From Marivita sp. (GTDB taxonomy: Bacteria; Pseudomonadota; Alphaproteobacteria; Rhodobacterales; Rhodobacteraceae), in contig NZ_JAIPUS010000011.1 of the NCBI RefSeq assembly GCF_020055675.1, positions 64,774 through 108,618 on the forward strand: DNA of 43,845 nucleotides. Reading direction: 5' to 3'. This document shows, in pieces, positions 1-43,845 of the stretch (position 1 is the stretch's first letter; the number at the start of each line of letters is the position of its first letter). The position numbers and the translations under genes were made by a program. Under the pieces are notes generated by a model. That model searched no databases. It saw nothing but the letters and a program-made list of their open reading frames with translations, and was not told the origin of the DNA.

Positions 1-1764
1 GGACCGCCACCCGTTGCGATACATCTCGCGCGGCAGCGGCTTGCCCGATCCATTGACCCAGTTGATCTCTTCCCAAAGCTGCGGATTCAGCCCCTTGGGC
101 CGGTGCACGCCAAGTTTCTTGAACAGCCCGACATTCTGGAACAGCGTCTTGAATCCCCATGCCTGGTGCGGCTTGCGGGCAAATTCGGGCGCGCAGCGCT
201 GAAACTGTCCGGTGATCGGGCGATCCTCGTAGACCCTCACATCCCCATTCCCGAACAGCCGCCACGTCATCGCGATCATGTTGGCGTCGGGCACCGCCTC
301 GAACAGCGCATCAAGGGTGCCATCCCCCACCTTTATGTTCACGAACTCGTCCACGTCGATACAGGTCACCCACGCGGCATTCTGGATGACGGGTTCGGTC
401 TCGGAGGCCTGCAAGGCGCCATGTTGAGGTTTCAGACCGGTTTCGCGAAACGGGTTCTCCCGATGCTGCACGTAGCCCTTCCGCTCCAGCAGTTGGAGCA
501 TCGAGTCAGTCCCGTCGGTGCAATCATTGGTATAGACGAGAATATCGTCGAACCCGATCGCCCGGTGAAAGGCCAGCCATTCGAGGATGAACGGCCCTTC
601 ATTCTTCATCGTGGTGACAATCGCCCGGCGCCCCTTTCCCCTTGGCAGGCTGTCGGGCGCAAGCTCGGGCATCCGCACGGGTTTATGGGACCAATACTCT
701 TGTGCCATTTCCAGCAGAGGTGGGTGCTCGATCAGCGACGTTTTCGGCACAATCTTCGAAATCGACTTCGTCGGATGCCGCAGCGCCATGTAGCGATAGA
801 AAACCTGTGTGCGCGTCCGGTCAGGATCTGCGTTGCCAATCCGGACCAAGCGCCAGACCGCTGCGTCGGGTGCCTTGGCAGGTGCGATGCACCATCGCGC
901 GCGACCGCCCTTGGCGTCGAATTGCACGCAGATATGGTCAGCAAAACGCGCCGGCTCGTTTTTGCGCACACGCCACGGGTAGCAGTGCCGCCCAATCAGG
1001 GCGATGACGCCGCGCTCTGCTGCGACGGCGCTGTCGAAGATATTGGGCGCGCCGACCGCAAGCAGGTCGTGCACATCAAGGTTCGCGACAGCGCGGGCCT
1101 CACGAAGAAACCGCATGCGCAGAACCTCGTAGATGGACATCGCCCCAAGCGGCGCATCCCAAGGCGAGGCTTGCGGAATTTCCATCCGGTCTTTGCCGGG
1201 GGCCTCGGGCACCGAAAACGGATGTGCTTCGGCCGGGCTGTCCGCTTTCCCCAGGGGCAAATCACTGGTCAGAACAACGACCGGGATGTCCGGAGCAGCC
1301 TCTTCTAGCGCGCTGCGCAGATTGGGCACGAAGTCCACGTCCACACCCGGTTTCGCGCGATCAAGGATGACAGCGCCCTGCACGTCTTGCGTTTCAATGT
1401 GATAGCGCAACCACGCGGCAACAGTCTCGGCACTTTCACCATTTCGCACGGATGCAAGCGTGTTTTTCCCCTCGAAGAGATGGGTCTCGGCTTTCGCAGG
1501 CTCGAACACGATGGATCGTTCGTTCACGGAAACCGTCAAGGCACCGTCGCTTGCGACCAGAGCGCTCAAACATGACGCGCCACCGACGATCTTGTGTGAC
1601 ACGATTTCGTGGTGGTCGCCAATCTTGACAGTCGTTGGTTCGACCGGCCCTGCGAAGAAAACCGTGACAACTCGCGTCTCACCGTCGTGCGACGCGACGA
1701 CATCCAACACGTCATTGGCTACGTAACTTCGTCCTGTCAACTTGCGCTCTGTCACGCTTGCCAT
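1..1764 (-). CDS. Family 2 glycosyltransferase with long N-terminal extension, 3' end cut by window edge
   Basis: The minus-strand frame is open from ATG 1764 to the window edge (588 codons, no stop), so the C-terminus is missing. From about residue 380 it is a family 2 glycosyltransferase of the type seen in bacterial surface-glycan loci: a TTMKNEGPF motif at 384-392, VYTNDCTDGTD at about 410-420 and the metal-binding CIDVDEF at 468-474 (DVD 470-472). The first ~380 residues show no motif I recognise; they lack an evident signal peptide or membrane segment and may be a second, substrate-specific domain. The catalytic half is paralogous to the gene at 3048-4016, which lacks the extension. Upstream of the ATG a purine-rich GGATAGAGAC could serve as ribosome binding site. 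The donor and acceptor sugars cannot be inferred. Confident in the fold, not in the substrate. Confidence 0.85.
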   Translation of the reverse strand, partial: MASVTERKLTGRSYVANDVLDVVASHDGETRVVTVFFAGPVEPTTVKIGDHHEIVSHKIVGGASCLSALVASDGALTVSVNERSIVFEPAKAETHLFEGKNTLASVRNGESAETVAAWLRYHIETQDVQGAVILDRAKPGVDVDFVPNLRSALEEAAPDIPVVVLTSDLPLGKADSPAEAHPFSVPEAPGKDRMEIPQASPWDAPLGAMSIYEVLRMRFLREARAVANLDVHDLLAVGAPNIFDSAVAAERGVIALIGRHCYPWRVRKNEPARFADHICVQFDAKGGRARWCIAPAKAPDAAVWRLVRIGNADPDRTRTQVFYRYMALRHPTKSISKIVPKTSLIEHPPLLEMAQEYWSHKPVRMPELAPDSLPRGKGRRAIVTTMKNEGPFILEWLAFHRAIGFDDILVYTNDCTDGTDSMLQLLERKGYVQHRENPFRETGLKPQHGALQASETEPVIQNAAWVTCIDVDEFVNIKVGDGTLDALFEAVPDANMIAMTWRLFGNGDVRVYEDRPITGQFQRCAPEFARKPHQAWGFKTLFQNVGLFKKLGVHRPKGLNPQLWEEINWVNGSGKPLPREMYRNGWRS

Positions 1765-2038
1765 GTCTCTATCCTGCGTTCACCCTGGAAGATATATGTC
1801 GCAAACCCACCGCCCTTTGTTCCAGCCGCCAAGGACACGACCGGTTGCTTCGAACACCTTGAGGATTGGGGTCGGAAATGTCACGCAGCCGGTCATGCCA
1901 GCACAGGGCAAGCTGGCAAATGAGTCACAGAAAATCGCATCGCCAAAAGCAAAAATGCCCCCTACCCAGAGCGTCCGCACATAGAGTAGCCTTTCGGCAA
2001 ATGGCGCCAAAGGTCCGCTACAAAAGGAAAAACAACAT

Positions 2039-2794
2039 ATGGCATTGCCTGACACCCTCGCAGCTCGTTTGATCGAGACCGTGAAAGAAAACGAACTTTC
2101 CGGCAGGATAGCAATGCTGGGTCGCCAGCGATGGATCGGCAAAAGGCGCAAAAGGTCCGCTGCTCTTCTGGAAAATGTTCTTGAAAAATACCTTCACGGC
2201 ATATCGGAAAGTGAGCTCGCCAACCCCAGCGACCAATATTCTGAAATATTCTTTGAAAAGATTGGTTTCTCAAAAGTAGATTCAATTGATGCTAGCGAGT
2301 TTGAAAACGCTTCAATTGTCCAGGATCTCTCATGCGACATCCCTGAAGAGCTCGAAGAAAAATTCGACGTGATTTATGATGGTGGAACCTGTGAACATAT
2401 TTTCGACATTTCAACTGCCTATCGCAATATTGACAAGATGCTGAAACCTCATGGCGTTCTTATAGGTCACTCGCCATGTAATAACTGGATTAACCATTCT
2501 TTCTATCAAATAAATCCAGAGTTGGTATATGCGTTCTGGGAAAGATCAATGGGCTATGAAGTTTTACGCTGTCAATTGCAGCCAATTCTTCCAATGTATG
2601 CAAAACGTGTTGTGAAAATGACCAACCCAAATATCACTGGGAAACGGCCACGATTGTCCGATCGCGTTCCGGACGGTGGTATTATACTGGATTACGCAGT
2701 TCGAAAACCAAGAGTTTCAGGCAAAACCCCAAAAGCCGTGTATCAAACCGACTACGAAAACCGGTGGGAATCGATCTCAGATGGAGAAGAATAA
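2039..2794 (+). CDS. Methyltransferase-like protein, compositionally atypical
   Basis: 251 residues, ATG 2039 preceded by an AAGGAAA ribosome binding site. The central part resembles a class I SAM-dependent methyltransferase: FDVIYDGGTCEHIFD at about residues 109-123 has the position and look of the motif II/acidic-loop region (cf. D-x-E-H in Methyltransf_11 proteins), followed by a helix and MLKPHGVLIGHSP at about 135-147, like the motif III strand and turn. A clear glycine-rich motif I is not obvious at the expected place, so SAM binding is unproven. The gene is visibly richer in A+T than its neighbours (roughly 40-45 % GC by eye against about 60 %), suggesting recent acquisition. It sits between two glycosyltransferases, so modification of a glycan or lipid is a reasonable inference. 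It stands alone on the plus strand, between divergent and convergent neighbours. Confidence 0.7.
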   Translation: MALPDTLAARLIETVKENELSGRIAMLGRQRWIGKRRKRSAALLENVLEKYLHGISESELANPSDQYSEIFFEKIGFSKVDSIDASEFENASIVQDLSCDIPEELEEKFDVIYDGGTCEHIFDISTAYRNIDKMLKPHGVLIGHSPCNNWINHSFYQINPELVYAFWERSMGYEVLRCQLQPILPMYAKRVVKMTNPNITGKRPRLSDRVPDGGIILDYAVRKPRVSGKTPKAVYQTDYENRWESISDGEE

Positions 2795-3027
2795 GTCTTG
2801 GCAGCGCACCGGCTATCTTGAATTGAAATAATTGTCATAAACCTCGTGGAATTCTGGAAATCAGGCAAGCGCCCACGTGCATCATGATGTGTTGTGTCAG
2901 CGGACGAAACCTGCCGTTCACCAAACCAGCCGCCTGAATGAGCCGGGCAAACATCTTTCTGGCATACATGAGACAACAGGCTGCTGTGAGCAGCTTGCGT
3001 GGCAAAGGTCATTTTTCCCAGTTTTGA
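2795..3027. other. Intergenic stretch without recognised gene
   Basis: Between the methyltransferase-like gene and the convergent glycosyltransferase. A minus-strand open frame crosses it (about 2752-3012), but it runs into the coding region, has no ribosome binding site and no recognisable motif. I see no RNA gene or insertion-sequence end. It could be the decayed remnant of a gene, given the atypical composition next to it, but nothing in it proves that. Confidence 0.4.
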
Positions 3028-3042
3028 GACCGCAGCGCGGTC
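3028..3042 (-). terminator. Short hairpin after the glycosyltransferase stop
   Basis: GACCGC-AGC-GCGGTC is a perfect 6-bp stem with a 3-nt loop, starting 5 bases past the minus-strand stop codon at 3048-3050. The following bases on the minus strand are TCAAAAC, not a T-tract, so it would be a weak intrinsic terminator or an mRNA 3'-end stabiliser. It lies between two convergent genes and could act for both. Confidence 0.4.
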
Positions 3043-3047
3043 GGCTT

Positions 3048-4016
3048 TCAGATTGAAAGTTTCAATCCATCAATCAACGCGTCCATGTCTGGATCCATCT
3101 TCAAAGATGCGGCCTTGCGTTTATGCCAATCCACTGCGCGGTCGTGCAGGTCCTTGAGGACCGGATCGGACTTCAACTCCCGCGCCAGTTTGCCCGCCCT
3201 GGTTTTATAGCGGTCAATCGACGTATCCTTTTCGTCGTTCAGGTTGAACCGCTCCCAGTATTCCCGGCCAAGCACATGGTGCGAATGGTTCGCCCGGCCG
3301 CGTGCGCGTTTGACGAGAAAACTATCCATCGACCGCAAAGCGTAATGGTTTACCTGTGCGTGTGTGAAGAGAGGCGGGTTGTCGGTCCGTTCACCGTTCA
3401 CAATGTACTCTGCGCCGCCTGGCAGAACGCGCAAAGTGTCGTTCACATGCGCGTCAAGAGACACTGGCGCATGCAGGCCCATCCGCTGAAATTTATGCTG
3501 GTTCGTATAGATGGATTTAACGAACTTTCCCGTCTGCGGACGTTCTTTCGCGTCCCACTCGAACTCACCCATCTTGAATTGTTGGCTGACGGGTTTGTCT
3601 GCAAATTTTTCAACCCCGTTCGGACCGAAGACGCGCCAAGGGACCGAGACAACGTCGGCCTTGTCACCCGACCCGTCCACCAGGGCCTGAACAGAGCCGT
3701 CATCCATGTGGATGTTCAGATACTCATCCACATCACAGACAAACACCCATTTGGCATCCATGACGATGTCGTAGCGACGGCTTGCCTGCCGCAGGGCACT
3801 GCGGTGAATGCCCGCCTTGCGCACGATGGTGTTGTGCTGGGTGACCAGTCCCATCTCCTGCAGCCGCAGCAGTATTTCGACTGTCGGATCGGTGCAGTCA
3901 TTGGTGCAGACAAGAATGTGGTCGAACCCGAGGGTTTTGTAGTGAGCGACCCAATCGATGATGTACGGGCCCTCGTTCTTCATGGTCGAGACTACCGTGT
4001 AGGTGTCTTTGCTCAT
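3048..4016 (-). CDS. Family 2 glycosyltransferase
   Basis: 322 residues from ATG 4016. This start is preferred over the in-frame GTG at 4040 because AGAGGCAAAG lies directly upstream of 4016 and the family core begins only a few residues later. Motifs: STMKNEGPYI at 10-19 (nucleotide-sugar binding start), CTNDCTD at 37-43 and the metal-binding CDVDEYLNI at 94-102 (DVD 95-97). The protein is cytosolic by sequence, with no membrane segment. It is a paralogue of the C-terminal half of the protein at 1-1764, with the same MKNEGP, TNDCTD and DVDE blocks. Proteins of this kind are common in roseobacter surface polysaccharide or capsule loci. Donor and acceptor are unknown. It is convergent with the methyltransferase-like gene and divergent from the large glycosyltransferase/hydrolase at 4240. 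Confidence 0.88.
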   Translation of the reverse strand: MSKDTYTVVSTMKNEGPYIIDWVAHYKTLGFDHILVCTNDCTDPTVEILLRLQEMGLVTQHNTIVRKAGIHRSALRQASRRYDIVMDAKWVFVCDVDEYLNIHMDDGSVQALVDGSGDKADVVSVPWRVFGPNGVEKFADKPVSQQFKMGEFEWDAKERPQTGKFVKSIYTNQHKFQRMGLHAPVSLDAHVNDTLRVLPGGAEYIVNGERTDNPPLFTHAQVNHYALRSMDSFLVKRARGRANHSHHVLGREYWERFNLNDEKDTSIDRYKTRAGKLARELKSDPVLKDLHDRAVDWHKRKAASLKMDPDMDALIDGLKLSI

Positions 4017-4239
4017 CTTTGCCTCTTGTCGGCGGTTCACTGCTCGACCGCCATTACTTCTGCACCAAAAGAATTACCGCACAGCCGCCACAGCGTGCAA
4101 GCGGCATGGCGTCATCGCCACGGATCGCGGAAAAACTGACGCAAAAGTCACGCAGCCTATCCACACGTCATTTCATTTCGTAGTCTAACCTTGATCGACG
4201 CGGCCCAAGAAGAAGCCGCGCGCCATTGAGGACTTGCAG

Positions 4240-6447
4240 ATGCCACGCACACGCGAGGTCGGAACGCTCTGGATCGGGGGGCCGCTCAGCTGGCTGGAAC
4301 AGCTGTGCCTGAAGTCCTTTGTCGACAAGGGGCAGAAGATCACCCTGTTCAGTTACGAGGATATCCCAAACGTGCCCGATGGTGTCATCCGGCGCGACGG
4401 GCGCGACATCATCGATACAGACGATTTCATCAAGTACGAACAGAAAAACAGCTATGCCCTGTTCGCGGACTGGTTCCGCCTGCACATGATCCACCAATGC
4501 CCCGGCATGATCTGGGTGGATACCGATGTGTATTGCTATCGTCCCATGGATTACGACAGCGATTACGTCTTCGGCTATGAACTGCCCGGCGAACACCGGG
4601 TGAACAACGCGGTTCTGGGTCTGCCCGCCAGCAGCGAGGTATTGCGCCAGATGCTGAGGTTTACCGACGACCGGTATTCCATTGCACCCTTCTTGCCCAA
4701 GAAGCGACAGGCCGAGATGCGCAGGAAGGCCGACAAAGGCAAGCCCCTGCATATCACGGAACAGCCTTGGGGTGTCTGGGGACCCATGATGGTCACGCAC
4801 TACGTTCACGAACTGGGGCTGGAGGAACATGTCCAACCGCTCAACGCGTTTTATCCCATCACCTTCCGCGAACGGCACAAGTTCATGCGCCGGGCCGAGC
4901 TGGCCGAGGGGCTTGTAACCGACCAGACAACCGCGCTGCATCTCTGGGCGTCGAACAAGCGCCAATTGGGCGCCAACCACAATGGCTTGCCGCCCAAAGA
5001 CTCTTTTCTCGAACGGCTGGTACAGAGCCATGACATTGCCCCCGCGCGCGCGCCGATAAAGAGCCGCGGCCGCACGACGTTTGACGCAGCGCTTGTCGAC
5101 GAGTTGGACCTGACAGAGGTGAACAGCGTGGCTGATCTGGCCGGGACATCGCGCGGCTTTGTCCTTTCACTGCATCACAAGTTCGACTGCGACATTCATT
5201 TGGTGAACACGAACCGCCGGGCCAAGTTCAAGGATGAGGATCAACCGTGGCTGGAGGGCTATATCACCTTCCTGACTGAAAACGACGTCGATCCAGAGCG
5301 GATCAAGGTCATCCGGTCGGACAAGGACCTGCGCCCGGTGGATGTGCTTTGCAATCTGCAAGGGTTCGGCGATCGCTGGAAGGTGCCATTCCTCAAGACA
5401 TTCATGGAGCGCTGTCTGCACTCCGACACGCGCGTGTTCATGGATGTGCGGCGCGGATCGGGGGCGTTCCCCTTCCTCAAGGCCTTTGGCACAAACACGC
5501 CGCTATCGACCCGAGAAGACGATGGCATCACCGTCACCCGCATCCGCCTGACGCCAAACCCGCCTGCCGCGGACCCGGATCAGGATTGGGCGGACATTGC
5601 GCTGCACCTTGCGGGCACGGACGGCTGGTATCGCCCCGGCACCAACGGGCACAGCGCTCTCTATATACCGCGCGACCCCGACACGCTGGTCGTAACATTC
5701 GACAACCTCGACATCGCGATGACAAAGCGCGAGGATCGACGGCCCTGGGGGTTCAGCTTCATCAAGGAACAGGGATGGTCCATGCTGGGCGTTCTGGCCG
5801 GCGGTTGGACGTGGTATCGTGAACCTTGGGTCTATGAACAGTTTGACGACCTGCAGAGCAGCGGCTTTTTCAAACAGTTCAAACGCGTGGTATTCTATGG
5901 CGCCTCCATGGGTGGCTACGCGGCTTGCGCGTTCTCGCCCGCTGCGCCGGGCTGTGACGTGGTGGCGATCTCTCCGCAGTCCACGGTCGACACATCCGTT
6001 GTCCCTTGGGAGACGCGCTACAAGGTGGTCTGGGACCGGGACTTTGACGGAAAATATGGCGATGCGGCCAAGGTGAGCGAGGCCGCCAACCGAATATCGA
6101 TTCTTTATGACCCCTATGAGCCGCTCGACGCGCAACACGCCGCGCGGTTCAATGGTGCGAACGTGCAGCACCTCCGTGCGCCGCTGTTGGGTCACCGGCT
6201 TGGCAGTTCGCTGAACCAGATGGGTATCCTGTCCCCGATCATCCTGGGTGCGCTCAATGGCACGCTGACCTCGGAAGCCTATTACCGCATGCTTCGCACC
6301 CGCCGTGAATTTCCGCGGTACCAGCGCGAACTGTTCAAACGGGCGGTGGACAAGGGCCATACAGAGCTCGCCAAATCGCTGGGAACACACATACTGGAGA
6401 AAAATCCGAACCGCGCCGTCCGGGTGGGGCTGAAAGAGCTCGGATAG
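4240..6447 (+). CDS. Multidomain protein: DXD glycosyltransferase plus alpha/beta-hydrolase-like domain
   Basis: 735 residues from ATG 4240, with GAGGA eight bases upstream; a TTG two codons earlier is the alternative. Residues 1-270 resemble glycosyltransferases of the Gly_transf_sug/OCH1 type: GTLWIGGPLS near the N-terminus, YALFADWFRLHMI at about 72-84 and the DXD metal site in WVDTDVYC (DTD 94-96). Residues 300-420 form a middle segment that looks alpha/beta but carries no motif I can name. Residues 450-700 look like an alpha/beta hydrolase: a nucleophile elbow GASMGG (Ser 556), a plausible acid in LYDPYEPLD and a plausible histidine in PLLGHRLG. Such a fusion could build and trim, or acylate and deacylate, the same glycan. 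An inverted repeat CGCGGC/GCCGCG (4199-4204, 4215-4220) lies just before the ribosome binding site. Reliable as a gene; the enzyme roles are inferred. Confidence 0.82.
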   Translation: MPRTREVGTLWIGGPLSWLEQLCLKSFVDKGQKITLFSYEDIPNVPDGVIRRDGRDIIDTDDFIKYEQKNSYALFADWFRLHMIHQCPGMIWVDTDVYCYRPMDYDSDYVFGYELPGEHRVNNAVLGLPASSEVLRQMLRFTDDRYSIAPFLPKKRQAEMRRKADKGKPLHITEQPWGVWGPMMVTHYVHELGLEEHVQPLNAFYPITFRERHKFMRRAELAEGLVTDQTTALHLWASNKRQLGANHNGLPPKDSFLERLVQSHDIAPARAPIKSRGRTTFDAALVDELDLTEVNSVADLAGTSRGFVLSLHHKFDCDIHLVNTNRRAKFKDEDQPWLEGYITFLTENDVDPERIKVIRSDKDLRPVDVLCNLQGFGDRWKVPFLKTFMERCLHSDTRVFMDVRRGSGAFPFLKAFGTNTPLSTREDDGITVTRIRLTPNPPAADPDQDWADIALHLAGTDGWYRPGTNGHSALYIPRDPDTLVVTFDNLDIAMTKREDRRPWGFSFIKEQGWSMLGVLAGGWTWYREPWVYEQFDDLQSSGFFKQFKRVVFYGASMGGYAACAFSPAAPGCDVVAISPQSTVDTSVVPWETRYKVVWDRDFDGKYGDAAKVSEAANRISILYDPYEPLDAQHAARFNGANVQHLRAPLLGHRLGSSLNQMGILSPIILGALNGTLTSEAYYRMLRTRREFPRYQRELFKRAVDKGHTELAKSLGTHILEKNPNRAVRVGLKELG

Positions 6448-6461
6448 CCGAGGGCGCCTTG

Positions 6462-6490
6462 CCCCGGACAACCGGTCGTTTTGGCCGGGG
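6462..6490 (+). terminator. Possible terminator after the glycosyltransferase/hydrolase gene
   Basis: CCCCGG (6462-6467) and CCGGGG (6485-6490) can pair across a 17-base loop that itself contains CCGG, 15 bases after the stop. The downstream bases TGTTTGC are only weakly T-rich, so this is a moderate call. Confidence 0.42.
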
Positions 6491-6855
6491 TGTTTGCACC
6501 GGTGGCCCGACCCCCGGACGCGCTGTTGCAAGCATTGAAAAACCGCGCAGGCCGCCTAGGGCCTAGACCCTAACTATATCGCACAGAAGTCGAGCATATC
6601 GCCACATATCGCCAAAAATTAGGGCAATTCCATCGCCGTGTTGCCGAATGACGGCACAGGATGTTCCTGCCACGAAAATCGGCGGCCTAGATGGCATCGG
6701 CTGATGAGACCCGTCAGCAAATAGCGTGCGATGCGGACGGCCCTTTGCAGCCAAATCCAAGCGCACACAGCAATTGAATTGCGCAGGTGGCCTGTTGCGT
6801 CCGACGCTGCAGTTGGCCGCTCCACTGCGCGAAATGAATAGAGGACGTTTGCAAA
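6491..6855. promoter_or_regulatory. Leader and control region upstream of urtA, with a palindrome at 6770-6782
   Basis: About 365 bases without a convincing gene. The clearest element is a perfect 13-base palindrome GCAATT-G-AATTGC at 6770-6782, 74 bases before the urtA ATG, which could be an operator. Urea transporters are usually under nitrogen control, so I looked for a sigma-54 promoter (GG and GC dinucleotides ten bases apart); none fits convincingly. The urtA ribosome binding site AGAGGAC lies at about 6839-6845. No start site can be fixed by eye. Confidence 0.4.
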
Positions 6856-8142
6856 ATGTCGATGAAATTTCTCAGCACCACGGCGGCTGCCGCGCTTGTT
6901 GCCTCGACCCTGCCCGCACTTACCCAGGAGGCAGATTGCCCGATCAAGGTGGGTGTGCTGCATTCGCTTTCCGGCACGATGGCGATTTCGGAAACCACCC
7001 TGAAGGACACGATGGAGATGCTGGTCGAACAGCAGAATGAAGACGGCGGTCTTCTGGGCTGTGACATCGAAGCGGTTGTCGTCGACCCTGCATCCGACTG
7101 GCCCCTTTTTGCGGAAAAGGCCCGTGAATTGCTGACGGTTCAGGACGTTGATGTGATCTTCGGCGCCTGGACATCGGTCAGCCGCAAATCCGCGCTGCCG
7201 GTTCTGGAAGAACTGAACGGCCTGATGTTCTACCCGGTTCAGTACGAAGGTGAGGAAAGCTCCAGGAACGTGTTCTACACCGGGGCGGCGCCGAACCAGC
7301 AGGCGATCCCGGCCACCGATTACTTTCTCGAAGAGCTGGGCGTCGAGAAATTCGCGCTGTTGGGCACAGATTACGTCTATCCGCGCACGACGAACAACAT
7401 CCTCGAATCCTACCTTCAGGACAAAGGCATTCCGGACGAGGATATCTTTGTGAATTACACGCCGTTTGGCCATTCCGACTGGTCAAAAATCGTGTCCGAC
7501 GTTGTTGCGCTGGGCGCTGACGGCAAGAAGGTCGGCGTCATCTCGACCATCAACGGCGATGCCAATGTCGGCTTCTACAAGGAACTTGCCGCCTCGGGCA
7601 TCGATTCGGCCGACATCCCCGTCGTCGCCTTCTCGGTGGGGGAGGAAGAGCTTTCGGGCTTCGATACCTCCAACCTCGTCGGCCACCTTGCTGCGTGGAA
7701 TTACTTCCAATCGGCAGACACGGAAACCAATGAAGACTGGGTCGACGCCTGGAAAGAGCGCATGGGCGAAGAGCGTGTGACCAATGACCCGATGGAAGCC
7801 CATTACATCGGCTTCAACATGTGGGTGAATGCCGTCGAAGATGCGGGTACCACGGATGTCGATGCGGTCCGCAGCGCGATGTACGGCCAGGAGTTTCCGA
7901 ACCTGACAGGCGGAACGGCTGTCATGCTGCCGAACCATCACCTCGCCAAGCCGGTTCTGATCGGTGAGATTACCGAGGATGGGCAGTTCGACATCATCAG
8001 CCAGACCGAAGAAGTTCCGGGCGATGCCTGGACGGATTTCCTGCCGGAATCCGCAGTCCTGAAGTCTGATTGGCAAGAGCTTGGGTGCGGCATGTACAAC
8101 ACCGAAACCGAGAGCTGCGTTCAGATCGAATCGAACTACTGA
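6856..8142 (+). CDS. urtA: Urea ABC transporter, periplasmic urea-binding protein
   Basis: 428 residues. The N-terminus is a signal peptide (Lys 4, hydrophobic run 10-22, likely cut before QEADCP), so the mature protein works in the periplasm. The rest matches UrtA of the branched-chain amino acid (HAAT) binding-protein family: IKVGVLHSLSGTMA near the mature start, IFGAWTSVSRK, FYPVQYEGEE and the highly typical LLGTDYVYPRTTN. UrtA captures urea and passes it to the UrtBC permease, powered by UrtDE, so that urea can feed urease as nitrogen source (no urease genes are in this window). First gene of urtABCDE; a strong hairpin follows it. Length and gene order are normal for the family. Confidence 0.96.
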   Translation: MSMKFLSTTAAAALVASTLPALTQEADCPIKVGVLHSLSGTMAISETTLKDTMEMLVEQQNEDGGLLGCDIEAVVVDPASDWPLFAEKARELLTVQDVDVIFGAWTSVSRKSALPVLEELNGLMFYPVQYEGEESSRNVFYTGAAPNQQAIPATDYFLEELGVEKFALLGTDYVYPRTTNNILESYLQDKGIPDEDIFVNYTPFGHSDWSKIVSDVVALGADGKKVGVISTINGDANVGFYKELAASGIDSADIPVVAFSVGEEELSGFDTSNLVGHLAAWNYFQSADTETNEDWVDAWKERMGEERVTNDPMEAHYIGFNMWVNAVEDAGTTDVDAVRSAMYGQEFPNLTGGTAVMLPNHHLAKPVLIGEITEDGQFDIISQTEEVPGDAWTDFLPESAVLKSDWQELGCGMYNTETESCVQIESNY

Positions 8143-8149
8143 CCCGAGC

Positions 8150-8171
8150 GGTGCGTGGGAAACCACGCACC
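8150..8171 (+). promoter_or_regulatory. Perfect intercistronic hairpin between urtA and urtB
   Basis: GGTGCGTGG (8150-8158), loop GAAA (8159-8162), CCACGCACC (8163-8171): nine uninterrupted pairs closed by a GNRA tetraloop, seven bases after the urtA stop. The downstream bases are C-rich with no T-tract, so full termination is unlikely. The usual role of such an element after a binding-protein gene is to protect the 3' end of the urtA message, giving more binding protein than permease. Confidence 0.75.
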
Positions 8172-8221
8172 TCCCCCTTCTGCATCGGGTGTGTCACGCT
8201 CCAACTGTCCCGGATATCTTC

Positions 8222-10180
8222 ATGCTGCGCTTTGTCGCCATTTTCCTCGCTTGTCTGACGGTCTCGCTTCCGGTTCCTGCTCAACAGGCTGACGCGCCCA
8301 TACAGCAGGTATTGCAGTCCCATCGCGACATTCTTCTGGAAAGCTCGCGCCGGACGATCGGGCCAGCGATTGATACGCTTGCCAATTCCGGCCTGCCAGC
8401 CGCGCAGGACGTTCTGGAACGCTGGCAGACCAAGGACATGTGGTTCAACGAAGACAGCGGCCTGTTCGTATATGCAGAAGAGATTGACCGTGACACGCTG
8501 CGCATTTTCGATTTTGCCAACGGATCCGAGATTGGCATCGTGCCCGATGATGACTTTGATCAGCTGAAACCAAACTCCGGGATTCGCAGCATGATCGGCA
8601 CCGCGTTGGTGCAGTTCCAGCTCAGTGATCCGGACCGCGACACCCGTGTCGCCGCTTTGAACGCAATCGAACGCGGGGCCGAGAAAAGCCATTTGGCAGC
8701 CTTGCGCGACAGTATCCCGACCGAAAGTGACGAAGCGCTGTTGCAGCGCAAGATGCGGCTTGAACGTCTGCTTACCATCAGGTTCGGTGAAACCGACGCG
8801 GCCCGGATCGAGGCCATCAAGAGCTTTGCCGGCGATCTGGGCGTTGATGTCCGCGCGGCCCTGAACCCTCTGGTGGCGGTCCGTCTTGAGGCTGCCGCGG
8901 CCCTGCCGGACGCACCTGATATCGGCCGGACCCTGGTGCCGGGGTCGGAGGCGCTCAGCCGCCATGACGCATATGCGCTGCTGGTCGATGACGGCCTCGC
9001 CAAACCCCGCATCAGCCGGGACAATCAACGCACTGCTTTGATCGAGAACATCGAGGACGGTCAGGTCGCCGGCATTCGGGTCGCCACATTGGACAGCCAA
9101 TCCGCCCGCGACCTGGCCTATGCCGCCCTCGCGGAGCAGGGAACCGTCGACGCCGTCGCGACAGCGGCCGAAGTTGAAGAGCGGCTTGCCAACCACGTCT
9201 TCTACGAGCGTTACATCGGCGCCCCGCCCGAAGTTGTCGCCGCTGCGCAACTGGCTCTTGGCGCGATCGAGAACAAGGTCGCGGTAAACCGGGCCTTCGA
9301 CCTTGGACTGGATGCCCTGTCGCTTGCTTCCATCTACTTCCTAGCGGCCATCGGGCTTGCCATCACCTTTGGCGTGATGGGTGTCATCAACATGGCGCAT
9401 GGCGAGTTCATCATGATGGGGGCCTATACCGGCTATGTCGTGCAGCTTTTCATTCCCGATTACACGCTGTCGATCATGGTTGCGATCCCGCTGGCCTTTG
9501 CGGTTACCTTCGGCGCGGGTGTTGCGATGGAACGACTGGTGATCCGCTGGCTCTATCACCGCCCTTTGGAGACATTGCTGGCCACTTTCGGCATTTCGAT
9601 CGCGCTGCAACAAATCGCCAAGAACATCTTCGGCACGCAGGCCCGGCCTCTCACCGCCCCGGGCTGGCTGGACGGGTCATGGGTGATCAACGACATCGTC
9701 TCGATCAGCTATATCCGGATCGCGATTTTCGGCCTTGCCTTGTTGTTCCTTGCGCTGATCCTGTTCGTGATGAACCGCACACGGCTCGGCCTTGAAGTGC
9801 GCGCTGTCACGCAGAACCCCCGCATGGCGGCCTCGATGGGCATCAACCCCGACAAGATCAACATGCTGACCTTCGGGTTCGGATCGGGCATTGCCGGGAT
9901 CGCCGGGGTCGCGATCGGGCTTTATGCCAAGGTCACCTCGGAAATGGGGAGCGACTACATCGTGCAGTCCTTCATGACCGTGGTGGTCGGCGGCGTTGGC
10001 AATATCTGGGGCACGCTTCTGGGGGCCACGATGGTCGGGACACTGCAAAAGGGGATCGAATGGCTCAACCCGTCCAATACATTGGCGGCGCAGACATACA
10101 TGATCCTCTTCGTCATCCTGTTTATCCAGTTCCGGCCCCGGGGCATCATCGCCCTCAAGGGCCGTGCAGCGGAGGCATGA
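8222..10180 (+). CDS. urtB: Urea ABC transporter permease UrtB with long periplasmic N-terminal domain
   Basis: 652 residues from ATG 8222, which begins a clear signal-like sequence (MLRFVAIFLACL...VPAQQ). The open frame extends further upstream over the hairpin and urtA end, but that part has no signal and no ribosome binding site. Residues about 23-350 are a soluble domain with helical repeats (VRVATLDSQSARDLAYAAL-like units), as in many proteobacterial UrtB proteins. From about 360 the LivH-type permease begins: LGLDALSLASIYFLAAIGLAITFGVMGVIN, then the family motif NMAHGEFIMMGAY, and ends with EMGSDYIVQSFMTVVVGGVG and FRPRGIIALKG. It forms the heterodimeric inner-membrane channel with UrtC. 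The start has a poor Shine-Dalgarno sequence. Three bases separate it from urtC. Confidence 0.93.
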   Translation: MLRFVAIFLACLTVSLPVPAQQADAPIQQVLQSHRDILLESSRRTIGPAIDTLANSGLPAAQDVLERWQTKDMWFNEDSGLFVYAEEIDRDTLRIFDFANGSEIGIVPDDDFDQLKPNSGIRSMIGTALVQFQLSDPDRDTRVAALNAIERGAEKSHLAALRDSIPTESDEALLQRKMRLERLLTIRFGETDAARIEAIKSFAGDLGVDVRAALNPLVAVRLEAAAALPDAPDIGRTLVPGSEALSRHDAYALLVDDGLAKPRISRDNQRTALIENIEDGQVAGIRVATLDSQSARDLAYAALAEQGTVDAVATAAEVEERLANHVFYERYIGAPPEVVAAAQLALGAIENKVAVNRAFDLGLDALSLASIYFLAAIGLAITFGVMGVINMAHGEFIMMGAYTGYVVQLFIPDYTLSIMVAIPLAFAVTFGAGVAMERLVIRWLYHRPLETLLATFGISIALQQIAKNIFGTQARPLTAPGWLDGSWVINDIVSISYIRIAIFGLALLFLALILFVMNRTRLGLEVRAVTQNPRMAASMGINPDKINMLTFGFGSGIAGIAGVAIGLYAKVTSEMGSDYIVQSFMTVVVGGVGNIWGTLLGATMVGTLQKGIEWLNPSNTLAAQTYMILFVILFIQFRPRGIIALKGRAAEA

Positions 10181-10183
10181 TAC

Positions 10184-11437
10184 ATGACTGACGCAGCCTT
10201 TCCCCGCCGCCAGCCCATCGCCCTTCGTTTCCCGTCGGTGATGATCTTTCTGGCCATCCTCGCGCTATTCACCGTCGGCGTGACGATCCTTTCCGAAGGC
10301 TTTGGCATCGGCGTGATCTCGACCAGTTTTGTCAAGACGTTGGGCAAGACTCTCTGCCTTTGCCTCGTGGCCCTGGCGATGGATCTCGTCTGGGGATATT
10401 GCGGTATCCTGAGCCTGGGTCACATGGCCTTCTTCGGACTTGGCGGTTACGCCATTGGCATGTGGCTGATGTATGCGCGGACAGAGATTATCGTACTGGA
10501 AAGCCTTGCCGCAGCGCCCCTACCCCCGACGCCGCAAGAGGTATCGGACGGGATTGCCAGCCAAATCTTTGGCGTTGTCGGCGCAGCGGAATTCCCGCCG
10601 ATCTGGGCCTTTGCCCATTCCCTGCCGCTGCAACTTGCGGCGGTGGTACTGGTGCCCGGACTTCTGGCGCTGGTTTTCGGATGGCTCGCGTTCCGCAGCC
10701 GTGTCACCGGTGTCTACCTGTCGATCCTGACCCAGGCGATGACGCTGGCGCTGTCATTGCACCTTTTCCAGAACGATAGCGGGTTGCGTGGCAACAACGG
10801 TCTTTCGGGTCTGCAAAACCTGCCCGGTCAATCGGACATATCACAGGATATCGTGTCGCTCTGGTTCTTCTGGGCCTCGGCTGTCGCCCTTGGTCTTGGG
10901 TATCTGCTTTGCGCCTGGGTCGTGTCCGGCAAGTTCGGATCGGTGATCCGCGCCATCCGCGACGACGAGGCGCGCGTGCGCTTCCTTGGCTACCCGGTCG
11001 AAGCATTCAAACTGGCGGTCTTTACCCTGACCGCCGTCATTGCCGGCATTGCGGGCGCGCTGTATTATCCGCAGGCCGGGATCATCAACCCGGCCGAGGT
11101 GGCACCAATCGCTTCGATCTACCTGGCGGTCTGGGTCGCCATCGGCGGGCGCGGGCGCCTTTATGGTGCGGTGATCGGCGCGGCCTTTGTCTCGTTGCTG
11201 TCCACCTGGTTCACCGGGGGACAGGCGCCCGACATCGGACTTGGGTTTTACACCATCAACTGGGTTGATTGGTGGACCGTCCTTCTGGGTCTGTCCTTTG
11301 TGTGTGTCACTCTCTTCGCGCCAAAAGGCATCGGCGGTCTCGTTGATCTCTTGGTCGATCGGCATTCCCTGGATCGTCATGGTGCAGATCTTGGCCCTGA
11401 CCAGGGCGCGCTGCGCGAACAGGAGGCCGAGAAATGA
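10184..11437 (+). CDS. urtC: Urea ABC transporter permease UrtC
   Basis: 417 residues, ATG 10184, three bases after urtB, with GGAGG just upstream inside the end of urtB. A LivM-type permease: repeated hydrophobic segments, WGYCGILSLGHMAFFGLGGYA at about 64-84 (the family's signature loop), GNNGLSGLQNL and the cytoplasmic EAA-like loop SVIRAIRDDEARVRFLGYP that contacts the ATPases, followed by VFTLTAVIAGIAGALY. The insertion between the third and fourth segments (around APLPPTPQEVSDGIASQIFG) is usual for UrtC. The C-terminal tail (RHGADLGPDQGALREQEAEK) is hydrophilic and cytoplasmic. The stop overlaps the urtD start as ATGA, indicating translational coupling. Confidence 0.95.
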   Translation: MTDAAFPRRQPIALRFPSVMIFLAILALFTVGVTILSEGFGIGVISTSFVKTLGKTLCLCLVALAMDLVWGYCGILSLGHMAFFGLGGYAIGMWLMYARTEIIVLESLAAAPLPPTPQEVSDGIASQIFGVVGAAEFPPIWAFAHSLPLQLAAVVLVPGLLALVFGWLAFRSRVTGVYLSILTQAMTLALSLHLFQNDSGLRGNNGLSGLQNLPGQSDISQDIVSLWFFWASAVALGLGYLLCAWVVSGKFGSVIRAIRDDEARVRFLGYPVEAFKLAVFTLTAVIAGIAGALYYPQAGIINPAEVAPIASIYLAVWVAIGGRGRLYGAVIGAAFVSLLSTWFTGGQAPDIGLGFYTINWVDWWTVLLGLSFVCVTLFAPKGIGGLVDLLVDRHSLDRHGADLGPDQGALREQEAEK

Positions 11438-12174
11438 GCACATTGCTCGAAGTGTCCGGCGTTTCGGTTTCGTTTGACGGGTTCAAGGCAATCAACAACC
11501 TGTCTTTCCAGATTGCCGACGCCGAACTGCGCGCGGTGATCGGGCCGAACGGAGCGGGCAAGACCACGTTCATGGATATCGTCACCGGCAAGACCAAACC
11601 CGACGAGGGCCGCATCGTCTATGGGGACCGTGGTGATAGTCTGCTTGGCATGTCGGAAAGCCGGATCGCGCAAATCGGGGTGGGGCGGAAATTTCAGCGG
11701 CCCACCGTGTTCGAAGACCAAAGCGTGTTCGCCAACCTGATGATGGCCCTGCGCAAGAGCCGGTCGCCGTTCTCGGTCCTGTTCTTCAAACCGTCGCAGG
11801 AAGACGACGACAAGGTTGCCGAACTGGCAGGAGAAATCGGCCTTTCCGCAGCCTTGCACCGAAAGTCGGGCGAACTGAGCCATGGGCAAAAGCAATGGCT
11901 GGAAATCGGAATGCTGCTGGCGCAGGAACCCCGCCTTTTGCTTGTCGATGAACCCGCCGCCGGCATGACACCTGCAGAACGTGAGCACACGACCGATATT
12001 CTGCGCGAGGCGGCAAAGACCCGAGCGGTGGTCGTCGTGGAACATGACATGGAATTTGTACGCCGCTTGAACTGCAAAGTGACGGTTTTGCACGAAGGGT
12101 CGGTTCTGGCCGAGGGGTCACTCGACCATGTGACCAACAACGAACAGGTGATCGAGGTGTATCTTGGGCGATAA
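11434..12174 (+). CDS. urtD: Urea ABC transporter ATP-binding protein UrtD
   Basis: 246 residues, start overlapping urtC by four bases (ATGA). A LivG-type ATPase: Walker A GPNGAGKTT at 37-45, a Q-loop in GVGRKFQRPTVFED, the signature motif in the variant form LSHGQKQWLEIGM (SHGQ in place of SGGQ, typical of UrtD), Walker B LLLVDEPAAGM and switch histidine in VVVVEHDMEFV. It pairs with UrtE on the cytoplasmic face of UrtBC. Full length for the family. The 3' end overlaps the proposed TTG start of urtE by 11 bases. Confidence 0.96.
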   Translation: MSTLLEVSGVSVSFDGFKAINNLSFQIADAELRAVIGPNGAGKTTFMDIVTGKTKPDEGRIVYGDRGDSLLGMSESRIAQIGVGRKFQRPTVFEDQSVFANLMMALRKSRSPFSVLFFKPSQEDDDKVAELAGEIGLSAALHRKSGELSHGQKQWLEIGMLLAQEPRLLLVDEPAAGMTPAEREHTTDILREAAKTRAVVVVEHDMEFVRRLNCKVTVLHEGSVLAEGSLDHVTNNEQVIEVYLGR

Positions 12175-12871
12175 TGTTCTGAAAACCGAAGGCTTGACCC
12201 TGCATTACGGCGGCAGCCAAATCCTGAACGGTATCGACATGACCGCCGCCAAAGGCGAGATCACCTGCGTGATGGGCACAAATGGCGTTGGCAAAACGTC
12301 CTTGCTCAAAGCTATCTCCGGAACGCACGCGTTTTCGGCCGGCGCGATGACAATGAACGGTGAAGCCATCAAATCGGCCTCTGCTCATGCAATGGCACAA
12401 AAAGGGGTCGGATACGTGCCGCAGGGACGGGATATCTTTCCGCTGCTGACCGTCAGGGAAAACATGGAAACCGCCTTCGCCTGCCTGCCAAGGTCCGAGC
12501 ATTTCATCCCCGACCACATCTTCGGCCTGTTTCCGATCCTCAAGGAGTTCCTCAACCGGCGTGGCGGCGACCTGTCGGGGGGGCAGCAACAACAGCTCGC
12601 CATCGCGCGCGCGCTGATCACCAAGCCAAGGCTCCTCCTGCTGGACGAGCCGACAGAGGGAATCCAGCCCAATATCATCCAGCAGATCGGTCGTGTCATT
12701 GCGCTATTGCGCGAACAGGCCGATATGGCGATCATTCTGGTCGAACAGTATTTCAGCTTCGCATACGATCTCGGTGATCGTTTTTACATTCTCGAACGCG
12801 GCGCGGTAAAGATCAGCGGCCCGAAGGCACAGCTTGATCGACAAGACCTGCTTGCGGGCATGTCCGTCTGA
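12164..12871 (+). CDS. urtE: Urea ABC transporter ATP-binding protein UrtE, TTG start
   Basis: 235 residues. No ATG or GTG lies in frame before the first conserved strand; the TTG at 12164 has GAGGTG six bases upstream and gives an N-terminus (GDNVLKTEGLTLHYGGSQIL) aligned with LivF-type ATPases, so TTG is the likely start. The ATG at 12174 is out of frame. Motifs: Walker A GTNGVGKTS at 38-46, VGYVPQGRDIFPLLTV (Q-loop), LSGGQQQQLAIARAL signature, LLLLDEPTEGIQPNI Walker B and ILVEQYFSFA switch region. Completes the transporter; the last gene of the operon, with the next gene convergent. Confidence 0.94.
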   Translation: MGDNVLKTEGLTLHYGGSQILNGIDMTAAKGEITCVMGTNGVGKTSLLKAISGTHAFSAGAMTMNGEAIKSASAHAMAQKGVGYVPQGRDIFPLLTVRENMETAFACLPRSEHFIPDHIFGLFPILKEFLNRRGGDLSGGQQQQLAIARALITKPRLLLLDEPTEGIQPNIIQQIGRVIALLREQADMAIILVEQYFSFAYDLGDRFYILERGAVKISGPKAQLDRQDLLAGMSV

Positions 12872-12883
12872 CCCCGCACGACA

Positions 12884-12927
12884 ATCCCGAAATAGCCACC
12901 CGCCGCGCACGCGACACACGCCGGGAT
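12884..12927. terminator. Weak inverted repeat between convergent urtE and the betaine-type permease
   Basis: ATCCCG (12884-12889) and CGGGAT (12922-12927) can pair across a 32-base loop. It is the only dyad seen in the 60-base gap between the two convergent operons and could be a shared, inefficient terminator. Confidence 0.28.
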
Positions 12928-12931
12928 GTCT

Positions 12932-14518
12932 TTACGTTTGATCGGCTCTCTTGAATGCACCCTGCACGATGCGGTCCATGACCATGGCCAGGAACAGGAT
13001 GGCGAAGCCACCCAAAAGACCCGGCCCTTTGGCCGCGAATTGCAACGCTTCCAGGATTTCCTGACCCAGGCCACCGCCGCCGATAAGCGAGATGATCACA
13101 ACCATGGACAGGCACATCAGGATCGTCTGGTTCACACCTGTCATGATCGAGGGCAGTGCCAAGGGCAGCTCCACATCCTTGAGCAATTGCCACTTGGATG
13201 CACCAAAGGCGACCGCCGCTTCCTTGATGCTCTCGGGCACACCCCGCATGCCAAGTGCTGTCAGCCGGATCACCGGAGGCATTCCGAAGATGATCGTGGC
13301 GAGGATGCCCGGCGGATTGCCAGTTCCGAAAAATGCGATGATCGGGATGAGGTAAACGAAGGCGGGCAAGGTTTGCATCAGGTCCAGCACCGGTTCGGCC
13401 ATGCGATAGGCGCGGTTCGATTTGCCGAACCAGATGCCAAGCGGGATGCCGATGATCACGCAAAGCAGCACCGCCGAACCCACGAGCGCGACCGTCTCCA
13501 TCGCGAGCGCCCAGTAGCCCAGCAGCGCGGTATAGGCCATCGCCGCCACGGTAAAGATGGCGACGCGTGGACCTGCGGCACGGTACGCCGTCACCGCGAC
13601 AACCAGCATCACCACGGGCCAGGGCGAACCGTTCAAGGCCAGCGTCAGGCCGTCCAGCACGGTGCGGACACCGCTCACAATCCCGTCGAACACGTCACTG
13701 CCGGCGGTTGCCGCAGCGTCGATCCTGTCCTCCATCCATGAGGCCACTGCCCCGAACAAGGTGCCACCACCTTCGCCCAGGAAGATCTCCGATACGCGCC
13801 GTTCAGGGAACTCGTTCAACAGCGAAAGCGAATTGCTGACCGTGAACTTGTAGATGATGAGCGGCGCAATCGCCGCTGTCAGACCACAGCCCAGCACTAG
13901 GTTGGGAGTGTAGCGCCCGCTTTCTACATGGTCCGGATCGATCCGCCAGTGCGAATACTGCTTTTCATAGAGGATGTTGGCATAGACACCCTGCATCAGC
14001 TTGAACGCCACCAGAAGGATCACACCGGTGATCAGGATACCCGCAGCCTCGGCCTGCGCCGCCTCGGCGCGTTCGATGTTTTGTTCGATGGCGCGCTGCA
14101 TGTTGCCCGCAAGCGTTTCGAACCTTTGGCGTGTCTCTTCATCGGCCGCCGCGGCCGCCTGATCCAAGCGCTCCTGCATCCTTTCGCGCTGTTGCGCGGC
14201 ACGGTCCAGAAAATCGGCCCCAAGATCGCCCCAGAGCCCGCGGCCGATCTGCACCCAGGCGATGATCTCAAGGATCAGAAACGCCCAGAACATGCCCCAG
14301 ATCGCACGCGACGCGGCCCATATCGGGCCCAGAAGCGCGGCAGCAATGTTGAATGTCCAGGGAAAAGCGCCGGTGGCATCGTGGATCTTATGAAAGACCC
14401 GGACATAATAATCGCCGTTTGGCCCGGCGAAATCCTTGATCGATTTGTCCAGCGCGGCGCGATCGACCTCGACATCCGAAGCGGCCGTGACCTGCATGTC
14501 ACTGGTTGCGTCGCTCAT
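12932..14518 (-). CDS. Betaine-type ABC transporter permease with long N-terminal membrane and coiled-coil region
   Basis: 528 residues from ATG 14518 (GGAGTCCAGGGAGGCAAAG-type leader upstream); an earlier in-frame start is less likely because it lies deep in the ATPase gene. The C-terminal ~230 residues are a standard OpuAB/ProW permease with ALLGYWALAMETVALVG, LMQTLPAFVYLIPIIAFFG and the EAA loop (KEAAVAFGASKWQLLKDVELP), followed by MTGVNQTILMCLSMVVI. The first ~300 residues are extra: a membrane segment at 55-90, a charged coiled coil at 103-160 (RAAQQRERMQERLDQ...), further hydrophobic segments at 158-175 and 207-225, and a soluble loop. Usual ProW/OpuAB proteins have about 280-350 residues. 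Last gene of the six-gene operon, overlapping the ATPase by 20 bases. Substrate class (betaine, choline, TMAO or similar zwitterion) is known for the family; the actual substrate is not evident. Confidence 0.88.
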   Translation of the reverse strand: MSDATSDMQVTAASDVEVDRAALDKSIKDFAGPNGDYYVRVFHKIHDATGAFPWTFNIAAALLGPIWAASRAIWGMFWAFLILEIIAWVQIGRGLWGDLGADFLDRAAQQRERMQERLDQAAAAADEETRQRFETLAGNMQRAIEQNIERAEAAQAEAAGILITGVILLVAFKLMQGVYANILYEKQYSHWRIDPDHVESGRYTPNLVLGCGLTAAIAPLIIYKFTVSNSLSLLNEFPERRVSEIFLGEGGGTLFGAVASWMEDRIDAAATAGSDVFDGIVSGVRTVLDGLTLALNGSPWPVVMLVVAVTAYRAAGPRVAIFTVAAMAYTALLGYWALAMETVALVGSAVLLCVIIGIPLGIWFGKSNRAYRMAEPVLDLMQTLPAFVYLIPIIAFFGTGNPPGILATIIFGMPPVIRLTALGMRGVPESIKEAAVAFGASKWQLLKDVELPLALPSIMTGVNQTILMCLSMVVIISLIGGGGLGQEILEALQFAAKGPGLLGGFAILFLAMVMDRIVQGAFKRADQT

Positions 14519-15548
14519 CTTTGCCTCCCTGGAGTCCCCGCAGCAGGCGCGGCTTGCTGACGATGCCGATATCGGCCCCGTCCTGGGTGATGACGACCGG
14601 CAGATCGGTGCCCACCGCAAGATCGATCAGCGCATCGAGATCGGCGCTTTCATCGGCACGCGGCGCACCGTCCAGGGAGCCGGGGTAACTGTCCATGGAC
14701 TCGATGATGGAATGGGCTTTCACCAGCTTGAGCTTGGAAATGCCCTGGACGAAGTCACGCACATATTCGTCCGCCGGGTTCATCACGATGTCTTCGGGTG
14801 TGCCGATCTGCACGATGACACCGTCCTTCATGATCGCGATGCGATGACCGATGCGGATCGCTTCATCCAGATCGTGCGTGATGAATAGCGTCGTCTTCCT
14901 GAGCTGCGCCACAAGCGCCTTGAACTGGTCCTGCAATTGCAGCCGGATCAGCGGATCGAGGGCGGAAAACGGCTCGTCCATCAAAAGAATTTCCGGGTCC
15001 GAGGCAAGCGCCCGCGCGATACCGACCCGCTGCTGCATCCCGCCTGACAATTCGCGGGGCAGCCGGTCTTCGTATCCCGTCAGGTCAACCAGCCCCAGCA
15101 CGTGATCGGAAACCGCCCAGCGCTTGGATTTCGGCATTTTGCGGATTTCCAGCGGATAGGCCACGTTGTCCCGCACCGACCTGTGCGGCAACAGCGCCAT
15201 GTGCTGGAACACCATGCCGATCTGTTGCGCGCGAATGCGGCGCAAATCACGATCCGAAAGCGACGAGACATCCTGGCCAAGGATTTCGATCTTGCCCGCA
15301 GTCGGTTCGATCAGGCGGTTCACATGCCGCACAAGCGTGGATTTGCCGGACCCGGACAGGCCCATGATGCAAAAAATCTCGCCGCGAGCCACTTCAAAGC
15401 TCGCACCCTGAACACCGACGACACACTTGTATTTCTCAAGAACCTCAGGCTTGGTCAGCCCATCGTCCAGCACCGCCTGCATGGCCTCGCTGCTGCGGTC
15501 ACCGAAGATCTTCCAGACGTTTTCGAGTTTTACTACCGGATCGTTCAT
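14499..15548 (-). CDS. Betaine-type ABC transporter ATP-binding protein
   Basis: 349 residues from ATG 15548, preceded by GGGAGAGGCC; the longer frame from 15572 is less likely. An OpuAA/ProV-type ATPase: an N-terminal VVKLENVWKIFGDR, the family's spacer helix (MQAVLDDGLTKPEVLEKYKC), Walker A GLSGSGKST at 63-71, ELSGGMQQRVGIARALA signature, EILLMDEPFSALDP Walker B and LFITHDLDEAIRIG switch. The C-terminal ~85 residues contain a shortened regulatory part (DLPVVITQDGADIGIVSK, CBS-like) as in ProV homologues. Lies 99 bases downstream of the binding-protein gene and overlaps the permease. Confidence 0.92.
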   Translation of the reverse strand: MNDPVVKLENVWKIFGDRSSEAMQAVLDDGLTKPEVLEKYKCVVGVQGASFEVARGEIFCIMGLSGSGKSTLVRHVNRLIEPTAGKIEILGQDVSSLSDRDLRRIRAQQIGMVFQHMALLPHRSVRDNVAYPLEIRKMPKSKRWAVSDHVLGLVDLTGYEDRLPRELSGGMQQRVGIARALASDPEILLMDEPFSALDPLIRLQLQDQFKALVAQLRKTTLFITHDLDEAIRIGHRIAIMKDGVIVQIGTPEDIVMNPADEYVRDFVQGISKLKLVKAHSIIESMDSYPGSLDGAPRADESADLDALIDLAVGTDLPVVITQDGADIGIVSKPRLLRGLQGGKDERRNQ

Positions 15549-15647
15549 TGGCCTCTCCCTCGGAGCGCGCATCTCCGGCCAGCGCGGACACGCCGGACAT
15601 GTGAAGATCAGGCCACCACGCTTGGCAGTGGCCCAGCCGCAAGAGGC

Positions 15648-16610
15648 TCAGTTGGTCAGCCAGTTGATCACGGTGTCCTGGTTCTCGGACACCCACTGGC
15701 TGGCAAAATCGGCCGCTTCCTCGCCATCGACGGCCAAGGCTTTGCCCATTGCGCCCAGGTCGTCACCGGTCATCTGATAGTTCTCGAACAGCGATGCGAC
15801 CTCGGGATAGGCGTCTTCGATTTCCTTGGCATAGTGCAAGTGCAACGTGGCGCCATTCCACGCGGTCGAGGCCTTGGATTTTTCCAACCAGTCGGGATCA
15901 TCTGTCGGCTGCACGATTTCCCACGTGTCGGTATCATGCGCCGGTTCTTCAAGAACGTAGAGATCTTGCGTCACAAAGATGTAATGCGGGCTGTAGCAGA
16001 AACCGAGCCACGGCTCATTTGCCGTTGTCGCATTGGCGAGGTTCGCATAGGCGATGGTCTCTTCGTACTCTGTCAGCTCGAACATCTGGTCATAGCCATA
16101 GGACTTGGCCCGGACCTTTTCGACAACAGTCGACGCCCAGCCCGGCGCGCCGACCCAGACTTCAGGCGTGCCGTTGCCATCCGTGTCGAAGATCCCGATC
16201 TTGTCCGGATCGCTCAGATCGTCGATATGGGTGATGTCGTATTCCTCGGCGATATAGCTTGGCACGCACATGCCCTGCTCCGCCTGCACCGGGTTCTCGT
16301 TCATCACAACGGTCCCGTTGTCCTTGACATAGGTGTCGTGCAGATTCTGCTGGTTGGGCATCCAGACTTCGGGGTGCACATGCATGGACCCCTTGTCCAT
16401 CGCTTCGAATACGATCGGATTGGTGCCGTTCTGCAATTCGACATCAAGACCAAGATTGTCTTCGATCACCACTTCGAGGACATGCGCGGTCGCGTTCACC
16501 GAGGCCCAGTTTGGCACGCCGATCACGATATCGGCAGCCTGCGCCGCACCGGCCGCCGCAACACCGATAATGGCCGAAGTCGTCAACGTTCTTGTTTTGG
16601 TTGATTGCAT
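15648..16610 (-). CDS. Betaine-type ABC transporter substrate-binding protein
   Basis: 320 residues with a Sec signal (KTRTLTTSAIIGVAAAGAAQA, cut near residue 26), so periplasmic. It belongs to the OpuAC/ProX family: DIVIGVPNWASVNATAH at the mature start, MHVHPEVWMPNQ, WVGAPGWAS and NEPWLGFCYSPHYIF. Aromatic residues able to cage a cationic headgroup are Trp 35, 83, 158 and 201. Relatives include glycine betaine, choline, carnitine and TMAO (TmoX) binders, and sequence alone does not separate them. It is unusual that the gene follows three enzyme genes in one operon; the start is 30 bases after the racemase stop with GGGAAGGGACG as ribosome binding site. This context makes a ligand that is both zwitterionic and degradable by PLP enzymes likely. 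Confidence 0.88.
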   Translation of the reverse strand: MQSTKTRTLTTSAIIGVAAAGAAQAADIVIGVPNWASVNATAHVLEVVIEDNLGLDVELQNGTNPIVFEAMDKGSMHVHPEVWMPNQQNLHDTYVKDNGTVVMNENPVQAEQGMCVPSYIAEEYDITHIDDLSDPDKIGIFDTDGNGTPEVWVGAPGWASTVVEKVRAKSYGYDQMFELTEYEETIAYANLANATTANEPWLGFCYSPHYIFVTQDLYVLEEPAHDTDTWEIVQPTDDPDWLEKSKASTAWNGATLHLHYAKEIEDAYPEVASLFENYQMTGDDLGAMGKALAVDGEEAADFASQWVSENQDTVINWLTN

Positions 16611-16640
16611 GTGGTCGTCCCTTCCCTGTTGATTGATCTG

Positions 16641-17378
16641 TCAGGACGTTGCCCGTTTCGCAGCGCCCCAAGTGTTCACGCCGGATGAGGACACACCCGA
16701 CTGCGAATATTCTACTGTTCTGTTCACCAGCACTTGAAGCGCATCATATATTGGTATTTTGACAACAATATCTGTCGCCAAAAGCGAAAATTCGGTGCAG
16801 CAGACGCATATGACATCCGCACCATCCGCCGCCAGTCCTTCGCAGATGTCAGTCAGCGTCCAGGCCGAACGCGCCGACGGCCCCTCCGATTTGATGGCGC
16901 GGATCGTGGCCAGGGCCCGCTCCGGGTCGCGTGTATATACCGGCGACAGACCCTCTTTGGCCAAGGCGGCCTCGAACACAGCAACCTGTTGAAGCGCCGG
17001 AGACCCCAAAAGCCCGACCTTTCCGCCCGGCGCGAGGGACGCGGCCTCGGCGCAGGCAAGATCGACCATGTTCAAAAACGGTGCGTTGGTCGCGGCCGCG
17101 ACCTGATCAGCATAATAATGCGCGGTGTTGCAGGGCATGACCAATGCCTCGGCGCCGATTGACACCAATCCCTTCGCCATCTGCGACAGCACCGGACCGG
17201 GATCCGCGCTGTGGCCTTCAAGGATCGCGGCAATGCGCGACGGTACCTGCGTGTTGTTGTCCACCAGAAGCGGGACATGATCTGAATCATCCTGCGCGGC
17301 CACGGCTGCCACGACCTGTTGCATGAAATAGATCGTCGCTTCGGGACCCATGCCACCCAGCACGCCGATTTTACGCAT
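16641..17378 (-). CDS. Aspartate/glutamate racemase family protein
   Basis: 245 residues. Start ATG 17378 shares its A with the upstream stop (TGATG), and AAGGAG lies just before, so translation is coupled to the aminotransferase gene. The N-terminus IGVLGGMGPEATIYFMQQ is typical of the cofactor-independent Asp/Glu racemase (YgeA/RacD) family; both catalytic cysteines are present: MPCNTAHYY (Cys 83) and CVCCTEFSL (Cys 194). The family interconverts D and L amino acids, but also includes hydantoin racemases and maleate isomerases, so the substrate must be inferred from context. A role in bringing a D- or L-amino acid into the form used by the adjacent lyase or aminotransferase fits best. The last ~20 residues are hydrophilic and poorly conserved in appearance. 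Confidence 0.88.
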   Translation of the reverse strand: MRKIGVLGGMGPEATIYFMQQVVAAVAAQDDSDHVPLLVDNNTQVPSRIAAILEGHSADPGPVLSQMAKGLVSIGAEALVMPCNTAHYYADQVAAATNAPFLNMVDLACAEAASLAPGGKVGLLGSPALQQVAVFEAALAKEGLSPVYTRDPERALATIRAIKSEGPSARSAWTLTDICEGLAADGADVICVCCTEFSLLATDIVVKIPIYDALQVLVNRTVEYSQSGVSSSGVNTWGAAKRATS

Positions 17379-18580
17379 CAGGCTGCTCCTTTTTGCAGGG
17401 CCTGTTCCACCACATGTGCAATGATGTCCGCGACATTGGCGCAATCTTCAAGACTGAATGTCAAGGGGATACGCATATCCAGCAAACCGGCAAGGATTGC
17501 ATCCGTATTGGGCAGGTCTTGGGCTTCGACGTACCGCCAGCTTTGATGGTTCGACGTGAAGCCAACCGGAATGTTCGCGCCAAACCACTTGAGTTCGACG
17601 CCCAGCGCCTTGGCCTGCTTCACCACCTGCTGCATCCTGTCGGCATTGGCCTCCGGCATGAGGAACTGGAATGACGATCCGACATAGCTTTCCTGTTCCG
17701 GGCGATCCGGCACGTCTATGCCGTCCACGCGCCGCAACCGATCCGCCACGAGGTCATGCCGCGCGTTCCAGCGGTCGATATTCGTCTCTAATGCTTGCAA
17801 TTGTGGCAAAAGGAGCGAGGCCCTCAGGTTGTCCATCCGACCCGACATATTCGGTGTGTCCAGCCTTATATCCTCGAAAACTTCGGGCGATGGCGCCGCG
17901 CCATGGCGGTCATACAGCATATAGGACCCCGACAGCATGATCGCGCGGGCCATGAAGACCGGATCGTCCGAGGTGATCAGCCCGCCTTCACCACTGTTCA
18001 TGTGTTTGTAAGTCTGGGTCGAGAAACAGCCCGCAACGCCGAAACTGCCCGATTTCCGCCCGTTCCAAGCCGCACCCATCGTGTGTGCGCAATCCTCGAT
18101 CAGCGGCACGCCATTGCGGTCCAGAAGCGCCATGAGCGCCTCCATGTCGCACAGGTGCCCGCGCATGTTCGACAAGAGCAGGCACTTCGGATCGGTCGCT
18201 TTGATCTTGGCTTCCAGATCGTCCAGATCGAGAACCAGATTTCTGGTAATCTCGACCAGCAGCGCCTCGGCCCCGACGGCGGCAATCGCGCCGGGCACGG
18301 GTGCCAGCGTAAAGCCGTTGGTCAGAACCGTGTCGCCAACGCCGACACCCAGCGCGCGCAAGGCGGTGGCCATCGCGTACCCGCCCGAGGTGCAGGCAAG
18401 GCAATATTCAGAGCCTTGATAGGCGGCATAGGCCTTCTCAAGTTCGGCCACCGGACCAAGTTCGCCTTGCACGGTGTTGTATCGGTGCAGCCGTCCACTG
18501 CGCATCACATCGACAGCCGCCTCGATCGCATCCTCGGGAACGGGTTCCTGCTGCGTGAAGCTGCCGGTGAACGGCTGCAT
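17378..18580 (-). CDS. DegT/DnrJ/EryC1/StrS family PLP-dependent aminotransferase
   Basis: 400 residues from ATG 18580, six bases after the lyase gene. Fold type I aminotransferase of the DegT family: CTSGGYAMATALRALGVGVGD at 63-83, LPFLIEDCAHTMGAAW-like segment with PLP-binding Asp 163 in LIEDCAHTMGA, and FSTQTYKHMNSGEGG carrying the Schiff-base lysine (Lys 192). DegT enzymes usually aminate keto sugars for glycans or antibiotics, but some act on small keto acids. Here the gene lies between a cysteate-lyase-type enzyme and a racemase with an ABC importer, far from the glycan genes, so a catabolic or amino-compound role is more likely than sugar amination. No second sugar-nucleotide gene is nearby. 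The substrate is not known. Confidence 0.87.
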   Translation of the reverse strand: MQPFTGSFTQQEPVPEDAIEAAVDVMRSGRLHRYNTVQGELGPVAELEKAYAAYQGSEYCLACTSGGYAMATALRALGVGVGDTVLTNGFTLAPVPGAIAAVGAEALLVEITRNLVLDLDDLEAKIKATDPKCLLLSNMRGHLCDMEALMALLDRNGVPLIEDCAHTMGAAWNGRKSGSFGVAGCFSTQTYKHMNSGEGGLITSDDPVFMARAIMLSGSYMLYDRHGAAPSPEVFEDIRLDTPNMSGRMDNLRASLLLPQLQALETNIDRWNARHDLVADRLRRVDGIDVPDRPEQESYVGSSFQFLMPEANADRMQQVVKQAKALGVELKWFGANIPVGFTSNHQSWRYVEAQDLPNTDAILAGLLDMRIPLTFSLEDCANVADIIAHVVEQALQKGAA

Positions 18581-18586
18581 CGCGCC

Positions 18587-19612
18587 TTACTCCGCCGCCA
18601 TCTTGGGCGCGTCGTATTCGAACGCTGCCGTATACCCAAAGAGCGCAACACCACCGCCGGTGTGAAGGAAAACGATGTTCTCATCGCCTGTGAAGGTCCC
18701 TTTGCGCACCAGGTCTACCAATCCGGCAGCCCCTTTACCGGAATAGACCGGGTCGAGCAGAATCCCTTCAAGCCGGGCAAACATTTCGATCGCGGCCAGC
18801 CCGTCCTTGGTGGGGATGCCATAGCCATCACCGACGTAATCGGTGTTCGCCTCGACATCCGCACGCGCCACTACGCCGGGGCATCCCAGCTTCTCGGCCG
18901 TCTTCACGGCCAGGTTGAAGACATTCTCTTCCTGTTTCGGCTTGGGCGCCCGCACCCCAATGCCCAGAAGCGGGATATTCGCATTGATGGCCTTGAGACC
19001 GACGATAAGGCCCGCCTGGGTCCCGGCGCTGCCAGTGGCGTGCACGATGCGGTCGATCCGAAGATCCATGGCGTTTGCCTGTGTCACCAATTCCATTGCC
19101 GCGTTGGCATACCCCAAGGCACCGGTCGGGTTGGACCCGCCACCCGGAATGGTGTAGACAGTCCGCCCCTCGGCGCGGAACTTCTCTGCCACCGCTTCCA
19201 TTTCGGCATTCATGTCGAGTCCGGACCCAGGGCGCTTTTCCGCCGTCGCACCATGCAGGAAATCGAGGAAGACATTGCCGTTTTCGTTGTAATTGGGATC
19301 GTTTGAACCGGTCCGGTCTTCCAGCAGGATATGGCAATCAATGCCCAATCTTGCCGCGCAGGCCGCCGTTTGCCGGGCATGATTGGATTGCGTCGCGCCT
19401 TGGGTGATGACCAGATCCGCCCCCTGTTCTTGCGCCTCCGCCATCAGGAATTCCAGCTTTCGGGTCTTGTTCCCACCTGTGGACATGCCCGTGCAATCAT
19501 CGCGCTTGATCCAGATGCGTGGCCCTCCAAGCTCTTTTGACAGACGGTCCATCGGCTCCAACGCGGTGGGCAGATGTGCGAGGTGAACTCGGGGGAAACG
19601 GGAGAAATGCAT
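18587..19612 (-). CDS. cuyA: L-cysteate sulfo-lyase / D-cysteine desulfhydrase family PLP enzyme
   Basis: 341 residues from ATG 19612, with AAAGGATCC upstream; the in-frame start at 19669 lies inside the promoter region. Fold type II PLP enzyme of the ACC deaminase/D-cysteine desulfhydrase family: [21 protein letters not shown] (PLP lysine Lys 49), [15 protein letters not shown] (Ser 76), [25 protein letters not shown] phosphate-binding loop, [10 protein letters not shown] and [14 protein letters not shown]. The GSAGTQAG and [14 protein letters not shown] stretches agree with what I remember of Ruegeria CuyA, which splits L-cysteate into pyruvate, ammonium and sulfite. Plain D-cysteine desulfhydrases are the alternative. 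First gene of the operon, divergent from a LysR regulator. Family certain; the cysteate assignment is probable. Confidence 0.72.
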
Positions 19613-19687
19613 CTGGGATCCTTTCAAACTGATTGGTGCGACACTTCTGCATGGAATACGACTCGTCAAATAGAATTACCGGCGACA

Positions 19688-19706
19688 TTATGCAGGTTAC
19701 GCATAA
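19688..19706. promoter_or_regulatory. LysR-type operator between cuyA-like operon and its regulator
   Basis: TTATGC-AGGTTAC-GCATAA is a perfect inverted repeat with 6-base arms, and contains the LysR consensus T-N11-A (19691 to 19703). It is 82 bases upstream of the operon's first ATG (19612) and 12 bases before the regulator's ATG (19718), in the position expected for an activator that also represses its own gene. A second, weaker dyad TTC-TGCATG-GAA lies at about 19645-19656. Confidence 0.6.
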
Positions 19707-19717
19707 AGAGGCCAAAA

Positions 19718-20611
19718 ATGCGAATAGACTGGATCGATGACCTTGTTGCGCTTCTCGACACGGGCGGCGTCGCTGATGCCGCCCGCCTGCGCAATATAAC
19801 ACAGCCCGCATTTTCCCGTCGCATCAAAGTTCTGGAAGACGTGCTGGGAATCGAGATCATCGATCGAAGCGTGAAACCCAGCGGCCCGTCCCCGCTGCTG
19901 CGCGACCGCGAAGGAGCGCTGCGCAAACTGGCCACCGAGCAGCGCCAGCTGTTGTCGGACATGCGTCAGGAACACAGCACCGGCCTTCGCCAGATGGTGA
20001 TCGCCAGTCAGCACGCGATCACCACCTCGATGGGCACGCGGATCATCAACACGGTGGCCGATCCGAGCAGCACGCATATCCGCCTGCGATCCGCCGATCA
20101 GCATGAATGCGAGACTCTTTTGATCCGACGGCAGGTCGCGATCTCGCTCACGTACCGGATCAAGTCAGAACCGGTGGCCGACGTGCCCACCTTCCTGACC
20201 GAAGCGGTCATCGGCGCGGACACCCTCATCCCTGTCTGTGGCGCGGACGAGTCCAGTGCTCTGATGGCCCAATATGAAAACGGCGCGCTGCGCATCATTG
20301 GTTACCCGTCGGATGTGTTCTTGGGCTCCGCGATCACCCGGCATATTTTGCCGCCGCTTCACGCCCAGTGCGTCATTCGTGTCGTCACCGAAACCGGCCT
20401 GACAACTGCGGCGATGCAATTGTCGCAATCCGGGCTTGGCATCGCGTGGGTTCCACAGGCACTCGCCCAACCCGCCCTGGACCGCGGCGAACTGCATGAC
20501 CTCACGGATCGGCTGGGCGGGATCAGCCTGACACTGGTTGCGCAACGATGGGCGACAACCACCAATAGCACCACCCTGGATGCCTGGGAACGGCTGACCA
20601 CCGCGCTGTAG
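19718..20611 (+). CDS. LysR family transcriptional regulator
   Basis: 297 residues from ATG 19718, with AAAGAGGCC upstream. The frame is open further upstream, but that part overlaps the divergent promoter and does not look coding. The N-terminal winged helix-turn-helix is recognisable: MRIDWIDDLVALLDTGGVADAARLRNITQPAFSRRI type arrangement at 1-36 (recognition helix around TQPAFSRRIKVLE), then an effector-binding domain of two alpha/beta lobes to about 290 (MVIASQHAITTS; LIPVCGADES; GLGIAWVPQ). It is divergent from, and has a T-N11-A site shared with, the cuyA-like operon, so it is probably the regulator of that operon, with the imported compound or a breakdown product as inducer. It is convergent with the marR remnant. 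Confidence 0.88.
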   Translation: MRIDWIDDLVALLDTGGVADAARLRNITQPAFSRRIKVLEDVLGIEIIDRSVKPSGPSPLLRDREGALRKLATEQRQLLSDMRQEHSTGLRQMVIASQHAITTSMGTRIINTVADPSSTHIRLRSADQHECETLLIRRQVAISLTYRIKSEPVADVPTFLTEAVIGADTLIPVCGADESSALMAQYENGALRIIGYPSDVFLGSAITRHILPPLHAQCVIRVVTETGLTTAAMQLSQSGLGIAWVPQALAQPALDRGELHDLTDRLGGISLTLVAQRWATTTNSTTLDAWERLTTAL

Positions 20612-20654
20612 CCGGATATGCGACCCTGACACGGGTTGAAAACGCGCGTCACAG

Positions 20655-20895
20655 TCAGGCATCATCGCCAAGCAAACTGTCCAGCCCGGCGTCAAGACCC
20701 TCGAACGCACTGCCAAGGCGATGCTCGATCTCGGCCTGATACGCCTTCGCCAGCGGCAGCAACTCTGCCATCAGGGACTGGCCCTCCCGGGTCAAGGCAA
20801 GCTGCACGAGCCGTCGGTCGGATCCATGGGCGGCCTTCGCGATCAACCCTTTTTCGGCCAGCCGCTTGGCGGTCCGGCTCACCTCGTATTTCTCA
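20655..20895 (-). pseudogene. 5'-truncated MarR family regulator
   Basis: The minus frame ending at 20655 encodes the second half of a MarR regulator: EKYEVSRTAKRLAEKGLIAK (recognition helix and following strand), HGSDRRLVQLALTREG (the wing with its DRR motif), LMAELLPLAKAYQ and a C-terminal dimer helix. Everything before the recognition helix is missing: at about 20895 the sequence switches to hmgA sequence on the other strand, and an in-frame stop (TAG) lies just beyond. About half the protein is lost and there is no ribosome binding site or start, so it is a remnant. In roseobacters a MarR gene divergent from hmgA is common, which fits. Confidence 0.8.
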
Positions 20896-21259
20896 AAATG
20901 CAACTACGGCCTGTATGACGAACAGCTCTACGGCACCGCCTTCACCGCCAAACCTCCAAGCGGACATGGACATACCGGATCAGGCCCTCCGTAAAACATT
21001 CGGCCCGCTACAGCCCGATGCACCTGCCTTACTGGAAATCCGCGCCGCATGTCTTGGACGATATCACCTCGCTGGGCCTGTATCGTTGGGATCCCATGCC
21101 CCACTCGGACGCGCCACTGACATGGCGGGAGACGTGAACACCCAGATGGGCATGGCAACCCATGTTTATCTTGTCACAGAGTCGATGCAGGATGCCTATT
21201 TCTACTCGGCCGACAGTGAGCTTCTGATTGTTCCGCAAGTGGGCCGGCTGCGCTTTTGC
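20896..21259 (+). pseudogene. hmgA: Degenerate homogentisate 1,2-dioxygenase remnant
   Basis: Three pieces of one homogentisate dioxygenase are visible in three frames. Piece 1 (20896-20952): KCNYGLYDEQLYGTAFTA. Piece 2 (20961-21126): RTWTYRIRPSVKHSARY, then MHLPYWKSAPHVLDDITSLG and YRWDPMPHSDAPLTW. Piece 3 (21128-21259): GDVNTQMGMATHVYLVTESM then YFYSADSELLIVPQVGRLRF. The frameshifts between them match short deletions (about ten codons are missing before GDVNTQ). The N-terminal ~35 residues and the C-terminal ~300, including the iron ligands and catalytic histidines, are gone. No functional enzyme can be made. The intact enzyme opens homogentisate in tyrosine and phenylalanine breakdown. Identification from memory of the family, strong because several long blocks agree. 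Confidence 0.85.
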
Positions 21260-21343
21260 CGCTGGACATCTTTGATGCGACAACCGTCATGCCTTGCGCT
21301 GGGCGCGGACGCACGTCACCTTATCGAAGAACTTTCGGAATGA
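21260..21343 (+). pseudogene. Unidentified C-terminal fragment after the hmgA remnant
   Basis: Directly after the last hmgA codon the sequence no longer matches that enzyme and ends with a natural-looking C-terminus (LGADARHLIEELSE, stop at 21341-21343), 13 bases before the GST gene. It is probably the 3' end of a gene that once lay between hmgA and the GST, joined by the deletion. I cannot name it; the flavin hydroxylases often found in such aromatic loci are a guess. Confidence 0.4.
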
Positions 21344-21356
21344 GGACCTGCCCGCG

Positions 21357-21995
21357 ATGATCGACCTTTACACTTGGACAACCCCGAATGGCCGGAAGGT
21401 CTCGATCCTGCTGGAAGAGCTGGGACTGCCCTATACCGTACATGCCATCGACATCGGCAACGACGCGCAATTCGCCCCCGACTTTCTCAAGATTTCGCCC
21501 AACAACAGGATCCCGGCAATCGTTGATCGGAAAACCGGGATGTCGCTCATGGAGAGCGGGGCGATCATGCTTTACCTCGCCGGGGAACACAAAAGATTCA
21601 CTGTCGAGGGCCCGGAATACTGGCGCATGGTTGAATGGCTGATGTGGCAGATGGGTGGGCTTGGCCCGATGCTGGGACAGGCGCATCACTTCCTCAAGTT
21701 CAACAAAGGCACATCCGAATATGCCGAAACCCGCTATGGCACCGAAGCGCGGCGCCTCTATTCCGTTCTGGAGACGCGGCTGGATGGTCGAGACTTTGTT
21801 GTCGGCCCTGGTGCCGGCACGTATACGATTGCGGACATGGCAATCTTCCCATGGATCGCACGTTTCGAATGGCATCAGGTTGATCTGAACGCCTACCCGA
21901 ATGTGCGGGACTGGTATCTGCGTCTGGCAGTGCGGCCCGCCGTGCAAAAAGGGTATCACGTACCCAAATTCGTCACAGACATCCCGATGCCCTGA
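21357..21995 (+). CDS. Glutathione S-transferase family protein (YfcG/YghU-like)
   Basis: 212 residues, ATG 21357 with GAGGAC nine bases upstream. N-terminal thioredoxin-fold domain: MIDLYTWTTPNGRKVSILLEELGLPY (1-26), with the TPNGRK active-site turn of the YfcG/YghU (Nu-class) group, NNRIPAIVD with the cis-proline, and LMESGAIMLYLA (Glu-Ser glutathione contact). The C-terminal all-helical domain includes YTIADMAIFPWIARFE (N-capping box and hydrophobic staple). Nu-class GSTs reduce disulfide bonds or organic hydroperoxides with glutathione. Given the neighbouring hmgA remnant, an alternative is a maleylacetoacetate isomerase relative, but the TPNGRK motif speaks against it. The gene appears intact although its upstream partner genes are lost. 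Stop lies inside a terminator hairpin. Confidence 0.85.
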   Translation: MIDLYTWTTPNGRKVSILLEELGLPYTVHAIDIGNDAQFAPDFLKISPNNRIPAIVDRKTGMSLMESGAIMLYLAGEHKRFTVEGPEYWRMVEWLMWQMGGLGPMLGQAHHFLKFNKGTSEYAETRYGTEARRLYSVLETRLDGRDFVVGPGAGTYTIADMAIFPWIARFEWHQVDLNAYPNVRDWYLRLAVRPAVQKGYHVPKFVTDIPMP

Positions 21996-22007
21996 GACGG
22001 GCATCGG
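21984..22007. terminator. Hairpin shared by convergent GST and ask genes
   Basis: CCGATGCCC (21984-21992), loop TGAGAC, GGGCATCGG (21999-22007): nine uninterrupted pairs. The GST stop codon lies in the loop, and the convergent ask stop is 16 bases further on. There is no T-tract on either side, so it may work as a bidirectional block or a 3'-end stabiliser rather than a classical terminator. Confidence 0.6.
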
Positions 22008-22022
22008 AGAGGGCAGAAGCTG

Positions 22023-23447
22023 TCACGCGACGTTTGACAGCCGGATCGGGGTGTTTTCGATCAGTTCCCCATGCAGCGCCTTGATGACTGGCTCCATCGA
22101 ATCGCGATCCAGGACGAATTGTACGTCCACGTTGCGCGGTCCCTGGGTTGCGCCAATCGCTTCGCAGCCCGCATCGGCGATCGCCTGCAGGCCACGCGTC
22201 AGAACCGACAAGCCGGAGAGGTCGCGGCCAATGACCGACACCATCGCGAGACGACGGGTCGAAAGTTCGGCGGCCGGAAACATCTTTGCGACGTCACGCT
22301 CCACCCGGCGCATCGTCTTGAGAGACGCATCAAGGTAGTGCGTGATCGTGTTCGCGTTCGACACCTTGGAGACGATGCGGACATCGTGCCGCTTGAGCAC
22401 TTCGAGAATGCCGGAATCGTAGCCTTTGACGCCGACCATGTCCTGTTCGAACACTTCGAACGTCACGATATCGAGGCCCGTCACGATCTCCGCCGCGGCT
22501 TCCTCGGACGGCTGATCGTCGATCAGCGTACCGGGATCGCCCGGATCGAACGCGTTGGTAACGCGAAGCGGGACACCTGCCTGACGCAGAGTTTTGGCTG
22601 CCTTTGGATGAATTGCTTCCATCCCCATGTTCGACAACTGATCGGCCACGTCGTAATTTGTCCGGCCAAGTTTGCGTACCGCATCTTCGCCAACCAGCTT
22701 GGGATCGGCAGAGGACAGGTGGAATTCCTTGTGAATGATCGCTTCGCGCGCGCCCGTGAGGGCAGCCAGATGCGAGAACGTCACTTCGGAGTAGCCCCGG
22801 TCGAATTCGTTCATCAAACCTTCGACGCATTGCGCATAGCCGGTGACGATCGGCATTTCGGTGGCTGGATCGATGCTCTCGAATGCGTCGGTGATGCGCT
22901 GTTCAAGCGAGACATCCCCTTCGTCGCGCCAGCCGGACAGATCCACGAAGCGGGCTTCAACACCACTGCGTTGCAACATGATGGCTGTGACAATAGCGGC
23001 ATGCGCCTCACCCAGCCCGGAAAGTAGCTCGCGGATATGACCCATGTGTTCGGGCAGACGGAAATGGCCGTAGGAACACAGGCGTTGCAGGTCGATCAGG
23101 CAGTTGCGCGCGCCGAGAACACGTTCTTCAACGAACATATCCGCCTGCTGGACGTCCCCGTTATGGGTCAGGATCTCGGCATGGGCCGCTTTCATCGCGT
23201 CCTGAACCTTGTCCAGCGCATCCTGCCATTTGTGATTGCTGTCATCATTGGCAAACAGCGCATAGACGCCCGGTTCACCGGATTTCTTGTGTTCCAGCAG
23301 CAGGTTCGTGATCCCTGCAAAGGCAGAGACCACAAAGGCCCGATTGTAGAGGTCACCGCCTTCGCGGTCACCCACGAAGAGCGTTTCGCGCAATTCGGTC
23401 AGGCGGGACATCGAGGTCCCACCAATTTTTTCAACTGTATGCGTCAT
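22023..23447 (-). CDS. ask_ect: Ectoine-operon aspartate kinase
   Basis: 474 residues from ATG 23447, one base after the ectC stop. The start gives the typical N-terminus THTVEKIGGTSMSRLTELR (kinase K-x-G-G-T-S motif); the longer frame runs back into ectC. It phosphorylates L-aspartate, the first step to aspartate semialdehyde, which EctB then aminates. Kinase residues include FVVSAFAGITNLLL and ARFVDLSGWRDEG; TGYAQCVEGLMNEFDRGYSE is the Asp-binding stretch. C-terminal ACT domains begin near IVTFEVFEQDMVGVKGYD, followed by RLAMVSVIGRDLSG. The long helical insert near residues 50-110 (GVYALFANDDSNHKWQDAL) is characteristic of Ask_Ect, which is not under the usual strong lysine/threonine feedback control. 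Last gene of ectABC-ask. Confidence 0.95.
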   Translation of the reverse strand: MTHTVEKIGGTSMSRLTELRETLFVGDREGGDLYNRAFVVSAFAGITNLLLEHKKSGEPGVYALFANDDSNHKWQDALDKVQDAMKAAHAEILTHNGDVQQADMFVEERVLGARNCLIDLQRLCSYGHFRLPEHMGHIRELLSGLGEAHAAIVTAIMLQRSGVEARFVDLSGWRDEGDVSLEQRITDAFESIDPATEMPIVTGYAQCVEGLMNEFDRGYSEVTFSHLAALTGAREAIIHKEFHLSSADPKLVGEDAVRKLGRTNYDVADQLSNMGMEAIHPKAAKTLRQAGVPLRVTNAFDPGDPGTLIDDQPSEEAAAEIVTGLDIVTFEVFEQDMVGVKGYDSGILEVLKRHDVRIVSKVSNANTITHYLDASLKTMRRVERDVAKMFPAAELSTRRLAMVSVIGRDLSGLSVLTRGLQAIADAGCEAIGATQGPRNVDVQFVLDRDSMEPVIKALHGELIENTPIRLSNVA

Positions 23448-23448
23448 T

Positions 23449-23844
23449 TCAGGCGTCCTCTTGGACTGCATATGATCCGTCTTCCCGATGCACCTCATTG
23501 CCCGTCACGGGCGGGTTGAAGCAGCACGCCATGACAAGTTCTTCGTCGGCGCGCAGCACGTGACGGTCATGTTTGTCGAGCGCGTACATGACGCCCGGTA
23601 CGATCTCGTGCGTTTCGCCTGTCGCGAGGTCCGTGATCGTGCCCTTGCCCTTCATGCAGTACACGCTTTCAAAGTGGTTCTTGTATTCGAAGGTGTGTTC
23701 CGACCCTTCTTCGAGAAAGGTGATGTGGAACGAAAACCCCATGTTGTCGTCGGCCAGCAGCATCCGGACACTTGTCCAGTTTGCGTCCGAAACGACACGG
23801 TCTTTTTCCTGTTCGACGATCTTGTTGAAATCTCTGACGATCAT
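23449..23844 (-). CDS. ectC: L-ectoine synthase
   Basis: 131 residues, a full-length EctC cupin: [20 protein letters not shown] at the N-terminus, [24 protein letters not shown] with the metal- and substrate-binding residues, [46 protein letters not shown]. It closes N-gamma-acetyl-L-2,4-diaminobutyrate to the compatible solute ectoine. The C-terminal [19 protein letters not shown] is almost invariant in the family. Lies five bases after ectB and one base before ask_ect, so is clearly co-transcribed. Confidence 0.97.
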
Positions 23845-23849
23845 ATCGG

Positions 23850-25139
23850 TTACTCCGCGGCAATTTTGTTGGGGCCTGTCAGAACATCATCTGCTGCACC
23901 GAGAAGGATCTTGAACCCCTTGCGCAGCGTGTCTTTCGGCGTTGTCAGCGGTGCGAGCACCTTGATCACCTGGTCTTCGCTGCCCGAGGTTTCGATGATG
24001 AGACCGTTTTCATAGCACCGCGCGCAAATCGCGCCAGCAAGGTCGCCCGAACCCACATCGACACCCTGCATCAGGCCACGACCCTTGAGGAAGGCATCGG
24101 GTACCATTGCCGCGAGATCGGCAAGCGCGTCGTGAATCATCTGGGATTTTTCGGCCAGCTCCTTCTGGAAGCTGTCGTCCGACCAGAATTTCTCGATCGC
24201 CACCTTGGCAGTGATGAACGCGTGCGTGTTGCCGCGGAACGTGCCGTTGTGCTCGGCCGGGCCAAAGATGTCGTATTCGGGACGGACCAGCAGCATTGCC
24301 ATCGGCAGGCCGAAACCGGAGATCGATTTCGCCATCGTGACGATATCAGGTGTGACACCCATGGTCTCGAACGAGAAGAACGTGCCACAGCGCCCGCAGC
24401 CCGCCTGAACATCGTCAACGATCAGCAGCGCACCGTGATCCTTGGCCAGTTTCGCTATCCGCTGGACCCATTCGGGGCTCGCAGCGTTCAGGCCACCCTC
24501 GCCCTGGACCGTCTCCAGCAGGATCGCGGCGGGCGCATCAACTCCGCCGGATTGGTCTTTCAGCATGGCATCGAGGAAGTCCACCGTGTCGGCTTCACCG
24601 AAATAGTTGTCAAACGGCATCCGGGTCACGCCATTGAGCGACATCCCCGCGCCACCACGGTGATACCCGTTGCCTGTCGCCGACAGCGCGCCGGCGGTCA
24701 CGCCGTGAAACCCGTTTGTGAAGGCGATGATGTTCGTGCGGCCCGTGACCTTGCGGGCGATCTTCATCGCCGCTTCGACGGCGTTCGCGCCGGTCGGGCC
24801 GGTGAACATCGCGCGATGATCCATGCCGCGCGGTTCGAGGATGTGCGTTTCGAAGGTTTCGAGAAACGCCGCCTTGGAGTTGGTATGCAGATCCAAACCG
24901 TGCGCGATCCCATCGGTCGAGATGTGATCGATCAGTGCAGCCTTCATGTCCGGGTCGTTGTGACCGTAGTTCAAGGACGAACAGCCGGCGAGGAAATCAA
25001 TCCATGTTCGTCCGGTATCGTCAGAAATTTCGGAGCCGCTGGCCGTTGTGAAGACGGCGGGCATACCGCGGCAATAGGAGCGTGCTTCGCTCTCGCGACG
25101 ATCGAAAATCGAGGCAGTATCGTTCATGTCCTTGGGCAT
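23850..25139 (-). CDS. ectB: L-2,4-diaminobutyrate aminotransferase (ectoine pathway)
   Basis: 429 residues from ATG 25139, chosen because AAAGGA lies six bases upstream; ATG 25127 is possible but has almost no spacing. Class III PLP aminotransferase: [88 protein letters not shown] (PLP Asp) and [15 protein letters not shown] with Schiff-base Lys 271. It transfers the amino group of glutamate to aspartate semialdehyde. Full length for EctB. Located between ectA (54-base gap) and ectC. Confidence 0.97.
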
Positions 25140-25193
25140 ATGATGTCCTTTCAAGGCAATGGAATTTGATTTTTGGGAAGGCGAGCGCTGGCC

Positions 25194-25727
25194 TCAGGCC
25201 GCGCGGTCCAGATCTTCCGCAACAGGAAGTGTGATCGACACCATGAATTCGGTGTCATGACGTCCTTCAAAGTGGACATCCCGCTCGAAATGCGGCTCGT
25301 CCGTCAGCTTTCCGCCGATCGCGCGCGCAAATCCACGGAACAGGGCCCATGACGCATCATTGTCACGGGTGATCGTGGTCTTGAGATGCATGGCGTCATC
25401 GCAGGCATCGCGCTCAACAAGGTCGAGCAGCATTTTCTTGCCAAGACCCATGCCGCGCGCTTTCGAGCTGACAGCGACCTGCCAGACAAAAAGGGCGTTC
25501 TGATCGGGAATCATATGGCCGGAAATCCAGCCAACAATGTCGCCATCAAGCTCGGCAACAATGCAGGTGTCGCGGAAATGTTCCGCCTGAACAAGGTTAC
25601 AGTACATCGAATTCTCGTCGAGAGGCTTGCACTCTTTTACAAGCTCCCAGATGGCCGCCCCGTCCGTCGCTTCTGGCTTGCGCAGACGAGGCGTACGCGT
25701 TCGAGGCTTGTCACTTTTCATCGGCAT
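25194..25727 (-). CDS. ectA: L-2,4-diaminobutyrate N-gamma-acetyltransferase
   Basis: 177 residues; ATG 25727 has AAAGGGTC nine bases upstream, ATG 25721 is an alternative. GNAT-fold acetyltransferase: LRKPEATDGAAIWELVKECKPLDENS is the usual EctA N-terminus, YCNLVQAEHFRDTCIVAE follows, and VAVSSKARGMGLGKKML contains the acetyl-CoA pyrophosphate loop (R-G-M-G-L-G). TTITRDNDASWALFRGFAR and HFEGRHDTEFMVSI complete the fold. It acetylates diaminobutyrate for EctC. First gene of the operon, with a candidate promoter at 25757-25785, divergent from a MarR regulator. Confidence 0.97.
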   Translation of the reverse strand: MPMKSDKPRTRTPRLRKPEATDGAAIWELVKECKPLDENSMYCNLVQAEHFRDTCIVAELDGDIVGWISGHMIPDQNALFVWQVAVSSKARGMGLGKKMLLDLVERDACDDAMHLKTTITRDNDASWALFRGFARAIGGKLTDEPHFERDVHFEGRHDTEFMVSITLPVAEDLDRAA

Positions 25728-25756
25728 TTTTTCTGACCCTTTGTAGTTCGGTTGCC

Positions 25757-25785
25757 TAAATAGTACATCGCGGGGAAAATTTCAA
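25757..25785 (-). promoter_or_regulatory. Candidate sigma-70-type promoter of ectABC-ask
   Basis: On the minus strand TTGAAA (25785-25780) and TATTTA (25762-25757) are separated by exactly 17 bases, upstream of the ectA ATG at 25727. This would give a 5' leader of roughly 20-25 bases. Tandem AGCAA units at 25889-25898, about 100 bases upstream and next to the regulator gene, might bind the MarR protein. Confidence 0.45.
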
Positions 25786-25946
25786 CATAGGACATCGAGA
25801 CGCGAAAATTTGCGCCATAGAGGGCATATTTCCCGGATGTCGCTGTGGATGCCGCCCGGTCCGGAAATCGTGTTGATCCATGAATACTTAGCAAAGCAAA
25901 TTGTATCGCGATAAAGGCAGATTGCGGCGGAATTATTTTTCATGCG

Positions 25947-26459
25947 ATGCTCATCCGCATGACCAGTGTTGCCAACAGCCGCATGGATGACAGCCTGATT
26001 GCGCTTCGACGGATTCTGCGTGCGACAGAACTTTATGCGCGGGATCTGGCCTATGCCGTTGGCCTGACACCGGCGCAGCTCCGGGTACTGCAGATTGTCG
26101 ATGAACGCGACAGCATCACGCCCAAATCACTGGCCAACCAGATGGGCGTAAGCCAGGCCACCGTATCCGCATTGGTGGACAAGCTGGTGGCGCAGCGGCT
26201 TGTCGAGCGTGTGCCCTCCGAACATGATCGGCGGCAAATCAACGTCACTGTGACGACCGAAGGACGTGCCAGGTTGGAAAATGCGCCGGACGCATTGCAG
26301 CAGCGATATGTGCGCGCCTTCCTGGATCTTGCGGATTGGGAGCAGGCGCAGCTTGTTGCAACCTTGGAACGCGTCGCGGATATGCTCGATGCGCGCGGCC
26401 TCGATGCGTCGCCGGTCCTCACAACCGGCGAGATCAGGGCCCCGAAGCGGCCGTACTGA
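25947..26459 (+). CDS. MarR family regulator, EctR-like by position
   Basis: 170 residues from ATG 25947; later in-frame ATGs (25959, 25983) are possible and none has a good ribosome binding site, so the exact start is uncertain. A winged helix-turn-helix of the MarR type: LTPAQLRVLQIVDERDSITPKSLANQMGVSQATVSALVDKL (helices including the recognition helix), and RVPSEHDRRQINVTVTTEGRA (the wing with DRR). It is divergent from ectABC-ask with 219 bases between. In methylotrophs, EctR1, a MarR protein encoded next to ectABC-ask, represses the operon at low salinity, so the same role is likely here. The C-terminal tail (VLTTGEIRAPKRPY) is extra. Convergent with mrpG, 15 bases apart. Confidence 0.85.
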   Translation: MLIRMTSVANSRMDDSLIALRRILRATELYARDLAYAVGLTPAQLRVLQIVDERDSITPKSLANQMGVSQATVSALVDKLVAQRLVERVPSEHDRRQINVTVTTEGRARLENAPDALQQRYVRAFLDLADWEQAQLVATLERVADMLDARGLDASPVLTTGEIRAPKRPY

Positions 26460-26474
26460 CCTGTCAGTCTTGTG

Positions 26475-26837
26475 TTATGGCTTGGGCGGGTCTTCGTACA
26501 GGGCCCAACCCTTGCGGCTCTGGCTCTTTGGCAGGTCCGATGCGCGCAGGTTCCGGGCCATGTAGGTCTTGGCGATAAAATTCGCGATGATCGGCGCCGT
26601 CAAAAGCAGGAAGACGGCGATCAGCATTTCATGCACCGAAATATGCCCCGTGGATGCGTAGAAATACAGCATCGACGCCACAAGAACCCCCCCCACTCCG
26701 AGGGTTGTTGCCTTGGTGGGCGCATGTAACCGTTGAAGCGTACTCTTGAGCTTGACCAACCCGTAAGATCCAACGAATCCGAATATCCCGCTGACGACCA
26801 ACGCGCCCGAGATGAAAATTTCAAAGATCAGGTTCAT
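26475..26837 (-). CDS. mrpG: Mrp-type Na+/H+ antiporter subunit G
   Basis: 120 residues. Three hydrophobic segments (ALVVSGIFGFVGSYGLV, ATTLGVGGVLVASMLYF, MLIAVFLLLTAPIIANFIA) with the MrpG/PhaG motifs LKSTLQRLHAPTKATTLG between and TAPIIANFIAKTYMAR after. A small membrane subunit of the Mrp (Mnh/Pha) cation/proton antiporter. Last gene of the mrp operon (nine bases after mrpF) and convergent with the MarR gene. The C-terminal 25 residues are hydrophilic (LRASDLPKSQSRKGWALYEDPPKP). Confidence 0.93.
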   Translation of the reverse strand: MNLIFEIFISGALVVSGIFGFVGSYGLVKLKSTLQRLHAPTKATTLGVGGVLVASMLYFYASTGHISVHEMLIAVFLLLTAPIIANFIAKTYMARNLRASDLPKSQSRKGWALYEDPPKP

Positions 26838-26846
26838 ATCGGCACC

Positions 26847-27116
26847 TCATTCGATGATATCGCCCCGCAGAAGGAAACGGCAATATGCGACCGTTGACAC
26901 GAAGCCAACCATTGCGACCAGCATGGCTGCCTCGAAGTAGATGGCAGTGCCGCGCCAGACACCATACAGAACCAGAAGCGCAATCACGTTGATCACCATC
27001 GTATCAAGCGCAAGAATGCGGTCCGCCGCGTGCGGGCCCAGAACGATCCGCCATAAATCCAAAAGCAGGGCAAGACCATAGCAGGCCGCTGTAAATGCAA
27101 GCGCAGCTTCGATCAT
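26847..27116 (-). CDS. mrpF: Mrp-type Na+/H+ antiporter subunit F
   Basis: 89 residues, three membrane segments. GPHAADRILALDTMVINVIALLVL is the MrpF/PhaF signature (G-P-x-x-x-D-R-I-x-A-x-D). ATGA overlap with mrpE. Usual length for the family. Together with MrpE and MrpG it stabilises the antiporter complex. Confidence 0.94.
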   Translation of the reverse strand: MIEAALAFTAACYGLALLLDLWRIVLGPHAADRILALDTMVINVIALLVLYGVWRGTAIYFEAAMLVAMVGFVSTVAYCRFLLRGDIIE

Positions 27117-27604
27117 TGGAATATCTCCTTCAGCCGCCGTTCGTAACGTGTCTTTATCTCATCCCGGACAGCATCGGGGTCGTCGGTGTGCAGACAATGA
27201 ACCAGGATACTGCCACCGTCTGCCGCAAGAGTGGCCGATACGGTACCTGGTGTCATTGTGATGGTCCCCGCCAGAACCGTTATCGCCTCTGCCGAGGTCA
27301 ACTCAAGCGGGACCACGACCCATTGCGACCGGATGTTCGGGTTGCTGCGGAACAGAATGATCAGAGCCACCTGGACATTGGCAACGACAATGTCCCAAAG
27401 CACGATCAGGACATAACCCAGAACGTTCATCGGCTTTCTCAGCTTTGGTCTGCCGGGCCAGTAAGGGGCTGTCAGCATCGGGATCACAAGCCCGAAAAAG
27501 CCGCCGAGGATCAGGTTGCCAAGCGTCAGCTTGTTGACAAGGCCCAGCCAGACAAACACCAGCAAAAGGCTCAGCAGCGGGTGCGGGATCAGACGTGTCA
27601 GCAT
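27113..27604 (-). CDS. mrpE: Mrp-type Na+/H+ antiporter subunit E
   Basis: 163 residues. N-terminal hydrophobic segments (LLSLLLVFVWLGLVNKLTLGNLILGGFFGLVIP), then VLGYVLIVLWDIVVANVQVALIIL and a cytoplasmic C-terminal domain with ITVLAGTITMTPGTVSATL and ILVHCLHTDDPDAVRDEIKTRYERRLKEIF, all typical MrpE/PhaE. Starts two bases after mrpD and overlaps mrpF. Confidence 0.95.
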   Translation of the reverse strand: MLTRLIPHPLLSLLLVFVWLGLVNKLTLGNLILGGFFGLVIPMLTAPYWPGRPKLRKPMNVLGYVLIVLWDIVVANVQVALIILFRSNPNIRSQWVVVPLELTSAEAITVLAGTITMTPGTVSATLAADGGSILVHCLHTDDPDAVRDEIKTRYERRLKEIFQ

Positions 27605-27606
27605 GA

Positions 27607-29154
27607 CTAGCTCCCCCCCGCTGCCGGCAGCACAGCCGCGATGTAGCCGGCACGGTCAAAAAGTTGATTGGCAGTCTGTTCAAGGTACTCCGCCACGGGT
27701 CCTGCAAACACAGCAAGCCCCGCCAGCATAGCGAGCGCCAGCACCGCCGGAGCGACCTCAGCGGGTGTGGCGTTCCGGGACAAGACCCCATCCGGCCCGG
27801 TCCCGTCCGCCGGACCAGGGGCTGGCGGATCAATCGCGGTGGATTTCCAGAAAAGCGCACTGCCCGCGCGGGCAAATCCGACGATGGTGATAAGCGATCC
27901 GGCAAGGATCGCGGTCCATGCCCAGACCATGACATCCGGCTGCCTGAGCGAATTGAGCACCAGGAGTTTGCCGAGAAACCCGCTCAGCGGGGGCATTCCC
28001 GCCATCGCGATCACAGCGCCGAAGAACAAAGCCGCGAAAAGACCGTTTTGCACCGTTTTCTGGCGCGGACGCAGGGAATCCCCGTCCCGTCGCGTCACAA
28101 CCAGGTCCGCCACGAGAAACAGGCAGGCTGCGGCAAATGTGGAATGCACCATGTAATACAGCGCAGCCGTCGTCGCAGCCGGGGTAAAGACGGCCACCGC
28201 GACAAGCAATGTGCCCATGGATCCGATGACAGAAAAGCTGATCAGCGGCATCAATCGGCGCGCGCCCAGAACGCCGAAGGCGCCAAGTGCGATGGTGACA
28301 ATCGCCGCAGGGAACAGCCATGCGTCGATCATGCCCTCGGTCCCCGGAACCCCGGGTCCGAAGACAACCGTGTGAACCCGCAGAATTGCGTAGGCGCCCA
28401 CCTTGGTCATGATGGCGAACAGGGCCGCCACGGGCGCGGGCGCGTTGGCATAGGTCGCCGGCAACCAGAATTGCACAGGAAACAAGGCCGCCTTTACCGC
28501 GAACACGATCATCAGCAACATCGCCGCGACGCGAACCAGCGCCGCCTCCTCTGCGGGAATCGCCGGTATTTTCGCCGCGAGATCGGCAATGTTGAGCGTG
28601 CCTGTGCTGGCATAGAGCGTGCCCAGCGCGAACAGGAACAAGGTGGAACCCGCGAGGTTCATGACCACGTATTGCAACCCCGCGCGCATCCTTTCTCGAC
28701 CGCCCGAATGGATCATAAGGCCATAGGATGCGATCAGAAGCACCTCGAAGAAGACGAACAGGTTGAACACGTCGCCGGTCAGGAACGCGCCGCAAATGCC
28801 CATGAGCTGAAACTGGAACAGCGCATGGAAATGGCGGCCCTTCTCGTCCCAGCCCGTGGCAATCGCGTGCAGCAACACGAGGAAGGCAAGGCTCGAGGTG
28901 AGTAGGACCATAACGGCAGACAGCCTGTCCAGCACCAGGCCAATGCCAAACGGCGCAGGCCAGTCACCAAGACGGTAGATATGCGTGGTGCCGTCCGCGG
29001 CCATGAAGACCAGCCCGACCGACACGGCCAGAAGCAGGGCTGTCGCGAAGACAGAGGTCACGCGGGCCAGCACGATATCGTGCCGCATCACGAACCCGAG
29101 CAACGGTGCGAATAACGCTGGCAGGATAACGGGGAGGATGATCCAATGGCTCAT
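27607..29154 (-). CDS. mrpD: Mrp-type Na+/H+ antiporter subunit D
   Basis: 515 residues with about 14 membrane segments; a NuoN/NuoM-like proton channel subunit. Conserved blocks: FVFFEVLLIASYGLMIHSG (key Glu), VKAALFPVQFWLPATYANAPAPVAALFAIMTKVGAYA (Lys and the LP-Y/A-P block), GMPPLSGFLGKLLVL. Overlaps mrpC by four bases. MrpD together with MrpA forms the ion-translocating core homologous to respiratory complex I. Confidence 0.95.
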   Translation of the reverse strand: MSHWIILPVILPALFAPLLGFVMRHDIVLARVTSVFATALLLAVSVGLVFMAADGTTHIYRLGDWPAPFGIGLVLDRLSAVMVLLTSSLAFLVLLHAIATGWDEKGRHFHALFQFQLMGICGAFLTGDVFNLFVFFEVLLIASYGLMIHSGGRERMRAGLQYVVMNLAGSTLFLFALGTLYASTGTLNIADLAAKIPAIPAEEAALVRVAAMLLMIVFAVKAALFPVQFWLPATYANAPAPVAALFAIMTKVGAYAILRVHTVVFGPGVPGTEGMIDAWLFPAAIVTIALGAFGVLGARRLMPLISFSVIGSMGTLLVAVAVFTPAATTAALYYMVHSTFAAACLFLVADLVVTRRDGDSLRPRQKTVQNGLFAALFFGAVIAMAGMPPLSGFLGKLLVLNSLRQPDVMVWAWTAILAGSLITIVGFARAGSALFWKSTAIDPPAPGPADGTGPDGVLSRNATPAEVAPAVLALAMLAGLAVFAGPVAEYLEQTANQLFDRAGYIAAVLPAAGGS

Positions 29155-29504
29155 GTCGCGGAATCCTCGTCGGTTATTTCCGGTTCGATGTCGATCTCGT
29201 CGTTATCCGCCTCAAGATACGCGCCGAGCGATATCATCACCAAAACCGCCGTCATGCCGAAGGATATCACGATCGCCGTCAGGACCAACGCCTGTGGCAG
29301 TGGGTCGGAATAGCTCGTATCGCTGTATTTGGATAGGATCGGTGACATGTCGATAGACAGCCGACCGCTCGAGAACAGGAAGACGTTGACCGCGTAGGAC
29401 AACAGCGCGAGTCCCAGGATCACCGGAAACGTCCGCAGCCGTAACATGAGGTAAACCCCGCCCGCCGTCATCGTTCCGATTGCACTTGCGACCAGTAGTT
29501 CCAT
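29151..29504 (-). CDS. mrpC: Mrp-type Na+/H+ antiporter subunit C
   Basis: 117 residues, three membrane segments, NuoK-like: MELLVASAIGTMTAGGVYLMLR, LGLALLSYAVNVFLFSSGRL and LPQALVLTAIVISFGMTAVLVMIS with the conserved DPLPQALVLTAIVI block. The acidic tail (EADNDEIDIEPEITDEDSAT) is cytoplasmic. One base after mrpAB, overlapping mrpD. Confidence 0.95.
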   Translation of the reverse strand: MELLVASAIGTMTAGGVYLMLRLRTFPVILGLALLSYAVNVFLFSSGRLSIDMSPILSKYSDTSYSDPLPQALVLTAIVISFGMTAVLVMISLGAYLEADNDEIDIEPEITDEDSAT

Positions 29505-29505
29505 G

Positions 29506-32367
29506 TTACCTCGCCTCCGGGCCGTTATCGACCCTGCTCGCCGGGTCGTAGTCCATCGGCTCCTCGTTCACGGTTTCACCGGCAAAGCGGGCGATTCTCG
29601 ACAGGCTGTAGAGCATGAGCATCACCGCGCCCAGGACCGTCAGGAAGACGCCTAGATCAAAGAGCATGGCCGTTGCCAGTTCGAATTCCTCGATCGGCGG
29701 CAGGTGCACATAGGTAAAGGCGCTGGTCAGGAAGGGTTTGCCAAACACCCATGACCCGACGCCCGTCAACCCGGCAATCAAAACGCCAAAGCCGATCATC
29801 GTATGGTATTCGATCCGCTTGCGCGCCTGTGTCCAGGCAAAGCCGGAGGCCATGTATTGCATGAGCAGGGCAATCGCCACGACGAGCCCCGCCACGAACC
29901 CGCCACCCGGTTGGTTGTGCCCGCGCAGGAAAATGAACGTGCCCACGAGCAACGCAATCGGCATCAAAACGCGTGTTGCGACCACCATCATCAACGGGTG
30001 ACGGTCTTTCGACCGGTCCTGCGAATAGTCGGTATTGCGCAACCGCTGCGCCGAAGGCCCGTCCAGCAGCGCTTGCATCAGCGCGTAGATCAACATTCCC
30101 GCGATCCCCAGAACGATAATCTCGCCAAACGTGTCATACCCCCGGAAATCCACGAGGATCACATTGACCACATTCGTCCCGCCACCGCCTTCGTAGCTAT
30201 TGGCAAGGTGGTAAGACGAGATGGTCGAAATGTCCCGCTGCATGAAGGCGAAAGAAAGCGCGCCCACACCCAGACCGGCCGCAGCGGCGATAACGCCGTC
30301 CCTGAGCTTTACCCCGGTGCTGGAGACCCTTGGGGTCGTCTTTGGCAAAAAATGCAGCGCCAGAAGCAGCAACATGATTGTCACCGTCTCGACCGAGATC
30401 TGCGTCAGCGCAAGATCGGGAGCGGACAGATAGACAAAGCCGGAGGAAATGCTCAGCCCGATGATGCCGATCAGAACAAGTGCCCGGAAACGGTGATGGT
30501 GCATGACAACGACACAGCCCGTTGCAACGACAAGCATCAGCCACCCAACGGCAATCACTGGGGGAATCGGCAATAGCTCGCGGGTCGGCTCCACGAGTCC
30601 GCCGCCCATGAACGCGGCAACTCCGAGCAAGACGGACGCGGCGGTAAAGATCGCCAGATACCGGCTGATCGCGCCATTATGCGTGGCCTCTATGATCCGG
30701 CGCGTCAGCGACACGCAGCCCGCGACAAGGCTGTCGAAAATTGCTTTTGCCTCGGGCCGGGGCGCCGCGCGCCATACCCGGTCCAATGGGCGGTGCAACA
30801 TGAGCAGGAGCGCACCGCCGGCGACCGCGGCGACCGACATGAACAAGGCAGGCGTGACGCCGTGCCAAATCTTGAGATGCGGGTCCAGATCGGTCCCGGT
30901 GACTGCACTTGCCGCCGCCGCGACAACCGTGTCGGCGATGAACGGCATCACCCCGATCAGGACAACCAGCACCACCAACAGCGCGGGCGCGGCCCAAAGA
31001 CCGAAGGGAGGGTCATGCGGTTTTGCCGGATAATCGTCTCGGACAGGGCCGAAGAAAACGTGAAAGATAAACCGGAACGAATAGGCCACGGACAAAAGCG
31101 CGCCTATCGTGGCCAGAACCGGAACGGCATATTGGCTGCCGGCCCAGCCGGTGTGCGAGGCTTCCTCGAGCATCATTTCCTTGGACAGGAACCCGTTGAA
31201 GAGGGGTATCCCTGCCATGGACAGCGCGGCGATTGTCCCGATCAGGAACGTGATCGGCATCAGATGCCTGAGCCCGCCAAGACGCTTGATGTCCCGCGTA
31301 TGGGTTTCGTGATCGATAATCCCGGCGGTCATGAAGAGCGCCGCCTTGAACGTCAGGTGATTGATGATGTGAAACACGGCCGCGACTGCTGCGGCTTGCG
31401 TACCAAAGCCCAGAAGCATCGTTAGCAGGCCAAGGTGGCTGACTGTTGAAAACGCCAGAAGCGCTTTGAGATCGTCCTTGAACAGTGCGATCAACGCGCC
31501 CATCACCATCGTGATCAGTCCGGTGGTCGCAACGATATAAAACCATGCGTCCGTTCCCGAAAGCACGGGCCACATGCGCGCCATCAGGAACACGCCTGCC
31601 TTTACCATCGTGGCAGAATGCAGATAGGCGGACACGGGTGTCGGCGCGGCCATTGCGTGCGGCAGCCAGAAGTGGAACGGGAACTGTGCCGATTTGGTGA
31701 ATGCGCCCAGCAGGATCAGGATCAGCGCCGGCATGTACCACTCGGACGCGCGGATCGCATCGCCCGCTTGAAGGATATCGGTCAGGTTATAGCTTCCGGC
31801 GATATTCCCGAGGATCAGCATGCCGCCGATCATCGCGAGACCGCCAGCCCCGGTCACCGCGAGCGCCATGCGCGCGCCTTGCCGTCCTTCGGGCAGATGC
31901 TTCCAATATCCGATCAGCAGGAACGAAGACAGAGACGTCAGTTCCCAGAAAACGAGAAGCAGGAGAATGTTGTCGGAAATGACGATGCCCAGCATCGCCC
32001 CCTGAAACAGCAACAGATAGGTGTAGAATTGTCCAACCGGGTCTTCGCCCGACAGGTAGTACCGGGCATACAACGTGATCAGCAGCCCAACCCCTAGGAT
32101 CATGCAGGCAAAGAGCAGGCCCAGACCGTCGAGGAAGAACGACACGGACAGGCCAAGCTGCGGCAGCCAGGCAACCTCGGCCTGGATCACCTCTCCACGC
32201 AGCACCGCCGGCGCGTAGGTCATCAGCAGAATCAGGGCAACAGCTGTGGGCATGGCAGTGAACGCGGCTGTCGCGTTGCGCCCAGCCCGGATCATTAGCC
32301 CCGGTATCAACGCACCGATGAACGGCAGCAGTGCGATGATAAAAAGAAAATTGCCAGTTGTTTCCAT
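29506..32367 (-). CDS. mrpA: Fused Mrp antiporter subunit A/B
   Basis: 953 residues from ATG 32367 (GCGGATAAC upstream). The open frame extends to 32475 but that region holds the leader and neighbours the katG terminator. The N-terminal ~500 residues are the NuoL-like antiporter domain: LLVFWELTSLSSFLLIGYWKH (Glu), GAFTKSAQFPFHFWLPHAMAAPTPVSAYLHSATMVKAG (Lys and the channel block), VFHIINHLTFKAALFM (His) and GIPLFNGFLSKEMMLEEA. A NuoJ-like segment follows (YLSAPDLALTQISVETVT, YDTFGEIIVLGIAGM), and after about 770 an MrpB domain (RVLMPIALLVGTFIFLRGHNQPGGGF), fused as in PhaAB of rhizobia. First gene of the operon; expels Na+ in exchange for protons at high salinity or pH. Confidence 0.94.
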   Translation of the reverse strand: METTGNFLFIIALLPFIGALIPGLMIRAGRNATAAFTAMPTAVALILLMTYAPAVLRGEVIQAEVAWLPQLGLSVSFFLDGLGLLFACMILGVGLLITLYARYYLSGEDPVGQFYTYLLLFQGAMLGIVISDNILLLLVFWELTSLSSFLLIGYWKHLPEGRQGARMALAVTGAGGLAMIGGMLILGNIAGSYNLTDILQAGDAIRASEWYMPALILILLGAFTKSAQFPFHFWLPHAMAAPTPVSAYLHSATMVKAGVFLMARMWPVLSGTDAWFYIVATTGLITMVMGALIALFKDDLKALLAFSTVSHLGLLTMLLGFGTQAAAVAAVFHIINHLTFKAALFMTAGIIDHETHTRDIKRLGGLRHLMPITFLIGTIAALSMAGIPLFNGFLSKEMMLEEASHTGWAGSQYAVPVLATIGALLSVAYSFRFIFHVFFGPVRDDYPAKPHDPPFGLWAAPALLVVLVVLIGVMPFIADTVVAAAASAVTGTDLDPHLKIWHGVTPALFMSVAAVAGGALLLMLHRPLDRVWRAAPRPEAKAIFDSLVAGCVSLTRRIIEATHNGAISRYLAIFTAASVLLGVAAFMGGGLVEPTRELLPIPPVIAVGWLMLVVATGCVVVMHHHRFRALVLIGIIGLSISSGFVYLSAPDLALTQISVETVTIMLLLLALHFLPKTTPRVSSTGVKLRDGVIAAAAGLGVGALSFAFMQRDISTISSYHLANSYEGGGGTNVVNVILVDFRGYDTFGEIIVLGIAGMLIYALMQALLDGPSAQRLRNTDYSQDRSKDRHPLMMVVATRVLMPIALLVGTFIFLRGHNQPGGGFVAGLVVAIALLMQYMASGFAWTQARKRIEYHTMIGFGVLIAGLTGVGSWVFGKPFLTSAFTYVHLPPIEEFELATAMLFDLGVFLTVLGAVMLMLYSLSRIARFAGETVNEEPMDYDPASRVDNGPEAR

Positions 32368-32481
32368 GTTATCCGCTAATCCAACCCGATTTGCCTTGAA
32401 CTGCAATATCCATAAACAAAGCGATTGTAAAAAGCTTCCGGTCAAAAACGGCGCGACCCCGGAAGACCCTGTCATAACATC

Positions 32482-32524
32482 AAAAAATCGCGCGCGGGTG
32501 TCAGGTCTGCCCCTCCCGCGCGCG
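32482..32524 (-). terminator. Intrinsic terminator of katG
   Basis: On the minus strand a ten-base-pair stem (CGCGCGCGGG / CCCGCGCGCG; 32515-32524 with 32489-32498) closed by a 16-base loop is followed by A and six T residues (32487-32482). A textbook intrinsic terminator, 67 bases after the katG stop. A smaller hairpin GGCAGG/CCTGCC (32562-32577) lies between stop and terminator. Confidence 0.88.
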
Positions 32525-32590
32525 TGTCGATTTTATGGGATATGTTCGAAATCTGAGGCCAGGCAGGTCAGCCTGCCCGGCACAGTCAGA

Positions 32591-34883
<2,293 letters not shown>

Positions 34884-35810
34884 ATGATAAGCCCGACACT
34901 CAAACAGCTCAGATACTTCGACGCCCTGGCCCGGTTTCAGCATTTTGGCCGCGCCGCCGAGGCGTCTTCGATCTCGCAACCAGCGCTCTCCCTGCAAATC
35001 AAGGAGTTGGAACAGATGGTTCAAACCCCGCTGGTCGAACGCAGCGCGCGCAAGGTGCGCCTGACCGCGATGGGGGAGGACTTTGTCCGCAAGGCGCGCG
35101 AGGTCTTGCGCGCGATGGACGAACTGGAAGATCTCATGCGGGCCTCCAAGGGTCCGCTCGCAGGACGCTTTCGGCTTGGCGTGATTCCGACCGTTGCGCC
35201 CTATCTCTTGCCCGCGACAATCAACACCCTGTCAGAAAGGTTCCCGGAAATTGATCTCGAGATCCGCGAATCCGTGACGCGGTCGCTGGTTGACGACTTG
35301 TTGGAATCGCGGCTCGATGCGGCCATCGTCGCGCTGCCGATTTCCGAGCCAAGCCTGCGCGAATTTTCCCTGTTTCAGGAAAATTTCGTTCTTGTCCGCC
35401 CCACCTCGGATGCGAACAAGCCGATCCCCGGCCCTGACACACTGCGAACGATGCGTCTCCTTCTGCTCGAAGAAGGCCATTGCTTCCGAGATCAGGCATT
35501 GTCCTTTTGCGAAATCACGAAAACGCAACCACGCCAAATGATGGAGGGCAGTTCCCTGTCCACGTTGGTCCAGATGGTCAGTGCGGGCATGGGTCTGACT
35601 CTCATCCCCGAAATCGCTGTGTTCCTCGAAACGCGCGCTGCCGACGTCTCCGTCGCCCGCTTCCCCACCCCGTCTCCGTCGCGGACAATCGGGATGATCT
35701 GGAGAAAATCCAACCCGCTGGCCGACCAACTGATGCAAGTCGGCGCGATTGTCCGAGGCGTCGGCCAAACAGCGCGTCAGCACGACCCGATGCAAGCAAT
35801 ATCGGTCTAG
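34884..35810 (+). CDS. oxyR: Hydrogen peroxide-responsive LysR regulator OxyR
   Basis: 308 residues, ATG 34884 (weak Shine-Dalgarno). LysR helix-turn-helix at the N-terminus (LKQLRYFDALARFQHFGRAAEASSISQPALSLQIKELE). The redox pair that forms a disulfide on contact with peroxide is present: EEGHCFRDQALSFCE, Cys 200 and Cys 209, at the spacing of E. coli Cys 199 and Cys 208. Together with the divergent katG this identifies OxyR with confidence. The oxidised form activates katG. The gene ends only four bases before the 3' end of a convergent tRNA gene. Confidence 0.96.
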   Translation: MISPTLKQLRYFDALARFQHFGRAAEASSISQPALSLQIKELEQMVQTPLVERSARKVRLTAMGEDFVRKAREVLRAMDELEDLMRASKGPLAGRFRLGVIPTVAPYLLPATINTLSERFPEIDLEIRESVTRSLVDDLLESRLDAAIVALPISEPSLREFSLFQENFVLVRPTSDANKPIPGPDTLRTMRLLLLEEGHCFRDQALSFCEITKTQPRQMMEGSSLSTLVQMVSAGMGLTLIPEIAVFLETRAADVSVARFPTPSPSRTIGMIWRKSNPLADQLMQVGAIVRGVGQTARQHDPMQAISV

Positions 35811-35814
35811 GGAT

Positions 35815-35890
35815 TGGTGCCGGTGATAGGACTCGAACCTACGACCCCATCATTACGAATGACGTGCTCTACCAGCTGAGCTACACCGGC
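35815..35890 (-). tRNA. tRNA-Thr, anticodon CGU
   Basis: 76 bases on the minus strand including an encoded CCA end. Acceptor GCCGGTG pairs with the 3' side CACCGGC; D-arm GCTC...GAGC; anticodon stem CGTCA/TGATG with loop TTCGTAA gives anticodon CGT (decodes ACG); T-arm GTAGG/CCTAT with loop TTCGAGT. U36 and A37 are present, so it is a substrate for the t6A modification made with TsaD (encoded at 39854). Confidence 0.97.
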
Positions 35891-35963
35891 CAACCCTTGA
35901 TCCGCGTGGTATCAGACAACGGCTGGCGCGGCTGTTAGCACCGGATTCTGGGCGAGGAAAGAC

Positions 35964-37496
35964 CTATTTCGTCTTTTCTGGTTCCACAGTTTCATCTGTC
36001 GCATCGGACGTGTCCGAGTTTTCCGGTTCCGTCTCTGACGCCTCGATATCTGGTTGTGCCGGGTCGGGGTCGATCACCTCTGCCGCAGCTGCCGCGTCCG
36101 GTGCATCCGACTTGTCCTCGATCGCGCCCACGATCAGCGGCAGCATCTCGGCCCCGGCGGGCAGGACGGAGTCGCTTTGTGGCGGGGTGGTCCAGCTCAG
36201 GGTGTCAAAGCTGTTACAGTTGGGACATACAGCCATCCATTCGGTGTGAATCGAATTGCAGTTATCGCAAACCCATTGCGGACCACGGGGCGCTGTCAGG
36301 GCGCGGGCCAACCAGCCGCGCACGACCGCGTCCGATGCGCCTTCGCCCCGTTCGATTGCTGCAGTGATGGCAAGGACACGGGTGTCCGGCTCGGTCTCTG
36401 CAAGGGGACCAAGCGCGCGGCGTGCCTCGGGAAAATCCTCCGCCGCGAGGTTGAGTTCGGCCAGAAGAAGCCTGGTTTCACGATGGTCCGGGTTCATCGA
36501 GGTCAGCTGACGGAACCGCTTGAGCCGCGCCTGCGCGGTTTCCTCTGGTTCGATCTCGGCAAAGGCCGACGCCAAATCGGGATGCGGCTGGGCCTGCCAT
36601 GCTTTTTTCAGAATACGTACCGCGTATTTCTTGCGGCCTTTCGCAACATGGCTGCGCGCGGCCATTGCGGCGGCGGGTATCAGGTCCGGCGACGCCTTGT
36701 TGGCTGAAATGGCTGCTTCCTGCGCTTCGATGGTCTTGCCCTCGTCCAGCACATCCTTGGCTTCAGACAGGGCCAGTACCGCATCACGGCGCTTGTGCAC
36801 ATCGCGCGGCAAGGCACCATGCTTGAGTTTTGCGTTCAGCGTCTTGCGCGCACCGGACCAGTCCGCCGTTTGCGCCTGCAACCGGAGCAACGTGTCCTGA
36901 ACCTCTTCGTGCTTGGGTTTGATCGCGAAAGCGCGTTCAGCCAGCTTGAGAGCGGTCGTCGTATCACCGGCGTCCAGCTTTTGCTTCATCAAGCCCCGCA
37001 CACCCACAAAACGGGTTGTCTCGTTCTTGACCATCCGTTTGTAGACCTGCTCTGCTTTTTTCCGGTCACCCGTCATTTCTGCAGCCTGCGCAGTGATCAG
37101 GTCCGTCAGCTCGGGCTTGTGCAGGTACTTTTCGGCTTTCGTCGCCTTGGCCATGGCAAGGCGCCCTTCGCCTGAGGCCAAGGCCATGAGACCTTCGCTC
37201 AGAGCCTGGAAGCCCTTGCGTTCCCGGTTGCGGTCGAAATACCGCGAAATCGCGGTTTCATCACCATTGATGAACTTGAGCGTCGCGATCAGCAGCTTGA
37301 TGAGCTTGAGGAGAACCCACACAAGGACGACCGCCACCAAAGCGGCAATGACCGACTGCAACGGCCCCAGCGTGAATTCGGTACCACCGGCAGTAATCTG
37401 GATACCCCCGGTGCTTTCCATCAGGAAGCCGGCTCCAAGAGTCAGCCCGGCGACGATGGCAACAAAAAGAACGATCTTGAAAAGAGACCAAAGCAT
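35964..37496 (-). CDS. hemY: HemY-like protein with tetratricopeptide region and C-terminal zinc ribbon
   Basis: 510 residues. Two N-terminal membrane segments (LFKIVLFVAIVAGLTLGAGFL and IAALVAVVLVWVLLKLIKLLI), then ISRYFDRNRERKGFQALSEGLMALASGEGRLAMAKA, the HemY_N signature, and about 300 residues of helical repeats with TPR character. At 405-431 a CxxC...CxxC zinc ribbon (CDNCNS, CPNCNS; Cys 410, 413, 424, 427) recalls the rubredoxin-like end of LapB. The last ~70 residues are acidic and disordered. HemY (not the same as the Bacillus oxidase) is associated with heme biosynthesis because of its gene position; its biochemical role is unclear. Follows mic60 by 11 bases in the hemD-mic60-hemY operon. 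Confidence 0.88.
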   Translation of the reverse strand: MLWSLFKIVLFVAIVAGLTLGAGFLMESTGGIQITAGGTEFTLGPLQSVIAALVAVVLVWVLLKLIKLLIATLKFINGDETAISRYFDRNRERKGFQALSEGLMALASGEGRLAMAKATKAEKYLHKPELTDLITAQAAEMTGDRKKAEQVYKRMVKNETTRFVGVRGLMKQKLDAGDTTTALKLAERAFAIKPKHEEVQDTLLRLQAQTADWSGARKTLNAKLKHGALPRDVHKRRDAVLALSEAKDVLDEGKTIEAQEAAISANKASPDLIPAAAMAARSHVAKGRKKYAVRILKKAWQAQPHPDLASAFAEIEPEETAQARLKRFRQLTSMNPDHRETRLLLAELNLAAEDFPEARRALGPLAETEPDTRVLAITAAIERGEGASDAVVRGWLARALTAPRGPQWVCDNCNSIHTEWMAVCPNCNSFDTLSWTTPPQSDSVLPAGAEMLPLIVGAIEDKSDAPDAAAAAEVIDPDPAQPDIEASETEPENSDTSDATDETVEPEKTK

Positions 37497-37507
37497 CGGA
37501 CGCCCCC

Positions 37508-39004
37508 TTATTCCTGAAGGAGCCGCTGGACGAGATCGTCCGCAGCCGTTTTCGCCTCAAGGCGTGTTTCTGCGCGGGCTTGCCAATCGGTGAGCGCGGC
37601 TTGCGCGACATCCGGCAAGCCGGCCAATTCATCGAGCGCCTCGGCGATGTCGCCAGAGCGCACCAATGCCTCGGCACGGGACAGGATAGCATCCGGGTCA
37701 TCGCCTTCCCGCGGCGCGACAGAGCGCGCACCCAACTGGTCGGCAAAGAACGATGCAACCCGTCCGACACCGTCGGTGTCATCCATGGCAGTGCTGCGCG
37801 CTGCGGACAATGCCGCGCGCGACGCTTCGGGGAAACTCTCGATGAGGCTGCCCTCGGTCGGAACGCCGTTATTGGCGTTGTCGACAAGTGCGGCTGGCAC
37901 GTCGACACCGTTCGACGACAAAACGCTAACCGCGTCGGAATAACCCTCCCCCGACTGCATCGCCGATGTAATCTCTGCCATGGCAGACCGGGCGGCGGCC
38001 AGCGCGGCTTGCTCCTCGGCGTTTTCCTCCGCCGTGAAGGCCTCCTGGGCCATTTGCGCCACTTCGGCGCGCTGCGCCTCGACCTCGGCTCGAAGCTCGT
38101 CCAGGGCGCGCTCGTAGGCGGCAATCGCCTCTGGCGACACGGCCTGCTCCATCGGTTGCCTTTCCAGCGTCTCAACGCGGCCCGACAGATCGTCGATCCG
38201 GCCACCAAACTCCTCCAGACGCGTCGACACATCGGATATCGACGACTGGGCCGTCGCGATCTGGTCTTCGATCGGAGACAAATCCACAGTCGGTGGTTCT
38301 GCCTCTTCGAGCGACTGGACACGCGATCCCAGGTCGGAAAGCGTCCCGCTCAATTCCGAAAGCTGGCCGCGCACGTCCTCCTCGAATGTGGAATCGGCCG
38401 CCGTATCAAAGGGCCAAAGGTCCTGCGACAGATAAGCGGCGACACCATACCCCAGCCCGGCAGCGACAACGCCACCCAGGAACATCGGATAAAACCCGCC
38501 TTTCCGTTCGACCGTTGTCTCGCGGATCACTTGCGGTTCTATCGGTCGCGGGTCTGCTTCGAAGCCAGGCTCCGCATTGGGGACCGATCCGTCGGTGTTC
38601 TCAACATCTTCGATCAGGCGCTCGGCCTCTTCTTCGGACAAGTGGTCGTCACCGCGCGCGGCATCGACCACATCCGTTGTTTCGGTCGTGTCGATTGCGT
38701 CGGGGTTGGGCGCTTCGCGTTCACTTGCGTCATCTTGGGGACGCTCTGTGTCGTCATTGGAAACAGTGTCCAGGTCCACATCGCTCGGGGTATCAGCGGT
38801 TTCGTCCGCAGCCCTATCTGGCGATTCGGGTGCACCATCCACCGGGGCATACTCGTCGACCATATCGGTGTCGCGCGAGGCGCTGTCGGTTGTGTCCCCA
38901 GAGTCCGACGTGGACTCGGTTTCTACCTTGTCTTCGGTGTCTGCCTGGTTTGAGGTCTTGTCCGTGCTTTTGCGTTTCGCCACCGGCTGTTCCTTCGAAT
39001 CCAT
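37508..39004 (-). CDS. Alphaproteobacterial mitofilin/Mic60 homologue
   Basis: 498 residues from ATG 39004 (an in-frame TTG precedes it). Architecture: an acidic, low-complexity N-terminus (1-165) rich in Asp, Glu, Ser and Thr; a single membrane segment at about 172-192 (FYPMFLGGVVAAGLGYGVAAYL); a long coiled coil in the periplasm (DVRGQLSELSGTLSDLGSRVQSLEE..., to about 345); and the C-terminal mitofilin-like domain (VASFFADQLGARSVAPREGDDPDAILSRAEALVRSGDIAEALDEL). This is the design of alphaproteobacterial Mic60, the ancestor of the mitochondrial crista-junction protein, which tethers the inner membrane to the outer membrane. Its position beside hemY and hemD is the conserved one. It has a typical length; the acidic N-terminus is long. 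Confidence 0.88.
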   Translation of the reverse strand: MDSKEQPVAKRKSTDKTSNQADTEDKVETESTSDSGDTTDSASRDTDMVDEYAPVDGAPESPDRAADETADTPSDVDLDTVSNDDTERPQDDASEREAPNPDAIDTTETTDVVDAARGDDHLSEEEAERLIEDVENTDGSVPNAEPGFEADPRPIEPQVIRETTVERKGGFYPMFLGGVVAAGLGYGVAAYLSQDLWPFDTAADSTFEEDVRGQLSELSGTLSDLGSRVQSLEEAEPPTVDLSPIEDQIATAQSSISDVSTRLEEFGGRIDDLSGRVETLERQPMEQAVSPEAIAAYERALDELRAEVEAQRAEVAQMAQEAFTAEENAEEQAALAAARSAMAEITSAMQSGEGYSDAVSVLSSNGVDVPAALVDNANNGVPTEGSLIESFPEASRAALSAARSTAMDDTDGVGRVASFFADQLGARSVAPREGDDPDAILSRAEALVRSGDIAEALDELAGLPDVAQAALTDWQARAETRLEAKTAADDLVQRLLQE

Positions 39005-39045
39005 CAAGTCTGTTCAACCAGACTTTCAATCATACCTTACGTCCG

Positions 39046-39807
39046 TCACATCCGCCGCTCAAGCGTCGCAGCTTCTGCAACCATCTCAACCACCAAATCC
39101 ACCATACCGTCCCGGTTTGGCTTGCTTGCGATACGTGTCCGCTTTGCGGCTTCATCCGGCAGGGCATCTGCCACAGATCGGCTTATTGCTGCAAACCTGA
39201 TGTGGGGCAGCCCTCGTGCTTCGCGCCCCAATTGCCCGGCGGTCCGGGCAGAAAATACCGGCGCCAGGACAGGTCTGTCTTGCGACAGGGCCTCCCGCGT
39301 GCTCGGGGCGAACGGCTCAAGTTGCTGACGATAGACAACAGCCTCGGATGCTTTCACACCTGCGTCGTTCAAGCGTTGCGCCACATCACCGATAGCGACT
39401 TCCCCCCTCAGGTGCATCAACGGACCGGCATAGCCCCGTTCCACGATATGCCGAACCAGATGTTCGGCCGTGCCGCCGGCAATGTCCACATCAAACCCGC
39501 ACTTTCGGGCCGCGTCTGCGGTGGCCTCGCCAACGGTGATCGCCGGAACCTCAAGACCGGACCCATCTAACGATCTATACGCATCTAGAGCGTTCGCCGA
39601 GGTGAAAATCAACCCGCTGATCCCCGTCAATGGGGGCAACGGCCCTGTGACATGGATCGACAACAAGGGATTGATCAAAAAATCGACAGTCTTTCGCACC
39701 TCTTCCGGCAAGGCCGCCGCGAATGCCTCCGACGCGGCTCCCGGCCGGGTCAAAAGCAAGAGGGGGCGTTGGCCTGCCATGCGGTCCCGCGTTGTTGTGA
39801 GCAGCAT
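39046..39807 (-). CDS. hemD: Uroporphyrinogen-III synthase
   Basis: Up to 253 residues; ATG 39780 (MAGQRPLLLLTRP) is an alternative start nine codons later and fits the family N-terminus better. The two-domain HemD fold is recognisable: LLLLTRPGAASEAFAAAL at the start, GLIFTSANALDAY (conserved T-S), ITVGEATADAARKCGF, GPLMHLRGEVAIGDVAQRL, and PVFSARTAGQLG with the second conserved Ser-Arg. Sequence is weakly conserved in this family, and the identification is supported by the neighbourhood. It cyclises hydroxymethylbilane to uroporphyrinogen III for heme, siroheme, cobalamin or bacteriochlorophyll. First of the hemD-mic60-hemY unit, divergent from tsaD. Confidence 0.9.
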   Translation of the reverse strand: MLLTTTRDRMAGQRPLLLLTRPGAASEAFAAALPEEVRKTVDFLINPLLSIHVTGPLPPLTGISGLIFTSANALDAYRSLDGSGLEVPAITVGEATADAARKCGFDVDIAGGTAEHLVRHIVERGYAGPLMHLRGEVAIGDVAQRLNDAGVKASEAVVYRQQLEPFAPSTREALSQDRPVLAPVFSARTAGQLGREARGLPHIRFAAISRSVADALPDEAAKRTRIASKPNRDGMVDLVVEMVAEAATLERRM

Positions 39808-39853
39808 TCAACGGTGGTAACTGCTTGACCTCATGGGTGCAACGGAAAGTCTG

Positions 39854-40924
39854 ATGGGCCAGGACATTACGGTTTTAGGGATCGAAAGCAGCTGTGATGA
39901 CACCGCAGCAGCGATCTTGCGGGGGCGCAGTATCCTGTCCTCGGTTGTCGCAGACCAAACTGCGCTGCACGCCTCCTACGGCGGAGTTGTTCCGGAAATC
40001 GCCGCCCGCGCCCATGCCGAGAAGCTGGATCTCTGTATCGAAAGCGCTCTGGACGGGGCGCAGCTGCCTCTTGGTGCGATCGATGCCATAGCCGTGACCG
40101 CGGGTCCCGGCCTGATCGGCGGGGTGTTGTCCGGCGTGATGATGGCCAAGGGTCTGAGCGTCTCCACCGGCAAGCCAATGATCGGGGTGAATCACCTTGC
40201 AGGCCATGCGCTGACACCGCGCCTGACGGATGGCATGGAGTATCCTTATCTCATTCTCCTGGTGTCCGGAGGCCATTGCCAATTCTTGCGAGTCGAGAGT
40301 CCCACTGCCTTTACGCGACTGGGAAGCACCATCGACGATGCCCCGGGCGAAGCCTTTGATAAAACCGCCCGCCTGCTGGGGCTGCTGCAACCGGGCGGTC
40401 CATCCGTTGAACGGCGCGCGGAAGACGGGGATGAGACACGCTTTGCCTTCCCGCGGCCGCTGCTGGACCGACCGGGATGTGACCTGTCTTTTTCAGGGCT
40501 GAAAACCGCGCTGCTGCGACAACGCGATCAACTGGTTTCAGATCAGGGCGGCCTGCGCGCGCAGGATGTCAACGACCTTTGCGCGGGGTTCCAAGCCGCA
40601 GTGCGCGACGTGCTGAAAGAAAAATCGCGCCGCGCCCTGGCCGCGAGCCAAGAGATCACCGGGTTTGCCGTCGCCGGCGGGGTTGCCGCAAACACCACGC
40701 TTCGGGCCGCCCTGGAGACATTGTCGCGCGAACATGGTCTGCCCTTCGTCGCCCCGCCGCTCGCGCTATGCACCGACAACGCCGCCATGATCGCTTTTGC
40801 CGGGGCAGAATCCCTGGCCCTGACGGGGGCAGACGACCTGACCCTGTCGGCGCGCCCACGCTGGCCCTTGGACACGCGGACTCCCTTCACCGTCGGCGGC
40901 GGCAAGAAAGGGGCAAAGGCATGA
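39854..40924 (+). CDS. tsaD: tRNA N6-adenosine threonylcarbamoyltransferase
   Basis: 356 residues from ATG 39854, with GGAAAG upstream; ATG 39833 has no ribosome binding site. Formerly called Gcp or YgjD. ASKHA-fold enzyme: [15 protein letters not shown] at the start, [29 protein letters not shown], and the iron-binding NHLAGHAL (His 114, His 118). Further conserved blocks are [35 protein letters not shown] and [12 protein letters not shown]. It transfers the threonylcarbamoyl group to A37 of ANN-decoding tRNAs with TsaB, TsaC and TsaE. Starts a plus-strand operon; the stop overlaps gpsA as ATGA. Confidence 0.97.
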
Positions 40925-41877
40925 TTGGCGTCATCGGCGCGGGCGCGTTCGGCACAGCACTGGGCATTGCCCTTGCCAAGGCGCAACAACCCGTCACGCT
41001 CTGGGCGCGGCGTCCGGACCAGGCGCAGGATATGGCCAGGTCGCGCCAGAACAGAGCCTATCTGGCTGGCACCCGCTTCCCCGATCCGCTGACCGTGACG
41101 ACCGATAGTGACGCATTGTCCGGCAGCACCGCGATCCTGATTGCTGTGCCGCTGCAAAATCTGCGAAACACCCTGGACAACCGCAGCCTTCCCGATGTGC
41201 CATTGGTCGCCTGCTGCAAGGGCATAGAACTATCCACCGGGCTCGGCCCCACCGGCGTCATCCAAGAGTGCAAGCCGGCCTCCTCGGTCGCGATCCTAAC
41301 GGGCCCAAGCTTTGCCGCCGACATCGCGATCGGACGACCGACCGCGCTCACCCTTGCCTGCGCGGACCCTGATACGGGACGTCACCTGCAATCGCTTCTG
41401 ACGACGCCCACGCTGCGTCTTTATCGCACAACCGATACGGTCGGGGCCGAACTGGGCGGCGCGCTCAAGAACGTCATTGCCATCGCCTGTGGCGCGGTGA
41501 TCGGGGCCGGTCTGGGCGATAGTGCAAGGGCCGCCACAATGACGCGGGGTTTTGCGGAAATGCAAAGGATCGGATCGGCACTTGGCGCCCACACCGATAC
41601 GCTTTCAGGACTGTCAGGGCTTGGTGACCTTACCCTGACCTGCACCTCGGACCTGTCGCGCAACTACCGCCTTGGCCTGTCGCTTGGCCGTGGAGACATC
41701 TTTGACCCGTCCATCACCGTCGAAGGCGCCGCCACCGCGCATGCCATGACCGAAAGCGCCAAGGACAGGGGACTCGACCTCCCGATAACGCGAACCGTCA
41801 CGCATCTTCTTGACGGGTCCCTGACGATTTCGGATGCAATAGATACACTTATGACCCGCCCATTGAAGGAAGAATGA
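40921..41877 (+). CDS. gpsA: Glycerol-3-phosphate dehydrogenase [NAD(P)+]
   Basis: 318 residues from ATG 40921 overlapping the tsaD stop (ATGA); the open frame further upstream is only the tsaD shadow. Rossmann motif [10 protein letters not shown] at the N-terminus, [31 protein letters not shown] and [14 protein letters not shown] containing the catalytic lysine. Reduces dihydroxyacetone phosphate to sn-glycerol 3-phosphate, the backbone of phospholipids. Family length is normal. Confidence 0.97.
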
Positions 41878-42153
41878 ATGCTCATAGCCCTGATGGCCCG
41901 TGACAAAACGGGCGCCCTCGAGACGCGAAAAGCCAACCGCGACGCCCACCTTGCCTACATCGACGCGACCGGTGTTGTTGAACAGGCCGGGCCACTTCTG
42001 GATGACGACGGTCAGATGATCGGATCTCTTGTCATCCTGGACGTCAAGGACATGAGCGCGGCCCGGGATTGGGCCGACAATGATCCCTACGCCAAGGCAG
42101 GGCTGTTCGAAAACGTCAATCTGGTCGCCTGGAAGCGGGTGATCGAGCCTTGA
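41878..42153 (+). CDS. YciI family protein
   Basis: 91 residues, starting directly after the gpsA stop (TGA-ATG). A small ferredoxin-like-fold protein of the YCII family: ALMARDKTGALETRKANRDAHLAYIDA with the conserved R-x-x-H-L pattern, AGPLLDDDGQMIGSLVILD and WADNDPYAKAGLFENV (D-P-Y/F-x-x-A-G-L). Function is unknown for most members; His and Asp residues suggest an enzymatic role. Part of the tsaD-gpsA-yciI-EVE unit conserved in alphaproteobacteria. Confidence 0.93.
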   Translation: MLIALMARDKTGALETRKANRDAHLAYIDATGVVEQAGPLLDDDGQMIGSLVILDVKDMSAARDWADNDPYAKAGLFENVNLVAWKRVIEP

Positions 42154-42569
42154 AGTACTGGTTGTTCAAATCGGAACCCTCGACATGGTCGTGGGACGAT
42201 CAAGTCGCCAAGGGTTACGCCGGAGAAGAATGGGACGGCGTCCGCAATTACCAGGCCCGCAATTTCATGCGCGAGATGTCGATGGGCGATCGCGGATTCT
42301 TCTACCACTCGCAGAAAGAGAAATCCATTGTCGGTACTGTCGAGATCATTGCCGAGTCGCATCCTGACAGCACGACCGACGATGCGCGCTGGGACTGCGT
42401 GGATATCAAGGCCATTGCCCCGGCTAGGACGCCCGTAACGCTTGATGCAATCAAGCTGGAGCCGCGGTTGCAGGACATGGTGCTAGTCAAAAATTCGCGC
42501 CTGTCCGTGCAGCCGGTAACGGAAGACGAATGGCAGATCGTCTGCGAAATGGCCGGGTTGGATTCCTGA
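42150..42569 (+). CDS. EVE domain protein, TTG start
   Basis: 139 residues. Begins with TTG 42150 overlapping the preceding stop (TTGA), giving KYWLFKSEPSTWSWDDQ as in EVE domain proteins; no ATG fits. Motifs GEEWDGVRNYQARNFMREM (conserved W-D-G-V-R-N-Y-Q-A-R) and MGDRGFFYHSQKEKSIVGTVEI form the aromatic pocket that recognises modified bases in the PUA-like/YTH superfamily. Its partner or ligand is not known. The neighbouring tsaD, a tRNA-modification gene, makes a modified nucleic acid a natural guess. Stop overlaps the next start as TGATG. Confidence 0.93.
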   Translation: MKYWLFKSEPSTWSWDDQVAKGYAGEEWDGVRNYQARNFMREMSMGDRGFFYHSQKEKSIVGTVEIIAESHPDSTTDDARWDCVDIKAIAPARTPVTLDAIKLEPRLQDMVLVKNSRLSVQPVTEDEWQIVCEMAGLDS

Positions 42570-42967
42570 TGTCGGGGCTCGGTGCAATTGTCGCCGCGGC
42601 GTTTGCTGGCTGGCTGTCTGGAGCGCTTTGGTACAGCATTTTCGCGAAAGCCTGGATTGGAGCCTCGGGCGTTAAGACCGACGCGGCGGGCAGACCCGTC
42701 ACCAGGGCACGCCCGGCACCTTACCTTGTCAGCTTCCTTTCAGCGATCATCGTCGCGGCAACGATGTATTATGCCTTCGACATGCTGGGAATCGTGACCG
42801 TCGGGAAAGGCTTTACCTCGGGGCTTGGCATCGGAGTCTGTTTCGCCGCGCCCTGGATCGCCACGAGCTATGGTTTTGCCGGACAGCCTGTCGCGCTGGC
42901 GCTGCTCGACGCGGGGTATGCAGCGATCGGGTCTGCCGTGATCGGGGCGGTTGTCACGCTGTTTTGA
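42569..42967 (+). CDS. DUF1761 family membrane protein
   Basis: 132 residues from ATG 42569 sharing a base with the EVE stop. Four hydrophobic segments (AIVAAAFAGWLSGALWYSIFA, YLVSFLSAIIVAATMYYAF, LGIGVCFAAPWIATSYGF, LALLDAGYAAIGSAVIGAVVTLF) and the DUF1761 features G-x-L-W-Y-S and a D-A-G-Y motif near the last segment. Function unknown. Last gene of the tsaD operon. Confidence 0.9.
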   Translation: MSGLGAIVAAAFAGWLSGALWYSIFAKAWIGASGVKTDAAGRPVTRARPAPYLVSFLSAIIVAATMYYAFDMLGIVTVGKGFTSGLGIGVCFAAPWIATSYGFAGQPVALALLDAGYAAIGSAVIGAVVTLF

Positions 42968-42972
42968 ATTTA

Positions 42973-43006
42973 ACGGAGGGCTCCGGTCAACGCCGAAACC
43001 CTCCGT
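42973..43006 (+). terminator. Hairpin after the tsaD operon
   Basis: ACGGAGGG (42973-42980) pairs with CCCTCCGT (42999-43006), eight pairs, five bases after the DUF1761 stop. The 3' side is CCCCGCGC, without a T-tract. It begins a run of five hairpins to 43188. Confidence 0.5.
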
Positions 43007-43139
43007 CCCCGCGCTCCCAAGTCACCACGCGCGTCAACTGAATATGGTTTCGGTCATCCTGACCGTCTCGCTCTGTCTACAGCAATCTTGCCGGTCCGCC
43101 AAATGGCAAGTCCTGCGGATTTGAAGCAACCCCGAAGAA

Positions 43140-43166
43140 AAGGACGCTTCCTGGCAAAGCGCCCTT
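43140..43166 (-). terminator. Terminator of the DUF2853 gene
   Basis: On the minus strand AAGGGCGCTT (43166-43157) pairs with AAGCGTCCTT (43149-43140), one mismatch, followed by TTTCTTC. A second perfect hairpin GCAGGGT-CCAG-ACCCTGC (43171-43188) lies just before it. Together they probably end the message that starts at 43545. Confidence 0.6.
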
Positions 43167-43203
43167 GTTGGCAGGGTCCAGACCCTGCATCCGCCAACGC
43201 GTC

Positions 43204-43545
43204 TCAGGCGTAAACGGCGTCTTTGCCGAAATGCTTGGTCAGCATGTAATAGACCACGGCCCGGTACTTGTTGCGCTCGGACTTGCCGTAGGTTTCGATC
43301 ACCGAATTGATCGCATCCATCAGTTCGGGCCCATCTTGCAGACCCAGTTTTTTTATCAGGAAGTTCTTTTTGACCGTTTCGAGCTCGGACGGCTGCGAGC
43401 CTGCCACGGTGGACGCATCCGCGTTGTAAATCGCGGGACCGCACCCGATCGTTACCTTGGTCAAAAGGTCCATGTCCGGCGTCATGCCGCATTTGTTTTT
43501 CAGGTCGTCCGCATACTGCGCGATCAATTCGTCTCTCTTACCCAT
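43204..43545 (-). CDS. DUF2853 family protein
   Basis: 113 residues from ATG 43545 with CAGGGAGAC upstream; the longer frame to 43692 has no support. Small soluble alpha-helical protein: MGKRDELIAQYADDLKNKCG, MDLLTKVTIGCGPAIYNADAS, LETVKKNFLIKKLGL and KYRAVVYYMLTKHFGK. This matches my memory of DUF2853 proteins of roseobacters and Bacteroidetes. Function unknown. Monocistronic between terminator hairpins at 43140-43188 and the region upstream of the next gene. Confidence 0.85.
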   Translation of the reverse strand: MGKRDELIAQYADDLKNKCGMTPDMDLLTKVTIGCGPAIYNADASTVAGSQPSELETVKKNFLIKKLGLQDGPELMDAINSVIETYGKSERNKYRAVVYYMLTKHFGKDAVYA

Positions 43546-43756
43546 CACTGTCTCCCTGTGACATTCCTGGCCCCGGATGACCGGGCCGCCAACGCGGGCA
43601 AACGTGGCAAAAACACCCGCACGGAGCAATAAAAAAGACGGTTTTGGACCCGGCCGGCGAAATTTCCCCCGGGGCGGAGGCGCGCAAGCCACGCGACACG
43701 CGGATCAGTCGGGTATGACAGGCAACATTTCGCGTCCGGCCCCAATCGGCTTGCAG

Positions 43757-43845
43757 TTACCCATATGTCTCCGCTGGCGGTGTTTCTGCGATGCGCGCGC
43801 CTTCGACAAGGTCGGCGAGGCGAGAGAGGCCGCGCCATATGACGG
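43757..43845 (-). CDS. C-terminal fragment of an unidentified gene at the right edge
   Basis: The minus frame from the window edge to the TAA at 43757 reads VIWRGLSRLADLVEGARIAETPPAETYG. It has a natural helical appearance and Rhodobacteraceae-like codon use, and begins beyond the window. Too short (about 29 codons) to identify. Confidence 0.4.
   Translation of the reverse strand, partial: VIWRGLSRLADLVEGARIAETPPAETYG

Follow-up and report, generated by a model that had tools for sequence, protein, structure and literature searches.

What does an operon do that joins an importer of the betaine type to three enzymes of amino compounds? The question is raised by a locus in the window, which is the whole 43,845-nucleotide stretch of the Marivita sp. 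genome analysed here. The minus strand carries cuyA (18587..19612), encoding a PLP-dependent D-cysteate sulfo-lyase; degT (17378..18580), encoding a VioA/DegT-type aminotransferase; cuyB (16641..17378), encoding a cysteate racemase of the Asp/Glu racemase fold; and the three parts of an OpuA-type importer. These are a periplasmic binding protein of OpuAC type (SBP, 15648..16610; PF04069, 171 bits), an ATPase of ProV/OpuAA type (14499..15548, with an alternative upstream ATG at 15572) and a permease of OpuAB/ProW type whose N-terminal part is long (12932..14518; PF00528). A CuyR-like regulator gene of LysR type (19718..20611, plus strand; PF00126 HTH_1 above cut-off) is divergent from them. The ATG at 19574 given for it in the list of open reading frames lies too far upstream, since the HTH match begins at residue 53 of that frame. 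The gene calls confirm the layout of the initial annotation, with enzyme and importer genes on one strand and LysR divergent. From cuyA on, the gaps are 6, -1, 30, 99 (75 if the ATPase starts at 15572) and about -20 bases; the range of -1 to 99 noted before is correct for the other gaps, but the overlap of about 20 bases between the ATPase and permease genes had been missed. The window also holds ectoine-type genes.

We regard it as rather probable that the six genes form an inducible operon for the uptake and desulfonation of C3 amino sulfonates. The gene identities, the operon, the operator and a conserved module are supported by the sequence, while the ligand of the importer, the inducer, the DegT reaction and the oxidation of cysteinolate are what we infer. 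Algal cysteate and cysteinolate would probably be taken up and split into food and sulfite.

Membership of the CuyA and CuyB families was judged by the equivalog cut-offs of the curated NCBI models (NCBIfam). CuyA matches NF052482 over its full length with 539.2 bits (cut-off 450), and its best solved relative is 7ysk, a D-cysteine desulfhydrase (428 bits). CuyB matches NF052483 with 263.3 bits (cut-off 190). The cysteines of CuyB (in MPCNTAH and CCTEFS) align with those in MPCNTAH and GCTEVS of the aspartate racemase 1jfl, which we take to be the catalytic pair of the fold. The idea that a racemase sets the stereochemistry is thereby borne out, whereas the assignment of L-cysteate to CuyA has to be revised, the family being now curated as a D-cysteate enzyme; CuyA is the predicted sulfite-releasing enzyme. 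The core of the operon is already known, since the conversion of L- to D-cysteate by CuyB and then to pyruvate, ammonium and sulfite by CuyA is described in PMC11382572. The initial annotation had recognized no described pathway with this combination, which is true only in part, as CuyB plus CuyA is that published route and both have a curated model. Desulfonation through CuyA is not the only route in the genome: two Xsc genes score above the cut-off, and there is one GD_AH_second match, which does not distinguish SuyB.

A T-N11-A motif between divergent genes and an HTH_1 domain mark LysR-type divergent regulation, and both are present. The T-N11-A claimed earlier lies inside the inverted repeat TTATGC-AGGTTAC-GCATAA (19688..19706), between LysR and cuyA. 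A single copy is weak evidence, because 42 of 2000 shuffles of the intergenic region gave arms of at least six bases with a 7-base spacer. The comparison of the window genome with L003-L012 provides strong evidence for the putative operator: the 11 Marivita-type loci all have the same arms at the same distance from cuyA, while no two agree in the centre. TTATGC-N7-GCATAA is also present in L038. At about the same distance ATGCA-N5-TGCAT occurs in the OpuA-type loci L019, L025, L028, L035, L040 and L148, as well as in the Tau-type loci L051 and L161. Among the loci compared, no such repeat was found in OpuA-type L014 and in many other cuyA loci.

The order LysR, divergent from cuyA-degT-cuyB-SBP-ATPase-permease, is not unique to this genome. 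It recurs in full in 10 of the 80 genome loci picked by DegT (the best 80 of 527 relatives), namely L004, L006, L008, L010, L011, L019, L025, L028, L035 and L040, which span Marivita, another Rhodobacteraceae MAG, Ahrensiaceae, Rhizobiaceae, Afifellaceae and Tepidamorphaceae. This recurrence exceeds chance. Conserved synteny is supported, as is the earlier view that the genes serve the uptake and breakdown of an amino sulfonate as a single unit. The importer is not indispensable, for five of the ten relatives L003-L012 lack it and carry the enzymes alone. Thirty of the DegT loci among the best 80 of 527 bear cuyA; 28 of them have a cuyB-like gene, and their importer slot is occupied by an OpuA-type importer in 11 and by a Tau-like ATPase in 11. 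The genes cuyA-degT-cuyB make up a module whose importers are exchangeable, which is new, as are a cuyA-linked HpsN-type dehydrogenase (HpsN') and the tracking of SalA by DegT over 295 genera.

HpsN' emerged from a survey of 60 cuyA loci within the family in 58 genomes, drawn from the listed cuyA places (88 genomes, five with two). Counts were taken from a tblastn tally because in 15 of these loci cuyA had escaped the ORF caller. Near cuyA are a cuyB-like gene (45/60), a divergent relative of the window's LysR (30/60), an HpsN-type dehydrogenase (28/60) and a YeiH/CuyZ-like exporter (8/60). As compared with the DHPS cluster hpsKLMNOP, HpsN' and hps-cluster HpsN show the same catalytic and sulfonate-binding residues throughout. 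Nevertheless, the two are parted in the tree (56 rows; the short L196 and L204 dropped, L055 and L230 identical) by one branch of 100/99 support, with 33 rows of HpsN' and 22 of hps-cluster HpsN; hpsO or hpsP lies on cuyA's strand in only one of the 60 loci (L231), and desulfonation falls to CuyA. The order hpsN'-cuyA-cuyB is found in 12 loci. Eight of them have, at most 120 bases from hpsN', the start of a divergent ORF (321-339 residues), which is a LysR gene in L210, the one scanned. Of the other four loci, L204 is truncated by the end of its contig, and L222, L223 and L233 show no such ORF close by. The other scanned flank, in L202, has LepA and, further off, an alpha/beta hydrolase. Such a unit implies a conversion of cysteinolate to cysteate, cysteinolate being left as the one substrate that would give cysteate by a single alcohol oxidation. 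It counts against this reading of the window operon that no HpsN' is encoded there. A separate hps-like cluster of the Marivita genome (L115) contains a LacI-type regulator, a TRAP-type importer and HpsN, the positions of hpsO and hpsP being taken by SDR and MDR dehydrogenases.

The importer resembles OpuA/ProU and DmpXWV in its binding-protein family and in its ATPase, which scores 344.8 bits against TIGR01186, the betaine/proline/choline ATPase subfamily (cut-off 326.6). In a profile alignment of the binding protein to DmpX (7yle), W35, W83, W158 and Y206 are kept at the aromatic cage positions; the AlphaFold2 model was left out because of its pLDDT of 50 (12 close sequences). Such a cage typically goes with quaternary or tertiary cations as ligands. 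The window importer differs from those systems in that all three parts stay under the cut-offs of the choline ChoXWV and ProXWV models, that Q112 stands at Glu113 of DmpX, and that it lies inside a desulfonation operon. The permease reaches 265 bits against TIGR03416, below the cut-off of 363.

It is conceivable that a glycine betaine or choline osmolyte importer is a mere neighbour of a cysteate operon. The ProV/ChoX-type families and the kept cage would agree with this, as would the absence of the importer from half of the Marivita-type relatives and the failure to find an operator-like repeat in L171, the one examined cuyA locus with the second importer type. We nevertheless consider it improbable, since 11 of the 60 loci have an OpuA-type binding protein next to cuyA. 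These proteins fall into two diverged types (with 61-63% and 34-37% identity to that of the window), alternate with Tau-type sulfonate importers in one slot, and in the first type stand behind an operator of the same core in the six loci named above, though not in L014. Least probable as substrate is an N-methylated or quaternary sulfonate, such as a betaine of taurine or cysteate, which would be stripped by enzymes encoded elsewhere before CuyA acts as the last step. The four cage positions shared with DmpX would suit such a substrate, but no demethylase is seen among the six operon genes or in the neighbour clusters scanned, and the presence of CuyB and HpsN' speaks for the free compounds cysteate and cysteinolate. 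The relatives suggest cysteinolate and cysteate as ligands over an N-methylated sulfur amino acid. The cation-type cage counts against the uptake reading, and so does the roseobacter Pelagibaca bermudensis, for which PMC9695272 reports cysteinolic acid with no link to osmoregulation and no apparent uptake from algal extract.

DegT (PF01041, 197 bits) shares its fold and PLP-lysine motif with the DegT/VioA aminotransferases BtrR, RbmB, AHBA synthase and WbpE. Its predicted model (pLDDT 92) has the DegT fold, and the best Foldseek matches are aminotransferases of DegT type by title, with 17-26% identity in the 50 best. Lysine 192, presumably the PLP lysine, precedes a GEGG that is invariant in 32 aligned relatives from both contexts, as are R30, R33, R140, R248 and R370. 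With this arginine set of its own, it is set apart from the known enzymes and remains under all equivalog cut-offs shown (PseC, LegC-type, ArnB-type, WecE, DesI; best 130 bits against 423.5). The DegT tree used 105 of 115 extracted rows, the others being identical, short or the duplicate L001.

CuyBA does not need DegT, since DegT adjoins cuyA in just 10 of the 60 cuyA loci; over 295 genera its co-occurrence with CuyA is moderate (82/165/6/42, odds ratio 3.5). It is far closer to SalA, the acyltransferase of the cysteinolate-headed SAL lipid. With one genome per genus over the 295 genera, and with statistics that ignore kinship, the counts are 218/29/8/40 and the odds ratio is 37.6, four weak DegT and 14 weak SalA genomes being scored absent; scored present, they give 230/21/10/34 and 37.2. 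SalA was chosen here from PF01553 matches by residue spacing (the published His109, Asp115, Arg135 and Val189, placed by our own residue count), not by a named reference. Control odds ratios were 1.62 for a leucine-catabolism-type gene, 1.61 for the HpsN-type gene against SalA and 1.91 (p 0.05) for soxB. Of the 253 genera that have SalA or an HpsN-type gene, 240 carry DegT, as against 7 of the 42 that lack both. Outside the family, 13 of 21 genomes had SalA matches, all 29-36% identical, and eight had none, so that the link was not replicated in Hoeflea, Roseibium or Neomegalonema. This counts against DegT serving SAL only. Since DegT tracks SalA and HpsN-type genes, it is proposed from genomic context to interconvert cysteinolate and 3-hydroxy-2-oxopropanesulfonate (HOPS). 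In related bacteria it may be the missing step in making cysteinolate for the membrane lipid.

DegT-fold enzymes usually act on sugar ketones and not on 2-oxo acids, which counts against another role, that of the missing sulfopyruvate aminotransferase. DHPS or sulfolactate would then be oxidised to sulfopyruvate, from which DegT would make L-cysteate for CuyB and CuyA, and the operon would finish the DHPS breakdown from the hps cluster. The presence of L115 in the genome fits such a route, as does the finding that DegT occurs in 135 of the 142 genera in which an HpsN-type gene was counted (E below 1e-150, a count that pools hps-cluster HpsN and cuyA-linked HpsN'); its aminotransferase is stated as unknown in PMC11382572. 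However, SalA-positive genera that lack an HpsN-type gene, and so have no need of the route, carry DegT just as often (105 of 111), no sulfolactate dehydrogenase is among the six operon genes, and the operon comes with an importer and a LysR regulator of its own. We therefore find this role unlikely. A lipopolysaccharide or capsule sugar enzyme was also considered and rejected, given that no equivalog cut-off is reached, that the gene is linked to cuyA in the operon and that it follows the SalA/HpsN pattern. Such a role may still apply to chromosomal copies of DegT; a glmS- or glmU-like ORF was called nearby in 21 of 50 DegT loci without cuyA. These gene names, like that of the leucine-catabolism gene, are our reading of printed sequences without a family call.

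In the preferred reading, uptake and desulfonation of C3 amino sulfonates, LysR would bind TTATGC-N7-GCATAA and an amino-sulfonate inducer would switch the operon on. The importer would bring in cysteate, the algal osmolyte cysteinolate or both; CuyB would turn L- into D-cysteate, and CuyA would split this into pyruvate, ammonium and sulfite. DegT would shift the amino group between cysteinolate and HOPS. Cysteinolate would be oxidised to cysteate by an HpsN-type dehydrogenase, whose gene lies inside the sister operons, whereas in this genome only the separate hps-like cluster could supply it. More tentatively, with the balance somewhat against it, the whole DegT subfamily could be a cysteinolate aminotransferase, running from HOPS to cysteinolate in roseobacters for the SAL head group, whereas in cuyA operons it would work in the sense of breakdown or alongside it. 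HpsN' as cysteinolate dehydrogenase would then complete a pathway of uptake, oxidation, racemisation and desulfonation. No described bacterial route for cysteinolate, an abundant osmolyte of algae, was found in the literature searched.

Cysteinolic acid can exceed DMSP in the cells of some marine microalgae (PMC8703288), and PMC11631085 gives it as head group of the roseobacter SAL lipid; its biosynthetic pathway is called not yet established in PMC8319176. With a candidate aminotransferase, a candidate dehydrogenase and two types of importer named, this marine sulfur-cycle question comes down to single-gene tests in laboratory roseobacters. Some of the closest systems are in R. pomeroyi. Its cuyARZ likewise has a regulator gene beside cuyA (PMC4334477), while the window operon adds DegT and the OpuA-type importer and has no cuyZ. 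The known cysteate importer of R. pomeroyi, cuyTUVW (SPO3040-3043; PMC10130141), has four components where the window importer, for which uptake of cysteate is likewise proposed, has three, and this difference counts against the proposal; in a comparison with 13 other roseobacter strains that paper calls cuyTUVW unique or nearly so to R. pomeroyi. Similar to the Tau-type sister operons, the sulfo-lyase cuyA2 (SPO2657) has locus numbers next to those of a possible sulfonate ABC importer (SPO2658-2661), and both are raised in co-culture with Micromonas (PMC9870897). We infer that SPO2657-2661 correspond to the 'unidentified sulfonate' signal of that paper, for which cysteinolate would be a candidate sensed by bacteria near algae.

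The amino-sulfonate operon at 12932–20611 is real and conserved. The positions given in the initial annotation for a run of six minus-strand genes and a divergent LysR gene were borne out, apart from small shifts of gene starts and an overlap between the ATPase and permease genes. CuyA passes the NCBI curated model of D-cysteate sulfo-lyase (539 bits against a cut-off of 450), and CuyB that of cysteate racemase (263 against 190 bits). PMC11382572 describes catabolism through CuyB and CuyA, with CuyB interconverting L- and D-cysteate and CuyA preferring the D-form, and gives the sulfopyruvate aminotransferase and racemase of R. pomeroyi as unknown. The CuyB/CuyA core pathway is already known; the OpuA-type importer and the DegT-type aminotransferase (DegT) make the operon a new variant.

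The window sits on contig C22 of a 3.6 Mb genome that is 99.9% complete, and the closest relatives of its DegT are found in ten Marivita-type loci (L003–L012; 81–85% identity). Between LysR and cuyA lies a palindrome, TTATGC-N7-GCATAA (19688–19706). Arms of at least 6 with a spacer of 7 arise in 42 of 2000 shuffles, so that a single such palindrome is only mildly unlikely. In all 11 Marivita-type loci read, the arms are kept at a fixed distance and the centre varies. A core ATGCA-N5-TGCAT occurs at roughly the same position in the OpuA-type loci L019, L025, L028, L035, L040 and L148 and also in L051 and L161, which carry a Tau-type importer. The core was not found in the OpuA-type locus L014, nor was such a repeat found in many other cuyA loci examined.

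Variation of the module was followed in 80 genome loci picked for the similarity of their DegT, the best 80 of 527 relatives. Thirty of them carry cuyA, and 28 of these 30 cuyB. The importer slot of the 30 holds an OpuA-type binding protein in 11 and an ATPase of 35–43% identity in another 11, with a TauA-like binding-protein ORF called in 8 of the latter; the TauABC-like nature of this second importer was judged from one set, L034. No importer was seen in the remaining 8, among which L038 is a shortened locus. Twelve of the 30 contain a called ORF of the HpsN type, and 8 a YeiH/CuyZ-like one. L028 and L035 have the gene order of the window plus a cuyA-linked HpsN-type gene (hpsN′), and L055 reads LysR|cuyA-cuyB-hpsN′-degT-cuyZ-like. 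Five Marivita-type relatives (L004, L006, L008, L010 and L011) possess the importer; its absence from the other five (L003, L005, L007, L009 and L012) argues against the enzymes depending on it. A plus-strand transporter run (about 8081–12871), which we take to be a branched-chain/urea-type ABC transporter, ends next to the permease gene. Its last two ATPase genes (clusters c16 and c18) closely follow the racemase gene in the importer-less Marivita-type loci.

A census of the window's family, with one genome for each of 295 genera, gave a CuyA match at E < 1e-100 in 88. Sixty cuyA loci from 58 genomes were tallied by tblastn with proteins of the window and its sister loci. They contain cuyB in 45, an HpsN-type gene in 28, a divergent LysR of the window's kind in 30, an OpuA-type binding protein in 11, a Tau-type binding protein on the cuyA strand in 9, DegT in 10, a CuyZ-like gene in 8 and hpsO/hpsP on the cuyA strand in 1. 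All 10 DegT-bearing loci have cuyB, and 7 have an HpsN-type gene.

By family, the parts of the importer fall in the betaine/choline group, yet they score under the choline and ProXWV cut-offs. DmpX holds DMSP through Trp35, Trp84, Trp152, Trp202, Tyr200, Thr64, Ala153 and Glu113 (PMC10030565). The places aligned to these in the window's binding protein, as read off the alignment, are Trp35, Trp83, Trp158, Tyr206, Phe204, Thr63, Ala159 and Gln112; the aromatic cage is thus kept, whereas the acidic residue is lost. These residues fit a zwitterionic ligand and do not discriminate between cysteinolate, cysteate and a methylated sulfonate. Algae use cysteinolic acid as a compatible solute (PMC8703288), for which an importer of the osmolyte type would be suitable. 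Against this argument count the results with Pelagibaca bermudensis, for which PMC9695272 reports cysteinolic acid without a link to osmoregulation and zwitterions not significantly changed by exposure to algal metabolites. For cysteate, a different importer, cuyTUVW, has been published (PMC10130141). A DxDGNG stretch, which looks like a calcium-binding loop, is invariant in all 14 aligned binding proteins (window gene at 15648–16610, minus strand).

Of most interest is the possibility that DegT and the cuyA-linked HpsN′ act on cysteinolate. HpsN oxidizes a primary alcohol to the acid, R-DHPS to sulfolactate (PMC11131964, PMC11382572). In 16 of the 60 cuyA loci, cuyA is accompanied by an HpsN-type gene and cuyB, with no DegT and no importer detected on the same strand. 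The order hpsN′-cuyA-cuyB was found in 12 loci (L200, L202, L204, L206, L210, L214, L218, L222, L223, L225, L227 and L233). In 8 of these (L200, L202, L206, L210, L214, L218, L225 and L227) a divergent ORF of 321–339 residues, a LysR in L210, the one scanned, starts at most 120 bases from hpsN′ and so sets the upstream limit of the unit. On the downstream side, several such loci have an ORF of LepA size as the next long one on the same strand; in L202 it is LepA. Provided that neither a sulfolactate dehydrogenase nor an aminotransferase is involved, cysteinolate would be the sole substrate from which one HpsN-type step yields cysteate; enzymes encoded elsewhere may nevertheless contribute.

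In the HpsN tree, one branch (support 100/99) separates the hps-cluster group (22 rows, including R. pomeroyi HpsN) from HpsN′ (33 rows). Midpoint rooting puts the former inside the latter, so that the cuyA-linked proteins do not necessarily form a single clade. The two sets share, without exception, His127, Glu319, His320, Asp353, Lys354 and His360 (R. pomeroyi numbering); near-complete differences lie at 49 (Y to W), 143 (C to V), 166 (A to M) and 382 (I to T). The split supports a possible change of substrate in HpsN′. L-cysteate inhibits CpHpsN, and the enzyme was crystallised with it in the place of the product (PMC11382572), which indicates that the fold accepts an amino analogue. No described cysteinolate dehydrogenase or aminotransferase was found in the search, which covered non-subscription papers.

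DegT matches no known equivalog (best 130 bits against a cut-off of 423.5), and its confident structure model (pLDDT 92) best matches DegT-type enzymes, whose substrates are inososes, a precursor of aminohydroxybenzoate and nucleotide sugars. An ortholog is present in 247 of the 295 genera at E < 1e-100 and in 251 at E < 1e-60. At the 50 DegT-picked loci without cuyA, glmS- or glmU-like ORFs lie nearby in 21. One half of the DegT tree holds all 34 cuyA-linked rows with 23 others, and the other half 48 rows without cuyA, the split having a support of only 53. Both halves have in common several stretches that contain invariant residues (RLHRYN, MRGH, TQTYKH-x-NSGEGG and S-x-RMD; 32 rows), which argues for one reaction common to them. 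DegT would interconvert cysteinolate and 3-hydroxy-2-oxopropanesulfonate (HOPS), a single reaction that would serve the synthesis of the cysteinolate lipid as well as the breakdown of C3 sulfonates. Alongside cysteinolic acid, the ketone HOPS figures in a proposal for DHPS biosynthesis (PMC11131964).

SalA is the O-acyltransferase for SAL, a lipid of roseobacters (PMC8319176) whose head group is given as cysteinolic acid (PMC11631085); the biosynthesis of this acid is called still to be established in PMC8319176. With SalA recognised by residue spacing, 218 of the 295 genera have both DegT and SalA, 29 DegT alone, 8 SalA alone and 40 neither, an odds ratio of 37.6 that ignores kinship. Control odds ratios were 1.62 for a leucine-catabolism-type gene that neighbours some chromosomal degT copies, 1.61 for the HpsN type against SalA, and 1.91 for soxB against DegT. 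Over the same genera, likewise ignoring kinship, DegT gave 7.1 against the HpsN type and 3.5 against CuyA. An HpsN-type gene occurs in 22 of the 29 DegT-positive, SalA-negative genera, and DegT in 240 of the 253 genera that have SalA, an HpsN-type gene or both, versus 7 of the 42 that have neither. A clear SalA was not found in the tested DegT-bearing genomes outside the family. Since the window genome has salA and no further DegT at E < 1e-60, its one copy would need to serve both uses.

Other gene combinations were also encountered. In a second type of cuyA and OpuA operon (L205, L217, L221, L229 and L237–L240), the permease is followed by an ORF of about 240 residues, an alpha/beta hydrolase in L240, the one scanned, which suggests that the substrate there is an amino sulfonate bound as an ester or amide. 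In L189, L193 and L197 an aminotransferase gene (cluster k29) adjoins a Tau-type importer and cuyA; in L197, the one scanned, it is of class III and possibly a taurine aminotransferase. Two Xsc genes of the window genome exceed the curated cut-off, one on C9 (196952–198685) and one on the window's own contig (C22, 17683–19413). After LysR, at about 20640–21300, lie what we take to be pieces of MarR-type and homogentisate-dioxygenase-like genes, joined in broken frames as if by a deletion scar. Adjoining the operon, a minus-strand ORF run at 22023–25727 presumably encodes an aspartokinase and EctC-, EctB- and EctA-like proteins of an ectoine synthesis operon.
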